This document shows, one piece after another, positions 1 through 64,000 of a DNA stretch of 64,000 nucleotides (position 1 is the first letter of the stretch; every line of letters begins with the position of its first letter). The notes below the pieces were generated by a model. It was given only the letters and a program-made list of their open reading frames with translations, did not search any database and was not told where the DNA came from. The DNA comes from Algoriphagus winogradskyi (GTDB taxonomy: Bacteria; Bacteroidota; Bacteroidia; Cytophagales; Cyclobacteriaceae): positions 558,001 to 622,000 of the forward strand of contig NZ_FXUA01000002.1 of assembly GCF_900182815.1 (NCBI RefSeq), given 5' to 3'. Made by a program: the position numbers and the translations under genes.

Positions 1-345
1 CACTAATACTTTACGTTCTGACCTGTTTCCAATTCCCTTCATTTGAGCGATATGATCTAGCATCACTTCCGCACTGATCCTTGGGTAGAGACCGAAATCC
101 TGAGGTAAATAACCTAATCGTTCACGTACGGCCTGTTTATCCTCCAAAACATTAATATTGTCCAACATGATACTTCCTGAATCTGGATCCTGAAGTGTCG
201 CAATAGTTCGCATTAGGGTAGATTTTCCTGCTCCATTTGGCCCAAGCAGTCCAAACATCCCTTGAGGGATAGTCAAAGAAATGTCATTCAAAGCCTTTAC
301 TCCATTAGGATAGGTCTTTGAAAGATTAGTGATTTTTAATTCCAT
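1..345 (-). CDS. ABC transporter ATP-binding protein (partial, C-terminus outside window)
   Basis: The first 115 codons are visible; the gene starts at ATG 345 and runs off the left edge. It begins MELKITNLSKTYPNGVKAL, followed by a Walker A motif GPNGAGKST near residues 39-47 and a Q-loop YLPQDFG near residue 87. The sequence resembles the ATPases of ABC-2 type exporters, where QDFGLYP is typical. The signature motif and Walker B lie outside the window, so substrate and partner permease cannot be judged. It is divergent from the DUF885 gene, with about 400 bp between them. Confidence 0.9.
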   Translation of the reverse strand, partial: MELKITNLSKTYPNGVKALNDISLTIPQGMFGLLGPNGAGKSTLMRTIATLQDPDSGSIMLDNINVLEDKQAVRERLGYLPQDFGLYPRISAEVMLDHIAQMKGIGNRSERKVLV

Positions 346-664
346 AGTAAATGGGGTTTGGTGGGCTTGCTTTTTCTAGGGCTAAAAAATTGCCTTAAAA
401 AGAAAAAGCAATGGTTAAAAATAATTACATAAATCACTTGTCGACGACCTTCAAGTAATTGCTGTTTGGGTCAATTCATGAAGTGCCTAAACTCCTGATT
501 TGCTTCAATATAAGTATTTGAGTACAAATTATTTGTCGCTTAATGCTAAAAATCAATTTTACCGCTAATCAAAGATTTGCTATTCTAAAGGTTTATAGAG
601 AAGTCATTTGGAGGATTTAGACGCAAAAGATTTAATTTAAGGCTTCACATTATCATTGATATAA
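346..664. other. Intergenic region, nothing recognised
   Basis: This divergent intergenic stretch separates the ABC ATPase (minus) from the DUF885 gene (plus). It is AT-rich. I see no convincing ORF, tRNA, terminator or clear -7 box in it. The conserved leader block upstream of the DUF885 gene starts directly after it, at 665. Confidence 0.5.
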
Positions 665-753
665 GAAATCGAGCCTGCCCCTAGCCGCACAAATGGGATG
701 AAAGAAACCTATGCGAGATTCTATATGAACTTTGACAAGCAACTTACATGCAG
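665..753 (+). promoter_or_regulatory. Conserved leader or promoter block, copy A
   Basis: This block precedes the DUF885 gene and matches the block at 46725-46813 upstream of the first FKBP gene. Shared pieces are GAAATCGAGC (665-674), TGGGATGA (694-701), GCGAGATTC (713-721) and TATGA[AC]CTTTGA. The second and third pieces are exactly 11 nt apart in both copies. The first and third can pair as AAUC-GA-GC with GC-GA-GAUU, a helix with tandem G-A mismatches. It is either a structured 5' leader or an unusual promoter; the function is unknown. Confidence 0.45.
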
Positions 754-2436
754 ATGAAAAAAATCTATCTACTCCTGATTTTCTGTTTAATTTCCACTTT
801 GGGGTTTTCGACCGAACTTGCTGAAACCATTCAGACCTATCAAGCTGATTATGGAGCATTGAGGAGACTTTATTCCAACCCTTTTTCTGAGGAATATTTT
901 TCCAGAATTCAGAAATTCAACCAGGAGTATTTAAGCAATTTGGGTAAAGTGAATTACAATTCTCTGTCAGAAGATGGTAAAATAGATTATGTGCTTTTCC
1001 GGAATTATTTAGAAAAGGAGCTGGCTGAGCTGGCCATTGAAAAAGCCTCTTTTGATGAAATAGCTGGAGTTTTGGCATTTTCAAAACCCCTTGAAGAATT
1101 CTATCAAGGAAGAAGAAGAGCCAAGAAGCCGGAGCCTCAAAAGCTTGCAGCTACTTGGAATGAAGTTGCAAAACAGGTAGATGCACAATTGAAAAATCTT
1201 TCCTCGACACCGAAATACAATAGCTGGCAGAAAGCAGATCTTGCAGCGACAGCAGTAGAGGCGATGGACAGAGCTACCGGAGAAGCATACAATTATTACT
1301 TCGACTATGACCCCATGTTCACTTGGTGGATGCCCGAGCCTTGGAAAAAGCTCGATGCAAGCATGAAAGCTTACGCTAAAGCTTTGCGCGAGCATTATAC
1401 CAATTCGGTGAAGGATGATGGAAGTGGAATTATCGGAAGGCCTATAGGCAGAGATGCTTTGGAGAAGCAGTTGGCATTTGAGATGATTGCTTATAGTCCA
1501 GAAGAATTGATAGCGGAAGCGGAGAAGCAATTTGCTTGGTGTGAGAAAGAAATGCTGAAAGCATCAAATGAACTCGGCTTTGGTGATGACTGGAAAGCTG
1601 CACTGGAAATGGTAAAAGAGGCTTATTTCCCAGCCGGAGAATGGCCTGCAGAAGTGATCCGATTGGCTGAGGAAGCTACAGACTATGTAGAATCAAATGA
1701 CTTGGTTACCGTACCACCCTTGGCAAAGGAAACTTGGAGAACTATCATGATTTCTGCAGAGCGCCAGCGCGTAAGCCCATTTTTTCTCGGTGGCGAATCT
1801 ATACAGATTGCATATCCTACCTCAGAAATGAGTCATGAGGACAAGATGATGAGTATGCGAGGGAATAATCCGCATTTTTCAAGAGCCACTGTTCAGCACG
1901 AGCTGATTCCGGGTCATCATTTACAGCAGTTTATGAACCAGCGAAATATGACTCATCGACGTATGTTCGGAACTCCGTTTTGGACGGAAGGCTGGGCACT
2001 TTATTGGGAGTTTGTGCTATGGGACAAAGACTTTCCGAGGGATGCAAAGGACAAAGTAGGGATGCTTTTCTGGAGAATGCACCGCTGCGCACGGATCATT
2101 TTCTCTCTGAATTATCATTTGGAGAAAATGACTCCACAAGAGTGTATTGACCTTCTTGTGGACAAAGTAGGGCATGAGCGCGCCAATGCCGAAGCTGAGG
2201 TAAGGAGATCATTTGAAGGTGGATATGGTCCTCTCTATCAAATAGCCTACATGATAGGTGCATTAGAATTCTATTCGTTAAGAGATGAAGTAGTCAATTC
2301 TGGAAAAATGACCGAGAAGGAATACCATGATTTGGTGTTAAGCCAAAATGCGATGCCTGTGGAGATCTTAAGAGCAAAAGTCACTGGCCAGCCACTCAAA
2401 AAGGATCACAAGGCGAGTTGGAAGTTTTTGGATTAA
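754..2436 (+). CDS. DUF885 family secreted predicted metallopeptidase
   Basis: About 560 residues. An N-terminal signal peptide (MKKIYLLLIFCLISTLGFS) indicates export. The motif HELIPGHHLQ lies at about residue 382; an HExxPGHH motif of this kind is typical of the DUF885 family and suggests a zinc site. An EGWALYWE segment follows about 25 residues later and could supply a further ligand. An in-frame ATG exists at 748, but 754 was chosen because it gives a cleaner signal peptide and matches the ATG position after the conserved leader shared with the FKBP gene. The gene stands alone and ends at a strong hairpin. The substrate is not evident. Confidence 0.85.
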   Translation: MKKIYLLLIFCLISTLGFSTELAETIQTYQADYGALRRLYSNPFSEEYFSRIQKFNQEYLSNLGKVNYNSLSEDGKIDYVLFRNYLEKELAELAIEKASFDEIAGVLAFSKPLEEFYQGRRRAKKPEPQKLAATWNEVAKQVDAQLKNLSSTPKYNSWQKADLAATAVEAMDRATGEAYNYYFDYDPMFTWWMPEPWKKLDASMKAYAKALREHYTNSVKDDGSGIIGRPIGRDALEKQLAFEMIAYSPEELIAEAEKQFAWCEKEMLKASNELGFGDDWKAALEMVKEAYFPAGEWPAEVIRLAEEATDYVESNDLVTVPPLAKETWRTIMISAERQRVSPFFLGGESIQIAYPTSEMSHEDKMMSMRGNNPHFSRATVQHELIPGHHLQQFMNQRNMTHRRMFGTPFWTEGWALYWEFVLWDKDFPRDAKDKVGMLFWRMHRCARIIFSLNYHLEKMTPQECIDLLVDKVGHERANAEAEVRRSFEGGYGPLYQIAYMIGALEFYSLRDEVVNSGKMTEKEYHDLVLSQNAMPVEILRAKVTGQPLKKDHKASWKFLD

Positions 2437-2469
2437 AGAAAATATAAGTTTCAGATTGTGCGTGAAACC

Positions 2470-2503
2470 AAAAAAGGAGTCCGAATTTTCGGACTCCTTT
2501 TTC
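2470..2503. terminator. Bidirectional intrinsic terminator
   Basis: GGAGTCCGAA and TTCGGACTCC form a near-perfect stem flanked by A and T runs. It lies between the convergent DUF885 gene and the 251-aa secreted protein and can serve both strands. Confidence 0.85.
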
Positions 2504-2524
2504 ATATTAAAACCAAGAATCAAA

Positions 2525-3280
2525 TTACTTTTTGGGATTTTCTTTCAACTTAATAATGATAACGCCATTCTTACCCTTTTCTCCGTAAGTGTCTTTTGCA
2601 GATTTGTTTTTCAGTACGTTGATACTTTCGATATCATCGGGATTGATTTTACTGAAGTCTGTGAATTCCTTCATTCCACCTTTGGTTTCCAGTATGTAAA
2701 GAGGCGCATTTTCTTGATTGGAGCTTAATCCTTGGACTATTACTTTCGGGCTTGAAGAGTTGGAGCCAATACCTGCAACTCCAAAAAGTGGCTTACCTAC
2801 TCTGTAGTTAGTGGCATAACCCTGACCAGATGTTGATGAGCTAACTGAGTTTTTACCATAACCTATGACACTTACCCCATTCACGGTTTCTATCCTTGGA
2901 GACTGCAATATTCCCTGCTGCTCTGGACTAAGTTCATTTTTGATAGAGACCATTGTGCTAAGCTGTTGCTTTTTCAGTGAGTTTTCAAGCGCTAAAACCT
3001 TGTCCATTTGCTTTTGAACCGCAACCGCATCGACTTTGGATTCATCCAAAAGCGCTTTTAGTTTTTCTGTGGCATCATCTAGATCCCACTTCATAGCACT
3101 GAATTTGCCGGCATTCTCGCTATGGATTTTTTTGATATTCAAAGCCTGCGAATCGGTAAGTTCTAGTACCTTTCGCATTTCCATTACTCTATCAGCAGAG
3201 TATAGATTTTTCTGAAATAGGTCTTGTGCAGTTGCAAAATTTGCTGACAGCATAAGACATAGGAAGAGTATATTTTTCAT
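2525..3280 (-). CDS. Secreted Spy/CpxP-like protein with C-terminal TonB plug-like domain
   Basis: 251 aa with a signal peptide (MKNILFLCLMLSANFATAQ). Residues about 30-130 form a helical, Spy/CpxP-like segment with LELTDSQ and ELSPEQQ repeats of the LTxxQ type. Residues about 180-251 resemble the plug domain of SusC/TonB receptors (PLYILETKGG, then DDIESINVLKNKSA, GEKGKNGVIIIKLK). It is the last gene of a three-gene unit with an ECF sigma factor and its likely anti-sigma factor, starting 10 bp after the latter. It may be a periplasmic sensor or effector of that system. The combination of the two modules is unusual and the function is inferred. Confidence 0.75.
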   Translation of the reverse strand: MKNILFLCLMLSANFATAQDLFQKNLYSADRVMEMRKVLELTDSQALNIKKIHSENAGKFSAMKWDLDDATEKLKALLDESKVDAVAVQKQMDKVLALENSLKKQQLSTMVSIKNELSPEQQGILQSPRIETVNGVSVIGYGKNSVSSSTSGQGYATNYRVGKPLFGVAGIGSNSSSPKVIVQGLSSNQENAPLYILETKGGMKEFTDFSKINPDDIESINVLKNKSAKDTYGEKGKNGVIIIKLKENPKK

Positions 3281-3290
3281 TTTAGTGTGA

Positions 3291-3602
3291 TTAATATTCA
3301 GTCAATAATGAAGCAGTAGGTGATTCCCAGGTATCCAGGAATGTACTTTCTTCAATGGTGAAATGTTGATTTTGATTTTCATCCTCAACTAGCGTAATAA
3401 TTACTACTTCAGGAGTTGTACTTTCGATAGGAGCAGGCTCTTGGATGAATAGAAATGCGAAGATCATAGACGCAGCAATTCCTGCAGGAATCCAAAACCC
3501 GAATTTCCGTGTTTTGACTTCTGGGAAAGCTGGGATTTCAATTCTCTCATCCTGCTTTTTCATCTGATCAAAAAAACGTTCTAATTGTTCGTCATTTTCC
3601 AT
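3291..3602 (-). CDS. Putative anti-sigma factor, single-pass membrane protein
   Basis: 103 aa. An acidic cytoplasmic N-terminus (MENDEQLERFFDQMKKQDERIEIP) is followed by one membrane segment at about residues 34-53 and an extracytoplasmic tail of about 50 residues. Its start overlaps the end of the sigma factor gene by 11 bp, suggesting translational coupling. No zinc anti-sigma motif (HxxxCxxC) is present and there is no cysteine. Assignment as anti-sigma rests on position and topology rather than on a recognised domain. Confidence 0.65.
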   Translation of the reverse strand: MENDEQLERFFDQMKKQDERIEIPAFPEVKTRKFGFWIPAGIAASMIFAFLFIQEPAPIESTTPEVVIITLVEDENQNQHFTIEESTFLDTWESPTASLLTEY

Positions 3603-4086
3603 ATTCTTCTTGGATTTGAACTTTCGTAATTAATTCCTTGAGTTTCTTTTTCCCGCGATCGTAATGCGTTCTCGCGGTCCCTAGGCCGATCTGAAGGATT
3701 TCGGCACTTTGAGCGATGGTCATCTGATGATAAAAAACCATCAAAATCACTTCTCGCTGCATCTCTGGTAAGTGCTTGATTATTCCTTGATAATCAGTGG
3801 CGTCCACTTCCTCAGTAAGCTCTACTGGATCGTAGGAATCGGAAAGTGAAACTACTTTTCCAGCTTTTCGAAATTCGTTAATCGCCGTATATCTGATGAT
3901 TGAAAAAAGCCAAGTTTTAGCTTTTGATGCATCCTTAAGCTTTGCCTGTCCCTCCAAAATCTTCAAATATGCCTGCTGAAGCACATCCTTTGCCATCTCA
4001 TCCTCAAAAGAGCAACATTGCCTAGCCCAGAGGTATGCATCCCTATGGTGGGCTTTTAAGATATGATCAAGCTGGCTGCGATTCAT
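3592..4086 (-). CDS. ECF-type RNA polymerase sigma-70 factor
   Basis: 164 aa, the usual length for an ECF sigma factor. Region 2 spans about residues 12-75 (YLWARQCCSFEDEMAKDVLQ). Region 4 with its helix-turn-helix spans about 105-155 (LPEMQREVILMVFYHQMTIAQSAEILQIGLGTARTHYDRG). It directs RNA polymerase to a dedicated promoter set. It is followed by an overlapping single-pass membrane protein, probably its anti-sigma factor, and a secreted Spy-like protein. Confidence 0.92.
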   Translation of the reverse strand: MNRSQLDHILKAHHRDAYLWARQCCSFEDEMAKDVLQQAYLKILEGQAKLKDASKAKTWLFSIIRYTAINEFRKAGKVVSLSDSYDPVELTEEVDATDYQGIIKHLPEMQREVILMVFYHQMTIAQSAEILQIGLGTARTHYDRGKKKLKELITKVQIQEEYGK

Positions 4087-4150
4087 TTACATCCATTAGT
4101 CGGGGAATGAATCTAATATATGACAAGTAGGTTGAAAAGTTTTAATGTTA

Positions 4151-4170
4151 GTTGGAAGGTTGGAAAGTTG
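4151..4170 (+). repeat. Dispersed short repeat, GTTGxAAGGTTGxAAAGTTG family, copy 1
   Basis: GTTGGAAGGTTGGAAAGTTG lies between the sigma factor and the PorT-like gene. It differs at two positions from GTTGTAAGGTTGTAAAGTTG at 58886-58905. Both lie in intergenic DNA. The nearby CAACTTTC could fold back on it. Confidence 0.45.
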
Positions 4171-4187
4171 ATAACCTTACAACTTTC

Positions 4188-4871
4188 TTACTTTACAACA
4201 TTTGAGGTCTTTGAATCTCTAACTCTAAACAAATACGCCAAAGTAAATTCCAGATTAGTGGAGTTCATGTCGAAAATACGTTCTTGTCCTTCTGGATTGG
4301 TGAAGTCATAGGCAAATCGCACCTCTCCAGTCAAAGTGCTTTTACCAAAAAGTTTGGAAATCCCTGCTCCTGCAGTAAGTCCGTACATGATTTTTCGAGG
4401 CTTATCATCCAAACCTCCATATGTTGGGATTTCTGCAGGAGAGGCGTTAGAAAATTCCCGGCTGATATCTTTTGCCTGAAGTAGATAGCCTAAATGTGGG
4501 CCAAGTTTGATCTGAAATCTCCCTGATTTTCCAAGAAAAAAGCTGGAAAGCATGGGGATTTTTAGGTAATCAAACTGAGTTTCATTGACTAATTCCGGTT
4601 CTATATCTTCATCAGAAACCTGCATGAAACCTAAGCGCAAAAACTGAAGATTGACTTCGATTCCGGCATTTTTTGCATTGAAATGTTCAAAAACCAAGGC
4701 AAATGTAGGGGTTCCGATTCCATCAACTGAAATCCCTCGGGTGCTGGGTGTGGGCCGATAGGAATAGGTGGAGGTAGTATAGCCTCCACGGATTCCGACA
4801 CTTGTTTGCGCAAGTGCAGCTAAAGAGGATAAAATGAAAATGCCCGTCAGCAAAACTCTGTTCATGTCCAA
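4188..4871 (-). CDS. PorT-like outer membrane beta-barrel protein
   Basis: 227 aa with a signal peptide (MDMNRVLLTGIFILSSLAALAQ). The mature part has alternating-residue strands, glycine-rich turns (VGIRGGYTTSTYSY, FQIKLGPHLGYLL, MYGLTAGAGISKLFG) and an aromatic-ended final strand (LEFTLAYLFRVR). This fits the small outer-membrane barrel proteins of Bacteroidota in the PorT/OmpW-like group. It lies alone on the minus strand. The biological role is not evident. Confidence 0.75.
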   Translation of the reverse strand: MDMNRVLLTGIFILSSLAALAQTSVGIRGGYTTSTYSYRPTPSTRGISVDGIGTPTFALVFEHFNAKNAGIEVNLQFLRLGFMQVSDEDIEPELVNETQFDYLKIPMLSSFFLGKSGRFQIKLGPHLGYLLQAKDISREFSNASPAEIPTYGGLDDKPRKIMYGLTAGAGISKLFGKSTLTGEVRFAYDFTNPEGQERIFDMNSTNLEFTLAYLFRVRDSKTSNVVK

Positions 4872-4951
4872 AAGTAACTAATTATCGATTTTGTCAGGTT
4901 TTATTTAACGTTTTCTCGGATTCACGTGCTGGGAGGAGATAGAGCTAAACA

Positions 4952-4980
4952 AAAGAGCTCCATATGGGAGCTCTTTGTGC
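4952..4980 (-). terminator. Intrinsic terminator downstream of the gltX unit
   Basis: AAAGAGCTCC and GGAGCTCTTT form a perfect 10-bp stem with a 5-nt loop, followed on the minus strand by a short T run. It ends the gltX / small charged protein transcript. Confidence 0.8.
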
Positions 4981-5001
4981 ATTTGGTTAAGAAATTTGAC
5001 C

Positions 5002-5205
5002 TTAGGATTTCTTCTCCTTTTCATCAGATTTTAAATCGTCTCTGTCCTTTAATTTTTTGTCCTCCACATTCTTATTGAGAAACTCATTGATTTTGTCAAT
5101 AGAAAAGGAAGAGGAAATCTCACCAAAGGAATTTATGTTCATCTTAAAGCCGTTCAAGTCTTCATGAACCTTAGGGTCTTCGTTTTTCTTTTTCTTCTTT
5201 GTCAT
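5002..5205 (-). CDS. Small highly charged hypothetical protein
   Basis: 67 aa, very rich in Lys, Asp and Glu. It starts MTKKKKKNEDPKVHEDLNGF and ends DLKSDEKEKKS, with a short less charged middle (MNINSFGEISSSFSIDKINEFLN). There is no signal peptide or membrane segment. It lies 11 bp downstream of gltX on the same strand and ahead of a strong terminator, so it is probably cotranscribed. The function is unknown; a nucleic-acid-associated role would be only a guess from charge. Confidence 0.7.
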   Translation of the reverse strand: MTKKKKKNEDPKVHEDLNGFKMNINSFGEISSSFSIDKINEFLNKNVEDKKLKDRDDLKSDEKEKKS

Positions 5206-5216
5206 AGCTTATGTAT

Positions 5217-6755
5217 TTAGCCGATTACTTCTAGAGTAGCTAACGCAAATCTGATTCGCTTGGCCACTTCTTCAGTCCCTAAAATAGCAAAAATCTCCAT
5301 CAAATCAGGCCCTGCACCTACACCAGTCACAGCCAAGCGAACCGCTTGCATTGATTTTCCTAATTTTAGTTCTTTTGCTTCGGCAGTTTCTCCAAGCAAA
5401 GCTTTAGCTTTTTCTGCATCGAAATCACCAGTGTACCCTTCTAGTGTCTCTGCATACGCAGTAAGGATTGTCACCGCATCAGCATTCCATCTTTTGCCTG
5501 CAATATCCTGATCAAATTCCGTAGGAGCTTCTACCACGAATCTACTTCCTTGCCAAATTTCGGCAGGGAAAGTCACGCGCTCCTTCATTAATGCTACCAA
5601 AGCTTCGGCTGTGTCTTGAATAATAGTTACTCCTTCTTTAGCGGCATCTGCGATCACATAGGGTGCTAATTCTGCATTTGATTTTGCTCTCAAATATTGC
5701 TCATTGAACCACTTTGCTTTCGCGATATCAAACTTAGTCCCTGACTTACCGATTCGCTCTACTGAGAAAGCTTCGATCAATTCTTCCAAAGAGAAAATTT
5801 CCCGCTCATCGCCTGGGTTCCAGCCAAGGAATGCCAAGAAATTCAAAAAGGCATCTGACAAATAACCTTGCTCACGGAAGCCAGCTGCCGTATCGCCATC
5901 TACCTTGTTTTCCCAATTCAGTGGGAAGACAGGAAATCCTAGCTTATCACCATCACGCTTGGAAAGCTTTCCATTTCCGTCTGGCTTTAGCAAAAGAGGT
6001 AAGTGAGCAAACTCAGGCATCGTATCTTCCCAGCCAAAGAATTTATAGAGCAATACGTGTAAAGGAGCTGAAGGAAGCCATTCTTCACCGCGGATTACAT
6101 GGGTGATATTCATCAAATGATCATCGACGATATTTGCCAAATGGTACGTTGGCATCCCGTCAGATTTCATCAATACTTTGTCATCTAGCGTAGCAGACTG
6201 CACCATCACCCAGCCACGGATCATGTCATTCAGGCGTACTTCCTCCTTGCGTGGGATCTTTACACGGATCACATAGGGTTCTCCTGATGCCAATCTTGCC
6301 TTCACTTCTTCTTCAGGAAGTGTCAGCGAGTTTTTCATCTGCGTTCTTGTGATACTATTGTATTGTGGTTGAACTACGCGCGCAGCGGTCAATCGCTCAC
6401 GCATGGCTTCAAGTTCCTCGGAAGTATCAAAAGCATAATAAGCGTGTCCAGCTTCTACTAGATCAAGCGCATATTGCATGTAGCTTGGCTTGCGCTCAGA
6501 CTGGCGATAAGGAGCGCAGTCGCCGGGATTCCATGGGCTTTCGTCCGGAGAAATTCCCAGCCATTCCAGTGATTCTTTGATGTAATCTTCCGCTCCAGGT
6601 ACAAAGCGAGTTTGATCTGTGTCTTCTATTCTTAGGAGAAACTTACCGCCCATTTTTCGGGCAAAAAGGTAATTGTAAAGCGCGGTACGTACACCGCCAA
6701 TATGTAAAGGCCCCGTCGGTGATGGAGCGAATCTTACGCGAACTTCTCTACTCAT
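5217..6755 (-). CDS. gltX: Glutamate--tRNA ligase
   Basis: 512 aa class I aminoacyl-tRNA synthetase that charges tRNA-Glu in the cytoplasm. The HIGH-type motif HIGG lies at residues 18-21 after RFAPSPTGPL. The KMSKS-type loop KLSKR lies at 263-267. The C-terminal helical region recognises the anticodon. The length matches bacterial GluRS. A candidate -7 box (TATCTTTG on the minus strand) lies at 6821-6828, about 66 bp upstream of the ATG. The small charged protein follows in the same transcript. Confidence 0.97.
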   Translation of the reverse strand: MSREVRVRFAPSPTGPLHIGGVRTALYNYLFARKMGGKFLLRIEDTDQTRFVPGAEDYIKESLEWLGISPDESPWNPGDCAPYRQSERKPSYMQYALDLVEAGHAYYAFDTSEELEAMRERLTAARVVQPQYNSITRTQMKNSLTLPEEEVKARLASGEPYVIRVKIPRKEEVRLNDMIRGWVMVQSATLDDKVLMKSDGMPTYHLANIVDDHLMNITHVIRGEEWLPSAPLHVLLYKFFGWEDTMPEFAHLPLLLKPDGNGKLSKRDGDKLGFPVFPLNWENKVDGDTAAGFREQGYLSDAFLNFLAFLGWNPGDEREIFSLEELIEAFSVERIGKSGTKFDIAKAKWFNEQYLRAKSNAELAPYVIADAAKEGVTIIQDTAEALVALMKERVTFPAEIWQGSRFVVEAPTEFDQDIAGKRWNADAVTILTAYAETLEGYTGDFDAEKAKALLGETAEAKELKLGKSMQAVRLAVTGVGAGPDLMEIFAILGTEEVAKRIRFALATLEVIG

Positions 6756-6820
6756 GGATGTTTAGGTCGATACCCTCGCCAGTAAAGGTTAGGGCATGTT
6801 TTGATTTTGTGATCAGGGGG

Positions 6821-6828
6821 CAAAGATA
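6821..6828 (-). promoter_or_regulatory. Candidate -7 box of gltX
   Basis: The minus strand reads TATCTTTG, an exact match to the Bacteroidetes -7 consensus TAnnTTTG, 66 bp upstream of the gltX start. No clear TTTG -33 element is visible at the usual distance. Confidence 0.5.
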
Positions 6829-7044
6829 GGAAAATGTTTGTGTATGAAGGGAAGTGTAGAATGGGCTGTGGAACAATTCATTTTGAAAGTCGAGGGATGC
6901 TTATAACTTAAATTTTGTGAATAGTTTTTAGCTTATCCAACCAAAACAGCAAATTAGATCCATTAAAATTAGTTAGCCAGGGTTAATTTGAGGTGCTTTT
7001 CCGAGCGCTATCAATGGTCTTTTGATATCAAATAAGATGATTAT

Positions 7045-7587
7045 ATGTCTAATTTTCAATCCATAAGTGTAGTAATTGGACTTCTTGTTTTTACCTCATT
7101 TTCCAAGGCAGAAAAAGAGAAGGTTTTTGTTATCATCGACGATTGTCAACAATGGGGAAAGCGTAGACCAATTGACGAGCAGTACTTCTCTATAACTACT
7201 AATAAAGTATGGCTTTCTTCCTCCTATTATTCTTATGATGAACAGGATACGTTGGCATCGGTTCACCTCTTTAATGGGGATATTGACTTGAATCCTCCTG
7301 AACTTTTGGAAATGTCTCTTGCTGAAATGTTAAATTCCGGTGTTCAGTTTTCGTCTGAAATTGGCGTCGAAGATTGGAGTACTTTTAATTCTGAAGGCTC
7401 AGAGCTTTATATTATTCTACCGGAGGATTTTTGTTCTGAAAAGAAATTCTTGCATTCCACTAATTTTACCCTTTATAAAACCAGAGTTAGAGTAGATTAT
7501 CCCGGTCCTGAATGTATTCTTATTGATGACCCCATGCGGTTTTTCCCTAAAGATACAAGTCGGAGAAATAGGGACCCTAAAAAATGA
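7045..7587 (+). CDS. Hypothetical secreted protein
   Basis: 180 aa. The N-terminus (MSNFQSISVVIGLLVFTSFSKA) looks like a signal peptide. I recognise no domain. The mature part has four cysteines (DDCQQWG, EDFCSEKK, GPECILID) and an acidic middle. There is no evident operon partner: gltX is divergent and mfd starts about 150 bp downstream. It lacks alternative long ORFs on either strand, which supports it being real. The function is unknown. Confidence 0.6.
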   Translation: MSNFQSISVVIGLLVFTSFSKAEKEKVFVIIDDCQQWGKRRPIDEQYFSITTNKVWLSSSYYSYDEQDTLASVHLFNGDIDLNPPELLEMSLAEMLNSGVQFSSEIGVEDWSTFNSEGSELYIILPEDFCSEKKFLHSTNFTLYKTRVRVDYPGPECILIDDPMRFFPKDTSRRNRDPKK

Positions 7588-7737
7588 TTGGGTGCCTTTT
7601 TTGTACCAAAGCATTTATTCTGAACTCTTATTGACTTCAGATGTTAATTAGCAGGGAAAAGCTGCTTAATATCAATCGTTGGAAATCATAAAGCACTAAC
7701 TTTACCCCACCAACCTAAGTATTAAAACCACACGCTT

Positions 7738-10700
7738 TTGGATCGTCAGGACTTTCTTTCCATTTACCAATCAGACCCTATTTTTCAAACTATCGCACAT
7801 GAGATATCAAGTGGCGAAAAGCTTACCTATCAGATAAAAGGGCTATCTGGAAGTTTGGATATGGTGTTGTTTTCAGCGCTTTATCAGGCCAAGGGTGGTT
7901 TTCATTTGATCGTGGCTCAGGATAAAGAGGAAGCTGCATACCTCAATTCGGATCTTCAGAATTTGCTGAATACGGAAGAGCATATGATCTTTCCTTCCAG
8001 TTTCAAGCGCGCATATCAATACGAGGAAATCGACAATGCCAATGTGCTGATGCGCTCGGAGATTCTGAATCTGGTGTTGGAGGAAAAGGGAAAATCACGC
8101 ATCATTATCACTTACCCGGAAGCAATCTACGAGCGGGTGATTAACAAGAGATCACTCTTGGAGAACACCTTTTCTGCTAAAGTTGGGGAGCAAGTCGATA
8201 TGGAATTCGTATCAGAAATTCTTGCGAGCTATGATTTTGAGCGGACTGAGTTTGTCTATGAACCTGGGCAATTTGCTATCCGGGGTGGGATTTTGGATGT
8301 TTTTTCATTCTCAAATGAAAATCCATACCGCTTGGAGCTTTTTGGAAAAGAGATAGAAAGCATACGAACTTTTGACCCGGAATCCCAACTCTCCATTGCC
8401 AGCGTAGATCAAATTGCTTTGATTCCAAATGTTCAAACGAAACTTCTTCAGGAAGTAAGGCAGTCCTTTTTGGGATTTTTGCCTGAGGATACGATTATCT
8501 GGATTAAAGATTATCAACTGACACTTGATGTAATGGACGAATGTTTTCACAAAGCTTCTCTGGCTTTTGATCAAATCGTCAAAAAAACAAATAATACAAA
8601 AACCGTCCTCGGTCCTGGGGATTTGTTTGATAAAGGATCTGACTTTGCTACGCTTTCCACCAATTTTTCAAGAGTAGAATTTGGCAAGCAGTTTTATCTG
8701 AAAAATGCTAAGCAATCCTCTTGGGAGTCTCAGCCGCAGGCTTCTTTCAATAAGAATTTTGACTTGCTGGTTACACAGCTTTCAGAAAATGAAAAGAAGG
8801 GTTTTGTCAATGTTTTGACCGCTGAAAATGCTAAGCAAATCGATAGGTTGCTGGGTATTTTCAAAGAGTTAGATCCGACTTTACAAGTCCAAAGTATGCT
8901 TCTTGGCTTGCGCGAGGGATTTGATGATAAGCAGTCAAAAATTGCTTGCTTCACAGATCATCAGCTTTTTGAGCGTTTTCATCGCTATAAAACCCGAGAT
9001 AAAGCCAGTAAATCCAAAGCCCTTACTATCAAAGAGCTGAAAGCACTACATCCTGGAGACTACATTGTTCATGTTGATTATGGTGTAGGTCGATTTGCTG
9101 GTTTGGAGAAAGTGGATGTAGCAGGCAAAATGCAGGAAGCGGTTCGCTTGATCTTCAGAGATGATGATTTGCTTTATGTGAATATTCACTCTTTGCACAA
9201 AATCTCAAAGTTTTCCGGGCAAGAGGGTACAGTACCTTCTATGTCTAAGCTTGGATCTCCGGATTGGGAAAACAAGAAATCCAGAGCCAAAAAGCAGGTC
9301 AAAGACATTGCAAAGGACCTGATTGCGCTTTATGCCAAAAGAAGGTCAGCGGCAGGATTTGCTTTTAGTCAAGATTCTGTTCTGCAAATTGAGTTGGAAT
9401 CTTCTTTTATCTATGAGGATACACCTGATCAGGCTTCCGCTACACAAGATGTAAAATCGGATATGGAAAAATCTTATCCTATGGATCGCTTGGTTTGTGG
9501 AGATGTGGGATTTGGAAAAACTGAAGTAGCTATAAGAGCAGCTTTCAAAGCTGTCAATGATAGAAAGCAAGTGGCCATTTTGGTCCCAACGACCATTCTT
9601 GCCATGCAGCATTATCAAACTTTTAGTGAGCGATTGGAGAATTTCCCTGTGAAAGTGGAGTATATCAACCGCTTTCGCACTGCAAAAGAAATCAAGGAAA
9701 TCATCGCTCAAGTAAAAACCGGAGAGATTGACATCCTCGTAGGTACCCATAGGATTGTCAATAAGGATATTGAGTTCAAGGATTTGGGATTGTTGGTGAT
9801 TGATGAAGAGCAGAAGTTTGGAGTGAAAGTGAAAGATCAGTTGAAAAATCTACGCCTGAATGTGGATGTTTTGACTTTAACTGCCACACCAATTCCTAGG
9901 ACATTACATTTTTCCCTCATGGGAGCCAGAGATTTGTCTGTGATCGCTACACCTCCCCCAAACCGTCAACCCGTCACCACCGAAGTTCAAACCTTCCAGG
10001 AAGAAGTGATACGGGATGCAGTTTCTTATGAGCTGAGACGTGGTGGGCAAGTTTTCTTTGTTCATAATCGAGTGGGAGAAATTGATTCCATTGCCAATCT
10101 GATCATGAAATTAGTGCCTGATTCCAGAGTAGTTGGTGCTCATGGTCAGATGGATGGGAAAAAACTGGAAAAGGTCATGGTGGATTTTATTCACCACGAA
10201 TACGATGTGCTGGTGTCTACTAACATCATCGAATCAGGTCTGGATATCCCGAATGCCAATACCATTATTATCAACCGCGCCCATATGTTTGGAATGAGTG
10301 ATTTACACCAGATGCGCGGACGAGTTGGACGTAGTAATAAGAAAGCATTCTGCTATCTGCTAACGCAGCCTATGTCTGGCTTGACCGCAGAAGCAAGGAA
10401 ACGTATGCAAACGCTGGAAGAATTCTCGGATCTTGGAGATGGATTTAAGGTGGCTATGAAGGATTTGGATATTCGAGGAGCAGGTAATTTACTTGGAGCT
10501 GAGCAAAGTGGATTTATCACTGATTTGGGCTTTGAAATGTATCATAAAATTCTCGACGAAGCAGTTCAGGAATTAAAGGAAAATGAATTTGCAGCATTAT
10601 TTGAGACTGATTTAGCTGAAAAAGTGAAGGTGCTAGTTCAGGATTGCACGATTGAGACAGATCTTGAATTGTTGATTCCGGAAGAATACGTGGGAAATAT

Positions 10701-11091
10701 CAGTGAGAGATTAGGCCTGTATTCAAAACTGGATGCCATCAAGAACGAGGAGGAGTTGAATAAATTTTCTGCCATGTTGCTGGATAGATTTGGTCCTTTA
10801 CCAGAATCGGTGACCGATTTGATGGAAACGGTACGCTTGCGATGGAAAGCAGAAAAGCTTGGAATTGAAAAACTTGTATTGAAAGGCAATCTTATGAAAT
10901 GCCATTTACTACCTTCCAGCCGAGATGATTACTATTCCTCCGATATTTTCCAAAAAGTTATGCGATTTGCGCAGATGAATAGTAAACTTTGCAAAATAAA
11001 GGAGTACAAGAATCGTTTGATTCTTACATTATCGAATGTTTCTACGATTTCCAAAGCGCAGATCAAGCTAAAAGAAATGAATGAAGCCTAA
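7738..11091 (+). CDS. mfd: Transcription-repair coupling factor Mfd
   Basis: 1117 aa, the usual length. It displaces RNA polymerase stalled at DNA lesions and recruits UvrA. The N-terminal UvrB-like region contains RGGILDVFSF. The RNA-polymerase-interacting CarD-like domain is at about residues 435-500 (LHPGDYIVHVDYGVGRFAGLE). The RecG-like motor has Walker A GDVGFGKT (588-595), DEEQ (689-692), TATPIPRTL and QMRGRVGRS. The C-terminal TRCF domain follows. The start is TTG at 7738; the first in-frame ATG (7861) would remove about 40 conserved-looking residues. Confidence 0.97.
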   Translation: MDRQDFLSIYQSDPIFQTIAHEISSGEKLTYQIKGLSGSLDMVLFSALYQAKGGFHLIVAQDKEEAAYLNSDLQNLLNTEEHMIFPSSFKRAYQYEEIDNANVLMRSEILNLVLEEKGKSRIIITYPEAIYERVINKRSLLENTFSAKVGEQVDMEFVSEILASYDFERTEFVYEPGQFAIRGGILDVFSFSNENPYRLELFGKEIESIRTFDPESQLSIASVDQIALIPNVQTKLLQEVRQSFLGFLPEDTIIWIKDYQLTLDVMDECFHKASLAFDQIVKKTNNTKTVLGPGDLFDKGSDFATLSTNFSRVEFGKQFYLKNAKQSSWESQPQASFNKNFDLLVTQLSENEKKGFVNVLTAENAKQIDRLLGIFKELDPTLQVQSMLLGLREGFDDKQSKIACFTDHQLFERFHRYKTRDKASKSKALTIKELKALHPGDYIVHVDYGVGRFAGLEKVDVAGKMQEAVRLIFRDDDLLYVNIHSLHKISKFSGQEGTVPSMSKLGSPDWENKKSRAKKQVKDIAKDLIALYAKRRSAAGFAFSQDSVLQIELESSFIYEDTPDQASATQDVKSDMEKSYPMDRLVCGDVGFGKTEVAIRAAFKAVNDRKQVAILVPTTILAMQHYQTFSERLENFPVKVEYINRFRTAKEIKEIIAQVKTGEIDILVGTHRIVNKDIEFKDLGLLVIDEEQKFGVKVKDQLKNLRLNVDVLTLTATPIPRTLHFSLMGARDLSVIATPPPNRQPVTTEVQTFQEEVIRDAVSYELRRGGQVFFVHNRVGEIDSIANLIMKLVPDSRVVGAHGQMDGKKLEKVMVDFIHHEYDVLVSTNIIESGLDIPNANTIIINRAHMFGMSDLHQMRGRVGRSNKKAFCYLLTQPMSGLTAEARKRMQTLEEFSDLGDGFKVAMKDLDIRGAGNLLGAEQSGFITDLGFEMYHKILDEAVQELKENEFAALFETDLAEKVKVLVQDCTIETDLELLIPEEYVGNISERLGLYSKLDAIKNEEELNKFSAMLLDRFGPLPESVTDLMETVRLRWKAEKLGIEKLVLKGNLMKCHLLPSSRDDYYSSDIFQKVMRFAQMNSKLCKIKEYKNRLILTLSNVSTISKAQIKLKEMNEA

Positions 11092-11268
11092 TTTTGAAAT
11101 ATTTTAATGGCATAAAAATTGCAGATTTGCCTACCGATTTTGTTGATTTTCTGGGATTTTGGTGGTTTTTTGCCAAATGGAATAAAAGGACTTCAACTCA
11201 AATCATTGGAAGTGCTTTACATTGCAATTATATTAGCACACTGAAAAAGACCTAAAACAATTACAAAT

Positions 11269-12495
11269 ATGCGTCTGAGTAACAAATCTTGGGGAATGTG
11301 GGTAGCAGCTTTGGCAATAGTCGGAAGCTCTATTTTAACCTCTTGTAACAAAACTCCTGGGTACGGCAGAAGAACTGCGAATAAGCCTGGTAAAAAAAGT
11401 GCTACGACCGGAGCAGAGTTCAGTTTTGATGAAAATGATTCTACCCAATTTTTTGTAGCTAAAAATGCCGAGCAAATCCCAGGTCCAAACTTGAAATTCA
11501 TCCAAGGTGGTAGAGCTGTTTTAGGCTCTCAGGAAGAAGATGTGATGGCGTTCCGTGATAATCAGGAAAGAACTGTAACACTTTCAAACTTCTACCTTGA
11601 TGAAACTGAAGTCACTAATAATGATTTTAGAGAGTTTCTTTTCGATATGAAGAAAAAAGTGAGTGCAGATTCACTTCTAAAACTTGAGCCAAAGGATAAT
11701 GTATGGGCAGGAGGGGAAATGTCATTCAACGACATGTACCAGTCTTATTATTTCAGATTTCCAGGTTTCAATTTCTATCCTGTAGCTGGTGTTTCTTGGA
11801 CTCAGGCTAATGCTTACTCAAAATGGAGAACAGAATATGTTCAGGAGATTATCAGAAAAGAAAGAGAAATAGATTCAACTTTCACTAAAAATCAACTGAT
11901 AGAAAGAGGCGTTGCTCTGGCTGACTATAGATTGCCTACTGAGGCTGAGTGGGAGTATGCTGCTAAAGCAATGATTGGTACCCAATACCTTGACGAAAAT
12001 CAAGAATACGGTAGAATCTATCCTTGGGATGGGAGAGGTGTTCGTAACCCATATAATGTAAAAAGAAAAGGTAAGCAGGGTGATTTCCTTGCCAACTTCA
12101 AAAGAGGTAGAGGTGATTACGGTGGAATCTCAGGTGGTCAGAGAAATGATGGAGATATCATTCCTACTAACGTTTATGATATGGCTCCAAATGATTTCGG
12201 ACTGTACCACATGGCAGGAAATATGAACGAATGGGTTCAAGATATTTACCGACCACTTTCTTACCAAGATTTTGATGACCTTAACCCAGTTAGAAGTAAC
12301 GGCTTAGGGGATGAGGAAGATACTTATATGACTTCCATGCTTACAGATGAGCTTAGAGTTTATAAAGGAGGTTCTTGGAGAGATGTAGCTTATTGGTTAG
12401 CTCCAGGCACCAGAAGGTTTATGCATCAAGATTCAGCTACCAATCATATTGGTTTTAGATGTGCCATGATCTCTATCGGCGAGAAAGGCAACTAA
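11269..12495 (+). CDS. gldJ: GldJ-type gliding motility lipoprotein (SUMF1/FGE-like fold)
   Basis: 408 aa. The lipoprotein signal ends in the lipobox LTSC (Cys about residue 26). The rest is a formylglycine-generating-enzyme-like domain with landmarks FIQGGRAVLGS, NFYLDETEVTNNDFREF, YRLPTEAEWEYAAKA, NDFGLYHMAGNMNEWVQDIYRP and GFRCAMIS. The FKRGRGDYGGISGG and RPLSYQDFDDLNPVR stretches resemble GldJ more than GldK. GldJ supports gliding and the type IX secretion system at the cell envelope. It is shorter than Flavobacterium GldJ as I recall it. The catalytic cysteines of true FGE are not apparent, so a structural role is likely. Confidence 0.8.
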   Translation: MRLSNKSWGMWVAALAIVGSSILTSCNKTPGYGRRTANKPGKKSATTGAEFSFDENDSTQFFVAKNAEQIPGPNLKFIQGGRAVLGSQEEDVMAFRDNQERTVTLSNFYLDETEVTNNDFREFLFDMKKKVSADSLLKLEPKDNVWAGGEMSFNDMYQSYYFRFPGFNFYPVAGVSWTQANAYSKWRTEYVQEIIRKEREIDSTFTKNQLIERGVALADYRLPTEAEWEYAAKAMIGTQYLDENQEYGRIYPWDGRGVRNPYNVKRKGKQGDFLANFKRGRGDYGGISGGQRNDGDIIPTNVYDMAPNDFGLYHMAGNMNEWVQDIYRPLSYQDFDDLNPVRSNGLGDEEDTYMTSMLTDELRVYKGGSWRDVAYWLAPGTRRFMHQDSATNHIGFRCAMISIGEKGN

Positions 12496-12512
12496 GAAAT
12501 AACGAATTCACG

Positions 12513-12548
12513 AAAAGCCTCACCAATTGATTTTGGTGGGGCTTTTTT
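12513..12548 (+). terminator. Intrinsic terminator of gldJ
   Basis: AAGCCTCACCAA pairs with TTGGTGGGGCTT, followed by a run of T. It lies 18 bp after the gldJ stop codon and can also act for the convergent DUF1684 gene. Confidence 0.85.
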
Positions 12549-12568
12549 CATGTAAATTCATTAATGCT

Positions 12569-13174
12569 CTATTTCGCTGGCTTCATCACACCAGCATTGA
12601 TTGCCACAGAAATGTCATTTTCCTTAGGAGGAATAGGGCAGGCATATCCAGCCACATAGGCGCAATAAGGATTGTAGGCTTTGTTGAAATCCAATTCAAT
12701 GGTGTCTCCATTAGGAATGCTCAAGCCCATGTATCTTCCACCTCCATACGTTTCAATTCCGTTTGTCAGATCAGTAAAAGGTAAAAAGAGATAGTCTTTG
12801 TATTTTTCCTGAGTTCGTAGTTGGTGGCTTTGGTAGATATTCAATTGATATTCTTTACCATCTAAGGTAAACGTCGCAATCCCGTAGATGTCATAGTCTT
12901 TTATCGAGTTTGCAGTAGTTTTCATTTGAAATAAACTATGAGGAGGAAGCTTTTCAAATTTGGCTATTACATGAAATTTTTCATCAATTGGATAATAATC
13001 ATGTCCTGTAAAGGCAAGTTGTTGCTTCTCAGATAATGGCGATACATCAGGATTTTTAAATTCTTCATTCAGTTCACGCTGAAATTCTAGAATTGAAGCT
13101 TTGTAGTCATTTTGAGCATATAGTTTATTTGAAAGCCCGATAAATGCTAGAGAGAAAATCAGTAGTGCTTTCAT
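12569..13174 (-). CDS. DUF1684 domain-containing secreted protein
   Basis: 201 aa with a signal peptide (MKALLIFSLAFIGLSNKLYAQ). The conserved DUF1684 stretch is in the C-terminal half: GGGRYMGLSIPNGDTIELDF, then FNKAYNPYCAYVAGYACPIPP with two cysteines, and ending in NDISVAINAGVM. The molecular function of the family is not established as far as I know. The gene is monocistronic and convergent with gldJ. Confidence 0.85.
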   Translation of the reverse strand: MKALLIFSLAFIGLSNKLYAQNDYKASILEFQRELNEEFKNPDVSPLSEKQQLAFTGHDYYPIDEKFHVIAKFEKLPPHSLFQMKTTANSIKDYDIYGIATFTLDGKEYQLNIYQSHQLRTQEKYKDYLFLPFTDLTNGIETYGGGRYMGLSIPNGDTIELDFNKAYNPYCAYVAGYACPIPPKENDISVAINAGVMKPAK

Positions 13175-13370
13175 AGGGAGTTTATTCTAAATTCAGTTTG
13201 ACTTGGTAATTTTTATATAAGCCAAATTAGAATCTAAAAGTGAATTTTAGAAGATTTTTCCATTCGACCCGAATAAAAGGGAAGTAAAATTCTAAGCGCT
13301 TCATTTTCAATGCTTAGGCAAATCTCATTAAATTGATAATCTGATAGTAAACTTTTAACCTATACAAATT

Positions 13371-14360
13371 ATGGAAAGCAAAAATGGATTTTTGAAAATG
13401 AGTATTGCTGAATTTATTCCTTGGATACATGCCCAGCGCATAGCTCGCACCATTATCACTATTCAACAGCATCACACATGGAGCCCTAACTACACCCATT
13501 TCAACGGTAGAAATCATTTCGACAGACAATCAGCCATGAAAAATCATCATGTTCGAAATAATGGCTGGAGTGATATAGGGCAGCATTTTACGACCTTTCC
13601 AGATGGGACCATAGTTACCGGAAGGTCTTTAGAAGCCACTCCAGCATGTATTTTTGGTGCCAATAGAGACTCCATTTGTATCGAACATCTAGGTAATTTT
13701 GATAAAGATGGTGATGCAATGACAAACGAGCACAGAGATACCATAATTCAGATGACTGCAGTTCTTTGTGATAAATTTAGACTGCCAGTGAATACGTTTA
13801 GTATCATTTATCACCATTGGTTTGAACTCAGTACTGGGAAGAGGAATAATGGAACCGGCGGCAATAAGTCTTGTCCAGGTTCAAATTTCTTTGGTGGAAA
13901 TAAAGTTGAGGATTGTAAGTCTTTCTTTCTTCCGTTTGTAGAACAAGCTATTCAAGGATCCCATCTGACCATTGCTCCTCCTGCTATTGAAAAATATGTA
14001 GCAGTGACAGCTAATCTACTTAATGTACGTACCGCACCAAATGGGTCTTCTGCAAAAGCTCCAGATAGACAGGCTGCTCAATTAGGAGCAATTTTGAGAA
14101 TCTACGATGAATCCAATGGATGGCTTAAAATATCAAATAGTCAATCACACTGGGTTTATGGAAGATACACAACTGAGGTTCAAAGAGCTACTATCAATGC
14201 AAATGTGCTTCGAGTAAGGAGTGGTCCTGGGACAGCATATCCAATCGTAGATAACCTGATGAAGTCAGAAGAAGTATTCATATCCAAAGAATCAGATGGC
14301 TGGTGCAAAATGAGTTTGGAGGAAAAATGGTTAAGTAAAAGCTATTTGGATTTCAAATAA
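13371..14360 (+). CDS. N-acetylmuramoyl-L-alanine amidase-like protein with two SH3 domains
   Basis: 329 aa. Residues about 1-190 are an amidase_2 / peptidoglycan-recognition-type domain with candidate zinc ligands in QHHTWSP, YHHWF and KSCPGSNFF. Two bacterial SH3 domains follow at about 205-265 (NLLNVRTAPNG) and 270-329 (NVLRVRSGPGTAYPIVDN), which usually bind cell wall. It would cleave the bond between MurNAc and L-Ala. No signal peptide is visible at the N-terminus (MESKNGFLKMSIAEFIPWI), which is odd for a wall hydrolase and suggests a cytoplasmic role, another export route or phage-like lysis. Confidence 0.82.
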   Translation: MESKNGFLKMSIAEFIPWIHAQRIARTIITIQQHHTWSPNYTHFNGRNHFDRQSAMKNHHVRNNGWSDIGQHFTTFPDGTIVTGRSLEATPACIFGANRDSICIEHLGNFDKDGDAMTNEHRDTIIQMTAVLCDKFRLPVNTFSIIYHHWFELSTGKRNNGTGGNKSCPGSNFFGGNKVEDCKSFFLPFVEQAIQGSHLTIAPPAIEKYVAVTANLLNVRTAPNGSSAKAPDRQAAQLGAILRIYDESNGWLKISNSQSHWVYGRYTTEVQRATINANVLRVRSGPGTAYPIVDNLMKSEEVFISKESDGWCKMSLEEKWLSKSYLDFK

Positions 14361-14444
14361 TCTTGGAAAAAGATTTACCTAATTTACCCGATATGTGAGT
14401 TGATTTCTCATTTCGTGGAACTTCTCTAATTCCTTTTGCTACTT

Positions 14445-14483
14445 AAACCCGTCTATCTAACCGTTAGACGGGTTTCCCTTTTT
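14445..14483 (+). terminator. Intrinsic terminator after the amidase gene
   Basis: AAACCCGTCT and AGACGGGTTT form a 10-bp stem with an 11-nt loop, followed by CCCTTTTTT. Confidence 0.8.
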
Positions 14484-14571
14484 TGGAATATTCTTCGCTT
14501 TATTAAAAGTGCTTCCAAACCGAAGCTGCTTTCTGGCAAAGAGAGTAATTGCCAACTTAACCACTAAAACT

Positions 14572-15132
14572 ATGAGTTTATTAAAAGATGTAAGAGTAGC
14601 AATATTAGCTACGAATGGATTTGAAGAATCAGAATTAGTAGAGCCAAAACGTGCCCTTGAAAAAGAAGGTGCTGAAGTATTAATTATCTCACCGGAAAAT
14701 GATGAAATCAAAGGCTGGAAGAATGGAAATTGGAGTGATGCCATAAAAGTAGATGCAAGAGTAGATCAAGTAAGTTCGACTGACTTTGATTCCTTACTGA
14801 TTCCTGGAGGCGTGATCAATCCTGACCTATTAAGGAGAGATATGACTTCTGTGAATTTTGTCAAAAGCTTTTTCGAAGATCATAAACCGGTGGCGGCTAT
14901 TTGCCATGGCCCTCAAATGCTTATAGAAGCTGAAGTGACCAACGGCCGTACCTTGACATCCTTTGCGTCAATAAGAAAGGATCTTGAAAATTCTGGGGCA
15001 CATTGGGTAGATGAAGAAGTAGTCGTGGATAGCGGCTTAGTCACATCACGAAGCCCGAAAGACTTACCAGCATTCAATAAGAAGATGGTGGAGGAATTCC
15101 GGGAAGGAAAACATGCTGGACAAACAGCTTAA
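14572..15132 (+). CDS. PfpI/DJ-1 family protein (type 1 glutamine amidotransferase-like)
   Basis: 186 aa from the ATG at 14572; an upstream in-frame ATG (14509) would add residues with no family match. The protein begins MSLLKDVRVAILATNGFEESE, with the conserved Glu of the elbow region. The catalytic cysteine lies in AAICHGPQML, where the CHG triad is typical of PfpI/YhbO-like proteins. The end RSPKDLPAFNKKMVEEF is also typical. The family includes stress proteins, proposed deglycases and peptidases; the specific activity here is uncertain. It is monocistronic with its own terminator. Confidence 0.9.
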   Translation: MSLLKDVRVAILATNGFEESELVEPKRALEKEGAEVLIISPENDEIKGWKNGNWSDAIKVDARVDQVSSTDFDSLLIPGGVINPDLLRRDMTSVNFVKSFFEDHKPVAAICHGPQMLIEAEVTNGRTLTSFASIRKDLENSGAHWVDEEVVVDSGLVTSRSPKDLPAFNKKMVEEFREGKHAGQTA

Positions 15133-15138
15133 TATAGA

Positions 15139-15165
15139 AGAGCCCGATTTATCGGGCTTTTTTTA
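15139..15165 (+). terminator. Intrinsic terminator of the PfpI gene
   Basis: AGCCCGAT and ATCGGGCT form an 8-bp stem with a 2-nt minimal loop (opening to a larger one), followed by seven T. Confidence 0.85.
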
Positions 15166-15299
15166 TTTGATGCTTATCGTATTCAGTTAACATAAAACTA
15201 TTAATACATACTGTTTTGAAATCTTAACATCGGTATTGTGAACACAGCATTTCAGAAAGCGTACTATTATTACGTTATTCATAGTTAAACTGCATTTAT

Positions 15300-17183
15300 A
15301 TGAAAAGACTTTCCATTGCCTTACTGTTTTCTTTGTTAACCATACTTGCTTATTCGCAGGAGATCAAGGAAACTTCTTTTAAATCCGAAATCCAAGAAGT
15401 CACGGTTTTCCTATCCGGAGCCCAAGTATTTGAAACTTCCAGCGGACAGATCTCTGCTGGGGAGTCATTTATCCTGATCAAGGGACTTTCTCCTTATGTG
15501 GATGAAAAGAGTATTCAGGTCAAAGGTATGGGTGATTTTACGATTCAGGCAGTTAATAAGCGCTTAGATTACCTCTCTGAGCAAAAAACTGGGGAGAAAG
15601 TTAAAATGCTACAGGATTCTATTTTGGCAATCCAAAGAAACCAAAGTATAGAAAAAGGGCGCCTGGAAGTGCTAAAGGAAAAAACCAGTTTGCTTAATGC
15701 CAATAAGAATATCGGCGGAACTCAGAATGGAGCTAGTCTGACAGAATTGAAACAGGCGATGGATTTTTACGATGCTGAGCTGATGAAAATCAAAGCTGAG
15801 GAACTGAAAATACAAGCGAATCTTCAAAAGGAAAATGAGGAGATGAATAAGCTCAGCAATCAAATTGCTGCAATGCAGGAATCCGGTAATGAATCAACCA
15901 CCGAAATCAGAATCAGAGTGAAAGCAGAACGAGCAGGTGCTGCCAATTTTGAAATCAATTACCTGGTTGCTAATGCAGGATGGTACCCAAAATACGATGT
16001 GCGTGTAAAAGATGTGAGTTCCCCACTTTCCTTGACGTATAAGGCAGAAGTTTATCAAAATACCGGAGTTGACTGGAAGGACGTGAAACTGAGATTTTCC
16101 AACGGTAACCCAAACCAAGGCGGACAAATCCCTGATTTAGAAAAATGGGAATTGAATTTTGCCAGATTGACCACTTTCAATCCTAGGACTCAAAACTTCG
16201 GGTCAGTTTCTGGCAGAATTACAAGTGCTTCTGACGGTAGCCCTCTTCCGGGTGCAAATGTGGTAGTTTCTGGAACATCGTTAGGTACAGTTGCAGATAT
16301 GGAGGGAAATTACTCGATAACTTTGCCTTCAGGGGCAAACCAATTGAGCGCACATTATATAGGTTATCTATCTCAAGAGGTTTTTGTGAATTCATCAAGA
16401 GTAAATATTTCTTTAATGGAAGATGCCGTCGCTTTGGATGAGGTGGTTGTGGTAGGGTATGGCACTCAAAGTAAGAAAGCTTTAGAAGGCAAGGTTTCTG
16501 GTGTTAAGATTAGAGGTACTAATTCCCTGAATTCTTCACCAGCTCAAGCGCTACAGATTTCCGTAGTAGAAAACCAAACCACAGTAGAAATCGAAGTTGC
16601 AGAGCCTTACTCTATCAAATCCAATGGGGAGAAAACCTTGGTTGATCTGAAAAATTATGAGGTAGATGCTGCCTACAGTTATTCGGTTGTACCTAAACTT
16701 GATAATGATGCATTCCTGATTGCTGAGATTGCCGATTGGAGTCAATACAGTTTGCTGGAAGGAGAAAGCAATCTATACTTCGAAGATGGCTTTGTAGGCA
16801 GATCAATATTGAATGGATCTTCATTGCAGGATACCTTGGAAATCTCCATGGGACGGGATAGAAGCATTGTGATCCAACGGGAGAAAAATGATGAATTTTC
16901 GAAAAAACGAGCTATTGGGTCAAACATTACAGAGAGTCGCGAGTACAAAATCACAGTGAAAAACAATAAATCTCAGCCCGTGACGATCAATGTGGAAGAT
17001 CAGATTCCTGTTTCTGTGAATTCTGATATTACCGTCGAGGCATTAGGACTTTCTGGGGGTAAATTAGATCCGAATACTGGATTAGTCACTTGGACTATAA
17101 CTTTGCAGCCGGGGGCTCAACAAGAGCTCAAACTTCAGTACGAAGTGAAATATCCAAAGCGGGAAAAAGTGATTTTGGATTAA
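15300..17183 (+). CDS. MuiA-like (DUF4139/DUF4140) secreted protein with inserted SusC-type module
   Basis: 627 aa with a signal peptide (MKRLSIALLFSLLTILAYSQ). The N-terminal DUF4140 domain (about 30-125) leads into a coiled coil (about 100-200) and the mucoidy-inhibitor DUF4139 beta domain. Between about residues 300 and 400 a carboxypeptidase-regulatory-like domain (SGRITSASDGSPLPGANVVV, then VADMEGNYSI) and the start of a TonB plug (LDEVVVVGYGTQ) are inserted. The DUF4139 strands then resume (EPYSIKSNGEKTLVDL) to the end. The insert is the N-terminal module of SusC receptors but no barrel follows. The function is unknown; possibly an envelope adhesion or assembly factor. Confidence 0.8.
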   Translation: MKRLSIALLFSLLTILAYSQEIKETSFKSEIQEVTVFLSGAQVFETSSGQISAGESFILIKGLSPYVDEKSIQVKGMGDFTIQAVNKRLDYLSEQKTGEKVKMLQDSILAIQRNQSIEKGRLEVLKEKTSLLNANKNIGGTQNGASLTELKQAMDFYDAELMKIKAEELKIQANLQKENEEMNKLSNQIAAMQESGNESTTEIRIRVKAERAGAANFEINYLVANAGWYPKYDVRVKDVSSPLSLTYKAEVYQNTGVDWKDVKLRFSNGNPNQGGQIPDLEKWELNFARLTTFNPRTQNFGSVSGRITSASDGSPLPGANVVVSGTSLGTVADMEGNYSITLPSGANQLSAHYIGYLSQEVFVNSSRVNISLMEDAVALDEVVVVGYGTQSKKALEGKVSGVKIRGTNSLNSSPAQALQISVVENQTTVEIEVAEPYSIKSNGEKTLVDLKNYEVDAAYSYSVVPKLDNDAFLIAEIADWSQYSLLEGESNLYFEDGFVGRSILNGSSLQDTLEISMGRDRSIVIQREKNDEFSKKRAIGSNITESREYKITVKNNKSQPVTINVEDQIPVSVNSDITVEALGLSGGKLDPNTGLVTWTITLQPGAQQELKLQYEVKYPKREKVILD

Positions 17184-17206
17184 GGTTGATACTATGGTAA
17201 ATAGCT

Positions 17207-17243
17207 AAAAAGGGGGTAAACATAATTGTTTACCCCCTTTTTT
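17207..17243. terminator. Bidirectional intrinsic terminator
   Basis: AAAAAGGGGGTAAAC pairs perfectly with GTTTACCCCCTTTTT around a 6-nt loop. It lies between the convergent MuiA-like and phosphodiesterase genes. Confidence 0.9.
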
Positions 17244-17267
17244 AATGGTCAGAAATGAATGAACTCC

Positions 17268-18491
17268 TTATTTCACTATCCAATAATTCAGATAGCCAGA
17301 TGGGGTTTCCAGTACCACTTTGAATATGTCAGACTGTGTTCCATTAAGGGAAAATGACTTCTTCTCATCGACTAAATTGACCTCACCGACTAGCCAATAA
17401 TTATCTAAGCCACCAGTCTTGAAATTATTTGTTGTTGATACCCAAACTCTGCCTTTTTTGCCTTTGGAAAGAGATTTCCAGCTCATTGAGATTTCTCCAT
17501 TTTTCGATTCAGCTTTCAGTCCACTTGCATCCACTGCTCCAATGAATGGAGTTCCATCTAATTCCATTGCGATCTTCTTAGGAATGCTGATTTCTAAATG
17601 ATTCGCTATAGAAGGCAGAATGTCCACCATCTCTGGTGTTTCCTCAAAATGTGAATTGGTGTTTTTTGAATTGGTGACTATCCATGTGGCACGTTCTCTT
17701 GCGCTATGACCTCCGTGATCAAAACCATCATCAGTTCTTCCATGATCTGTAGTGATGACTATTAGCCAATCTTCTCCAAAAGTATCTTCTCGGTATTGAA
17801 TTGCTTCCCAAACACGTCCGATTTGGATATCTGCTTTTTTGACTCCGTCCATCATTTCAGGACTATTGCCAAAGCCATGTCCCATATCATCGGAATATTC
17901 CAAATACATCCAGGATAACCCTGGAGCTTCCTCAGAAATATAGCGGGCAGCTTCTTTGGAAACTGCTTCGTCTATTCTATGGATGTAAAATTTATCATCG
18001 TCATGAGGGAAATTCAAGCTGTCCAGCTCCAATCCGTCAAAATAATAGTCAAAAACAAAGTTTCCAGTTTGCGGTAAATTCGCCCCCACCAGTTTAGTTC
18101 TATTGTCTAGCCAAGTAGAGAAAATGGCCGTTTTCTTAGTTGGGTTAGCTTCTTTTAGTATTCTGAAAATTGTCCAGTAGTTATAATTCGGCGCCTTGAT
18201 ACTGTTTCCCCATACATTATGCTTATTCGCCCAAACTCCAGTTAATAAGGAGTTATATCCCACTGCAGAAATAGTAGGCGTCTCAGAATATCCGCCCACT
18301 TCGCCGCCCATACTAGCTTTAGTAAATCCTCCAATTGCACTAATCTTGTCCATATTTGGAGTAGCAACTGAATCGATCACATCTGCAGGGATTCCATCTA
18401 GGATTACGAATAACACTTTTTTGGAGTTGGTTTGAGCAAAACTGTGAGATGCAAACAAGGCAACGGCTGCAAGCGTTAAAATTCTTTTCAT
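17268..18491 (-). CDS. Secreted alkaline-phosphatase-superfamily phosphodiesterase
   Basis: 407 aa with a signal peptide (MKRILTLAAVALFASHSFAQ). It has the two-metal alkaline phosphatase superfamily layout of the type I phosphodiesterase / nucleotide pyrophosphatase group: first metal ligand D32 in FVILDGIP, a nucleophile region in TPTISAVGYNSLLTG, DDMGHGFG, and TTDHGRTDDGFDHGGHS for the remaining ligands. A C-terminal part of about 80 residues forms an extra beta domain. It would hydrolyse phosphate mono- or diesters in the periplasm. The substrate cannot be fixed from sequence. Confidence 0.85.
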   Translation of the reverse strand: MKRILTLAAVALFASHSFAQTNSKKVLFVILDGIPADVIDSVATPNMDKISAIGGFTKASMGGEVGGYSETPTISAVGYNSLLTGVWANKHNVWGNSIKAPNYNYWTIFRILKEANPTKKTAIFSTWLDNRTKLVGANLPQTGNFVFDYYFDGLELDSLNFPHDDDKFYIHRIDEAVSKEAARYISEEAPGLSWMYLEYSDDMGHGFGNSPEMMDGVKKADIQIGRVWEAIQYREDTFGEDWLIVITTDHGRTDDGFDHGGHSARERATWIVTNSKNTNSHFEETPEMVDILPSIANHLEISIPKKIAMELDGTPFIGAVDASGLKAESKNGEISMSWKSLSKGKKGRVWVSTTNNFKTGGLDNYWLVGEVNLVDEKKSFSLNGTQSDIFKVVLETPSGYLNYWIVK

Positions 18492-18568
18492 TCTTGGCTA
18501 TTTCTAAGAGATTCTAAAGGTACTCCCTAAAGTTAAAAATGAAATGGAATAGGTTTTTAGCTCCCCTG

Positions 18569-19078
18569 CTACTTCCGGTCCAATGTCATCTCCAAGAAGG
18601 TGTACCAGGTATCTCCTTGGTTGAATTCGCCGATTTCAAACCATTGACCTTTCTCATTTATTTTGATAATGTACCTGACCGATTCTGCAGGATACCAATA
18701 ATATACATCCTCTTTTATTTCAGATTTGAAAGTCCCTTTTTGTCCAGATGGAAGGAATGATTGAAAATCAAACTGATTTTCTGCTCCGGAAGATGTGATG
18801 ATGGCTAGCGCATTGTGGACAATTTCTCCATCTGATTTACCTAATCCTTCAATTAAAATAGCCGTGGAATCTAGTTTGAACTGAATATTTTCAGTTTGTT
18901 CAAATGTACGTTTGACTCTATCTTGGCCCATCATCCACCCGGATCCTTTCCATTCCCCGACTAGAAAAGATAGTTTTTTCACTTCTGCTTGGAAAGATTT
19001 ATCGGTTTCACTGCTTTGCGCAATTGATAGGTTTGTGATAACCGATAGAGCGAGTATTAGAATTGTTGATTTTTTCAT
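18569..19078 (-). CDS. DUF1579-like secreted protein
   Basis: 169 aa with a signal peptide (MKKSTILILALSVITNLSIAQ). The mature start KKLSFLVGEWKGSGWM is typical of DUF1579-like lipocalin-type barrels, and the rest has regular beta strands. The function is unknown. A 15-bp palindrome GTTTATA-C-TATAAAC sits 16 bp upstream of the ATG and matches the palindrome before the neighbouring HTH_34 regulator operon, so it is probably controlled by that regulator. Confidence 0.75.
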   Translation of the reverse strand: MKKSTILILALSVITNLSIAQSSETDKSFQAEVKKLSFLVGEWKGSGWMMGQDRVKRTFEQTENIQFKLDSTAILIEGLGKSDGEIVHNALAIITSSGAENQFDFQSFLPSGQKGTFKSEIKEDVYYWYPAESVRYIIKINEKGQWFEIGEFNQGDTWYTFLEMTLDRK

Positions 19079-19093
19079 AATTTCTATAAAATG

Positions 19094-19108
19094 GTTTATA
19101 CTATAAAC
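19094..19108. promoter_or_regulatory. Palindromic operator, copy 1 (GTTTATA-N-TATAAAC)
   Basis: GTTTATACTATAAAC is a perfect 7-1-7 inverted repeat directly upstream of the DUF1579-like gene. The same arms and spacing occur at 20015-20029, before the regulator operon. It is probably the binding site of the HTH_34 protein encoded at 19126-19413. Confidence 0.65.
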
Positions 19109-19125
19109 TAAATATTCAAATTTTT

Positions 19126-19413
19126 TTAAGTGATGTAATTTTTAAGATTTTCAACATAACTCTCAAAAGCTCTAACACCTTTTTGTGTTACAGAGCAGGT
19201 AGTTAGCGGTCGTTTTCCTTTAAATGACTTTGTTATTCTGATATACTCGGCTTTGTCAAGTTTATCCAACTGTACACTTAGATTTCCTGCAGTTGATTCA
19301 GTTTTCTCTTTGAGAAAGGTGAATTCTGCTGACTCCACGCTGATTAGGATGGACATAACGGCTAGGCGCAACTGCGAATGTAAAAGAGGGTCTAATGGCT
19401 TAAACTCGCTCAC
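19126..19413 (-). CDS. HTH_34-type winged helix transcriptional regulator
   Basis: 95 aa single-domain winged helix protein (PF13601-like). Landmarks are LDPLLHSQLRLAVMSIL, the recognition-helix region ESTAGNLSVQLDKLDKAEYI, and the wing plus C-terminus CSVTQKGVRAFESYVENL. It is probably a small dimeric repressor. Its start overlaps the end of the upstream membrane protein gene by 14 bp, a coupling often seen for this family in Bacteroidota. The perfect palindrome before that operon suggests autoregulation. Confidence 0.88.
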   Translation of the reverse strand: MSEFKPLDPLLHSQLRLAVMSILISVESAEFTFLKEKTESTAGNLSVQLDKLDKAEYIRITKSFKGKRPLTTCSVTQKGVRAFESYVENLKNYIT

Positions 19414-19975
19414 GATAAGTGTATTTTAAGTAATAACCAGGCACAAGATATCCCAAAACCATCGCAATCCCAGCGACTAAGTACTGATCAGAAACTGATA
19501 CAAGGAATGCAATAATAGCAGCAATCGCCAAAACTAATCCGCCAAACTTAACCATCGAAACTTTGATGATGCTACCGGTAGCAAACATTCCAACTGCGGC
19601 TAATAGTAAAATCACAGGATTATGATTAAATCCTAGCACTGGCATAAAACTCAGAACTATTAGCATGGCAACGAATACTCCTATCCAGACTTGGTTCAGG
19701 ATCTGATCTAGATGTGTTTTGAATTTTGCCTTGCTCCGCTTATTGTAGCTCCAGTAAAAACTGAATAAGGAAGCTGGAATTACAAGAATCCAGATGTAAT
19801 AAGGGTGTTCGTAATTTGCTTTTTCAAGTGCATAAAACCCAAGATTGCAAATAGATATTACCCATCCCCAGAGCAAAAGGTGAAAACTTCCATCTCCTGC
19901 CGCTTCTTTTTTGACTCTAGCGATCATATCAGTGATGATCGCTAAGGACTCAGTACTTGATAATTCTTTTTCCAT
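19400..19975 (-). CDS. Multi-pass membrane protein, partner of the HTH_34 regulator
   Basis: 191 aa from ATG 19975; the reading frame is open further upstream but that part lacks conserved character and covers the operator. About five to six membrane segments are visible (LLLWGWVISICNLGFYAL, IWILVIPASLFSFYW, VWIGVFVAMLIVLSFMPV, PVILLLAAVGMFATGSII and two more), with a basic loop NKRSKAKFK. I know no defined function. It is cotranscribed with the winged-helix regulator and preceded by its palindrome. Confidence 0.8.
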   Translation of the reverse strand: MEKELSSTESLAIITDMIARVKKEAAGDGSFHLLLWGWVISICNLGFYALEKANYEHPYYIWILVIPASLFSFYWSYNKRSKAKFKTHLDQILNQVWIGVFVAMLIVLSFMPVLGFNHNPVILLLAAVGMFATGSIIKVSMVKFGGLVLAIAAIIAFLVSVSDQYLVAGIAMVLGYLVPGYYLKYTYRERV

Positions 19976-20014
19976 GATTTTAAAATTTAATGTTTGAGCG
20001 ATAAATGTAAATAA

Positions 20015-20029
20015 GTTTATAATATAAAC
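20015..20029. promoter_or_regulatory. Palindromic operator, copy 2 (GTTTATA-N-TATAAAC)
   Basis: GTTTATAATATAAAC is a perfect 7-1-7 inverted repeat about 40 bp upstream of the membrane protein / HTH_34 operon. It differs from copy 1 at the central base only. Confidence 0.65.
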
Positions 20030-20174
20030 CAAAAATAAATTAAAATGCTGATTATAAAATGTTTAAAATCCTTTTGGTCGTATTTGGGTTTGATAATGAA
20101 TTTGGAACCCTCCGGGAATTCATTTTTGAATTCATTTTCTTAACTTGATTCTTAAACCTTTTTGATGCCAAAAC

Positions 20175-20627
20175 ATGAAAAATATTTTTCATCCTCAGAT
20201 AGTTCAAGAATTAATCGACAGGATAAACAAGCTTACTCCCGAGACCACGCCGCGTTGGGGAATAATGCGTGTAGATCAAATGATGGCTCACTGCTGTGTT
20301 GCTTATGAAATGGCATATACCAATAAGCATCCCAAGCCTAATGGGTTTATGCGCTTCTTGTTGAAAACCTTCGTAAAGAATGGCGTAGTAAACGATAAAC
20401 CTTACCCGAGAAATGCCAGAACTGCACCTGCTTTTATTATTGCGGAGCGCAAAGACTTTGAAACTGAAAAAGCACGTTTAATTGGGTATTTGGAGCAGAC
20501 TAGAGATCTTGGTATCCCCCATTTTGAGGGCAAGGAATCGCTATCTTTTGGTCCGCTCACAGCTGAGGAATGGAATAGTCTTTTTTATAAGCATCTCGAT
20601 CACCATTTAACCCAATTCGGTGTATGA
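20175..20627 (+). CDS. DUF1569 (DinB-like) domain protein
   Basis: 150 aa with no signal peptide. It is a DinB/YfiT-like four-helix bundle of the DUF1569 group, with the conserved start WGIMRVDQMMAHCCVAYE and the end YKHLDHHLTQFGV. The histidines in MAHC and LDHH are the candidate metal ligands. The enzymatic role is unknown; DinB relatives include thiol-dependent metalloenzymes. Its stop overlaps the start of the next gene in ATGA, so the two are translationally coupled. Confidence 0.85.
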   Translation: MKNIFHPQIVQELIDRINKLTPETTPRWGIMRVDQMMAHCCVAYEMAYTNKHPKPNGFMRFLLKTFVKNGVVNDKPYPRNARTAPAFIIAERKDFETEKARLIGYLEQTRDLGIPHFEGKESLSFGPLTAEEWNSLFYKHLDHHLTQFGV

Positions 20628-20992
20628 TACATCCTGCAAAGTCTATCAGGACTTTTATTGGTTCAAAAGACTATAACGAGAGTATTCGATTTTATAAAGT
20701 ATTGGGATTTGAGGTGAAGTCACTCGATCCCAAGATGTCATTAGTTACCGTTACCGATAAGCTTGCATTCTATTTACAAGATGCTTACTTGAAAACCTGG
20801 TGCGAAAACTCCATGATTTTTCTAGAATTAGAAAGTGATCTCGAGTCTTATTGGGAGGCTATCAAAGTCCTTGGTTTACCGGATAAATTTCCTGGAACCA
20901 AACTGAGCACGATTAAACATAACGATTGGGGAAGTGAGTTTTTTCTTCATGACCCAGCCGGTGTTCTTTGGCATTTTGGGATATTCAATTGA
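20624..20992 (+). CDS. VOC (glyoxalase/bleomycin resistance) family protein
   Basis: 122 aa, the size of a two-module vicinal-oxygen-chelate protein. Visible pieces are FIGSKDYNESIRFYKVLGFEV for the first module and WGSEFFLHDPAGVLWHFG for the second, with Glu/His metal-ligand positions. It overlaps the DUF1569 gene by 4 bp. VOC proteins range from glyoxalases to antibiotic-binding proteins; which applies here is unclear. Confidence 0.87.
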   Translation: MIHPAKSIRTFIGSKDYNESIRFYKVLGFEVKSLDPKMSLVTVTDKLAFYLQDAYLKTWCENSMIFLELESDLESYWEAIKVLGLPDKFPGTKLSTIKHNDWGSEFFLHDPAGVLWHFGIFN

Positions 20993-21171
20993 TCCCTACT
21001 CCAGATGTGGAAAATATAGGCTGACTTATAGACTAATTCCGCTATACTTTGAGCCTAAATAAGTTAGCTTATTGACGGTTAAGATTTCTTTTAATAGACC
21101 ATAAGAATTTTGTCAAGTAGTTCTTTCGGTCTGATTCTTGAGCCCTTTTGCCTCAAAAAGATTAACTACAT

Positions 21172-21630
21172 ATGAACAAAAATTTGCTTCTATTGGGACT
21201 TTTTGCGTCACTTTCATTTGCAACTTCCTGCTCTAACTCTGAATCAGTTTCTGAAGAGGAAAATGAAATCAATTCTACAGAAAAGGCTTTATATGTTGGT
21301 GACAATTCAGCTACCTCGCTTGACTGGAACGGTACCTATAAAGGCACAGTGCCCTGCGCTAGTTGTGAGGGAATTGAAACTATTCTAACCCTCAACATCG
21401 ATCGTACTTATAAATTGTCAACCCATTATTTCGGAAGAAATGACGCTCTGGAAGAGGATGATATGGGGACTTTTACTTGGGATGAAACTGGATCTATTAT
21501 TACGCTGGAGCATGTAAGCAATGGGCCTAGCAAATATAAAGTGGGTGAAAATCGCATTTGGCAACTTGACATGCACGGAAATATTATCACCGGAGATCTT
21601 GCGGATCATTACATACTGACCAAGCAATAA
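21172..21630 (+). CDS. NlpE-like copper-resistance-type lipoprotein
   Basis: 152 aa. The lipoprotein signal ends at about residue 20 (SLSFATSCSNSE). The mature region matches the NlpE N-terminal domain: WNGTYKGTVPCASCEGIETILTL with the CxxC pair, then GTFTWDETGSIITLE. In other bacteria NlpE senses outer-membrane or copper stress; here only the N-terminal domain is present. It is convergent with oxyR, with 3 bp between the stop codons. Confidence 0.85.
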   Translation: MNKNLLLLGLFASLSFATSCSNSESVSEEENEINSTEKALYVGDNSATSLDWNGTYKGTVPCASCEGIETILTLNIDRTYKLSTHYFGRNDALEEDDMGTFTWDETGSIITLEHVSNGPSKYKVGENRIWQLDMHGNIITGDLADHYILTKQ

Positions 21631-21633
21631 ACC

Positions 21634-22566
21634 TTACTTAAATCGCACTATTTTTCCATGAGCTTTTGAGGTCATGTTCTGAGGAATGGAATCTGTGATT
21701 TCCTTGTATAAAAGTTCTACGAGCTTTTGCTTTAGGAAACTTCGATTTAAAATTATACTTACTTCGCGTGTAGGAGAAACGCCGTCAAAAGGCCTTAATC
21801 TGGTTTTCTCCTCATCGGAAAGTTCTAAGGTCGCTAATTCTGGAAGAAGAGTAACGCCTTTGTATCTGTTTACCATGTTTTTAAGCCCTTCAAGTGATCC
21901 ACTTTCGTAGTGAAAATTCTTTGGTCCGCTTAGGCTTTGATCACAAAGATTAATCACTTGATCCCGAAAACAATGCCCTTGCTGGAGAACCCAGAAATCT
22001 TCTTTCTGCACTTTTTCAGGATGAAACGCCGACTCCTTTAATAGGGGATGATCCTTTGATAAATAGGCGAAAAACTTTTCATAAAACATTGGTTTCTCGA
22101 CAATTCCTGCTTCCTCCAAAGGTGTCACAATAATTCCAAGATCTAACTCGTCATTCTTTAACTTTTTCACTACGTCTTCAGTGACCATTTCCTGCACCTC
22201 CAGCTTCACATGTGGATATTTCTCCAAAAACTTTCTGATAAAAAGATGCAATAAGTAAGGTGCCAGCGTAGGGATAATCCCCAACTTTATCACCCCTGAA
22301 ACATCTCCTTTCAAGTCAGCTACCAATTCAAAAATTCCTTTGCTTTCAGACACCACCTTCTTGGCTTGCTTGATTATTTGAACTCCCATTTCAGTAGGAA
22401 TTACAGGCATTTTACTTCGATCAAAAAGAATGACCCCTAAATCCCGTTCTAACTTACTGAGCTGTGCGCTCAAGGTAGGTTGAGTTACAAAACAGCTCTC
22501 CGCAGCATGGCCAAAGTGTCTGTGCTTGTCGACTGCTATCAGGTATTCTAGTTGTTGTATAGTCAT
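21634..22566 (-). CDS. oxyR: Hydrogen peroxide-inducible genes activator OxyR
   Basis: 310 aa LysR-type regulator. The N-terminal winged helix-turn-helix (MTIQQLEYLIAVDKHRHFGHAAESCFVTQPTLSAQLSKLE) is followed by a periplasmic-binding-like sensor domain. The OxyR redox pair is present at C199 (GHCFRDQ) and C208 (INLCDQ), the same numbers as in E. coli OxyR. It senses peroxide by disulfide formation and activates antioxidant genes. No catalase or peroxidase gene is adjacent in this window. Confidence 0.93.
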   Translation of the reverse strand: MTIQQLEYLIAVDKHRHFGHAAESCFVTQPTLSAQLSKLERDLGVILFDRSKMPVIPTEMGVQIIKQAKKVVSESKGIFELVADLKGDVSGVIKLGIIPTLAPYLLHLFIRKFLEKYPHVKLEVQEMVTEDVVKKLKNDELDLGIIVTPLEEAGIVEKPMFYEKFFAYLSKDHPLLKESAFHPEKVQKEDFWVLQQGHCFRDQVINLCDQSLSGPKNFHYESGSLEGLKNMVNRYKGVTLLPELATLELSDEEKTRLRPFDGVSPTREVSIILNRSFLKQKLVELLYKEITDSIPQNMTSKAHGKIVRFK

Positions 22567-22744
22567 AGGCTTATGCTTCTCTATGTCAAAAGTAGAAATT
22601 TCCGAAAAGAGTTTCTTCCTCCTTTTCTAATACCAAGAACCTTTAATCAAATAGCGAATTGAATGTTTTTCAGTCGATCAGAAAATCAGTACTTTATAAG
22701 CCAATATTCAAAAGATCCCCTAATAACCTTAATCTCTCTAAATA

Positions 22745-24046
22745 ATGAGCAAATCAAATTTTTCCCGAAGGAAATTCCTAAGTGCCTCCTTATTAAGTAC
22801 CGTTGGCTTTTCAGCTATTCCAAATCTAAGTTTTGGAAAAAATACGGTCGCAGCCGATACCTCTAAAATTCGCCTAGGATTCATAGGAGTTGGGAGGCAG
22901 GCGATGGGATTGCTTAGCAACATGATGAAAAACCCAATTGTGGACGTAGTGGCAGGTGCAGACGTCTATGAGATAAAATTGGAAAGATTTAAAGAACGTG
23001 TAGCAAAGCTTTATAAGGAGGAGAAAAGAGAGGCTCCATCAATGAAAGTTTATGGGGATTACAAAGAATTGCTAGCAAATCCTGATGTCGATGCGGTAGT
23101 GATCGCTTCGCCAGATCATTGGCATGCAATGATGGCAATAGATGCCTGTCATGCCGGAAAAGACATTTATCTGGAAAAGCCGCTAACCTTCACCATTCAT
23201 GAGGGGCAAGAGTTAGTTAAAGCTGTGCGCTCCAATGGGATCGTACTTGCTGTAGGAAGCATGCAGCGATCTGGGGCTAATTTTCAACACGCAGCCAGAA
23301 TGGTCCAAAAAGGAATGCTTGGAAATATCAAACAAGTTCTGGTTAATGTAGGTACTCCGCCTCATCCCAAGCCTTACGATTTGCCAATTCAACCGGTTCC
23401 TGCAGGTTTAGATTGGAATTCTTGGGTTGGGCCTATTCCAGCTATTCACTACAACGAAGAATTAAATCCTCCAATTAGCCTGAACCCAGAGCAAAATGAA
23501 AAAGTATGGGGAGCATGGCGATGGTACCAAGAAACAGGTGGCGGGCTGATGACTGACTGGGGAGCACATATGATAGATATCGCACAGTGGGGACTTGGAA
23601 TGGATAGAAATGGTCCAGTTGAAGTAATCCCTAGTACTGGTTCTGCACCGCTGAAATACATTTATTCAAATGGAGTCCCTATGGTTATTGAGCCTTTTGA
23701 TGAAGGAAGGCAAGGAGTGAAGTTTATTGGAGAAAAGGGCTGGATTAAGGTTTCTAGAGGTACTTACGACACGAATGTTTTAGCCTGCGAGCGCAAATTC
23801 GAGAAAGAGGAGTTTGGATTCGGGGATCATCACATAGATTTTATTGATTGTGTAGTTAAGCGAAAAGATCCTGTAGTGCCTGTTGAAATCGGTCATAGCT
23901 CGTGTACAGCTTGCACTATCGGAAATATTGCGCATCAATTAGGACGACCACTTAAATGGGATCCAATAGCACAAGTATTTGTAGATGACTGGGAAGCCAA
24001 TTCCAAGCTTCATTATACTTACCAGCATGGCTATTCACTTGGTTAA
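22745..24046 (+). CDS. Tat-exported Gfo/Idh/MocA family oxidoreductase
   Basis: 433 aa. The N-terminus carries a twin-arginine signal (NFSRRKFLSASLLSTVGF). A Rossmann fold follows (KIRLGFIGVGRQAMGLL), then SPDHWHAMMAIDACHAGKDIYLEKPLTFTIHEG with the family Lys of EKP, and a C-terminal alpha/beta domain (GGGLMTDWGAHMIDIAQWGLG). It probably oxidises or hydrolyses a sugar derivative in the periplasm with tightly bound NAD(P). The substrate is unknown. It is monocistronic and divergent from oxyR. Confidence 0.9.
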   Translation: MSKSNFSRRKFLSASLLSTVGFSAIPNLSFGKNTVAADTSKIRLGFIGVGRQAMGLLSNMMKNPIVDVVAGADVYEIKLERFKERVAKLYKEEKREAPSMKVYGDYKELLANPDVDAVVIASPDHWHAMMAIDACHAGKDIYLEKPLTFTIHEGQELVKAVRSNGIVLAVGSMQRSGANFQHAARMVQKGMLGNIKQVLVNVGTPPHPKPYDLPIQPVPAGLDWNSWVGPIPAIHYNEELNPPISLNPEQNEKVWGAWRWYQETGGGLMTDWGAHMIDIAQWGLGMDRNGPVEVIPSTGSAPLKYIYSNGVPMVIEPFDEGRQGVKFIGEKGWIKVSRGTYDTNVLACERKFEKEEFGFGDHHIDFIDCVVKRKDPVVPVEIGHSSCTACTIGNIAHQLGRPLKWDPIAQVFVDDWEANSKLHYTYQHGYSLG

Positions 24047-24095
24047 AGCGTATTAATTGAGGTTGTTGTATAGTTCAGGTAGTTGATTTTTAAGA

Positions 24096-24116
24096 TTATA
24101 CAGTTAGATTGTATAA
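24096..24116 (+). promoter_or_regulatory. Candidate OhrR/MarR operator
   Basis: TTATACA, a 7-bp spacer and TGTATAA form an inverted repeat 19 bp upstream of the OhrR start. Its core TACAGTTAGATTGTA is close to the OhrR box (TACAATT/AATTGTA type). Confidence 0.6.
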
Positions 24117-24134
24117 AATCCTAATTTTCGCCCC

Positions 24135-24569
24135 ATGCTTCCAATCCATCAGCTTTCGCTATCTCTTTATTCAAGTTCCAGATTATTAATTCAGTTCATT
24201 CAAACCGCTTTGAATGAACTGAATTTGACCTACCCACAATTTCTTGTGCTATCTGTTTTGTGGGAAGAAGATGGGTTGAAGGTCAATGAAATCGGTAAGC
24301 GTCTTTATCTTGATTCAGGGACGTTGACCCCTTTGTTGAAAAAACTAGAGGCAATGAATTACGTGAGGAGGCAGAGAGGTGAGGCGGACGAACGGACAGT
24401 TCATGTGGAATTAACTTATCCTGGAAAATCACTTCAAGTTAAAGCCCATGAAATAATTGAGCCTTTAAATGAACAAATGACAGAATCTTCAGATTTAAAA
24501 TTGTCTGAGCTAAACCATTCTATTTCTCACTTGTTAGATAGTATTGAAAAACTAAAAAGATCTAACTAA
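24135..24569 (+). CDS. OhrR-like MarR family regulator lacking the redox cysteine
   Basis: 144 aa MarR protein. It aligns well with OhrR: LYSSSR, LNLTYPQFLVLSVLWE, the winged helix GKRLYLDSGTLTPLLKKLE and RRQRGEADERTVHVELT. OhrR represses the organic hydroperoxide resistance gene and is inactivated by oxidation of a cysteine in QLCxxLY. Here that position is serine (QLSLSLY, S8) and the protein contains no cysteine at all. It abuts ohr with no gap. It is probably still the ohr regulator but cannot sense by the usual thiol chemistry. Confidence 0.85.
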   Translation: MLPIHQLSLSLYSSSRLLIQFIQTALNELNLTYPQFLVLSVLWEEDGLKVNEIGKRLYLDSGTLTPLLKKLEAMNYVRRQRGEADERTVHVELTYPGKSLQVKAHEIIEPLNEQMTESSDLKLSELNHSISHLLDSIEKLKRSN

Positions 24570-24992
24570 ATGAAGAAGTTGAATATTGATTATACCGCGG
24601 TAGCTATAAATACTGGAGGTAGAAAAGGCCATGTGAAAACGGATGATGGACTTTTGGATTTTGACGTTGCGATGCCAAAAGAAATAGGAGGTGAAGGAGG
24701 GAAAACAAATCCAGAACAATTTTTTGCTGCAGGTTATGCTGCTTGTTTCGGTGGTGCATTAGGTGCTGTTGCTGGGAAGACGAGTCTGCGGGATTCTGAA
24801 ATTACCGCCAAAGTTCATCTGGGTAATTATGGTCCGGGTGATTTCGGTTTGGCGGTGGATATTTTTGTGAAAATACCGCATGCTGATTCTTTGGAAGAAG
24901 CCCAAAAACTAGTTGAGGCAGCGCATGAAGTTTGTCCTTACTCCAAAGCAACTAAAGGGAATATAGAAGTAAATGTGAAGGCTATCTCTTAG
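24570..24992 (+). CDS. ohr: Organic hydroperoxide resistance protein Ohr
   Basis: 140 aa Ohr/OsmC family peroxidase that reduces organic hydroperoxides. Both redox cysteines are present: C59 (AAGYAACFGGAL) and C122 (HEVCPYSKAT). The conserved R18 and E49 are also present. The start codon follows the stop of the OhrR-like gene directly, so the pair forms an operon under the palindrome at 24096. Confidence 0.95.
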   Translation: MKKLNIDYTAVAINTGGRKGHVKTDDGLLDFDVAMPKEIGGEGGKTNPEQFFAAGYAACFGGALGAVAGKTSLRDSEITAKVHLGNYGPGDFGLAVDIFVKIPHADSLEEAQKLVEAAHEVCPYSKATKGNIEVNVKAIS

Positions 24993-25006
24993 CTTTCGCT
25001 CTTAAA

Positions 25007-25048
25007 ATCTACAGTCTAGCTACTCGCCTAGACTGTAGATATGTTTAT
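25007..25048. terminator. Intrinsic terminator of ohrR-ohr
   Basis: ATCTACAGTCTAG and CTAGACTGTAGAT form a perfect 13-bp stem with an 8-nt loop, followed by a weak T-rich tail. The tail end overlaps the stop of the convergent oxidoreductase gene. Confidence 0.8.
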
Positions 25049-26040
25049 TTGATGGATTGTGGTTGAGTTATTTTTATGATCCCTTTTTTAAAAATTTTGC
25101 GTTCTTGAAGAGCCATAAGTCCACTTGGTGCATTTTCTAAAGCATATAATCCTAGGTCGTGTCCAGTGATTTTTCCTTCCAAAATCCAGTGAAAAAGGGT
25201 CTCCATATTCTGCCTATTCTGTGAAGCTTCCACTTTTGAGAAATTCCCCCAGAATACACCAACAATAGAACATCCTTTGAGTAAAGGTAGATTCATGGGG
25301 ATTTTAGGAATATCTCCATTGGCAAATCCTACAATCAGGTACCGGCCTTTCCATGCGATTCCTCGCAAAGCGGGATCAGTGTACTTTCCTCCAACAGGGT
25401 CTAAAATCACATCAACTCCCTTTCCATTTGTTAATTCCTTAATTCTGGATTTCAGATCTTCCGTTTCGTAATTGATCGTTTCATCAGCACCTTTACATCT
25501 GCAGTATTCAAGTTTTTCATCCGAAGATGCACAGGCAATGACTTTTGCTCCCATGGCTTTTCCCAATTCAACTGCAGCAATCCCGATTGCGCCGGAAGCT
25601 CCTAGCACAAGTAAGGTTTCTCCTTCCTGAAGATTTGCCCGATCTTTCAACCCATGAAAAGCTGTGCTTAAGGAATAAAGAGATCCAGCAGCTATTTTTG
25701 AGGAAATTTCATCAGGAAGTACAAAAATTCGATCAGTATCCACAGCTATTTTCTCCGCAAATCCACCCCAGCGACAAAGCGCCAAGACGCGATCTCCAAT
25801 CTTCAGATTGCTAACACTATCGCCTAATTCGATGATTTTACCCACTACTTCTCCACCAGGAGAAAAAGGAAGCTCTGGCTTAAATTGATACTTGTTTTGG
25901 ATGATCAGCAAATCAGGATAGCTCACACCACATACTTCTACTTGGATCAAAACTTGATTTTCCTTCGGTCTAGGATCAGGTAATTCTCCAATTTTTAAAT
26001 TTTCAGGTAGGCCAAACTCCTCGCAAATAACTGCTTTCAT
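25045..26040 (-). CDS. NADPH:quinone oxidoreductase-like MDR protein
   Basis: 331 aa zinc-independent medium-chain dehydrogenase of the quinone oxidoreductase (QOR) group. Evidence is the GroES-like N-terminus (PDPRPKENQVLIQVEVCGVSYPDLL), PFSPGGEVVGKI, and the nucleotide-binding segment LLVLGASGAIGIAAVELGKAMGAKVIACASS. The zinc-ligand pattern of alcohol dehydrogenases is absent (GGE replaces GHE). It would reduce quinones or enones with NADPH. It is monocistronic. Confidence 0.88.
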   Translation of the reverse strand: MKAVICEEFGLPENLKIGELPDPRPKENQVLIQVEVCGVSYPDLLIIQNKYQFKPELPFSPGGEVVGKIIELGDSVSNLKIGDRVLALCRWGGFAEKIAVDTDRIFVLPDEISSKIAAGSLYSLSTAFHGLKDRANLQEGETLLVLGASGAIGIAAVELGKAMGAKVIACASSDEKLEYCRCKGADETINYETEDLKSRIKELTNGKGVDVILDPVGGKYTDPALRGIAWKGRYLIVGFANGDIPKIPMNLPLLKGCSIVGVFWGNFSKVEASQNRQNMETLFHWILEGKITGHDLGLYALENAPSGLMALQERKIFKKGIIKITQPQSIK

Positions 26041-26230
26041 TTCGATGTAATTTTTTTACGATAAAAATCTTTAAGGTATGTTTTCTATGATTCTATTTGG
26101 CTAAACTTTTTCGCCACCAATCAGCTTCTCTGGTTCTTGCTACCTTCCTGCCTGACAATTACATCTTTAAAATAGGCATTTCAGGCTGAAAAGGATAATT
26201 TTGAAGCTGTACTAAATAATCCCCAGATAT

Positions 26231-27619
26231 ATGGCAGTTAATGATTTTATCCGAGACAACAAAGATCGATTTCTTAATGAATTGTTGGATTTGCTCCGCA
26301 TTCCTTCGGTAAGTGCTGATCCTAAATTTAAAGATGATGTTTTTGCTGCGGCTAATTTTGTGAAGGAAAGCTTGGAAAAAGCAGGTGCTGATGTAGTGGA
26401 AATTTGCCAGACGAAAGGTTATCCAATTGTTTACGGAGAGAAAATCATTGACCCTACTTTGCAGACGGTTTTGGTGTATGGACATTACGATGTGCAGCCT
26501 GCTGATCCTTATGAACTTTGGGATTCTCCTCCTTTTGAGCCCGTGATCAAAAAGACGAAGATTCATCCCGAAGGAGCAATTTTCGCTCGTGGATCTGCGG
26601 ATGATAAGGGTCAGTTTTACATGTATGTCAAAGCTTTTGAAGCGATGATGGCTTCAGGAGATTTGCCTTGCAATGTCAAATTTATGATCGAAGGAGAAGA
26701 GGAAGTTGGGTCTGACAACTTGGATAAATTCGTCATCGAAAATAAAGAAAAGCTGAAAGCAGACGTCATTTTGATTTCTGATACGCATATGATTTCCATG
26801 CAAGATCCTTCCATCACGGTTGGTCTTCGCGGCATGGCTTACATGGAAGTGGAAGTAACTGGATCCAATCGAGACCTTCACTCAGGTACATACGGAGGAG
26901 CTGTTGCCAACCCGATTAATGTACTTTGTGATATGATTGCTTCCATGCAGGATGAGAATAAGCATATTACCATTCCTGGGTTCTACGATAAGGTGCAAGA
27001 GCTGACGGCTGCGCAAAGAGCACGCTTGAACGAGGCTCCATTTGATCTAAATGAGTATAAAGAGAAATTAGATATTGATGATGTGCATGGGGAAGAAGGC
27101 TATACGACTATTGAGCGTGTTGGTATTCGTCCTACGCTAGATGTCAACGGTATCTGGGGTGGATATATTGGAGAAGGAGCCAAAACGGTTTTGCCGTCAA
27201 AAGCACATGCGAAAATCTCTATGCGTCTCGTACCTGATCAGGACTGGAGAGAAATCGCTGAGTTATTCGAAAATCACTTCAAATCTATTGCTCCAAAATC
27301 AGTAAAAGTAAAAGTGAAAGCTCATCATGGCGGTTCCCCTGCGGTAGTTTCCGATTCATCTGTTGGTTACAAAGCAGCAGAAGCTGCAATGGAAGAGACT
27401 TTTGGGAAAAGACCAATTCCGACTCGCGAAGGTGGATCTATTCCTATCGTTGCGTTGTTCCAAAAGGAATTAGGTTCTGATCCAATTCTGTTTGGTTTTG
27501 GGCTTGATACGGATGCATTACATTCACCTAATGAGCACTACGGCGTAAAGAATTACTTTATCGGTATAGAAACTATTGCGGCGTTCTTCCGTCAATTTAG
27601 AAAGCTAAGCGACCACTAA
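26231..27619 (+). CDS. M20 family dipeptidase / metallopeptidase
   Basis: 462 aa di-zinc M20 peptidase. Ligand motifs are VYGHYDVQPADP (His and the catalytic Asp), ARGSADDKGQ (bridging Asp) and EGEEEVGS (catalytic Glu plus Glu ligand). The dimerisation domain follows, and LDTDALHSPNEHYGVKNY holds the last His. It resembles cytosolic nonspecific dipeptidase / carnosinase-like proteins. There is no signal peptide, so it acts in the cytoplasm on peptides. Confidence 0.93.
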   Translation: MAVNDFIRDNKDRFLNELLDLLRIPSVSADPKFKDDVFAAANFVKESLEKAGADVVEICQTKGYPIVYGEKIIDPTLQTVLVYGHYDVQPADPYELWDSPPFEPVIKKTKIHPEGAIFARGSADDKGQFYMYVKAFEAMMASGDLPCNVKFMIEGEEEVGSDNLDKFVIENKEKLKADVILISDTHMISMQDPSITVGLRGMAYMEVEVTGSNRDLHSGTYGGAVANPINVLCDMIASMQDENKHITIPGFYDKVQELTAAQRARLNEAPFDLNEYKEKLDIDDVHGEEGYTTIERVGIRPTLDVNGIWGGYIGEGAKTVLPSKAHAKISMRLVPDQDWREIAELFENHFKSIAPKSVKVKVKAHHGGSPAVVSDSSVGYKAAEAAMEETFGKRPIPTREGGSIPIVALFQKELGSDPILFGFGLDTDALHSPNEHYGVKNYFIGIETIAAFFRQFRKLSDH

Positions 27620-27681
27620 TAATTGGCTTAATGCTTTATCTTGTAGTTCAATAATTCTCTTACCTCTATTTTCTTTTCCAT

Positions 27682-27714
27682 CAGGTTGGAAGACCGAAGA
27701 CGGATGACCGGAAG
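27682..27714 (+). repeat. Dispersed intergenic repeat, GACCGAAGACGGATGACCG family, copy 1
   Basis: The core GACCGAAGACGGATGACCG, flanked by CAGGTTGGAA, lies between the dipeptidase and dsbD. The reverse complement recurs nearly identically at 59980-60011 and a variant at 36621-36647. All copies are intergenic. Confidence 0.7.
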
Positions 27715-27817
27715 TCTTGAATTCGCTAGAGTTAGCCATATTAGAAGACGAGTTTGTTCTGGTAGTAAAATAAATGAGGTTACTCAAAAAAGTAAATTGC
27801 TAATCAATCATTCTTTC

Positions 27818-29911
27818 ATGACTAAAACCAAAGGAAAATCAGGAAAACTACTGCTACTGGTACTGCTTTTCTTCAGTTTCTACGCTCAAGCACAGATTAT
27901 TGCTCCGCCAAAATGGACGATTTCAATCGAGCCAAAAAGTCTGGTTCAAGGTGAAGAGGCTAAGTTGGTATTCGAAGCACAAATTCCAATTGGTTGGTAT
28001 ATCTATGCCAATGATTTTGATCCGGATCTAGGTCCGATTTTGGCGACTTTGGAGTTGGATAATTCTGAAGAATATACTTTGACAGGTGGTTTTAAAGCCA
28101 TTGATTCCAAGACAAAATATGAAGATATCTGGGAAGGTGATGTAAAGTATTTTATAGGTAAAGGGAGGTTTGAGCAATTATTTATCCCTAAAAGTACCTC
28201 AGGAAAGATTACCGGAACGCTGGCATATCAAATGTGTTCTGATGTCTCAGGTAAGTGTGTTAATTATGATCTTGATATAGAGACTGAATTCGAGGCTAGT
28301 GAGCCTGCTATTACCTCAACTCCTTCAGAAAGTACTGTTCTAGCAATAGATTCAGTTTCTTCTTCTGATTCTGAAACAGAGGATACTCCTTTTGGTATCC
28401 AGGAAAATCAGGTGGATGAGCCAGTTGCCAATTCTTCTCCATCTATTGAGATCGTTCAAGTTCAAGAGAGCGAATCACTATTAGGTTTTATGGTATTGGC
28501 TTTCCTTGCTGGACTTGCAGCTTTACTGACACCTTGTGTGTTCCCTATGATTCCTATGACGGTAAGTTTCTTCACTGGCCGTGCTGGGAGCAAAGCAACA
28601 GGAATACGAAATGCCATCATTTATGGCTTGTCGATTATTGCTATTTATACAATTGCTGGAACTGCAGTGGCCGCTATTCAAGGTCCTGAATTCGCCAATT
28701 GGCTCGCAACACATTGGCTTCCGAATCTTTTTTTCTTCGGGATTTTTATCTTTTTCGCCTTGGCTTTTCTTGGGATGTTTGAGATTACTTTGCCTTCTGG
28801 CTTTGTAAACAAAGTAGATGAAAAGGCTGAAAAAGGTGGTTTGACAGGGATTTTCTTTATGGCATTCACACTCGTGTTAGTGTCGTTTTCCTGCACAGGC
28901 CCTATCGTTGGATCTATTTTGATCTCTTCGGCTGGTGGAGAATTGATTAAACCGATTCTGGGAATGTTTGCATTCTCCCTAGCCTTTGCAATTCCATTTA
29001 CGCTGTTTGCTATTTTCCCTGAATGGATGAATCGCTTGCCGAAGTCCGGCGGATGGCTGAATTCTGTGAAAGTGGTTTTGGGATTTCTAGAACTGGCTTT
29101 AGCTTTCAAATTCCTTTCCATCGCTGATCTGGTATATCACTGGGGAATCCTGGATCGGGATATTTTCTTAATTATCTGGATTGTGATTTTCTCTGGATTG
29201 GGACTTTATCTTTTGGGTAAAATCCGCCTTCCACACGATTCACCAATGGATGCCATAGGGGTGCCAAGACTACTTTTGGCTTTGTTCACCTTTATGTTTG
29301 TGCTTTACATGATTCCAGGTCTTTTTGGAGCGCCGCTGAAATACCTAAGCGGTTACCTTCCTCCTATGTCCACCCAGCAGTTTAAATTGACTGGTGGGCA
29401 AAGTATGGTTGAGGCTGGAGAGAATATCCTGGGTGAACCAGTAAAATATGCAGATATCCCACTGGAAATACCTCTCGGTATTCAGGGGTATTTTGACTAT
29501 GAGCAAGCGATGAGAGCTGCAAAAAAGGCAAATAAGCCACTTCTCATTGACTTCACTGGGCATGGATGTGTGAACTGCCGAAAAATGGAGGAAAACGTCT
29601 GGGTAGATCCGCAGGTTCTGAAGAGGCTGAAAGAAGATTTTGTAATGGTAGCACTCTATATCGATGAGCGATTGGAGCTTCCTGAAAGCGATTGGTACAC
29701 CTCAGAATACGACGGAAAAGTCAAGAAGACTTTGGGTAAGCAAAATGCTGATTTCCAGATTACCCACTTTCAAAACAATGCACAGCCTTACTATGTGATC
29801 CTAGATCACAGTGAAAATCTCCTCGCTCAGCCTAAGGGATATGAAACCGATATTCAGGAATTTGTTGAGTTTTTAGACGGAGCGAAAGAGAGGTTTAAGC
29901 AAGCGAATTAA
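27818..29911 (+). CDS. dsbD: Thiol:disulfide interchange protein DsbD
   Basis: 697 aa. A signal peptide (LLLLVLLFFSFYAQAQ) precedes an N-terminal periplasmic domain (to about residue 150, with C in QMCSDVSGKCVNYDL). About eight membrane segments follow with the redox cysteines at C240 (LTPCVFPMIP) and in SFSCTGPIVGS. The C-terminal thioredoxin domain has C584-V-N-C587. It carries electrons from cytoplasmic thioredoxin to periplasmic substrates. The start at 27818 is preferred: the 44-codon extension from 27686 would translate through the dispersed repeat. Confidence 0.95.
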   Translation: MTKTKGKSGKLLLLVLLFFSFYAQAQIIAPPKWTISIEPKSLVQGEEAKLVFEAQIPIGWYIYANDFDPDLGPILATLELDNSEEYTLTGGFKAIDSKTKYEDIWEGDVKYFIGKGRFEQLFIPKSTSGKITGTLAYQMCSDVSGKCVNYDLDIETEFEASEPAITSTPSESTVLAIDSVSSSDSETEDTPFGIQENQVDEPVANSSPSIEIVQVQESESLLGFMVLAFLAGLAALLTPCVFPMIPMTVSFFTGRAGSKATGIRNAIIYGLSIIAIYTIAGTAVAAIQGPEFANWLATHWLPNLFFFGIFIFFALAFLGMFEITLPSGFVNKVDEKAEKGGLTGIFFMAFTLVLVSFSCTGPIVGSILISSAGGELIKPILGMFAFSLAFAIPFTLFAIFPEWMNRLPKSGGWLNSVKVVLGFLELALAFKFLSIADLVYHWGILDRDIFLIIWIVIFSGLGLYLLGKIRLPHDSPMDAIGVPRLLLALFTFMFVLYMIPGLFGAPLKYLSGYLPPMSTQQFKLTGGQSMVEAGENILGEPVKYADIPLEIPLGIQGYFDYEQAMRAAKKANKPLLIDFTGHGCVNCRKMEENVWVDPQVLKRLKEDFVMVALYIDERLELPESDWYTSEYDGKVKKTLGKQNADFQITHFQNNAQPYYVILDHSENLLAQPKGYETDIQEFVEFLDGAKERFKQAN

Positions 29912-31185
29912 TCTTGCTTCATTTTATAGGTCAGCAATCTAGGATTCACAATCAATTGCACCCAACCCCAGTTATTGGTGTTTTCTGAACTTGTTCCGCC
30001 TTTCACAGCACTCATACTTTCCGTGGCAAATAGCTGAGAGTAACCCACATTCATTTTCACATATTTTCCCAGGGAGTTACCATAGACTAAGTCAAGCTCT
30101 GTTCCCAGATTTTGTGATAAATCGTTTGCCATTTCACCGTTGGCAAAAAACACGTGAGCATTCAGACCCAAAGTGGATTTCTCTCCAGTTGGTAAGGCTA
30201 TTTTTCCATAGACATCATTCAGTCCTACGTTATTGGCATGATTTCCCACGTAGAAGTAATCCATGTATCCATTGAATTTATGGTTGGTACCATAAAGAGG
30301 GAAGAAGGATTTATTCTTTTCTTCGCCAGCTTGATCTGTCCCACTCAATGACTCAAAGCCTCCAATTAAAGTCACTTTTCCAGCTTTATATTTTGCCTCA
30401 ACCATGTATTGGTACGCGCTCAGATCTGTGGAGGCATTTGCCTTTCCAGTCTGCAAATAAGCTGAACCCGTAATAATGAGGGCAGAAAGCGGGAAGGTAA
30501 AGTAAGTGCCTGTAGTCTGGCGGTAATAAAGTCCGTCTGTCTGAGGAATGGGATCGCTACTGTACTTCTGAAAACCATTATTCATAAAGAGAAAGCTAAT
30601 CGATCCTTTGTCCCACGCCTTAGTAAGGTGAGCCATTTGCATGGATTTGTAGGAGAAAAACCCAGTAATGGTATAGTCACTACCTATAGTTTTTTGATTC
30701 TCCTGATTGTAGGCAAAAGCTAAATCCAGCTTGAACTGATCTTTGGAATACTGGATCATCGCGGCATCATGAAATCTTCCCTGCATCGCCCAATCCACTT
30801 CGCCAAGTATTCTCTGATCATCATAAGAAATCGTTTGACGGCCAAGCTTTAATGCCCAGTTTGGAGTAAAAGAATAGCGAAGCCAAGCCTGAAAAAGGCC
30901 AAAAGAGTCATTTCCATCTGCTGCACTGAGTTGCTGGGTGTCGCCCCAGGTACTTACGTCCTGTACACTTAAGTAGAGGCTTAGCTTTTCGTCTTGAAAA
31001 CCCAAATTGAGTCTAGATCGCTGCGTTACAAATGCTGCAGGTTTTCCATTATCTGGGAATAGGCTACCAAAGCCGTGTCTATATTCAAACCGAGGACGTA
31101 TGTCCGCGTCTAATGTGAATTCCTGAGCCAATACAATTTGATGGTATGCTACGAAGGCAAGAATTAGCGTAAAAATCTTTTTCAT
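29908..31185 (-). CDS. Alginate-export-type outer membrane porin of the nitrate island
   Basis: 425 aa from ATG 31185, with a signal peptide (MKKIFTLILAFVAYHQIVLAQ). It resembles the alginate_exp / porin barrel family: LDADIRPRFEYRHGFG, QRSRLNLGF, WALKLGRQTISYDDQRILG, and a C-terminal strand ending LTYKMKQD. In the ORF an upstream start (31218) lies inside the promoter region and is rejected. Two 16-bp inverted repeats like those before nirB and the nitrate transporter lie upstream, so it is probably a nitrate-regulated porin that admits nitrate/nitrite. It overlaps the dsbD stop by 4 bp. Confidence 0.8.
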   Translation of the reverse strand: MKKIFTLILAFVAYHQIVLAQEFTLDADIRPRFEYRHGFGSLFPDNGKPAAFVTQRSRLNLGFQDEKLSLYLSVQDVSTWGDTQQLSAADGNDSFGLFQAWLRYSFTPNWALKLGRQTISYDDQRILGEVDWAMQGRFHDAAMIQYSKDQFKLDLAFAYNQENQKTIGSDYTITGFFSYKSMQMAHLTKAWDKGSISFLFMNNGFQKYSSDPIPQTDGLYYRQTTGTYFTFPLSALIITGSAYLQTGKANASTDLSAYQYMVEAKYKAGKVTLIGGFESLSGTDQAGEEKNKSFFPLYGTNHKFNGYMDYFYVGNHANNVGLNDVYGKIALPTGEKSTLGLNAHVFFANGEMANDLSQNLGTELDLVYGNSLGKYVKMNVGYSQLFATESMSAVKGGTSSENTNNWGWVQLIVNPRLLTYKMKQD

Positions 31186-31215
31186 AGTTCGAGTGTTAGT
31201 GGTTAAATCTCGAAC

Positions 31216-31223
31216 CAAATATA
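31216..31223 (-). promoter_or_regulatory. Candidate -7 box of the porin gene
   Basis: The minus strand reads TATATTTG, matching TAnnTTTG. It overlaps the first two bases of the 31222-31237 inverted repeat, as at nirB. Confidence 0.5.
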
Positions 31224-31237
31224 AGTATAAATACTTA
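31222..31237. promoter_or_regulatory. Candidate NarL-like operator, porin promoter site 1
   Basis: TAAGTAT-AA-ATACTTA is a 7-2-7 inverted repeat with perfectly complementary arms, the geometry used by NarL-type response regulators. Its centre is about 44 bp upstream of the porin ATG. Confidence 0.65.
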
Positions 31238-31254
31238 TTATATTTTAAATAAAA

Positions 31255-31270
31255 TACGTATAAATACTAA
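31255..31270. promoter_or_regulatory. Candidate NarL-like operator, porin promoter site 2
   Basis: TACGTAT-AA-ATACTAA has the same 7-2-7 layout. Its centre is 33 bp from site 1, about three DNA turns, so the two sites would lie on the same face of the helix. Confidence 0.55.
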
Positions 31271-31348
31271 GTTTTATATTTTCTGGAATTTCTAACATTT
31301 CTTCTCGAATCGATTTAAATGCTTCCACTGAATACAGATCACTGCTCA

Positions 31349-32812
31349 CTATTCAACTTGCTTTTCAAAAGTCTTTTTCACAAACTTCGATTTAGGAGCT
31401 TCGCAAAGAGAGCAAAGGTAAGTCTCGGGTAAATCCTCAAATGCAGTCAATGGAGCTATATTCTGAACCAAATCTCCGTATGCTGGATCATAAACTGTGA
31501 GGCAATCCGAGCATTGATAAGCTTCAGTTTTTATAGTCTCCTTTGGAGTAGCCAATTTTTTGGAACCCTCTGGCTTTTTTCCCAACTGCTCGAAGTACAT
31601 CTTACTTAGCTCGATCAAAAGTCCCGGCAATTCTACCTTATCCACTTCTTGTACGTAGACGATGTATTGCTGTGAGTTTGGATCAAAGTTTTTTGCATAA
31701 AGAAGATTGTACGTATTTCGGATTTTGATGCCTTCCAATCCTGCCGGTGGCTGATTTTTCTCTATGATGATGGAGGTGAAGTAATATGCCTTTCTGGTGT
31801 AATCAGTGATTCCAAAAGTAAGTCCGTAAGTACTGATATCCCGCTTGTCAAAGTTGTCAACAAGATATTCTTTGAGTTTCAGCGCAGATTTATTGTTGAC
31901 AGGAAGATGCCAATTCAGTTCCAGCATGGAGTGTCGCACATTGATTCCGTAATGGCCCAGCAGTCTTTCCCATTCGATTTTTGTGTTTTCTGGAATTCCT
32001 TTAATGATAATGGATTTCCAGGGCGTGATGGAGATTTTTCCGATTCGGCTGTCCGCACAGAGGTCACAGAGCACCTTCAAAAAGTCTATGTAGTACTTAT
32101 TATTTCTCCAATACAATCCCAGCCAATAGCGATCGTCTCCCACACGATTGATGCCTTCGTAGTAGGGAAACGGGTAAAAGGGAACTTCAAGTGGAGTGTC
32201 CACTGTACGGTTATTGGAATCCACAGCGTCATTCACCAACTCAAATAGAAACTCCACATCGGCTGGCTCTTCCTTCAAAATCTCTTCAATTGCTGCAGCT
32301 ACTTTTGCTATATCCCAACTGTAAATAAGCGCTGGATACATCATTGTCTCTTCCCATTCTGGCAGACGGACGTACAGATACCAGTAATCCTCGTGTGCAG
32401 AAGCTATGAAATTCAAATGCCCCGTGAAAAGTGGTACAAGGCGCTGTTTGGGGTCTGTAATGTTGATTTTTAGGTTTGGCTGTACTCTGAATTGTTCCAA
32501 AATATACAGATATCGATCCCCAGTCAGCCAAGGGGTGTTAGGAAAAATGTCTGATGAAACGTAAGAAGAAACAATATTTTCCACCCCCAATTCCTCCGGA
32601 GACACCAATTGAAATTTATCCTGAGAATCAATTTCCAGCGTATCATCATCTTTGATAAAGAGAATATCTTGACGAGAGCCCAATGAAATAGTGTCCAAAC
32701 CGGCACTTTCTGCCAGTTCCAAAATCTGCTTTAATTCTGCGGGTGAAAGTACTCCGCCTCTTACGACTACTCTAGAATAATTTTGTGTCATCTGCTTACA
32801 AGTTACTTTCAA
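31349..32812 (-). CDS. Rubredoxin-domain protein with degenerate nitrite/sulfite reductase half-domains
   Basis: 487 aa. The C-terminus (about 425-480) is a rubredoxin-like iron site: YQCSDCLTVYDPAYGD and LCSLCEAPKS give two CxxC pairs. The rest looks like two ferredoxin-like half domains of the nitrite/sulfite reductase type (RVVVRGGVLSPAELKQILELAESAGLDTISLGSR, and DLCADSRIGKISITPWKSIIIKGI). The C-x5-C and C-x3-C ligands of the siroheme/4Fe4S site are absent, so it is not a catalytic nitrite reductase. It sits 27 bp after the nitrate reductase fusion gene and probably supplies electrons to it. Start could be codon 1 or Met 8. Confidence 0.75.
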   Translation of the reverse strand: MKVTCKQMTQNYSRVVVRGGVLSPAELKQILELAESAGLDTISLGSRQDILFIKDDDTLEIDSQDKFQLVSPEELGVENIVSSYVSSDIFPNTPWLTGDRYLYILEQFRVQPNLKINITDPKQRLVPLFTGHLNFIASAHEDYWYLYVRLPEWEETMMYPALIYSWDIAKVAAAIEEILKEEPADVEFLFELVNDAVDSNNRTVDTPLEVPFYPFPYYEGINRVGDDRYWLGLYWRNNKYYIDFLKVLCDLCADSRIGKISITPWKSIIIKGIPENTKIEWERLLGHYGINVRHSMLELNWHLPVNNKSALKLKEYLVDNFDKRDISTYGLTFGITDYTRKAYYFTSIIIEKNQPPAGLEGIKIRNTYNLLYAKNFDPNSQQYIVYVQEVDKVELPGLLIELSKMYFEQLGKKPEGSKKLATPKETIKTEAYQCSDCLTVYDPAYGDLVQNIAPLTAFEDLPETYLCSLCEAPKSKFVKKTFEKQVE

Positions 32813-32839
32813 AGGATTTACTCAGGGTGATGGTTGATT

Positions 32840-35800
32840 TCACGCCAGTACTTTTGATTGGTGAAGAATCTCTCTAACTTCTGTTTTACAACTTCCGCAA
32901 CCCAAACCAGCTCCTGTTTGCTGGCATAGAGCAGTAAAATCCGTGCATCCTCCTGCAATAGCTTCCTGGATATTTCCCTCGCCTACACGGCTACAGCTAC
33001 ATACTAATTTTCCTATTACTGGCCTTGTATCAGAAGATCCCATGAGCAGTGATTTCCTTTTTTCAGATAGCTCAATTTTGTTTTCGATAAGGGATTTGAA
33101 CTCAGCAAATTCATTTTTATCCCCCATCAGCACAGCGCCAATTAGCAAGTCATCTTTGACGATACACTTCTTGTAATAGCGACGACTGATATCGGTGAAA
33201 ATGATTTCCTCGTAGCTATCATCATTTTCAGGTATGATGATATCCCCAATACTGCACAGTTCCAAATCCTTAAATTTCAGAATGTTCATCAGCACGGATC
33301 CGCTATAAATGCTGCTGACATCACCAGCGATATAATTTGCCAAAACCATAGCTTGCTCCTCAGCAGCAGAAGTGATTCCGAAGAGTTGATTTTGGAATTC
33401 TGCGATCTCGCCTATGGCAAAAATGTTAGGATAATTGGTCTGTAAGTGCTGATTGACCTTGATGCCACGACCACATAAAATCCCGTTATCCCGGGCAATT
33501 TTGATATTCGGCTGAGTGCCAATGGCGTAAACTACTGCATTGGCGTAAATGATTTTTCCGCTTTTCAGCGTGATGGAAAGCGACTTGTGTTCTTCATCAT
33601 CGAAAACTGTGCTCACTTCGTTGTCGAAATACACGTGAATTCCACGCTCCTGCACATCCAATGAAAGCAGCTTGCTGGAAACCTCATCCAGTTGTCGTTC
33701 CATGAGTCTGGAAGCGCGCTGCACGATGGTCACTTTCACACGGTTGTGCTGTAAGGCCGCAGCAAGTTCTAGTCCCAACAAGCCACCGCCGATAATCACG
33801 ACATGCTGATTTTCAGGTGGTAACTTGGTCGAGTCTAAGTAATCTTTGAATCGATCCGCATCAATTTTACTTCGCATTGTGAATCTACCAGGCAGGTCTA
33901 GCTGAGCATCTTTCGGTATAAAAGCTCTACTTCCTGTAGCTAGGATCAACTTGTCGAAAGGATATTCATGCCCATTATCGTCAACCACCACCTGCTTTTC
34001 TGGATCGATCTTTTCTATGGAAAGGCCAGTATGAAGAGAGATTTTAAGCTTCTGAAGCTCATATTCCTTTATCTTCTGAAGCTGCTCCCAAGTCAGTTCT
34101 TCGGTCACATATTCCGGTAATAGAACCCTGTTGTAGAACGGATGGGGTTCCTTCGAAAATACATGAATCTGATCGGAATCATTATGCTCTCGGTAGTTTT
34201 GGATAAAACGGAAAGCGGCGGCTCCGGCGCCCACTACCACTATTTTCTCTTTTTCTTTTTTGTATTTGGATACTGATACCGTCGTAAATTTAAAATCCGG
34301 TTCCTTGGACTGCGGATCGACCACAGTTTTGGTCAGGTTATTTGCTCGATTGAGATCACTTTGAAGTTGCTTGCCCCAGTGCATTGGGAGAAAAACTACG
34401 CCTTCTAGAATGCTTTTGGAAAGCTTGGCCTTCACACGAACGATGCCGTTTTTGCTTTTGACCTCTACAACATCACCATCTTTCACCTTGTCCAAATAGG
34501 CATCTATGGGATTAATTTCTAGTACTGGACTTGGGTAATGCGTACGAAGTCGGGATACTTTTCCCGTCTTGGTCATCGTGTGCCACTGATCACGAACACG
34601 TCCTGTCGTAAGAATCAAAGGATATTCCTTGCTCGTTTTTTCGGAAGTGTTTTCTATTTGAGCAGGGATATTGAAGATCGCTTTTTGAGTCGGTGTATAG
34701 AATTTATTGTCTGAAAATAGTCGCGCGGTTCCTGTGTGTCTGTATTCTGGAACAGGCCATTGGAAGGTGCCCTCACTTTTCAGTCTATCGTAGTTCAAAA
34801 AGGAAATATCAATGTTCGTACCTTTGGTCATGGCACAATATTCCTCGTAAATCTCCTCCGTATTGTTAAAATTAAAGCCTCGGAAACCCATTCTGCGGGC
34901 AAAATCGCAAAGTATCTCTACGTCAGGTCTAGCTTCTCCCGGAGGATTGATTCCTTTGTTGAGGTAAGAAATTCTACGCTCAGAATTGGTCATAGTGCCT
35001 TCTTTCTCCAGCCATCCTGCTGCAGGCAGAACCAAATCTGCATATTCAACCGTGTCAGCTTTGTGTGAAATATCCTGAACGACTACGAATTTGGCATTTT
35101 TCATCGCCTTTTCGATCTTCTTCGAATTTGGCAAACTCACCATAGGGTTGGTGCAGATGATCCAAACGGCCTTCATTTCCCCACTTTCCAAAGCCTCAAA
35201 CATCTCAGTGGCAGATAATCCAGGTTCTGGAGAAATCTCATTTACGCCCCAAAAATTCGCGACTTCCTGTCGGTGTACAGGATTATTCAAGTCCTTGTGA
35301 ACAGCCAGTAAACTCGCCATTCCACCCACTTCACGCCCTCCCATGGCATTTGGCTGACCTGTGAGAGAAAAGGGCCCATTTCCAGGTTTCCCGATTCTGC
35401 CAGTTACCAAAGAAAGGTTCAGCAGAGAAAAATTCTTATCGGTACCTATGGCGCTTTGGTTGAGCCCCATCGCCCACATGCTGATGAATCCTTTGGATTC
35501 GCCGATGATCTCTGCTACTTTTTTAATGTCGTCAACAGAAATTCCGCAGAGTTTTGAAGCTTCTTTCAAGGAAGTTGCCATCACTTGCTTGCGGTACTTC
35601 AGGTAGTTTTCGGTGTGATTTTCTATGAATTCTTTATCTGCCAGTCCGATTTCTATGATTCTACGGCCGATGGCGTTGTATAAAATAATGTCAGTGCCGG
35701 GAATGATTTGCAGGTGAATATCCGCGAAAGTAGCAGAATCGGTTTTGCGTGGATCCACGACTATTATCTTCACATTGGGATTTTTCTCCTTATGCTTTTC

Positions 35801-36364
35801 CAATCTGCGGAAAAGGATAGGATGACACCAGGCGGGATTTGCGCCAGCGATCAAAAAAGCATCTGCCAACTCTATGTCTTCATACGAAATAGGAACTGAG
35901 TCTTCTCCAAATGTTTTCTTGTAAGCAACTACCGCCGAGCTCATGCACAAGCGACTGTTGGTATCGATGTTATTTGTGCCCAGAAAGCCTTTTGTGAGCT
36001 TATTTGCGATGTAATACTCTTCAGTAAGGCATTGTCCTGAAATGTAAAAGCCTACACTGTTTGGTCCGTATTTCTGAATCAAAGACTTGAAAACACCAGC
36101 AGCTCTGTCGAGTCCTTGGTCCCAGCTCACCCGCTCCCGAGGATGAGATCTACTCCAACGCATCTCAGGATAGAGAATTCTATCCGAAGTATCGTTTACC
36201 ACGTAGTGCAGATTACGGCCCTTGGAGCAAAGCATGCCCTGGTTCACAGGATGATTCTGATCACCTTCGACCTGAACTTTGTTTTGAGAGTCCACCTCAG
36301 CAACTATTCCGCAGCCAACGCCGCAGTAAGAACAAGTGGTTTTGATTTTTTTATCTGGGATCAC
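32840..36364 (-). CDS. Assimilatory nitrate reductase fused to NirB-like flavoprotein and BFD domain
   Basis: 1174 aa. Residues 1 to about 690 are a molybdopterin nitrate reductase of the NasC/NarB type: 4Fe4S ligands C11, C14, C18 and C46, a Mo-ligand candidate C140 (NSRLCMSS), and the C-terminal MopB beta domain. From about 705 an FAD/NAD(P)H oxidoreductase domain follows (KIVVVGAGAAAFRF, then VVIIGGGLLGLELAAAL) like the N-terminus of NirB. A BFD-type 2Fe2S domain ends the protein (VCSCSRVGEG, GCGSCK). It would reduce nitrate to nitrite in the cytoplasm using NAD(P)H on one chain. The neighbours are the transporter and rubredoxin genes. Confidence 0.93.
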   Translation of the reverse strand: MIPDKKIKTTCSYCGVGCGIVAEVDSQNKVQVEGDQNHPVNQGMLCSKGRNLHYVVNDTSDRILYPEMRWSRSHPRERVSWDQGLDRAAGVFKSLIQKYGPNSVGFYISGQCLTEEYYIANKLTKGFLGTNNIDTNSRLCMSSAVVAYKKTFGEDSVPISYEDIELADAFLIAGANPAWCHPILFRRLEKHKEKNPNVKIIVVDPRKTDSATFADIHLQIIPGTDIILYNAIGRRIIEIGLADKEFIENHTENYLKYRKQVMATSLKEASKLCGISVDDIKKVAEIIGESKGFISMWAMGLNQSAIGTDKNFSLLNLSLVTGRIGKPGNGPFSLTGQPNAMGGREVGGMASLLAVHKDLNNPVHRQEVANFWGVNEISPEPGLSATEMFEALESGEMKAVWIICTNPMVSLPNSKKIEKAMKNAKFVVVQDISHKADTVEYADLVLPAAGWLEKEGTMTNSERRISYLNKGINPPGEARPDVEILCDFARRMGFRGFNFNNTEEIYEEYCAMTKGTNIDISFLNYDRLKSEGTFQWPVPEYRHTGTARLFSDNKFYTPTQKAIFNIPAQIENTSEKTSKEYPLILTTGRVRDQWHTMTKTGKVSRLRTHYPSPVLEINPIDAYLDKVKDGDVVEVKSKNGIVRVKAKLSKSILEGVVFLPMHWGKQLQSDLNRANNLTKTVVDPQSKEPDFKFTTVSVSKYKKEKEKIVVVGAGAAAFRFIQNYREHNDSDQIHVFSKEPHPFYNRVLLPEYVTEELTWEQLQKIKEYELQKLKISLHTGLSIEKIDPEKQVVVDDNGHEYPFDKLILATGSRAFIPKDAQLDLPGRFTMRSKIDADRFKDYLDSTKLPPENQHVVIIGGGLLGLELAAALQHNRVKVTIVQRASRLMERQLDEVSSKLLSLDVQERGIHVYFDNEVSTVFDDEEHKSLSITLKSGKIIYANAVVYAIGTQPNIKIARDNGILCGRGIKVNQHLQTNYPNIFAIGEIAEFQNQLFGITSAAEEQAMVLANYIAGDVSSIYSGSVLMNILKFKDLELCSIGDIIIPENDDSYEEIIFTDISRRYYKKCIVKDDLLIGAVLMGDKNEFAEFKSLIENKIELSEKRKSLLMGSSDTRPVIGKLVCSCSRVGEGNIQEAIAGGCTDFTALCQQTGAGLGCGSCKTEVREILHQSKVLA

Positions 36365-36620
36365 TACTCAGGTGTTAGAATTTGAATTTGGAAAATATGG
36401 ATATCTGTAATGATGTCAGGTATTTCATTTTCTTAGCTTAAAGGACGGAAGATCGAAGTGGCCTTAAATCTGGCGGTTAGCTTATTTTAGTATGATTTAA
36501 TCTCGTTGATAATTGAAATGCGATATACATATGATTTATTATAATTATAAGCGTCTATGGTAGCCTGCTAGTAAAGAACTTAAACACCAGTGAGGGAGGC
36601 AAACATTAACATTGAAGTTG

Positions 36621-36647
36621 CTTCGGTCATCGGTCATCGGTCTGGCC
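36621..36647 (-). repeat. Dispersed intergenic repeat, GACCGAAGACGGATGACCG family, copy 2 (variant)
   Basis: CTTCGGTCATCGGTCATCGG and the adjoining TCTGGCC are a shortened variant of the copies at 27682 (reverse complement) and 59980. A further diverged piece is visible near 36441-36462. Confidence 0.55.
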
Positions 36648-36656
36648 TTTATCAAC

Positions 36657-36705
36657 AAAATAGCTCATCCGCAAGACAAATGGTCAACTGCAGAAGAGCT
36701 ATTTT
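36657..36705 (-). terminator. Possible terminator of the nitrate transporter gene
   Basis: AAAATAGCTC and GAGCTATTTT form a 10-bp stem with a 29-nt loop, T-rich at the 3' side on the minus strand. The large loop makes this less certain than the other terminators. Confidence 0.45.
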
Positions 36706-36722
36706 GGGAGTGATGCTACAAG

Positions 36723-38147
36723 TTAATTATCAATTCTGACTAATTCAGGTTGCAGTTTGCTTAATTCTACCTCAGCCACTTTTTCATCCTCTGTGCTGAA
36801 TCGAATGGCTAAAGCAACCATTCCTGATACTACGATCAATCCTCCTATGACCAAATATCCTGCAGATACAGCACTTGCTGCAGCGGCTGATTGTGCAGCT
36901 GCTACTGCTTCAGGGCCAAGCGTTTCACTTGCAATTACCGCAGCTTTTTCTGCCACGGCAGATTTGGAGCTTAGGAAAAGCGCTGCTATAAAGGCACCAA
37001 AATTCCCGCCTGCTCCTACGATTCCAGAGATAGAACCGATTGCTTTCCTATTCACAAATGGGACAACTGAGAATGTGGCCCCCTCCGCCATTTGTACAGC
37101 TAGGCTAAATGCAATTAACAAAGCAAATCCTATGAAAAGTCCTGTGGCCAGAGAGAACAAACTAAGCATTAATCCCTCTACAATTAAAATTGCTGCCAAA
37201 AACCAAACTCTTCCTTTCAATCCTCTCAATTTTCCAAATTTGTCGCCAAAGTATCCTCCAAGTGTACGTGCAAAAATGTTCATCAGCGCGAATGAGAGTA
37301 CGATATTACCCGCAGTGATTCGCTCCAGTTGGAAGGTGTTCTGCAAGTAATCGTCCATGGTTCCATATACGGTTAGTTCTATTCCAAAACAGGCCGCATA
37401 AACAATGAACAGTAACCATACTCGGTAATCTTTAACTGCTTCTGCAAATCCCACTTTGTCCTTTTTGGTCGAAGGAACCTGCATTCCTCTAGCTTCCAAT
37501 TCTTTGAAATTTCCTGCTGGAGTATCTTTTGTGAAAAAGTAATATATCAAGCCCATGCTAAAGCATACGATTCCCGCAATCACCATGGCATATCTCCAAG
37601 CATCTGCCTGAGCGACTCCGGCTCCTATCACTATAGCTGCGATAATTGGCATTCCAAGTCTATTTGCTCCGCCACCTAAATTCCCCCAGCCTGCAGAAGT
37701 TGCATTGGCGGTTCCCACGACATTGGAGGCAAACATCAGCGAGGTATGGACCTGAGTGATGACAAAAGAAGCACCAATAAATCCTGTCAACAGTCTGCAA
37801 ATCATAAACTGCATCGGCGTTTGCACCAATCCACTAAGTATAACTGGAATTGAGCCAAGGATAAGCAGCCAGGTGTAACAAAGTCTTGGACCGTATTTGT
37901 CACAAAGTTTCCCGATGAGAAGTCTGGCGAAAACTGTTCCCGCTACTGCTAATACTGTAGCGTTCCATTTTTGGGCAGGAGTAAGGCCAAGATCCTTGAC
38001 CACGTCAGGCATGAAAGGCACTATACCGAACCATGCGAAAAAGCAGATGAAAAACGCGATTGATGTAATCCAGAATGTACGGATAGGCACGGTTTTGAAA
38101 TCAAGAAGATTTAAACGTGTCGCTTTGTGTGTAAGTAGTGGTTCCAT
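36723..38147 (-). CDS. Nitrate/nitrite MFS transporter (NarK/NasA type)
   Basis: 474 aa with about 12 membrane segments. The nitrate/nitrite porter family signature is visible as the glycine-rich stretch SAGWGNLGGGANRLGMP (helix 5) and GSISGIVGAGGNFGAF (helix 11). The start is typical (TFWITSIAFFICFFAWFGIVPFMP). A hydrophobic Ala-rich stretch near 410-430 lies between the last helices. It brings nitrate into the cytoplasm for the reductase encoded downstream. A 7-2-7 inverted repeat at 38175-38190 sits just upstream of the ATG. Confidence 0.94.
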   Translation of the reverse strand: MEPLLTHKATRLNLLDFKTVPIRTFWITSIAFFICFFAWFGIVPFMPDVVKDLGLTPAQKWNATVLAVAGTVFARLLIGKLCDKYGPRLCYTWLLILGSIPVILSGLVQTPMQFMICRLLTGFIGASFVITQVHTSLMFASNVVGTANATSAGWGNLGGGANRLGMPIIAAIVIGAGVAQADAWRYAMVIAGIVCFSMGLIYYFFTKDTPAGNFKELEARGMQVPSTKKDKVGFAEAVKDYRVWLLFIVYAACFGIELTVYGTMDDYLQNTFQLERITAGNIVLSFALMNIFARTLGGYFGDKFGKLRGLKGRVWFLAAILIVEGLMLSLFSLATGLFIGFALLIAFSLAVQMAEGATFSVVPFVNRKAIGSISGIVGAGGNFGAFIAALFLSSKSAVAEKAAVIASETLGPEAVAAAQSAAAASAVSAGYLVIGGLIVVSGMVALAIRFSTEDEKVAEVELSKLQPELVRIDN

Positions 38148-38168
38148 AATACTTATATTTAACTGAGT

Positions 38169-38176
38169 TAAAAGTA
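38169..38176 (-). promoter_or_regulatory. Candidate -7 box of the nitrate transporter gene
   Basis: The minus strand reads TACTTTTA, one mismatch from TAnnTTTG. As at nirB and the porin it overlaps the first two bases of the adjacent inverted repeat. Confidence 0.4.
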
Positions 38177-38190
38177 AGTATAAATACGTA
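38175..38190. promoter_or_regulatory. Candidate NarL-like operator, transporter promoter
   Basis: TAAGTAT-AA-ATACGTA is a 7-2-7 inverted repeat identical in all 16 bases to the nirB site at 44511-44526. TACGTAATTAAT, which starts inside it, is repeated 20 bp further upstream. Confidence 0.65.
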
Positions 38191-38223
38191 ATTAATAAAA
38201 ATAATACGTAATTAATTTAGAAT

Positions 38224-38262
38224 AAAAATAAAAAATCCACTTAGAATTGCTCTGAGTGGATT
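38224..38262 (-). terminator. Intrinsic terminator of the response regulator gene
   Basis: AATCCACT and AGTGGATT form an 8-bp stem with a 13-nt loop. The minus strand continues into a long T-rich tract. It separates the regulator transcript from the transporter gene. Confidence 0.75.
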
Positions 38263-38303
38263 GCTGACTAAGTATAAAATTGAATATATTTTTCTGGATT
38301 CCT

Positions 38304-38350
38304 TTTTTAACCGCGAAGGACACGGAGTTTTTCGCAGAGAGCGCAGTATT
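38304..38350 (+). repeat. Dispersed intergenic repeat (AACCGC...CACGGAG...CGCAGAG family), copy 1
   Basis: TTTTTTAACCGCGAAGGACA and the following CACGGAG-TTTTTCGCAGAG-AGCGCAG resemble a widespread short intergenic repeat type. A second copy in reverse orientation is at 44928-44967. Both flank the regulator and nir genes of the nitrate island. Confidence 0.6.
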
Positions 38351-38449
38351 AATTTATTTTTCTTATCCCACCAAACAAAGGCTTTATAGTTCTGAGACTG
38401 CGACTGATCACTAATCTCTATAGTTCCCATCCCGACTTAATAAGTACTG

Positions 38450-39112
38450 CTAGATCAAATTCAATTCTCTGGATTTGGTAGTGAGCTCTACCAGATTCTT
38501 CACGTTCATTTTCTTCATCAGGTTAAAGCGGTGAACCTCTGCCGTTCTTTTGCTGATTTCCAGTGCATCAGCGATTTCATTATTTCCTTTTCCTTCCAGA
38601 ATGAGTTCTAAGATCTGCTTTTCTCTGTTTGTCAGATTAGCCAATTCTTCCGGAAGCACATCGGACTTGGAAGATGCTTTGGGTTTTCCATTGACGAAAT
38701 TGTTGATAATATATGCCGACACATCTCCAGCAAAAAATTTCCCGCCATTGGAAATCGTGTGTAAAGCCTTTAAGAACTCACTTTTAGAGGATCCTTTCAG
38801 CAAATACCCATCTGCTCCAGCCTGAATAGCCTCTACTACATACTCTTCCGAATCATGCATAGATAGGACAAGCTTTTTGATTTTTGGAAAGGATTTGGTC
38901 ATTTCCTTAACTACTTCCAATCCGTTCATGCGTGGCATTCGAATGTCCACTATTAGTAGATCAGGATGTTGCTCCGCGATCACTTTCAGCGCTTCGACAC
39001 CGTCGGAAGCCTCGTCGATAACTTGGAATTCTTGTTCACTTTCAAGGAGTGACTTGATTCCATCCCGTACCAATTCGTGGTCATCCGCTAAAACTATCTT
39101 TATTGGGTTCAT
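38450..39112 (-). CDS. NarL/FixJ-type response regulator
   Basis: 220 aa. The receiver domain (1-120) has D10/D11, the phosphorylation site D56 (LLIVDIRMP) and K106-type residues. The LuxR-type helix-turn-helix spans about 150-215 (LTNREKQILELILEGKGNNEIADALEISKRTAEVHRFNLMKKM). It lies 59 bp downstream of the PilJ-type kinase and is probably its partner. By context it controls nitrate/nitrite genes through the 7-2-7 inverted repeats. Two related half-site clusters (39120-39133 and 39150-39156) precede it. Confidence 0.92.
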   Translation of the reverse strand: MNPIKIVLADDHELVRDGIKSLLESEQEFQVIDEASDGVEALKVIAEQHPDLLIVDIRMPRMNGLEVVKEMTKSFPKIKKLVLSMHDSEEYVVEAIQAGADGYLLKGSSKSEFLKALHTISNGGKFFAGDVSAYIINNFVNGKPKASSKSDVLPEELANLTNREKQILELILEGKGNNEIADALEISKRTAEVHRFNLMKKMNVKNLVELTTKSRELNLI

Positions 39113-39119
39113 ATGCGCT

Positions 39120-39156
39120 TAAGTAAATACGTAGTAAAGTAACAGAATTTACGTAT
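39120..39156. promoter_or_regulatory. Possible regulator sites before the response regulator gene
   Basis: TAAGTAAATACGTA (39120-39133) is the same pair of half-sites as at nirB but with the spacer shortened by 2 bp. TACGTAT follows at 39150-39156. This may allow autoregulation. It is weaker than the three full sites. Confidence 0.4.
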
Positions 39157-39171
39157 AATAATCTAGAAAAT

Positions 39172-40983
39172 CTAAGTCAAAGGAAGGTTGAGCGTCACTT
39201 TGGTTCCTTCGTTTGGAGAAGAATTGATGAATAATCTTCCGTTGATGTATTTCACCCGCTCCCGCATAAAAGTCAGTCCCATTCCGCCTTCTTCGTCAGG
39301 TTTGGATTTCAGCTTTGACTTGTCGAAGCCCTTTCCGTTATCATCAACGATGATGCTTAGGATATTTTGACTATGCGAGACCGTCACGATGATGTGAGAG
39401 GACTCTGCATATTTAATAGCGTTGTTAATCGCTTCTTGCGTAATTCGATACAAATTAATTTCTATCAAGGAATCTAATCGCTGGGAGAATTCAGATTTGT
39501 TGAAAAGTACAATCTCTTTTCCGGTAAGTTTGGAAAGCTCCTGAGTCAATTCCGTCAGCGCTGGGACAATTCCGTAATCCTTTAATTCAGGCGGGGTAAG
39601 ATTGAAAGTGGCAGTTCTTACTCCTTTGATGATATTGGAAGTCAGCTCTTTTAGCTTAATGATCTTCACCTCGGCTTTCTCGGGATCGGTGGTGTCCACA
39701 CTTTCCAGTAGGTATTTCAGTCCGGTGAGCATCTGACCGATCCCATCATGAATATCTTTTGCAATACGATTTTGCTCATTTTCCTGATTTTCGATTATTT
39801 GTCGGGAAATGACCTTTTGTTGATGCATTTTTTCCTCGAAACTCTCCTTTGTGAGTTGCTCTACCTGATGCATAAATTCCTTACGCTTGGTAATATCCAG
39901 GCAAATCAAAATCAGTTCGGATTTGTCTTCAGCCGAATTGAAAGGAATCATGGAGACGTCAAGCCAGATATCTTCGCCAGTTTGTGAAGTGGTTTTTAAT
40001 TCCCCTTCCCAGCCTGCTTTTTTGTTTTCGGCGATAATGCGATCTATCGTGAGCTGCTCATTTTCGAGAGGGGAAAGCAAATCTGAAATCTTCGCATTGA
40101 CGTTGAATTTTTGTGCTTTGTACAATCTGCTGAAGCGCTCACCTATATGGGTGATGTAACCTTCAGGAGTAATCCTTGCGAAAAGCAGAATCTGATCCAT
40201 AGCTTTGCTCAAAGCCTGTAATTCCCGTACAGATTTTTCCTTGGATTGACTCAGAATATCCGCGTTTTTGGCCATTTGAATTGCTTTTTCCTCGGCATCC
40301 ATCAGCTCGTGAATGCTGGCTTTCATGGCTTTTGCCGAAGGCCAAAAAATTATTAAAAACTCACCAACTAAGACCAGTAGGGTGAAAAGTGTAATGAGTA
40401 ATTCTACCCGCTTCAAGTTTGAGACTTTCTCCTTTGCTTCGTGATCATATTGGTTCACGATCTCATCCATTTTCACCAAAAAGCTTGTTGCATTACTCTC
40501 TATGCTTTTCAGCTGATCTGCCATGGCTGTGGAGTCTGGTGCTTCGGCAGATTTGAGAAAAATGAAATTTTGTGTAGCCTCAGTGACTTGCTTGAAATAA
40601 GGATTAATCTCCTCAAACATTTTCGTGACCTCGGGACTATTTTCCACGCTGAAATCCTGGGATTCATCCCCGAGTTGCAGGATTTGATGGGCGATTTCCC
40701 AGCGAGTCATGGTGTGTTGGATCGAATCGGTGAGTGGCCCAATGGCTTCAGGAGACGTGGCTGTAGAAAGCAAAAGCACTTCCTTGTTCAGCTTTTGGCT
40801 GAGCATACGCTGCCGACCAGCCACATTGACCAGTCGGCTGTCATTTTCCTGATCATTCAGATGTTTTCTGATGAGAATCTGGCTCGCGATCAGGGAGATG
40901 GCTATAGCTCCCAAGGCAATGATGTAAAGTCTCCGTAGACGATTAAAAGTATCTTGATCCAGGGATCGCGGTGTACCAGTCAT
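39172..40983 (-). CDS. NarX-like sensor histidine kinase with PilJ-type sensor domain
   Basis: 603 aa. A membrane segment near residues 18-37 is followed by an extracytoplasmic PilJ-type four-helix domain with LVNVAGRQRMLSQKLNKEVLLLS, comparable to the nitrate-binding P-box of NarX. A second membrane segment lies near 190-212. A coiled region, a PAS domain (about 265-380), a HisKA_3 dimerisation domain with H412 (IAKDIHDGIGQML) and an HATPase domain (about 500-603, DDNGKGF, GGMGLTFMRERV) follow. It probably senses nitrate or nitrite and phosphorylates the adjacent regulator. The DUF4202 gene lies 4 bp upstream. Confidence 0.92.
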   Translation of the reverse strand: MTGTPRSLDQDTFNRLRRLYIIALGAIAISLIASQILIRKHLNDQENDSRLVNVAGRQRMLSQKLNKEVLLLSTATSPEAIGPLTDSIQHTMTRWEIAHQILQLGDESQDFSVENSPEVTKMFEEINPYFKQVTEATQNFIFLKSAEAPDSTAMADQLKSIESNATSFLVKMDEIVNQYDHEAKEKVSNLKRVELLITLFTLLVLVGEFLIIFWPSAKAMKASIHELMDAEEKAIQMAKNADILSQSKEKSVRELQALSKAMDQILLFARITPEGYITHIGERFSRLYKAQKFNVNAKISDLLSPLENEQLTIDRIIAENKKAGWEGELKTTSQTGEDIWLDVSMIPFNSAEDKSELILICLDITKRKEFMHQVEQLTKESFEEKMHQQKVISRQIIENQENEQNRIAKDIHDGIGQMLTGLKYLLESVDTTDPEKAEVKIIKLKELTSNIIKGVRTATFNLTPPELKDYGIVPALTELTQELSKLTGKEIVLFNKSEFSQRLDSLIEINLYRITQEAINNAIKYAESSHIIVTVSHSQNILSIIVDDNGKGFDKSKLKSKPDEEGGMGLTFMRERVKYINGRLFINSSPNEGTKVTLNLPLT

Positions 40984-40987
40984 TTGA

Positions 40988-41566
40988 TTAGGTAATGGCT
41001 TCTTTGACTAATTCTAAACTTGAGGGTGAAAGAGGTAATTGTAATGCTGCCCGGTGCCCTTTTTCAGACATTTTTGCCCAGGTTTTCTGAAGTATGTCGA
41101 TGATTTTGGCGGATTCATGCTTGGCCGCAAATTCTTCAAAATAATATTCCAAAAAGACCAGGCAGATGACGTCTTCCATGGTTTGAGTATCTGGATCTGT
41201 TTTCAGTTGCTTCTTTCTGATGAGGAACTTTACTCGTTCTATGGTTTCTTCATCATAACCAGCTTCCTGAAGGATCTTCGCAGCCATGTCAGCATGCATC
41301 TTTTTCAGCTCTTCCCTCCACTTGAGATATCCTACTCTATCCATTGGATAGTCTGACCTTGGAATCTTCCATCTTCCGATGTGCTGTGCCCTGACGGCTA
41401 GCTGCATAGCTTCTGATGATTCAGGATCAAACTGATCCAATTTTTCGGTCATACGGATGGAGTATAACAGCTCTTTTGCAATCTCTTTTCCCGCTACTAC
41501 TTCTTTGATTGGGTCTTCCGCATTGACCTGATCGATCAATGTGATTGCTTTCTGGAATTTGTTCAT
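40988..41566 (-). CDS. DUF4202 domain-containing protein
   Basis: 192 aa with no signal peptide. It matches the DUF4202 family: start FQKAITLIDQVNAEDP, conserved RAQHIGRWKIPRSDYPMDRVGYLKWREELKKMHA, and CLVFLEYYFEEFAAKH. The conserved His/Glu/Asp pattern is reminiscent of HD-type or metal-binding enzymes, but no reaction is established to my knowledge. It is sandwiched between nirD (12 bp gap) and the sensor kinase (4 bp gap), so it is part of the nitrite operon and probably has a nitrogen-related role. Confidence 0.85.
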   Translation of the reverse strand: MNKFQKAITLIDQVNAEDPIKEVVAGKEIAKELLYSIRMTEKLDQFDPESSEAMQLAVRAQHIGRWKIPRSDYPMDRVGYLKWREELKKMHADMAAKILQEAGYDEETIERVKFLIRKKQLKTDPDTQTMEDVICLVFLEYYFEEFAAKHESAKIIDILQKTWAKMSEKGHRAALQLPLSPSSLELVKEAIT

Positions 41567-41578
41567 GTGTCAATTGGA

Positions 41579-41956
41579 TTAATCTGCGAATCCAATATAT
41601 ACATTTCCCTCCTGAATCCTGACCGGATAAGTTGCAATACTATATTCTTCTCCGTTGAGATTGCTGCCATTTTCCAGCGAAAAGGTCTTCTTGTGAAGCG
41701 GGCAGGCCACTTTGGGGATTCCTTGTGAATCGCCCGTCATGCCTCGGCTTAAGACCATTTCCATCTTGTGGGGGCAAAGGTTTTGGCAGGCATACCAAGA
41801 GTTGGTTCTCGTAAAATGGTAAACGGCAACCTGTTTGGATTTGTATTTCACACAGGCACCGGCATTTGCTGGGAAGTCATTTGTCTGACCTACTTTGATC
41901 CAATGAATAGCATGTTCCTCTGCTACGGATTGATAATTTTTTAATAATTCTTCCAT
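41579..41956 (-). CDS. nirD: Nitrite reductase small subunit NirD (Rieske-type)
   Basis: 125 aa Rieske 2Fe2S protein. The cluster-binding boxes are visible as NLCPHKM (Cys and His) and ACPLHKK. The rest matches NirD (WIKVGQTNDFPANAGACVKYKSKQVAVYHF at the N-terminus, TYPVRIQEGNVYI at the end). It partners with NirB in cytoplasmic NADH-dependent reduction of nitrite to ammonium. It lies 18 bp downstream of nirB on the same strand. Confidence 0.94.
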   Translation of the reverse strand: MEELLKNYQSVAEEHAIHWIKVGQTNDFPANAGACVKYKSKQVAVYHFTRTNSWYACQNLCPHKMEMVLSRGMTGDSQGIPKVACPLHKKTFSLENGSNLNGEEYSIATYPVRIQEGNVYIGFAD

Positions 41957-41974
41957 GATCTTATTCGTATAGGA

Positions 41975-44485
41975 TTACCAAGGTCTAGGCATTTTTTGAT
42001 CTCTCATCGGAACGAATACCAAACTGTCGTCGGTCTCATCAGAGTTGACAAAGGGCTTAAATCGCTTCATCATTTGTGGATCTTCGATGGCTTCTTTCCA
42101 TTCGCAGGCATATCGCTGCACCAGTTCCTCCATTTCTGCTTCCAGTTCCTCGCCGATTCCGAGGCTATCTTCTACCACTACTTTTTTCAAATAGTCAATT
42201 CCACCTTCCAGTTTTTCCAGCCAAGGAGCTGTCCGCTGAAGGGGAGCAGCAGTTCTGATGTAATAGACCAGGAATCTATCTAAGTATTTGATGCAGGTTT
42301 CGTCATCCAGTTTCTCTGCCAAAAGGATTGCGTGCTTCGGTGTAGCTCCGCCGTTTCCACAGACGAAGAGGTTCCATCCACCTTCCACTGCGATGACCCC
42401 AAAGTCCTTTCCTCTTGCCTCGGCGCATTCACGGATACATCCGGATACGCCACCTTTAAGCTTATGCGGGGAACGAAGACCTTTGTAGCGCTCTTCGATT
42501 CGGATCGCAAAGCTTACGCTGTCATGCAAACCGTATCTGCACCAAGTCGAGCCAACACAGCTTTTGACTGTCCTAAGTGATTTGCCGTAGGCGTGACCGC
42601 TTTCGAAGCCAGCATCGATGAGTTCTTTCCAAATCATCGGCAACTCATGAAGCTGGGCACCAAAAAGATCAATACGCTGACCTCCTGTGATTTTGGTGTA
42701 GAGATCGTATTTCTTTGCGACTTGCCCCAAAACCATCAGTTTCTCTGGAGTAATCTCTCCGCCCGGTACTCGAGGCACTACTGAGTATGTGCCGTTTCTC
42801 TGAATATTTGCCAAAAATCTGTCGTTCGAATCCTGAATAGGTGCCTGGCGATTGGCTGTTTCCATGTAGATACTGGCGAAAATGGAAGCCAAAACAGGTT
42901 TGCAGGTCTCACAACCATGGCCTTTGCCATGTCGATCCAGTGCTTCGTCAAAATCCATAATGCTTTGAAGCTTCACTAAATCGTACATTTCCTGACGGCT
43001 GTATTCGAAGTGCTCACAAATGGTTTCCTTCACTTCCTGCCCCATGGACTTTAAAGTCTCTTTCACCAAGTCGGTCACCATTGGTTTGCAGCCGCCGCAA
43101 GAGCTCGAGGCTTTGGTGCTCTTTACCACATCTGAGAATGAACAGCAGGAGCCGCTCGTGATGGAATCACAGATGGTTCCTTTACTTACTGCTTCACACG
43201 AGCAGATTTGTGCTGTATCCGGTAGATCGAGTACTGAACCCAAAGCACTTTTGCTCTCTCCACCTCTGGAACCCAAGATCAAATCTTCCGGATTCTCAGG
43301 AAGCTTCATGGCATTGATGTAAAGCTGAAACAGGGTGTTGTAATCGGAGGAATCTCCAACCATGATGCCTCCAAGGAGCTTCGAACCATCTTTGGCTATA
43401 TTGATTCTTTTGTAAACTCCTCGTTGCTTGTTTTCATAGACAATCGCGGTGACCTCATCGTTTTCGATAAAAGGGTCTCCAAAAGAAGCCACTTCTGTAC
43501 CTACCAGTTTCAGCTGGGTGGACATATCTATGGAAGGACTCATGAGTTTTTCTCCTCCGGTGATTTGCTCCACCGCCACTCCAGCCATCTCATAGCCTGG
43601 AGCAACTAATCCGTAGATGCCATTATTATAAAGTGCCACTTCTCCGATAGCATAGATCGCCGGATCTGAGGTTTCCATTTTATTGTTTACATAGACTCCG
43701 CCGCGTTCACCTGTTTTTAGACCGCATTTCACCGCCAATTCATCTCGCGGGCGAATTCCAGCGGAAATAATCAGCATGTCTGTTTGAAGTGAGGTTTCGT
43801 CCGTAAAATTGATTTTTTCGATACCTTCTTCACCGATGATTTCCTGGGAGTTTTTGCCAAGATGAATTTTCATCCCAAGGCTCTCAATCTTTCTCTGAAG
43901 CATATCACTGGCAGCTTTGTCCAGTTGACGAGGCATCAAGCGGGGAGCAAATTCGACTACGTCTGTCTGCATGCCTAGTTCTTTTGCTGCATTTGCAGCT
44001 TCCAAGCCTAGCAGTCCGCCGCCAAGGACGGAAGCCTTGAACTTACCATCATTCTTCAGTTTCTGCGCGTAATCCTTGATCGCGTCAAGATCTTCGATGG
44101 TTCTGTAGATAAATACGCCTGGCTTGTCTACTCCTTTGATGTTTGGAACGAAGCAGGAAGAACCGGTTGCTAAAACCAGGTAGTCATATTCGAAATAATC
44201 ATGCTTATGGGTAAACACACGCTTAGATTCATTTTCGATATCAGTGATCATTTCACCTGTTCGAAGTGTGATACCGTTTTCAGCATACCATTCGCGAGTA
44301 GCCAAAAGCAGCTTATCCGCAGAGTCTAGAGAGAAGTATTCACTCAGATGGACACGATCGTATGCCGGTCTGGATTCCTCGCCGAACACGGTAATCTCAA
44401 ACTCATCGCGAAGTGGGTGAGTAGCTAGTTTTTCGCAAAACTTATACCCCACCATTCCATTTCCTATGACAATAACTTTCTTCAT
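41975..44485 (-). CDS. nirB: NADH-dependent nitrite reductase large subunit NirB
   Basis: 836 aa, the full family length. FAD and NADH binding motifs are at the N-terminus (KVIVIGNGMVGYKF, then ASVLGGGLLGLEAANAA). A BFD-type 2Fe2S domain is in the middle (CSCEAVSKG, CGGCK). The C-terminal nitrite/sulfite reductase domains carry C-x5-C (SCVGSTWC) and C-x3-C (GCIREC) for the 4Fe4S-siroheme site. It reduces nitrite to ammonium. It heads the nirB-nirD-DUF4202-kinase run and has a 7-2-7 inverted repeat and a TATATTTG box just upstream. Confidence 0.96.
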   Translation of the reverse strand: MKKVIVIGNGMVGYKFCEKLATHPLRDEFEITVFGEESRPAYDRVHLSEYFSLDSADKLLLATREWYAENGITLRTGEMITDIENESKRVFTHKHDYFEYDYLVLATGSSCFVPNIKGVDKPGVFIYRTIEDLDAIKDYAQKLKNDGKFKASVLGGGLLGLEAANAAKELGMQTDVVEFAPRLMPRQLDKAASDMLQRKIESLGMKIHLGKNSQEIIGEEGIEKINFTDETSLQTDMLIISAGIRPRDELAVKCGLKTGERGGVYVNNKMETSDPAIYAIGEVALYNNGIYGLVAPGYEMAGVAVEQITGGEKLMSPSIDMSTQLKLVGTEVASFGDPFIENDEVTAIVYENKQRGVYKRINIAKDGSKLLGGIMVGDSSDYNTLFQLYINAMKLPENPEDLILGSRGGESKSALGSVLDLPDTAQICSCEAVSKGTICDSITSGSCCSFSDVVKSTKASSSCGGCKPMVTDLVKETLKSMGQEVKETICEHFEYSRQEMYDLVKLQSIMDFDEALDRHGKGHGCETCKPVLASIFASIYMETANRQAPIQDSNDRFLANIQRNGTYSVVPRVPGGEITPEKLMVLGQVAKKYDLYTKITGGQRIDLFGAQLHELPMIWKELIDAGFESGHAYGKSLRTVKSCVGSTWCRYGLHDSVSFAIRIEERYKGLRSPHKLKGGVSGCIRECAEARGKDFGVIAVEGGWNLFVCGNGGATPKHAILLAEKLDDETCIKYLDRFLVYYIRTAAPLQRTAPWLEKLEGGIDYLKKVVVEDSLGIGEELEAEMEELVQRYACEWKEAIEDPQMMKRFKPFVNSDETDDSLVFVPMRDQKMPRPW

Positions 44486-44504
44486 GGCTACGTAATTTAG
44501 AGCT

Positions 44505-44512
44505 CAAATATA
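44505..44512 (-). promoter_or_regulatory. Candidate -7 box of nirB
   Basis: The minus strand reads TATATTTG, an exact TAnnTTTG match, about 20 bp upstream of the nirB ATG. It overlaps the operator by two bases. Confidence 0.55.
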
Positions 44513-44526
44513 AGTATAAATACGTA
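44511..44526. promoter_or_regulatory. Candidate NarL-like operator, nirB promoter
   Basis: TAAGTAT-AA-ATACGTA is identical to the site before the nitrate transporter. The identity continues through 19 bases (to ...GTAATT). Its centre is about 33 bp upstream of the nirB ATG. Confidence 0.65.
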
Positions 44527-44549
44527 ATTCAAAAGAAAATATAAAATAA

Positions 44550-44570
44550 ATACTTACTTATAATAAGTAT
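44550..44570. promoter_or_regulatory. Everted half-site pair upstream of nirB
   Basis: ATACTTA (44550-44556) and TAAGTAT (44564-44570) are the same heptamers in outward orientation, separated by 7 bp. They lie about 35 bp upstream of the main operator, similar to the spacing of the two porin sites. Confidence 0.4.
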
Positions 44571-44802
44571 TGAAATAAGGCCTTGAAAAGCATATATCTG
44601 CCTCTATTTAAATTTAGATCATGTTTTATTTGTTCAGAATTATCCCGATACGTATTTTTTTCTCTTACAAAGAGGCGATAAATACGTAAGTGGTTTCTTT
44701 AGAAAAGTGGGGTGTGATGTAAATTCAGGCAGTATGGAATAAAGGGCGTTCCAATTATTTCTTTTATCTCGCTCTTTCAGAGCTTTTTGATTTATATTAA
44801 TT

Positions 44803-44856
44803 AAAAATTCCCAGCCCTCCAGGCTGGGCTATAATATTTGAGGCTTTCAGCCCTAT
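44803..44856 (+). repeat. Intergenic repeat with hairpins (CCCAGCC-ctcca-GGCTGGG)
   Basis: CCCAGCC (44810-44816) and GGCTGGG (44822-44828) form a perfect hairpin. It is followed by GGCTTTCAGCC (44842-44852), a second small hairpin. This type of GGCTGGG / GGCTTTCAGCC element is common between genes in several bacterial phyla. Only one copy is in the window. Confidence 0.5.
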
Positions 44857-44927
44857 GCGTATTAATTAATTATTCCGATAATCTGATAGAACCTGATTGG
44901 ATAATCATATTAAATTACTGCATAGTT

Positions 44928-44967
44928 TCCTCTGCGAAACCTCTGCGCTCACTGCGGTTAAAAAAGA
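44928..44967 (-). repeat. Dispersed intergenic repeat (AACCGC...CGCAGAG family), copy 2
   Basis: CCTCTGCGAAACCTCTGCGC and the following TCACTGCGGTTAAAAAAG are the reverse orientation of the element at 38304-38350. Shared blocks are TTTTTTAACCGC and repeated CGCAGAG. Confidence 0.6.
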
Positions 44968-44978
44968 TTGACTTTAAT

Positions 44979-45008
44979 CAAAAAAAGCACCCCAAGATGA
45001 GGTGCTTT
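44979..45008 (-). terminator. Intrinsic terminator of ndk
   Basis: AAAGCACC and GGTGCTTT form an 8-bp stem with a 9-nt loop, followed on the minus strand by a T run. It starts 21 bp after the ndk stop. Confidence 0.85.
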
Positions 45009-45029
45009 CAATTTTATTTTCGGTAAGAA

Positions 45030-45452
45030 TTAACCTACTCTTTCGATTTGAGAGAAGTAGAATGCTCCTTCGATAGCAGCGTTTTCGTCTGAGTCAGAAC
45101 CGTGCACTGCATTTGCTTCGATCGACTTAGCAAAGATCTTACGGATAGTACCTTCTGCTGCATCAGCAGGATTAGTAGCACCGATCAATTTTCTGAAATC
45201 TTCCACTGCATTGTCTTTTTCCAAGATAGCAGCGATGATAGGTCCAGAAGACATATATGCGCATAGATCAGCGTAGAATGGTCTTTCTGAGTGAACTTCG
45301 TAGAATTTACCTGCGATAGCTGGAGTCAATTGGGTAGCTTTCATGGCTACGATTTTGAAGCCTGCTTCTTCGATCATTTTAAGGATTGCTCCAGAATTGC
45401 CTGCAGAGAAAGCGTCAGGCTTGATCATGGTGAATGTTCTGTTAGTTGCCAT
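45030..45452 (-). CDS. ndk: Nucleoside diphosphate kinase
   Basis: 140 aa, the usual length. It transfers the gamma phosphate between nucleotides through a phosphohistidine. The active-site motif NAVHGSDS is present near residue 116, with the typical start [10 protein letters not shown] and [16 protein letters not shown] candidate -7 box (TATTTTTG on the minus strand) is at 45485-45492. It is divergent from nrnA. Confidence 0.97.
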
Positions 45453-45627
45453 GTTATTGGTATTTCATTGGTTTAAATCGGGCGCAAAAATAGACTTTTT
45501 CATTACAATCTCCATAATAACTTTTGTATTTATCGCTTACCTGCTTCATTATCAGCAGGCTACTATAATTGGGAATTGTCAAAAAATTCCTGACCTTTGC
45601 GAGCTACAAGAGCCAAAAAGCAGCTAA
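45451..45627 (+). CDS. Possible small single-pass membrane protein
   Basis: 58 codons from ATG 45451 to a stop that directly abuts the nrnA ATG (45628). A hydrophobic segment ([19 protein letters not shown]) is followed by a short tail with two cysteines ([18 protein letters not shown]). The tight junction with nrnA is the main argument for it. Against it, the region must hold the ndk promoter, the start overlaps the ndk start codon, and no homologue is recognised. Confidence 0.3.
45485..45492 (-). promoter_or_regulatory. Candidate -7 box of ndk
   Basis: The minus strand reads TATTTTTG, an exact TAnnTTTG match, about 33 bp upstream of the ndk ATG. Confidence 0.5.
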
Positions 45628-46671
45628 ATGTATAAAATGGAAGCTTTAGCCTCGTTTAAGAGAGAGATATCTTCACCCAAAAAAATATTCATTACAACTC
45701 ACGTCAAGCCTGATGCCGACGCATTGGGATCTTCCTTGGGATTGGCTAATTACCTGCTCAAGAAAGGACATGAAGTGACTGTAGTGACTCCATCGGATTA
45801 TCCTTCGTTTCTTAATTGGATGAAAGGCAATGATTCTGTGTTGGATTTTAGTAATCCCCTACACACTGAACTTGCTACCAAAAAGTTAAATGAAGCTGAT
45901 ATAATTTTCTGTTTGGATTTCTCTGTCTTAAATAGGGTAAATGAATTAGGCGAAATGATCCGGAACTCGGATGCATATACCGTCAACATTGACCATCATC
46001 AAGATCCTGAAGACTTTGCTGACTATCGTATATGGAGTACGGAAGCCGCAGCTACCTGTGAATTGGTGTATGAAATGGTGGTACAGCTCGGCGATGAAAA
46101 TCTCCTGGATAAGGACATAGCAGAATGCCTATACGCTGGTATTATGACTGATACGGGTGGATTTAGACATCCTAATACCACCAAGAATGTTCATTTAGTT
46201 GTTGCAGAATTGTTGGATTTGGGAGCGGATAGTTCTCAGATTGCCAATTGGATTTACGATTCCAATTCTGTTAACAGGTTGAAATTTATCGGCTTTGCGA
46301 TCAGCCGCCGTCTAGTAGTTCACGAGGAACTTCATATGGCCTATTTTGCGATCAGCAAAAAAGATCTTAAAAAATATCAAAGCCGTACTGGCGATACCGA
46401 AGGTTTAGTCAATTATGCATTATCTTTGGACGGGATAAAGCTGGCTGCCCTATTTTCGGAACGCGAAGATGGTATCAAAATTTCCTTTAGGTCGTCCAGT
46501 GAGGTAGCTGTTAATAAATTTGCAGCAGAATATTTCGATGGGGGTGGACATAAAAATGCCTCTGGAGGCAAGTCAATGTTAAGCCTAAAAGATACAGTTG
46601 AGCGATTTGAGTCGTTAGTAGAAGAACATCAGGAAGAGTTATTCCGAGTTGTTCCAGCTACAGTCGGATAA
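45628..46671 (+). CDS. nrnA: DHH family phosphoesterase NrnA-like (oligoribonuclease / pAp phosphatase)
   Basis: 347 aa. The DHH domain has TTHVKPDADALGSSLGLA (metal-binding His and Asp), FCLDFS, and NIDHHQDP (DHH motif). The DHHA1 C-terminal domain ends with YFDGGGHKNASGGKS, the GGGH motif. Such proteins degrade nanoRNA of 2-5 nt and dephosphorylate pAp. The start is ATG 45628; Met 4 (45637) is an alternative. It is followed by the FKBP genes after about 140 bp. Confidence 0.9.
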   Translation: MYKMEALASFKREISSPKKIFITTHVKPDADALGSSLGLANYLLKKGHEVTVVTPSDYPSFLNWMKGNDSVLDFSNPLHTELATKKLNEADIIFCLDFSVLNRVNELGEMIRNSDAYTVNIDHHQDPEDFADYRIWSTEAAATCELVYEMVVQLGDENLLDKDIAECLYAGIMTDTGGFRHPNTTKNVHLVVAELLDLGADSSQIANWIYDSNSVNRLKFIGFAISRRLVVHEELHMAYFAISKKDLKKYQSRTGDTEGLVNYALSLDGIKLAALFSEREDGIKISFRSSSEVAVNKFAAEYFDGGGHKNASGGKSMLSLKDTVERFESLVEEHQEELFRVVPATVG

Positions 46672-46724
46672 ATAGCTTACAGCCCTCCCAAATAAATAGT
46701 AAAAATCACTCATCCATCCTTTAT

Positions 46725-46813
46725 GAAATCGAGCGAAACCCAGAAGTCAAACAATGGGATGATTATAATATAAGCGAGATTCCATATGACCTTTGAAAAA
46801 CAAGTATAATCAA
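46725..46813 (+). promoter_or_regulatory. Conserved leader or promoter block, copy B
   Basis: The same ordered pieces as at 665-753 are present: GAAATCGAGC (46725-46734), TGGGATGA (46755-46762), GCGAGATTC (46774-46782) and TATGACCTTTGA. The last two pieces keep the exact 11-nt distance and the ATG follows at the same distance within one base. CCCA before TGGG could add a second pairing here. Confidence 0.45.
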
Positions 46814-47737
46814 ATGAAAAATTCAAAAAGCCTTTTGGCAATTCTAGCTCTTATGATAGGAGCAATCAGCTTGACTTCATGCAATAAGACCAAAGTCACT
46901 GAAAAAGATGGTATCGAATACACCTATGTTAAAGAAGGGAATGAAAAAGCTCCAAATGGAGAGTATTTACTATATAATCTTGAAGTTCTAACTGCAACTG
47001 ATTCCGTGATTATATCTACGCTAGAACAACCTTTTCCAGGGTATGTGCAAGCAAATGATTCTATGGAGGTTACAAATGGAATGGATGAGATATTCCTAAA
47101 TCTTAAAAAGGGCGATAGTATCGCTTTTGAATCAACTGCGAAAACAATTTTTGGTGGTAATTATCCTCCGTTCATGAAAGAAGACGATTTGGTTAAAGTA
47201 AGACTAGGGGCGTTTGAAATCATGAATCAAGAGGGAATTCAGGCATACTATGAGAAAGTAATGGCTGCGGAAGAAGTAAAAAGAACTGAAAGAGCGGCTG
47301 AAAGAATCATTGAAGAAGATAAAATCATTCAAGATTACCTAAAAGAAAAAGGTCTTGAAGCACAGAAAACTGAGAGTGGTCTGTATTATATCATCGAAGA
47401 AGAAGGAACTGGCGATCCGGTGACTCCGGGTACCTCTATGTCTGTGCATTATGCTGGATATTTGATTGACGGTAGTTTGTTTGACACTTCTATCGAGGCA
47501 ATTGCTAAAGAAAATGGAATCTTCAATGAAGGAAGACCTTATGAGCCTCTTCCCGTAGCTGTCGGCATGGGTCAGGTAATTCCAGGTTGGGATGAAGGGC
47601 TACTTTTATTGAAAAAAGGTTCAAAGGGTAAATTCCTTATCCCTTCTCCACTTGGATATGGTGAAAACGCTATGGGAGACAGAATTCCTGCAAATTCAAT
47701 CCTTATTTTCGACGTAGATGTAGCGGATGTAAAGTAA
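46814..47737 (+). CDS. FKBP-type peptidyl-prolyl isomerase lipoprotein (first of three)
   Basis: 307 aa from ATG 46814; an upstream TTG at 46793 falls in the conserved leader. A lipoprotein signal ends at LTSC (near residue 23). The N-terminal half is a helical and FKBP-like region (GEYLLYNLEVLTATDSVI). The C-terminal FKBP domain is complete: TGDPVTPGTSMSVHYAGYLIDGSLFDTS, VIPGWDEGLLLLKKGSKGKFLIPSPLGYGE and IPANSILIFDVDV. It probably assists folding at the outer membrane. It resembles GldI-type lipoproteins but the match is not exclusive. Confidence 0.9.
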   Translation: MKNSKSLLAILALMIGAISLTSCNKTKVTEKDGIEYTYVKEGNEKAPNGEYLLYNLEVLTATDSVIISTLEQPFPGYVQANDSMEVTNGMDEIFLNLKKGDSIAFESTAKTIFGGNYPPFMKEDDLVKVRLGAFEIMNQEGIQAYYEKVMAAEEVKRTERAAERIIEEDKIIQDYLKEKGLEAQKTESGLYYIIEEEGTGDPVTPGTSMSVHYAGYLIDGSLFDTSIEAIAKENGIFNEGRPYEPLPVAVGMGQVIPGWDEGLLLLKKGSKGKFLIPSPLGYGENAMGDRIPANSILIFDVDVADVK

Positions 47738-47785
47738 CATACGTATTGAAGCTATAGTCAGCCCGTTTAAACAAAACCAACTACA

Positions 47786-48337
47786 ATGAAATTTAGATTA
47801 TTTTCCATTTTAAGCTTGATTGCTGGAAGTTTAGCATTTGTATCTTGCATTGATGAGGAGGCTACTGATGCCACAATCCTTGCAAACGATAAAGCTGCCA
47901 TACTTGCATACGTCGATACCACTACGATAGTCAATGTGAAGGAATTTCACGATGAGGCTTCAGGTATAAGAATAATTTGGCAACTTGAAGCTCAGCCTGA
48001 TACCATTTCTGAATTTTACTCAACAGATACGGTAACTGTAAATTACACGGGAAAATTCCTAACTAATCAGGTCTTTGAAACAACTGTTGAATCTGTAGCC
48101 AAGGCTAATGGGATATATAATCAAAACAAAAATTACGAGCCAGTTCAGTTTATTTTAGGAGGAGTTATTGCAGGATTTCAGTTTGGAATTTCTCAAATGG
48201 AAACAGGTGAAAAAGCAACTGTCTTTATCCCTTCAAGATACGCATATGGAAGAAATGGTCAAGGTAATATAGGAGCAAATACACCTTTAATATTCGAGCT
48301 AGAGCTAGTAAAAGTGAATCCTGGGCCGAGAAACTAA
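47786..48337 (+). CDS. FKBP-type isomerase-like lipoprotein (second of three)
   Basis: 183 aa with a lipobox (SLAFVSCIDEE, Cys about residue 21). A single FKBP-like domain covers most of the rest: TVTVNYTGKFLTNQVFETT, VIAGFQFGISQMETGEKATVFIPSRYAYGRNG and IGANTPLIFELELVKV. The catalytic aromatic residues are partly changed (Phe instead of the usual Trp in GFQFG). It lies about 50 bp downstream of the first FKBP gene and 5 bp before the third. Confidence 0.85.
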   Translation: MKFRLFSILSLIAGSLAFVSCIDEEATDATILANDKAAILAYVDTTTIVNVKEFHDEASGIRIIWQLEAQPDTISEFYSTDTVTVNYTGKFLTNQVFETTVESVAKANGIYNQNKNYEPVQFILGGVIAGFQFGISQMETGEKATVFIPSRYAYGRNGQGNIGANTPLIFELELVKVNPGPRN

Positions 48338-48342
48338 TTAAT

Positions 48343-48900
48343 ATGATTTTACAACGAGTTAGTATTTTCTTCTTTCTGCTGATATCAATTGCATTTGTAA
48401 GCTGCGATGCTCAGAATCCTTTCGATACTGGCCCCGTCTATGATACGGCAGGGAACCTTGAGAGAGATAGCTTATTAATTGTGGAATATCTAGAGACGGC
48501 TGATATAGATAGCCTTTATCGTATTCATGATCCAAGTGGTATAGTTATTATCGTTCAAGAAGAAGGTGTCGCGTCTCGCCCAAATAGTGGAAATGTAGTA
48601 TACACTAATTACGTAGGGTCTTTAATGAGTGATGGGTCTGTTTTTGATACAAACATTGAAAATATTGCAATAGATAATGATATTTTCGTTGAGGGTCGTG
48701 ATTACGATATTTTCAGCTTTCAGCTAGGTGCTGGTAATGTAATTCAAGGATGGGACATTGCTTTTAGGCGATTAAGGTCAGGGACTAAAGCAAAACTTAT
48801 CATTCCATCTCCTTATGGGTATCGTGATTCGGAAAATAACGACAGGATACCACCTAACTCGATATTGATATTTGATGTGGATTTCAAAGGAATGGACTAA
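48343..48900 (+). CDS. FKBP-type isomerase-like lipoprotein (third of three)
   Basis: 185 aa with a lipobox (SIAFVSCDAQN). The FKBP-like domain shows NVVYTNYVGSLMSDGSVFDTN, VIQGWDIAFRRLRSGTKAKLIIPSPYGYRD and IPPNSILIFDVDFKG, including the Trp of the binding pocket. It is the last gene of the FKBP run and is followed by a strong terminator. The three proteins are similar in layout and probably arose by duplication. Confidence 0.87.
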   Translation: MILQRVSIFFFLLISIAFVSCDAQNPFDTGPVYDTAGNLERDSLLIVEYLETADIDSLYRIHDPSGIVIIVQEEGVASRPNSGNVVYTNYVGSLMSDGSVFDTNIENIAIDNDIFVEGRDYDIFSFQLGAGNVIQGWDIAFRRLRSGTKAKLIIPSPYGYRDSENNDRIPPNSILIFDVDFKGMD

Positions 48901-48906
48901 AATATA

Positions 48907-48938
48907 AAGGAGGGCTTCAGCAGCCCTCCTTTTTTTTG
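48907..48938 (+). terminator. Intrinsic terminator of the FKBP operon
   Basis: AAGGAGGGCT and AGCCCTCCTT form a 10-bp stem with a 5-nt loop, followed by a run of T. Confidence 0.9.
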
Positions 48939-49055
48939 ATCATACTTTTATATAAAACTGAGGCAGAGCCATTTCTGTCTTGATACCAAGGTACTTGTTA
49001 ACGTATGACTTTCGAATAATAGCTTTTGAAAGCCTTTAGCTTAAACTGTTACCTG

Positions 49056-49355
49056 TTATGTTTGGCTTTCTTGCTTTATTTTTTTACCCAAATAGTCCAA
49101 AAGAAAGAAGCTAATTAAAAAACCGATTGCAGGAACAGAAAAGAATACCATGTGCCAAAACTCAGAGTTAGCAGGAGGGTAATAATCATATAACTCAGTC
49201 TGAATAGATAGATCCCAATCTGTCATAATCCCCAGTGATGCGAGATAAATCATGTAGATAAATAGAGCCACCATCACCGCCGAAAATATCATCCCTAAAC
49301 GAATGAAAACTCTTGCTAGTTTATAACTTGGGTCGAGAGATAAGGTAGTTGTCAT
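49056..49355 (-). CDS. Small two-pass membrane protein, hypothetical
   Basis: 99 aa with two hydrophobic segments (LGMIFSAVMVALFIYMIYLA and FFSVPAIGFLISFFLLDYL) joined by an acidic aromatic loop (DWDLSIQTELYDYYPPANSEF). I do not recognise the family. The start MTTTLSLDPSYKLARVFIRLG is plausible. It stands alone between the FKBP operon and the rplS unit. Confidence 0.65.
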   Translation of the reverse strand: MTTTLSLDPSYKLARVFIRLGMIFSAVMVALFIYMIYLASLGIMTDWDLSIQTELYDYYPPANSEFWHMVFFSVPAIGFLISFFLLDYLGKKIKQESQT

Positions 49356-49497
49356 GGCGGAAAAGTTTATTAAAAATGCGTTTCAAATTGCTGCTAACCA
49401 ATTATTTAACGTTAAATCCCTTTAAAATTATCTATAGGGTCAGGTTTTTATTTATGGTAAAGACTTTAGGGAGTTGGTAAAACTTGCTTTTATCCTA

Positions 49498-49532
49498 AAT
49501 AAAAAAAGGAACTCATTGCTGAGTTCCTTTTC
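49498..49532 (-). terminator. Intrinsic terminator of rplS
   Basis: AAAGGAACTC and GAGTTCCTTT form a 10-bp stem with a 6-nt loop, followed on the minus strand by a T run. It closes the rpsP-rimM-trmD-rplS operon. Confidence 0.9.
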
Positions 49533-49552
49533 GATTTCAAACGGGAGAAATC

Positions 49553-49918
49553 TTACTTTCTCACTCTGATTTTTTCCTTGATACGTGCAGCTTTACCCTG
49601 ACGTCCTCTTAGGTAGAATAGACGAGCTCTTCTTACTTTACCTTGTCTCAATAGATCGATTTGCTCGATTGCAGGAGAGATGATAGGGAAGATTCTTTCT
49701 ACACCGATACCATTGGATATTTTTCTTACAGTGAATGTCTCACCGTTAGAGTTCGGGTTTCTACGCTGGATCACAGTTCCTTGGAACTGCTGGATACGCT
49801 CCTTGCTACCTTCTTTGATACGTACGTGTACGTTGATGGTATCGCCAGCTTTGAATGAAGGGAATTTAGCTCTAACCTCGCTGTATTCCGCTTCTACTAT
49901 TTTCATTAGATCGCTCAT
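49553..49918 (-). CDS. rplS: 50S ribosomal protein L19
   Basis: 121 aa. It lies at the 30S-50S interface. Conserved stretches include [48 protein letters not shown] and [22 protein letters not shown]. It is the last gene of the classical rpsP-rimM-trmD-rplS order, 49 bp after trmD. Confidence 0.97.
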
Positions 49919-49967
49919 AGCTTTATATTTTTATGCTTTCGCTGTTTGCCAACGCGTGGCTTATTAA

Positions 49968-50684
49968 TTATTTCTTATACGATTCTGCATCGCTTTTCCC
50001 GGGTTGGTTGTCCCTGAGCAAGTCAGGTCTTCTCTCGTGGGTTCGGCGAACCGATGCTTCAAATCTCCATTCATTTATCTTGGCTTCATGTCCTGATAGC
50101 AATACCTCAGGTACTTTCATCCCGTCGTATTCGGCGGGGCGAGTGTACACCGGCGGTGCCAGTAGACCATCCTGGAAGGAGTCTGTCAAAGCTGAGGTTT
50201 CATCATTCAGCACTCCCGGTATCAGGCGAATCAATGCGTCAGCTACTACAGCTGCTGCTAATTCTCCTCCGGAAAGTACGTAATCACCAATGCTAATTTC
50301 CTTGGTGATGAATCGCTCTCTCACTCGCTCATCTACTCCCTTATAATGACCACAAAGGATCAGCAGGTTTTGGTTGAGCGAAAGGGCATTTGCCATGGGC
50401 TGATCGAAACGAGCTCCGTCAGGTGTCATGTAGATGATCTCATCGTACGTGCGTTCCTTCTGAAGTGCTTCTATGCAACGAGCGATGGGCTCGATTGACA
50501 TTACCATCCCTGCTCCCCCTCCAAAAGCGTAGTCATCGACTTGCTTTTGCTTGCTTGTTGAATAATCCCGTAGGTTGATCACGCGAATACTGGCTAGTCC
50601 TTTGTCCTCCGCTCTTTTCAGAATGGAGTGAGCAAAAGGCCCTTCCAATAATCCCGGTACTACAGTGATGATATCAATGTGCAT
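49968..50684 (-). CDS. trmD: tRNA (guanine-N1-)-methyltransferase TrmD
   Basis: 238 aa SPOUT methyltransferase making m1G37 in tRNAs to prevent frameshifting. Visible are [26 protein letters not shown], and the trefoil-knot SAM site [14 protein letters not shown] with [14 protein letters not shown]. The C-terminal tRNA-contact region [11 protein letters not shown] is present. It starts 3 bp after rimM. Confidence 0.97.
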
Positions 50685-50687
50685 GGG

Positions 50688-51218
50688 TTAGTCTTCCAGA
50701 TAAATTTCAAGTAAACCTTCGGGTAATCGGCAGTAAACTTTTTTAGCTGCCTTGTCCACCTTTAGGATAATTCCGTCCTGAATAGGTATCAGTACTTCTT
50801 TTTCCTTGTGTGTTACTCCGAGGAGATTCTGTGTCTCCAGATCATAAACGATCTGAATAGGTCCGATCAGGCCTTCTGTCTCGTCAAAGACTTCGAATCC
50901 GATCAACTCATGAAAGAAGTATTGGTCGTCTTTCAGTTCAGGTAAAGCTGTCAAAGGAAGATAAACTCCCAATCCAACCAAATTTTCTACCTGATCCAAC
51001 GAGTTCAAATCCTCAAATTTCGCCAATGCTTTATTTCCAGGTTGGAGTACAAAGTGCTCCAGGAAAAACGGCACCAGCCGGGATTTTTGCTCTAAGAATA
51101 AATGCTCTAATGTCTCATAATCCTCAGGATAATCGACATCCAGCACTATCATTACTTCTCCACGAAGTCCATGAACTTTAGACACGTAGCCTAACTGAAA
51201 GCTTTGGTCCTTATTCAT
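50688..51218 (-). CDS. rimM: 16S rRNA processing protein RimM
   Basis: 176 aa ribosome maturation factor binding S19 and helping 30S head assembly. The N-terminal RimM domain begins FQLGYVSKVHGLRGEVMI. The C-terminal PRC-barrel contains FFHELIGFEVFDETEGLIGPI, EVLIPIQDGIILKVD and LPEGLLEIYLED. It lies 11 bp after rpsP and 3 bp before trmD. Confidence 0.95.
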   Translation of the reverse strand: MNKDQSFQLGYVSKVHGLRGEVMIVLDVDYPEDYETLEHLFLEQKSRLVPFFLEHFVLQPGNKALAKFEDLNSLDQVENLVGLGVYLPLTALPELKDDQYFFHELIGFEVFDETEGLIGPIQIVYDLETQNLLGVTHKEKEVLIPIQDGIILKVDKAAKKVYCRLPEGLLEIYLED

Positions 51219-51229
51219 GGGGATTTATA

Positions 51230-51835
51230 TTATGCTTTTGCTTCGTCTTCGCCAGACTCAGGAGCTTTTTCTTCTGCAGGAGCTTCAGCCTCAGCAGCAG
51301 GAGCCTCTTCAGTTGCAACTTCTTCTACCGGGGCAGGATTGTTAGCAGCTTCAGCAGCAGCTAGAAGAGCTTTTTGCTCGTCTTCTCTTGCTTTGATAGC
51401 ATCAAGTCTTGCTTGGTTCTTAGCAGCTTCAGCATCGAATGCTTTCTTCTTAGCATCAGCTTTCGCAGCAGTGATACCCTCAGTTTTTCCAGCAATTTTA
51501 GTATCTTTATCGGTCAACCATGCTTCGAATTTCGCGTCTGCTTGTTCTTGGGTGATTGCACCTTTCAATACACCAATCTGAAGGTGTTTTTTCAGCATTA
51601 CACCTCTGTAAGAAAGCATAGCTTTCACAGTGTCTGTTGGCTGAGCTCCATTCAACAACCATTTAAGAGCGCGCTCATTGTTGATGTTAATAGAAGCAGG
51701 ATTCGTGTTTGGATTGTAAGATCCGATTTTTTCGATGAAGCGTCCATCACGTGGAGCTCTTGCATCAGCTACAACCACGTCGTAGATAGCCATTTTTCTT
51801 CTACCTCTTCGTGCTAATCTGATTTTTACTGACAT
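51230..51835 (-). CDS. rpsP: 30S ribosomal protein S16 with long acidic tail
   Basis: 201 aa. Residues 1 to about 80 are the conserved S16 core ([59 protein letters not shown]). The remaining part of about 120 residues is a Lys/Ala then Glu/Ala/Pro-rich extension. Long S16 tails are usual in Bacteroidota. It heads the ribosomal operon. A TATCTTTG box at 51891-51898 on the minus strand is a good promoter candidate. Confidence 0.96.
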
Positions 51836-52143
51836 AAATTATAATGTATTTAGTGAGTGGATGGAACCCGTCCATCCTAATTTTGGAGTGCAAAGATAGT
51901 GTAAATACTTGTAAAGCCATAAGTTGGCTAAAGAATATTTGCCTGAAAGCGGGCTTTTCTTTTATCTTGCAGGAGAATGTCCAAAGGCTGGTTAATCAAT
52001 GGTTTTGATGAGCAATAAGTTCATGTTAACATGACCCGATAGATCAATGAGCGTCCAAATTATTTCAGCTGGTTGGTGATATACCAAGCATTTGCTAAAC
52101 GCTAAATGAATTTATTTCTTTAATTATAAGGATGATTTGATAT
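51836..52143. other. Intergenic region with rpsP promoter and a tRNA-like remnant
   Basis: These 308 bp separate rpsP (minus) from tRNA-Arg (plus). The rpsP -7 box lies at 51891-51898. Two pieces resemble the downstream tRNA: 52033-52049 (acceptor and D-arm start) and 52086-52107 (anticodon arm). No protein gene is supported. Confidence 0.55.
51891..51898 (-). promoter_or_regulatory. Candidate -7 box of the rpsP operon
   Basis: The minus strand reads TATCTTTG, the same octamer as at gltX, 56 bp upstream of the rpsP ATG. Confidence 0.55.
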
Positions 52144-52215
52144 GGCCCCGTAGTTCAATGGATAGAACAAGCGTTTCCTAAACGCTAGATCTAGGTTCGA
52201 TTCCTAGCGGGGCTA
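52144..52215 (+). tRNA. tRNA-Arg (anticodon CCT)
   Basis: A complete cloverleaf is visible. The acceptor arms are GGCCCCG and CGGGGCT with a G-U first pair and A as discriminator. The D stem is GTTC/GAAC, the anticodon stem AGCGT/ACGCT with loop TTCCTAA (anticodon CCT at 52177-52179), and the T arm CTAGG-TTCGATT-CCTAG. The 3' CCA is not encoded. It reads AGG codons. Confidence 0.95.
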
Positions 52216-52250
52216 CTTTTTCACTCAGGCTGTTTTTTGGAATCAATTAC

Positions 52251-52270
52251 CTAAATTAAATACGATTTAG
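52251..52270. promoter_or_regulatory. Possible LacI-type operator before the regulator gene
   Basis: CTAAATTAAATACGATTTAG has 6-bp inverted arms (CTAAAT/ATTTAG) with an 8-bp spacer, 13 bp upstream of the LacI-family start. The same 6-8-6 layout occurs at 56841-56860 before the sugar transporter. Confidence 0.3.
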
Positions 52271-52283
52271 AAACCCAAACTAC

Positions 52284-53336
52284 ATGTCAGAAAAGAGAAG
52301 AATTGGCTTGAAAGATATTGCCAGAGAACTTGGAATATCTATTTCTACTGCTTCAAGAGCATTAAATGCCTATCCTGGAATAGCAGACGAAACGATTAAA
52401 CTGGTCAAGGAATATGCCGAAAAGCATAATTATGTGCCAAATACCATGGCTGTCAATTTCCGGAAAAACAAAACCATGACCTTAGGGATAGTGGTACCTG
52501 AGCTCATTCACTACTTTTTTTCTTCAGTAATCAGTGGAGCTATTCAAACAGCCAAGAAACATGGGTATAGTGTGTTTGTAAGTCAAACAGATGAAAAAGT
52601 AGCTAATGAAATTGTTGCTTGTAGAACTCTACTATCTTCAGGAATAGATGGATTACTCATATCTATCTCCAATGAAACAATTGAGGGTAAGCATATACAA
52701 GAGTTTTTGGAAGAGGGAAAACCAGTTGTTCAATTTGATAAAGTCTCCGATTATCTGGAAACTCCCAAAGTAATTGTTGATGATTTCCAGGGTGCCTTTA
52801 ATGCAGTTGAGCATCTCCTAAAAAAAGGATATAAGAAAATTGCGCATATAGGGGGATGGGCTGATGTCAAAAATTCAGTAGAAAGGAAAAGAGGTTATAT
52901 GGAAGCTTTAAGGACAAATGGATTTGAAATCCATGGAGATTTTTTATTAGAGTGCACAGACATAAGTGAGCAGGAGGGGTATGAATTCACTAAAAAACTT
53001 ATGGAATCACACAATCCTCCCGATGCGATTTTTTGCATAACAGATCTGGTTGCTATTGGTGCAATAAAGTATTTGAAAGAGAAGAATTTTCAAATTCCAG
53101 AACAAGTTGGGGTTATGGGGTTCAGTAATTGGCAACTCGCAGGAATGGTGTCCCCAGGTTTAAGTTCCGTTGACCAGCATGCATATGAGATGGGAGTGAA
53201 ATCCACTGAAATTCTAATCAATATTCTAAGGGGAAAAGCACTATGTACGGATCAAACGCACATAGTGAAAACTGAGCTCATTATTAGAGAATCTACCTCG
53301 GTTAAAAGTCACAAAGATCAAGAACCGATTAATTAA
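52284..53336 (+). CDS. LacI family transcriptional regulator
   Basis: 350 aa. The N-terminal helix-turn-helix and hinge are RIGLKDIARELGISISTASRALNAYPGIADETIKLVKEYAEKHNYVPNTMA. The ligand-binding core begins at about residue 62 (TLGIVVPELIHYFFSSVISGAI) and resembles the periplasmic sugar-binding fold (DGLLISISNET, PPDAIFCITDLVAIGAIKYL, GVMGFSNW). It is convergent with and overlaps the amylosucrase gene by 8 bp. It probably represses the adjacent sugar genes; the effector could be sucrose or a related oligosaccharide. Confidence 0.92.
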   Translation: MSEKRRIGLKDIARELGISISTASRALNAYPGIADETIKLVKEYAEKHNYVPNTMAVNFRKNKTMTLGIVVPELIHYFFSSVISGAIQTAKKHGYSVFVSQTDEKVANEIVACRTLLSSGIDGLLISISNETIEGKHIQEFLEEGKPVVQFDKVSDYLETPKVIVDDFQGAFNAVEHLLKKGYKKIAHIGGWADVKNSVERKRGYMEALRTNGFEIHGDFLLECTDISEQEGYEFTKKLMESHNPPDAIFCITDLVAIGAIKYLKEKNFQIPEQVGVMGFSNWQLAGMVSPGLSSVDQHAYEMGVKSTEILINILRGKALCTDQTHIVKTELIIRESTSVKSHKDQEPIN

Positions 53337-55281
53337 TCGGCTCAAATAAATGGAATGTATATGGCTCCATGATCAAATATTCGTGATCTAACCCAACCTT
53401 AAATTCCTGTCCTGTCCAATGATCAAGTAGCTTTTCCGGAATTGGCGTGTGTTCTTTAAAAGCATACCACGTCAAGAATGCTGTTTCTGCACTGAAATTA
53501 AAAACGCCGTAAAGCTTTTGGTTTCCAAATTTGCGCAAGTATCCAGCCACATGAATGTTGTGAGGTGGTAGCCATGTCAGATTATTATGATCAGCCACTA
53601 CATTCAATTTTTTTCTAATCGAAATTAATTTCTTAGTGCTTTCAAAGATCTGACTCTCAATACTTCCGGAGTTTTGTCTCTTTTGGTTTTTATCCCAATC
53701 CATTACTGGCCTATGCATCCAACGATTATCATAATTCTTACCAGAATCATTCAGGTAGGAATAATCATTTGTGTACCCAAGTTCATCGCCATAGAAAATA
53801 ATTGGTAATCCGCCGATAAAGAATGAATGCGCCTGCATCAACACTATTTTTTGAATTGAAAGAGTAATGCTAAATTCATTTTGATCTTCCAAAGCCTTTT
53901 CCAAACCACAAAGAGAAGCTAATGACCCACTAATCCGCGCATCTCCGGTTTTTGGGTTGGAAGAGAACAAAGCACCTTTTGCAGGGCTGTGTGCTTGATT
54001 TCCGGTGAAGTAATCCTTGAGAAACTTTCGATGCTCATATGGATTTTTTCCTGTTTGAGCTATCATATAATCATCGTATCCCAGACCTATATCATCATGG
54101 CAACGGGTGTAGGTGATCCAGCTTGTGCCATAGGGTTTTTTGAGGATTTCATGTTGGGCGGCAAGCATTACCTTGGTTTCTCCAGAGGCTAGCATATCCC
54201 ATTGTAGCGCCATATGCGTGGCGTTGTAGGCAAAATCACATTCTTTTGCCAAAAACTCACCGGATCCGAAATATTTAATAATCTCCTTAGGAGCTACGAT
54301 GGCTTCACCCAAAATAGCCATTCCTGGAGTGGCCACTTCTACACATTGTTTGATTAACCGTAATAAAGTGTGCGCCTGTGGGAGGTTTTGAGAGCTTGTA
54401 CCTGTCTGCTTCCAAATAAATGCAGGAGCGTCAATTCTGAGTACATCCACTCCAAGATTTCCATAGAACAGAATATTGTCTAGCATCGCCCTGAAAACTG
54501 CAGGATTCATGTAATTCAAGTCCCACTGGTAATCATGAAAAACAGTCATTACCCATTTATTACACTCAGGTACAAAAGTGAAATTATCTGGTGAGCTCTC
54601 TGGGAAAATTTCTGGCATGGATGCATCAAACTGATTTGGAATCCAGCGATCATCATACATGTAGAAATAGTCCTGAAATTCCTTATCTCCCTGCTTTGCC
54701 TTCTCTGCCCATTCATGACGATGGGAAGTATGATTTAATACGATGTCCAGCATTAAATACATATCCTTCTTTTGCATGGACTTTCTTAGGTCAATTAATT
54801 CAGCCAACGTCCCATATCGCTCGTCTATTTTCCTGAAATTAGATACGGCATATCCTCCATCACTTTCACCTGCCGGACTTTCAAACAAAGGCATTAAATG
54901 AAGAAAATTAACCCCCAGTTCTTCAAAATAGTCCAGTTTGGTTTCCATGCTTTTTAGATTACCCGAAAACCTATCTACGTATAGACTCATTCCTACCAGA
55001 TCATTGCTGAGAAACCATTTTCCAGATTCTTCTTTGGACTTGTCTCTTTGCTTTAGGTCATTTCCCCTTTCCTGATTTGCTTTCGCTATGGTGAGTACTA
55101 GCTCTTCGAAAAATTGGTTTGCCTGATAAGAGTGACCATATATTTCTCCAAAAAGGAAAGCTATAGTGTCGATAGATTGAGTGAGCCGCAGATAAAATGA
55201 GGGGTCATCTTTCTGGGAAAATCCATTTTTTGATAAAATATCAACTGCAAAAGATTGAGCAGACTGATTTAATGTAAACAT
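53329..55281 (-). CDS. Amylosucrase-like GH13 glycoside hydrolase
   Basis: 650 aa, the length of amylosucrase (GH13 subfamily 4). An N-terminal helical domain precedes the TIM barrel with DIVLNHTS, nucleophile D284 (VLRIDAPAF), acid/base E326 (AILGEAIVA) and the transition-state Asp pair near 396-397 (RCHDDIG). A B' domain with PKTGDARISGSLASLCGLE and a C-terminal beta domain follow. There is no signal peptide, so it acts in the cytoplasm on imported sucrose, either polymerising glucose or hydrolysing it. It forms an operon with the transporter 11 bp upstream. Confidence 0.9.
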   Translation of the reverse strand: MFTLNQSAQSFAVDILSKNGFSQKDDPSFYLRLTQSIDTIAFLFGEIYGHSYQANQFFEELVLTIAKANQERGNDLKQRDKSKEESGKWFLSNDLVGMSLYVDRFSGNLKSMETKLDYFEELGVNFLHLMPLFESPAGESDGGYAVSNFRKIDERYGTLAELIDLRKSMQKKDMYLMLDIVLNHTSHRHEWAEKAKQGDKEFQDYFYMYDDRWIPNQFDASMPEIFPESSPDNFTFVPECNKWVMTVFHDYQWDLNYMNPAVFRAMLDNILFYGNLGVDVLRIDAPAFIWKQTGTSSQNLPQAHTLLRLIKQCVEVATPGMAILGEAIVAPKEIIKYFGSGEFLAKECDFAYNATHMALQWDMLASGETKVMLAAQHEILKKPYGTSWITYTRCHDDIGLGYDDYMIAQTGKNPYEHRKFLKDYFTGNQAHSPAKGALFSSNPKTGDARISGSLASLCGLEKALEDQNEFSITLSIQKIVLMQAHSFFIGGLPIIFYGDELGYTNDYSYLNDSGKNYDNRWMHRPVMDWDKNQKRQNSGSIESQIFESTKKLISIRKKLNVVADHNNLTWLPPHNIHVAGYLRKFGNQKLYGVFNFSAETAFLTWYAFKEHTPIPEKLLDHWTGQEFKVGLDHEYLIMEPYTFHLFEPIN

Positions 55282-55292
55282 CTTGATAGAAT

Positions 55293-56771
55293 TTAATGTC
55301 CGCCAGCTCCCATTACAGAACTGTCGATGTTGGTGGTTTCTTTTATTCTCAATACTGCAATGGCTCCCATAAGCAATAAAATGCCAGCGAATGTGATTGC
55401 TGATCCAGGATTATTGTCTAGGAAAGTCTTGGAGATATAGCCAAAGCTCAGGGTTTGGAAAATCATAGGGATTACTATCATCATGTTAATGATTCCCATA
55501 TACACTCCATATCGTTCCTTTGGTATTTCGTTGACTACCAGTAAATAAGGGACTCCCATCATGCTTGCCCACGCAATTCCAAAGCCTGTCATAGGTGCAA
55601 ATAGCAAGTATTTATTTTCAATTAATGGAAATGCCAAAAGGCCAACTCCTGCCATTATCAAACAGATGAAATGTACTTTTTTAGGACCAAATCTGGTGGC
55701 CATTCTGGCTAGGAAAAAGGCTGAAAGAAAAGTGACAATATTATACCAGCCATTTACAAGTCCTGTCCATCCTACTGCCTGCTCATACAGTTGTTTATTC
55801 TCCAATGGGCTAGTATTCCATACAGACTGGGCTATGCTTTTGGCTGCATTTTGCCAATAGCAAAACAAGGCATACCACTGAAATAGATACACCAAAGCAA
55901 GTTTCCACATCACAGTAGGCATTTGAATTATAGACTCAATTATCTCTAAGTTTTGCGCAAACACAACCTTTACCGTAGGATGATTTTCGGCCCATTTGAT
56001 AGTTTTTCTAATAATGGTCCTATCAAAAATGGATGGAATAAGCAGAATAAATAGCGCTAAATACCCGATCAAGGTCGTTAATATGGATAAGAAAAATTGA
56101 ATGACGGGATGAGGCATGCCCTTATTCTTTTCCTCCAAGATCTTTAACTCCTCTTCTGATGGTGGGTATTCCGGTGTTTTGGACATACTCCACAGGACCG
56201 AGCCAATAGAACAGACCGTACCTAAAAAGAAAGAAGCATAAACCCAGACCGGTAAAGAGCCCACAATACCTGGAATATATTTTTGAAAGACAAAAAGGGA
56301 AACGTTTGCCAAGGTAATTCCTAAGCCAGTGAAGAAGCTTTGTGTAAGAAAGCCTTTGCTGTATTGGGACTCCGGAAGCACATCTGCAATCAAAGCGCGA
56401 TACGGCTCCATCGCCGTATTATTTGCAGCATCTAAAACCCACAATAGTCCTGCTGCCATCCAAAGCGAGCTACTAAACGGATAAAAGAACAGACAAATAC
56501 TACATATCAATGCACCAATGAAAAAGAAGGGTTTCCTTCTTCCAAATCTAGGACTCCAAGTACTATCACTTAACGCTCCAATTATCGGCTGGATGAGTAG
56601 CCCTGTCATTGGTCCTGCCAAATTCAAAATAGGGATTTCGTCAGGAGCAGCACCAAGCATATCATAAATTGGATTTACTGCACTCTGCTGCAACCCAAAG
56701 CTATATTGTATCCCAAAAAAGCCAACGTTCATATTGATAATCTGGGAAAGAGAGAGCTGAGGTTTTCTCAT
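55293..56771 (-). CDS. MFS sugar transporter, SLC45/sucrose-type
   Basis: About 492 aa from ATG 56771; a start at 56828 would add 19 residues without membrane or family character. Twelve membrane segments are visible. Family landmarks are [55 protein letters not shown] and the internal [15 protein letters not shown], as in the sucrose/maltose-like MFS group related to SLC45. It probably imports sucrose or a related disaccharide for the downstream amylosucrase. Confidence 0.88.
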
Positions 56772-56840
56772 TGGTTTCTTTTGGGTTAGTCGTTTTGGGC
56801 TGAGATTAAAGGAATAGGTAACTCGCATCCTTTAAATCAG

Positions 56841-56860
56841 GTTTAAAATACACATTAAAC
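56841..56860. promoter_or_regulatory. Possible LacI-type operator before the sugar transporter
   Basis: GTTTAAAATACACATTAAAC has 6-bp inverted arms (GTTTAA/TTAAAC) with an 8-bp spacer. It lies about 70 bp upstream of the transporter start at 56771. Confidence 0.3.
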
Positions 56861-57053
56861 TCTTCAGACAAATGATAGTAAGGTACAGTGAGGGCGCTGT
56901 TTGCTCTTATTTAGAAGAGAAATTGTGTGTTTATTTACTGTTTCAATCGGTTGAAATCAAAAGAAAACTGAGGTTAAAATTTTTTATTTTTTTTTATAAA
57001 CCAGCTCAAAAAATTAGGATTAGGAGTGAAAAAAAGTTTTCAAACTCTTTTTC

Positions 57054-57941
57054 TTACTTCATTGCCTCTCGTATTTCCTGAAGAAAAACAGAAACTTTCA
57101 CTTTAGGATCGCCTTCGCCCAATGTCTCAATTGGGATATGCCCACGGTAACCGGATTTCTTAATTAAGGCCATGATTTTGGTGACATCAGTTTTTTGCTC
57201 CACGCCATTCAGATATAAATTTTCTTTCAATTGCCAACTCACCGCGTATGGAATTGCTTTTTCTATTTCCTGATATGCATCAGCACGAAAACTGCCAATA
57301 TCCAGAATCAATCCAAACCAATCTGAGTTTACTCGGTTGATGATGTCAATAGTCTCATCGGCTGTTTTAAGAAAATCATGGTGGTTTTGTATTGCGACTA
57401 CCACCCCGTGAGCTTTGCCAAATTCCGCGCATTCTTTGAGGTCGGCAACCATATATTTTATCACTTCTTCGCGTTGCAGATTACTTACATCAGCAGTTCC
57501 AGAGAAAACTCGAATAACCGGAGCGCCAATTTTTTCTGCTGCCAAAATCCAATTTTTAACCAACTTCACACTTTCTCTTCGCTTGGCTGGATCTGGATCG
57601 GTAAAATCGTTGCGAACTCCTGTTCCGCTTATTTCAAGTCCGAGAAGAAAAGCTTTCTGTTTGATATGATACAAATACTCATCTGAAGGAACCTCGGGAT
57701 AACCAGGGAAATAGTAGGCTGTAATATCAACAGCGTCAAATTGATTGGCGGCACAATATTCCAACAATTCATCTAGGTTCATTTCCCCTTTCATCAATGG
57801 CCGATTAAATGAATAGGCATTTAGGCTGGTCTTTAATTTTGTAGGAAGTTGTTGCTGTGATTTTCCTGTAAAAGGAAGACAAATGACCAAAAAAAGAAGG
57901 AGGGCAATAATGTGGATTTTATCTTTCTGATTTCGGTTCAT
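57054..57941 (-). CDS. Secreted sugar phosphate isomerase/epimerase-like TIM barrel protein
   Basis: 295 aa with a signal peptide (IIALLLFLVICLPFTGKSQ). It has the xylose-isomerase-like TIM barrel (AP endonuclease 2 fold): KTSLNAYSFNRPLMKGEMNLDELLEYCAANQFDAVDIT, GVVVAIQNHHDFL, GLILDIGSFRADAYQEIEKAIPYAVSWQLKE and HIPIETLGEGDPK. Candidate metal ligands are the Glu, Asp and His residues in these segments. Export to the periplasm is unusual for this fold but common in Bacteroidota. It ends the sugar cluster, 25 bp after the SMP-30 gene. Confidence 0.85.
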   Translation of the reverse strand: MNRNQKDKIHIIALLLFLVICLPFTGKSQQQLPTKLKTSLNAYSFNRPLMKGEMNLDELLEYCAANQFDAVDITAYYFPGYPEVPSDEYLYHIKQKAFLLGLEISGTGVRNDFTDPDPAKRRESVKLVKNWILAAEKIGAPVIRVFSGTADVSNLQREEVIKYMVADLKECAEFGKAHGVVVAIQNHHDFLKTADETIDIINRVNSDWFGLILDIGSFRADAYQEIEKAIPYAVSWQLKENLYLNGVEQKTDVTKIMALIKKSGYRGHIPIETLGEGDPKVKVSVFLQEIREAMK

Positions 57942-57966
57942 AGTCTTATTTGTATTTAAAGATGCA

Positions 57967-58845
57967 TTAGAATTCGCTTTTGAAAGGTAAATAGCCTTGG
58001 CAGGCAGTTTTTACTAAAAATACATCGCCGCTCATCGGAAATTTCTTCAATTGTTCTGTGCTCATATTTTCCTGAGCAGATGTGATCAATAGGGTGTCAA
58101 GGTTTTCTCCACCAAAGCAACAGGAAGTAATATGGGGAACTGGTAGCTCGATTTTATCCAGCAATTCACCGTTTTTTGGATTCCAGCGATAAACCCCCGA
58201 TCCTCCATAATGTGCCACCCAAAGCATTCCGTCCCGGTCGATGCACATGCCATCAGGAAATCCCAATTCCTCTGGAATATCGACAGCAATCTTTTCAAAT
58301 TCTATTTCGCCAGTTTCAAGATCAAATTGAAAGGCTTTGATTTGCCGAGTAGGTGTATCGATAAAGTAAAAAGTTTGATTGTCTTCTGTCCAAGCCATTC
58401 CGTTGGAAATAGTCAAATTGGATAGTTTATTTTTTGGTTCTAAATCCCGATTGATACAATAAAGCGAGCCTGCTCCCACTGTGAATTTGGTGCTCAAAGT
58501 TCCTATCCAAATTCTTCCTTTAGGATCCACTTTTCCATCATTGAAGCGATGCAAGGTATAATCTGATTCCACTTCGCATAGCCAGGTTAGTTCTTCCGTT
58601 TCCAAATCAAACTGTGCAACCTTTCGGTCTAAACCTAAGATTAAATTTCCGTCTTCTGACTCTAAAACCACTGCCAAATAATGCGGGTAACTTCGCGTTT
58701 TCGTCTCCCCAGTCTTGAGATGATGTTCGAATAGCTTTCCGTTTTCAATATCCACCCAGAAAAAACTTTGTCTTCCTGCATGCCAATAAGGTCCTTCGCC
58801 TAGGAAGCATTGAGAGGGGATGGAGGTGTAGATGTAAGTTTTCAA
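57967..58845 (-). CDS. SMP-30/gluconolactonase family lactonase
   Basis: 292 aa six-bladed propeller. Metal-ligand positions are E17 (FLGEGPYWH), Asn in LTISNGMAWT and Asp in LGFPDGMCID. Other typical pieces are HRFNDGKVDPKGRIWIGTL and GGSGVYRW. It would hydrolyse a sugar lactone made by one of the neighbouring dehydrogenases. There is no signal peptide. It lies between the two TIM-barrel isomerase genes. Confidence 0.9.
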   Translation of the reverse strand: MKTYIYTSIPSQCFLGEGPYWHAGRQSFFWVDIENGKLFEHHLKTGETKTRSYPHYLAVVLESEDGNLILGLDRKVAQFDLETEELTWLCEVESDYTLHRFNDGKVDPKGRIWIGTLSTKFTVGAGSLYCINRDLEPKNKLSNLTISNGMAWTEDNQTFYFIDTPTRQIKAFQFDLETGEIEFEKIAVDIPEELGFPDGMCIDRDGMLWVAHYGGSGVYRWNPKNGELLDKIELPVPHITSCCFGGENLDTLLITSAQENMSTEQLKKFPMSGDVFLVKTACQGYLPFKSEF

Positions 58846-58885
58846 GGAAGGACAGGAGTTAAGGTTTTACTGTTATATTTTATGA

Positions 58886-58905
58886 GTTGTAAGGTTGTAA
58901 AGTTG
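58886..58905 (+). repeat. Dispersed short repeat, GTTGxAAGGTTGxAAAGTTG family, copy 2
   Basis: GTTGTAAGGTTGTAAAGTTG lies between the SMP-30 gene and the second TIM-barrel gene. It differs at two positions from the copy at 4151-4170. Confidence 0.45.
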
Positions 58906-59004
58906 CAATGAGCCAAGTGGACACATTCCAAATGTCAAATAGACTGAAGTCAAAGTGTCTGAGGTTTTAAAAAATCTCGTAAATCCGTTATCATAAATCT
59001 TAAA

Positions 59005-59892
59005 TCAATTGTGCCAATACTGAGCAATTTTCTTTTTCAAAAATGCCACAGATCGCTGTAGTTGATCCATGCCATCGACCCCATCTTCTATGCTGATCCA
59101 ATTGTCAAAACCTACCCGTTTCAACTCGGTGAAAATGGCATCGTAATCATTTAAGCCTTTGCCAACTTCCCCATGACTCAGTCTCGCAGCATAGCCAGTC
59201 ACGCCACTTTCTTCATTGTTCAAATCTTCAATGGTGCCATACTTCAAAAATCGATCACTGGCATGCATGGTGACTACTCGCTCCGAAACCTCATACAGTA
59301 AATCGAGGGGATCTTCACCTGCTAAGAAAGCATTGCTTGGATCGTAGTTCACCCCGAAATTCGTATGCTTGATGCTATTGACCAACTTGGTGAAAAGGGC
59401 TCTTTTCTGCGCAAACTCTGGATAATCCCAAAAGTCATCTTTATAGTGATTCTCCAATATCAGCGTGATTCCAAGGGACTTGGCATAAGGTAAACAGGCT
59501 TGAATTGACTCAGAAGCATATTTTATTCCCTCATCTTCCGTGAGCTCAGGCCTATATTGCCCAGATAGTACGCGGCAGTATTTTCCTCCTAGTTCATCCG
59601 TCATCTCTATCCAACGCTTCTGTTTTTGAATTTCTTTGTCCCGAAAAGCTTTGTCAGGATGAGTGAAATCCGGGGAACAGCACATCATGGGAATCACCAT
59701 TCCCTTGTCTTCCACCATTCTTCGAAATACGCGCCAGTTGTCTTCTTTTTCCATTTCCAGAAAACCTGCATACCACTCCAATCCATCAATTTCTAGTGCT
59801 GCGGAAAGTTCTATCCACTCCGACAATTTCATACTTCCATCTTTGCAGAGTGCTTGCATGAAAGCTTTTGGGAAGGCGGCAATTTTGGGCAT
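59005..59892 (-). CDS. Sugar phosphate isomerase/epimerase-like TIM barrel protein
   Basis: 295 aa xylose-isomerase-like TIM barrel without a signal peptide. Pieces are LSEWIELSAALEIDGLEWYAGF, ITLILENHYKDDFWDYPEFAQ (Glu and His ligands), FGVNYDPSNAFLAGEDPLDLLYEVSERVVTMHASD and FDNWISIEDGVDG (Glu ligand). It would interconvert or epimerise a keto-sugar or keto-acid intermediate. It is in line with the other minus-strand sugar genes, separated by repeat-containing gaps on both sides. Confidence 0.87.
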   Translation of the reverse strand: MPKIAAFPKAFMQALCKDGSMKLSEWIELSAALEIDGLEWYAGFLEMEKEDNWRVFRRMVEDKGMVIPMMCCSPDFTHPDKAFRDKEIQKQKRWIEMTDELGGKYCRVLSGQYRPELTEDEGIKYASESIQACLPYAKSLGITLILENHYKDDFWDYPEFAQKRALFTKLVNSIKHTNFGVNYDPSNAFLAGEDPLDLLYEVSERVVTMHASDRFLKYGTIEDLNNEESGVTGYAARLSHGEVGKGLNDYDAIFTELKRVGFDNWISIEDGVDGMDQLQRSVAFLKKKIAQYWHN

Positions 59893-59979
59893 TGTGTACT
59901 GTTTTTGAAGTTTGTTTTTATTGGTATTTATTAAAAACCTAAAGCAAAGAAGTTGCTGTTAAACTCTTGAGTTTAGGGG

Positions 59980-60011
59980 CTTCGGTCATCCGTCTTCGGT
60001 CTTCCAGCCTG
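59980..60011 (-). repeat. Dispersed intergenic repeat, GACCGAAGACGGATGACCG family, copy 3
   Basis: Read on the minus strand, this is CAGGCTGGAA followed by GACCGAAGACGGATGACCG and AAG. It differs from the copy at 27682-27714 by one substitution and one missing base. Confidence 0.7.
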
Positions 60012-60061
60012 ATAAGCAAAGGTTTTAAGGCAACAGCAATCTCTTCTGATAACTACCTCCA

Positions 60062-60859
60062 TTATTTGTGTGGAATGGTCGTCGCGTCCTTTGGAATGTT
60101 TCTTCCAATCATCGGGAATTGCTCCAAATCAACAACTTGACCGCTGATCGGTCCGCTTTCATCGGAAAGCCAATAAATACATGCCGCTGCGATTTCTTCT
60201 GGCCAAATAATTCTTCCTGCAGGAGCATACATTTTAGATAATTCCTTGTACCAAGTATCCGAAAGTCCATGTTCCTTTTTTCGCTCAATTTCCTTTTCGG
60301 TAAGCACCCAGCCTGGATTAATTTGATTGACCCGCACACCATTTTCCCGGAAAAGGGAATCTCCCAAATTCCTGGTCATGGTCATTATTGCGCCCTTAGT
60401 AATGCTGTATGCCAATAGATTGTGCTCACCGCTCCATGCATTGATCGAACCGATATTCAAGACTGCTCCATGACTTTCAATCAAATGAGGCAATGCGGAT
60501 TTGATAAGAAATAATGGGGCATAAGTATTTACCTCCATTAGTTTGTTTAAAAATGCTTTATCAGTAGTGTGAATATCTGATGCTGCCACGATTGCAGCAT
60601 TATTAACTATGCTGTCAAGTCTTCCCCAAGTGCTAATCGCCAAGTCAACCAGTCTTTGCGTAGCTCCTTCATTAGAGAGATCTTCTATATGCAGTTTTGC
60701 GTTTTTAGCTCCGAGTTCAGATACTGCCTGAATGGCCAGATCCTCTTCCAAGCCATGAATGATCACTTTTGCCCCTTCTGATACTACCTTTTTGGCAATG
60801 GCTTTGCCAATTCCCATCGTGCTCCCAGTGACGATGATCACTTTGTCTTTTAATCTCAT
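60062..60859 (-). CDS. SDR family oxidoreductase
   Basis: 265 aa short-chain dehydrogenase. The cofactor motif is VTGSTMGIGKAIA (TGxxxGIG), with NNAAI, the catalytic Ser in LNIGSINAWSG, and YxxxK in YSITKGAI. The His at the coenzyme 2' position area suggests no clear NAD/NADP preference. It starts 1 bp after the MDR dehydrogenase gene, so both are cotranscribed. It would oxidise a sugar or sugar acid in the cluster pathway. Confidence 0.92.
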   Translation of the reverse strand: MRLKDKVIIVTGSTMGIGKAIAKKVVSEGAKVIIHGLEEDLAIQAVSELGAKNAKLHIEDLSNEGATQRLVDLAISTWGRLDSIVNNAAIVAASDIHTTDKAFLNKLMEVNTYAPLFLIKSALPHLIESHGAVLNIGSINAWSGEHNLLAYSITKGAIMTMTRNLGDSLFRENGVRVNQINPGWVLTEKEIERKKEHGLSDTWYKELSKMYAPAGRIIWPEEIAAACIYWLSDESGPISGQVVDLEQFPMIGRNIPKDATTIPHK

Positions 60860-60860
60860 C

Positions 60861-61898
60861 TTAAACAGGTTTTAATACACTTTTTACTACTTCTCCACTA
60901 TGCATTTTCTCAAAGGCTTCATGCCATTCTGTTATCGGCCAAACTCCTCCTATGATTGGTTTTACATCTAATGTTCCACTGGAAAGTAAGCCAATAACTT
61001 TTTCCCAAATCGGCCAATTATGGCTGAAGCTTCCTTGCAGGCGCACATTTTTCTGTACTAATGGATCTAAAGAAAAATTGAAAGGGCTTGGTCCCCAGCC
61101 CACTTTGGTGATTTGCCCATTTGGTCGCACGAGATCCATGGCGATTTTCAAAGTGGCGCTGATTCCTGCTGCGTCTATAATCAGATCTGCTCCCAACCCA
61201 TCTGTTTTTCTTGCCCATTCTGAAGCATCGTTGATGGTGGGAGTGACCCCATAGCTTTTTGCTATTTCCAATCTACCTCGGTCCTTTTCCAAACCTAAAA
61301 TGGCCACATCTCCACCGCAAATTTTTGCCACAGCAGCGCAAAGAATCCCGATAGTTCCAGGGCCGATAACAAGTACTCGATCCCCTGGTTTGATATGGGA
61401 ATTGACAGCAACAGCGTTGTAGGCCACCGAGCATGGTTCGGTGAGGCATGCTTCCTCAAAGGAAAGACCTTCTGGAACACGGTGGAGGCAACGGGCGGGA
61501 ACTCGCACGAATCGTGTCATGGCTCCATTTACTCCGTAGCCGAATCCTTTTCTGGTTGGATCAAGATTATACAATCCTGTTTTACTCATGGGATTCTGTG
61601 GATCGATGACCGCTGCCGTTTCACTGACTACCCGATCCCCGATCTTCCAGCCATTCACCCGATCTCCAACCTCTGCTATTTTTCCTCCAAATTCATGACC
61701 TAAAACAACCGGATAATTAACGGGCCAGCTATGATCTGAAGTCCACTGATGCAGATCGCTTCCGCAAACACCCACATTTTCTACTTCCAATAAAATGTCC
61801 TCATCTCCAATTTCCGGAACAGGAATTTCTCTGATTTCTACTGAGCCTTTTTTTTCTGAAAAATTAACTACGGCGGCTGATTTACCTAGTATTGACAT
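60861..61898 (-). CDS. Zinc-dependent alcohol/sugar dehydrogenase (MDR)
   Basis: 345 aa medium-chain dehydrogenase of the sorbitol/threonine dehydrogenase type. Catalytic zinc ligands are in GVCGSDLHQW (Cys), LGHEFGGKI (His and Glu). The Rossmann part is GDRVLVIGPGTIGILCAAVAKICGGDVAILGLEKDRGRLEIAKSYG. The four-cysteine structural zinc loop is absent, which is seen in part of the family. It lies 12 bp after the decarboxylase-like gene and 1 bp before the SDR gene. Confidence 0.92.
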   Translation of the reverse strand: MSILGKSAAVVNFSEKKGSVEIREIPVPEIGDEDILLEVENVGVCGSDLHQWTSDHSWPVNYPVVLGHEFGGKIAEVGDRVNGWKIGDRVVSETAAVIDPQNPMSKTGLYNLDPTRKGFGYGVNGAMTRFVRVPARCLHRVPEGLSFEEACLTEPCSVAYNAVAVNSHIKPGDRVLVIGPGTIGILCAAVAKICGGDVAILGLEKDRGRLEIAKSYGVTPTINDASEWARKTDGLGADLIIDAAGISATLKIAMDLVRPNGQITKVGWGPSPFNFSLDPLVQKNVRLQGSFSHNWPIWEKVIGLLSSGTLDVKPIIGGVWPITEWHEAFEKMHSGEVVKSVLKPV

Positions 61899-61910
61899 GA
61901 AATGGTAGGT

Positions 61911-62609
61911 TTAAAAGTTACTGATCTTTTGAGAATGTATAGCTGCGCAGATTTTCCTAAGAGAGGCTTCAAGATCACCATCAGCAGTTTTGAATGCGTC
62001 AGCATCTATTGTCAGTGGTGCACCTAGAACTACAAGTGGCGCTCCATATTGTGGACATTGAATGGCTTGTTCAAGCGAAAGTCCGCCCACTGCCTGCACT
62101 GGCACTTTTACAGCTTTCACCACTTCACGTAATTGATCCAATGGACTTGGCATTCTGTGGCCCGCTGCGGCAATTCCTCTTCGCTCATCGTATCCAATAT
62201 GATGGATCACAAAGTCACATCCCAAATCCTCTAAGAATCTTGCTCCTTCCACCATATCAGGGCAACCCAAGTTATCACCCATCACTTTCACTCCATAATC
62301 TTTTCCTGCTTGCACCACACATTTGATGGTTTCCTTATGTGCTCTTGCCATCACCACTACATGGGTTGCTCCCGCTTTTGCCATCATCTCTGCTTCCAGG
62401 TAGCCTCCGTCCATGGTTTTTAGGTCAGCGACGATTGGAACACCGGGGAAGGCTTCCCGCAATTTTCTCACTCCATGTAGTCCTTCGGCAAGGATCAAGG
62501 GAGTGCCGGCTTCAAGCCAATCTACCCCAGCTCGCATAGCCAAAGCGGCCGTTTCCAGCGCTTCATCAATGTCCGTCAGATCTAAAGAGATTTGTACTAT
62601 AGGTTTCAT
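61911..62609 (-). CDS. OMP decarboxylase-family enzyme (hexulose-6-P synthase / ketogulonate-6-P decarboxylase-like)
   Basis: 232 aa. The sequence follows the HPS/KGPDC group: QISLDLTDIDEALETAALAMRAGVDWLEAGTPLI, the Asp-Lys-Asp catalytic segment VADLKTMDGGYLEAEMM (about 60-76), ATHVVVMARAHKETI, DFVIHHIGYDERR and VQAVGGLSLEQAIQC. These enzymes either decarboxylate 3-keto-L-gulonate-6-P or condense formaldehyde with ribulose-5-P. The partner 6-phospho-3-hexuloisomerase is not adjacent, which favours decarboxylation. It is the first gene of the sugar cluster. Confidence 0.87.
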   Translation of the reverse strand: MKPIVQISLDLTDIDEALETAALAMRAGVDWLEAGTPLILAEGLHGVRKLREAFPGVPIVADLKTMDGGYLEAEMMAKAGATHVVVMARAHKETIKCVVQAGKDYGVKVMGDNLGCPDMVEGARFLEDLGCDFVIHHIGYDERRGIAAAGHRMPSPLDQLREVVKAVKVPVQAVGGLSLEQAIQCPQYGAPLVVLGAPLTIDADAFKTADGDLEASLRKICAAIHSQKISNF

Positions 62610-62774
62610 TTTGGGTTGGGTTACAAGTATTTCTATAAAAAGGGTTAACTATTGCTAAGATTTTTAAGATAAGGAAAATCGGAAAAGATACTTTCCTGAT
62701 TTGGGATAAAAGGAAGATTATATTTTGAAGAAATGCATAACATTTGATTGGGGGTTTCTATCATGCATAATGGA

Positions 62775-62810
62775 CAAAAAAAACTCCACCCGAATATCAG
62801 GTGGAGCTTT
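62775..62810 (-). terminator. Intrinsic terminator of the PEGA protein gene
   Basis: CTCCACC and GGTGGAG form a 7-bp stem with a 9-nt loop, followed on the minus strand by a run of T. Confidence 0.85.
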
Positions 62811-62830
62811 TAAGCCAATAGAAAAGAGAC

Positions 62831-64000
62831 TTATTGCTGAAGTCTCGCTTGAACTTCTTCGATTAGTCCTTCATATTTCTTAAGAATTCTCGCCCAGTCC
62901 TCGAATTTCTCATCGTCTTTCACAGTCACTTGATTTTGACCATCTAGGTATGCTTCCTGACTGATCAATTTGATTGCATAGGCTAATTGATCGGAATTTC
63001 CTCCGCTACTAACGATTACTCTGGTACGGATAATACTGGACTGAAAGTTCTGTACCTGCCAAGAAGTAGTCAAATACCCCGTGTTGAAATCAACTGTTTC
63101 CAGGATGTCAAAATATCTCGTAATGATAGAGCTCAGAATTCTCCAAGCTTCTTCAGAAGTATGAACTGTGTTGACTGGAACTGTAATTCTTACATTGGCC
63201 AAATCTGATGAAACTGAAGAAGTATAGGCTTCATCTACATTCATTTCTATAAATTCAGTAACTGGTGGCTCCTGCATGTTTGCCTGATTGTAATAGTTCT
63301 TCACATAGCGGACGTAGCCATCCTTTTTTACCCGGATTTCTACATTTCCGTTTTTAGGAACCTTCAAATCGTAACTACCGGTGCCCACTGTTTTTCCTCC
63401 AATCTCAATGATTGCATCATTAGGGTTCGTGGTGATTTTAACCAATCGATCTTCTAATTGTGCTTTTTCTCTAACTGGAGGTTCTGGGTCTGTGTCAGGC
63501 TTGTTACAAAAAACTTTAGTGTACTCTACAAAGCCGTCCTTATTGACAGTGACAGTCACACAGTCGTTTAAAGGGATTTTTATGTCTTGATTTCCTCGGC
63601 CTACGCTGACCCCATTGGCTGTGACCACCCCATCTGCAGGTATCACTTCCAAGCGAACTTGTCTGTCTTTCAGTTCAAAATAATCCTTGGAAGGAGGGGT
63701 CTCACGATCCGGTGAGTTGTAATAACTTTTTGAGATTGGAGCAAAACCAGCTTTTCTTATCTCAACAGTATGGAAACGATCTTTTTGTATGATAAGATAA
63801 ATAGCCTTACTACCGATTACTCTACCATCCACGAGGATTTCGGCATCATATGGTTCAGCGGTGATTTCAACTCTTCGGGCATCCAAAGACACGTATTGGT
63901 CTTTATCCCATTTCAAGTCTCGGTTGTATTCCTTAATCACAGGCTCATAGCCTGGCTTGGTGATTTTGATTCTGTTTCTACTATCTTTTTCAAGTTTGTA
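62831..64000 (-). CDS. PEGA-repeat protein (partial, N-terminus outside window)
   Basis: 389 codons are visible and the frame stays open to the right edge; a GTG at 63940 is not a likely start because the repeat pattern continues through it. At least three PEGA-type beta repeats occur, each with a D-R-x-V-x-I/L segment (ARRVEITAEPYDAEILVDG, RQVRLEVIPADGVVTANG, RLVKITTNPNDAIIEIGG) followed by KxGF/KDGY and a tyrosine/asparagine-rich strand. A C-terminal alpha/beta domain (about the last 150 residues) follows, with no family I recognise. The protein is probably surface-associated or periplasmic. Confidence 0.75.
   Translation of the reverse strand, partial: YKLEKDSRNRIKITKPGYEPVIKEYNRDLKWDKDQYVSLDARRVEITAEPYDAEILVDGRVIGSKAIYLIIQKDRFHTVEIRKAGFAPISKSYYNSPDRETPPSKDYFELKDRQVRLEVIPADGVVTANGVSVGRGNQDIKIPLNDCVTVTVNKDGFVEYTKVFCNKPDTDPEPPVREKAQLEDRLVKITTNPNDAIIEIGGKTVGTGSYDLKVPKNGNVEIRVKKDGYVRYVKNYYNQANMQEPPVTEFIEMNVDEAYTSSVSSDLANVRITVPVNTVHTSEEAWRILSSIITRYFDILETVDFNTGYLTTSWQVQNFQSSIIRTRVIVSSGGNSDQLAYAIKLISQEAYLDGQNQVTVKDDEKFEDWARILKKYEGLIEEVQARLQQ

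Follow-up and report, generated by a model that had tools for sequence, protein, structure and literature searches.

A predicted operator for a nitrate-sensing two-component pair in Algoriphagus and related Bacteroidota

The palindromic element TAMGTA-N4-TACKTA precedes nitrate genes in Algoriphagus winogradskyi and its relatives. We predict, with a probability of roughly three in four, that this element is the operator of a nitrate-sensing two-component pair and that the regulon is switched on by the pair's response regulator. The regulator is encoded at positions 38450–39112 of the window (the whole 64,000-nucleotide stretch of DNA analysed). It very probably binds the sites, since the site word follows the type of regulator from genome to genome. 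A preliminary description of the same DNA had named this protein as the likely reader, a proposal that the agreement supports, and had taken a shared inverted repeat to mark a nitrate regulon. Sites before nirB, narK and the porin gene, conserved in relatives, bear this out. That nitrate is the signal we infer from knowledge of the family. The predicted sign of control is activation rather than repression, and here our confidence is moderate.

Results

A nitrate cluster with a PilJ-type sensor kinase

The genes of the cluster lie on the minus strand in the order nirB, nirD (Rieske), DUF4202, kinase, regulator, narK, the NasC-like gene, the rubredoxin protein gene and the porin gene (Table 1). 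The DUF4202 domain (PF13875) also occurred in 74 of the 80 kinase loci of our second set, described below (L188–L267), which ties this protein to nitrate use.

The kinase carries a PilJ domain (PF13675, E = 1.4e-14), and so belongs to the nitrate/nitrite-sensing histidine kinases in the broad sense. Residues N53, G56 and R59 of its P-box were invariant across 10 aligned kinases; the P-box and its G-x-x-R motif are described for nitrate sensor kinases in passages of PMC8199190. The window kinase shared 93% identity with its counterpart in Algoriphagus yeomjeoni and 91% with those of A. antarcticus and A. chordae. Pfam detected PAS_9 and neither HAMP nor GAF, so the domain layout is not that of NarX proper, and the score against the NCBIfam NarX equivalog (79.9 of 578 bits) was below the cut-off. 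The regulator has the receiver (PF00072) and GerE/LuxR-type helix–turn–helix (PF00196) that define NarL in outline. It scored 153.9 of 250 bits against NCBIfam NarL, 131.8 of 343 against NarP and 101 of 255 against the FixJ equivalog. Being under all of these cut-offs, it is filed under none of the three. The pair agrees with narHK/narRR in having no HAMP or GAF, a PAS domain or direct helix, and a place near nitrate genes. Hence, the label ‘NarX/NarL-like’ in the preliminary description is apt only loosely; passages of PMC8199190 set out a Bacteroidetes narHK/narRR type, PAS-bearing and lacking HAMP, to which the pair belongs. The names narHK and narRR occurred in no further paper of the literature searched, and the titles and abstract openings of that literature contained no DNA site for a pair of this type.

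Table 1. Genes, predicted regulatory sites and candidate −7 boxes in the window.
Feature	Position	Strand	Remarks
nirB, nitrite reductase large subunit	41975..44485	−	
nirD-like Rieske subunit	41579..41956	−	
DUF4202 protein, in nirB gene row	40988..41566	−	function not assigned
Nitrate-sensor-type histidine kinase (PilJ sensor, PAS, HisKA_3, HATPase)	39172..40983	−	
Response regulator (receiver, GerE/LuxR-type HTH); proposed site reader	38450..39112	−	recognition helix stretch KRTAEVHRFNLMKK
NarK-type nitrate/nitrite transporter, MFS	36723..38147	−	292.3 of 311.7 bits, just under NCBIfam cut-off
NasC-like molybdopterin reductase fused to NirB-like FAD/BFD part	32840..36364	−	under all NCBIfam cut-offs shown
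Protein with nitrite/sulphite-reductase half domain and C-terminal rubredoxin	31349..32812	−	
Alginate-export-type outer membrane porin	29908..31185	−	TTG at 31218 is a mechanical ORF start only
nirB-promoter site	44511..44526	−	TACGTATTTATACTTA; ends 25 bp before nirB start codon
narK-promoter site	38175..38190	−	TACGTATTTATACTTA; ends 27 bp before start codon
Porin-promoter site	31222..31237	−	TAAGTATTTATACTTA; ends 36 bp before ATG at 31185
Second porin-promoter site	31255..31270	−	TTAGTATTTATACGTA; one mismatch
Extra half-site TACGTA near narK	38205..38210	−	34 bp upstream of −7 box start
nirB −7 box	44505..44512	−	TATATTTG, exact TAnnTTTG; its TA doubles as the site's last TA
porin −7 box	31216..31223	−	TATATTTG, exact TAnnTTTG; TA common to porin site
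narK −7 box	38169..38176	−	TACTTTTA, one letter off TAnnTTTG; TA common to narK site

Sites in the window and in the Algoriphagus genome

Four 16-mers had been reported upstream of the porin gene, the nitrate transporter gene (narK) and nirB. Their letters, coordinates and placement were as described (Table 1). Allowing up to two mismatches, TAMGTATAAATACKWA gave 7 matches in the window compared with an average of 0.18 over 100 shuffles; these 7 reduce to four distinct places, since three were counted on both strands. The extra half-site near narK was also found at narK of another genome, G091.

The preliminary description had called for a whole-genome scan, and we scanned the Algoriphagus genome (4.97 Mb, 22 contigs). 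There were three exact matches to TAMGTATAAATACKTA, all within the nitrate cluster; the site at 31255 has one mismatch to this pattern. The looser core, TAMGTANNNNTACKTA (TAMGTA-N4-TACKTA), occurred at only 4 places, before porin, narK, nirB and moeA, all of them nitrate or cofactor genes. The reversed pattern, used as a control, matched at 3 places in the same genome, so the number of core places is unremarkable in itself and it is their locations that matter. The fourth place lies 35 bp before the unlinked moeA-mobA-cobA-moeB-moaE operon, ~208 kb from the nitrate cluster on the same contig. By Pfam, the products are MoeA, a MobA-like protein, a tetrapyrrole methylase, ThiF and MoaE; the operon provides nitrate and nitrite reductase with molybdopterin and siroheme. 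Two weaker candidates, C4:317298 (one mismatch) and C4:403881 (two), were discounted as chance matches, as they lie in or beside simple repeat of the CTTACCTCTTGATT type.

The conserved part of the site is a 6-4-6 palindrome. Since relatives differ at letters 7 and 10, this replaces the strict 7-2-7 reading. The hexamers as a whole followed an even 10-bp lattice only in part, with spacing peaks at 10, 20–25, 30–34, 42–43 and 53–54 bp, and also at 4 and 13–14 bp, off the lattice.

Sites of NarL-type regulators are TACYNMT heptamers arranged as 7-2-7 inverted pairs, and the preliminary description had linked the Algoriphagus sites to these. The link did not survive. The TACYNMT pair was present in 0 of 317 upstream regions. 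Letter 4 of the half-site, for which NarL wants C or T, was G at 253 of the 262 places that match in every other fixed letter. The heptamer reading was ruled out on both counts. TAMGTA-N4-TACKTA was found in 234 of the 317 regions, and has the TAMGTA core of FixJ sites, given as GTAMGTAG / TAAGTAATTTCCCTTA in passages of PMC4999443.

The sites are conserved in relatives

We examined two sets of relatives. The order set comprised 194 genomes, of which 68 have nirB and 26 pass our thresholds for a full-length kinase; for 66 of the 68, our own window among them, the stretch around nirB was analysed. All 25 genomes with a PAS-type nitrate kinase had the core upstream of nirB. Of the other nirB genomes, 3 of 41 had it ahead of at least one of five nitrate genes (Fisher p = 3e-15, uncorrected for kinship). 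Order-set core sites preceded narK in 4/6 cases, nasC in 10/15, porin in 9/10, cobA in 13/13 and moeA in 1/12. Within the PAS group, 61 of 74 upstream regions had the core, compared with a mean of 0.06 in shuffles. The 14-letter pattern TAMGTATNNATACKTA occurred in 19 of the 26 kinase genomes and also in 30 of the 168 genomes lacking a full-length kinase; in the former it matched at 33 places, and its reversed control at 14.

The second set consisted of 80 named GTDB loci, picked by similarity to the ten-kinase alignment. By title most were Flavobacteriaceae, a family that had no part in motif discovery. Exact sites were present in 75/77 nirB, 40/45 narK, 29/30 cobA, 20/48 nasC and 9/43 porin regions. 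Thus, the conservation at orthologues that the preliminary description looked for is clear at nirB and narK; at porin it is weaker in this set than in the order set. The two nirB misses were Neolewinella and Lewinella (L266, L267), which have a VETHR-type regulator and no TAMGTA site at nirB. In whole-genome scans of six of the seven named relatives there were 24 core sites versus 13 for the reversed control. Of these, 21 were before nirB, narK, porin, moeA or cobA, and the remaining three were all in A. chordae. The moeA site was present in 5 of 5 named Algoriphagus relatives searched, and the evidence for a link to moeA is confined to Algoriphagus.

Some further observations were made in these sets. 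A locus titled as a Rickettsiales MAG (L264) contained a Bacteroidota-type nitrate cluster with sites, and is perhaps a misbinned contig. Several Flavobacterium narK leaders (L208, L210, L213, L217 and others) have an inverted repeat, ctgcgaaaacgcag, ~15 bp after the site. The hit tables showed stop codons inside the frames of the G082 kinase and the G192 nirB, reflecting either decay or assembly error.

The site word follows the type of regulator

The regions upstream of nirB, narK, nasC, porin and cobA were searched de novo for 6-mer palindromes, using a grouping slightly unlike the final one. For the PAS-kinase group, TACGTA-N4-TACGTA ranked first (58/74 regions when one mismatch was allowed, 0.3 expected). 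The PAS-less group gave TGAGTA-N4-TACTCA (21/42 regions, 0.0 expected) and the f11 group CATAGT-N8-ACTATG (18/50 regions, 0.0 expected). Only A/T-run and GC-run words, in at most 6 of 35 regions, were obtained from the group without kinase; a further group, with just three f11 genomes, was too small for a verdict.

In the final table, the exact TAMGTA type was present in 25/25 PAS genomes, 3/23 PAS-less genomes, 0/10 f11 genomes and 0/8 genomes in which no kinase was found. The TGAGTA-N4-TACTCA type was confined to the PAS-less group (12/23), and ATAGT-N8-ACTAT to f11 (9/10). No exact match to any of the three words was found in 10 of the 23 PAS-less genomes (G010, G168, G176, G177, G133, G024, G040, G048, G054 and G136) or in any of the 8 genomes where no nitrate kinase was found. 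In 9 of the 10 f11 genomes with an ANQR regulator, ATAGT-N8-ACTAT was upstream of both cobA and nirB (e.g. L122, L130). Family f16 contains both kinase types: TAMGTA was present in 10 of 10 PAS-type genomes, and the 5 PAS-less genomes had no TAMGTA and, in 4 cases, the TGAGTA type. Four f16 genomes (L155–L158) also have a second kinase (~30% identity along its length), encoded apart from nirB together with a regulator of its own whose helix reads IETHRLN.

The recognition helices of the same groups were E(V/T/A)HR, DNHR and ANQR. Hence, three palindromes appear to correspond to three types of recognition helix. The helix types are clades, so few independent events underlie the association of helix and site. 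Shared ancestry alone, as an account of the conservation, is opposed by the unlinked moeA site and by the two site types within f16, with the independent changes being few.

For 19 of the 80 second-set loci there was no close regulator in the flank, and 18 of these genomes were searched (that of L245 was left out). In 18 of 18 an orthologue was located elsewhere, 51–67% identical and with the same helix type; the next best match was at most 41% identical. A site was present in 14 of the 18 stretches around these displaced regulators. Such regulators (L268–L285) adjoin porin in 14 of 18 cases, 8 of these also nasC.

Position of the sites relative to the promoter

Promoters in Bacteroidota have a TAnnTTTG −7 box and a −33 consensus. 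An overlap between site and −7 box had been claimed for all three window promoters. The overlap is exact at nirB and porin, and at narK involves a box with one mismatch. Ending 25, 27 and 36 bp before start codons, the sites must overlie the core promoter whatever the box. The unusual position first described is thus borne out both by the overlap and by these short distances. In the second set, the distance from site to start was 17 to 34 bp in 68 of 75 nirB regions, and TTTG began two bases past the nearest site in 57/75 nirB, 9/40 narK, 12/20 nasC, 1/9 porin and 0/29 cobA regions. The order-set figures were 2/25 for nirB, 0/4 for narK, 5/10 for nasC, 1/9 for porin and 6/13 for cobA; with only 2 of 25 at nirB, the spacer position is not universal.

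To describe the phasing, each combination of genus, gene and offset was counted once, giving 70 cases. The box began at +14 from the site start in 41 of these. Of the other 29 boxes, 28 began at 24–28, 32–36, 45–47 or 55–57; as a group the 29 were phased at ~10–10.5 bp (R = 0.70, Rayleigh p ~8e-7, uncorrected for kinship between genera). No conserved −33 TTG was found in 69 nirB composite promoters, which were not thinned for kinship. Judged by these spacings, the spacer geometry is real, and the other sites keep to one helical face. Placement on one face, together with the missing −33 box, is as expected of an activator. Conversely, overlap with the −7 box is as expected of a repressor.

Discussion

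In the mechanism that we propose, the PilJ-domain kinase would sense nitrate or nitrite outside the membrane and phosphorylate the LuxR/FixJ-type regulator, a dimer of which would bind one TAMGTA hexamer per half. This would turn on the nirBD-DUF4202-kinase-regulator genes, narK with the downstream nasC-like and rubredoxin genes, and porin. In Algoriphagus, the regulon would also include the distant moeA-mobA-cobA-moeB-moaE operon, for the molybdopterin and siroheme of the two reductases. At the window promoters the dimer would sit in the spacer, sharing a TA with the TAnnTTTG −7 box; elsewhere it would keep to the same face, some one to four helical turns farther upstream. A more tentative proposal, to which we give somewhat less than even odds, is that this LuxR/FixJ-type regulator activates from inside the spacer. 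Operator and −7 box would then form a fused 22-bp element, TAMGTA-N4-TACKTA-NN-TTTG, in place of a −33 box, with the regulator and the Bacteroidota sigma factor reading the same TA. Related regulators would have kept a 16- to 18-bp palindrome while the half-site changed in step with the recognition helix.

The same regulator might instead act as a repressor, covering the spacer and −7 box and blocking polymerase until nitrate changes its state. The site does overlap the −7 box, in the window and at 57 of 75 second-set nirB promoters, which is a usual place for a repressor operator. We nevertheless consider repression unlikely, given that the remaining sites, at +24 to +57, stay on the same face of the helix, as for an activator, that the nirB composite promoters have no conserved −33 element, and that nitrate assimilation is normally nitrate-induced. 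It is improbable that some other regulator of nitrate genes reads the sites, with the two-component pair merely a co-inherited neighbour. Such a reader would account for the Lewinella-type loci, which have the regulator without the site, and binding by the pair is deduced from association. Against it, the site letters change with the type of recognition helix, even within family f16; no sites were seen where no kinase was found; and wherever the regulator was not beside the kinase it was located elsewhere, in 18 of 18 genomes.

The fixed spacing to TTTG in many nirB promoters could be that of an alternative sigma factor promoter, TAMGTA-N4-TACKTA-NN-TTTG, rather than of an operator. The dyad symmetry, the rows of hexamers with 10-bp steps and the several distances from the box make this very improbable. 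Finally, the reversed pattern also matches a few times per genome, as AT-rich chance or repeat sequence would. The chances of this are negligible and, in our view, it is already refuted by conservation: the core is in 61 of 74 PAS-group regions against a shuffle mean of 0.06, and 21 of 24 places in relatives are on expected genes, the unlinked moeA among them.

The proposed operator provides a DNA code and a regulon that can be tested, for a nitrate-sensing pair widespread in Bacteroidota, a phylum whose promoters have, to our knowledge, been little studied. In Algoriphagus it would tie cofactor supply to nitrate use. The three natural regulator/site pairs offer a means to learn which residues of the recognition helix go with which bases. 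Should the fused operator and −7 box have a positive effect, the activation geometry would be one that, as far as we know, is not usual for this family of regulators.

Comparison with known systems

E. coli NarX/NarL has the same sensor domain, regulator family, nitrate-gene targets and a 16-bp inverted repeat. The half-site differs, being TACYNMT for NarL and TAMGTA, with G at letter 4, here. In our alignment, NarL STVKVHVKHM is opposite RTAEVHRFNL of the regulator, and K188 and K192, the base-contact lysines of NarL, are aligned with E and F. MerR-type regulators are activators placed between promoter boxes, as we propose here from the position of the site. However, they belong to an unrelated protein family, and a lengthened spacer is no part of the geometry described here. 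The narHK/narRR pair of PMC8199190 shares the PilJ sensor with P-box, the PAS domain, the lack of HAMP and GAF, and the place beside nitrate genes; the passages on it are without a DNA site or regulon, and the present work proposes both, together with a promoter geometry. FixJ responds to a different signal and controls different genes. At fixK it protects −69 to −44 and −57 to −31 rather than the spacer beside the −7 box, according to passages of PMC4999443. FixJ sites, as given in those passages, share the TAMGTA hexamer and the 16-bp length with the sites described here.
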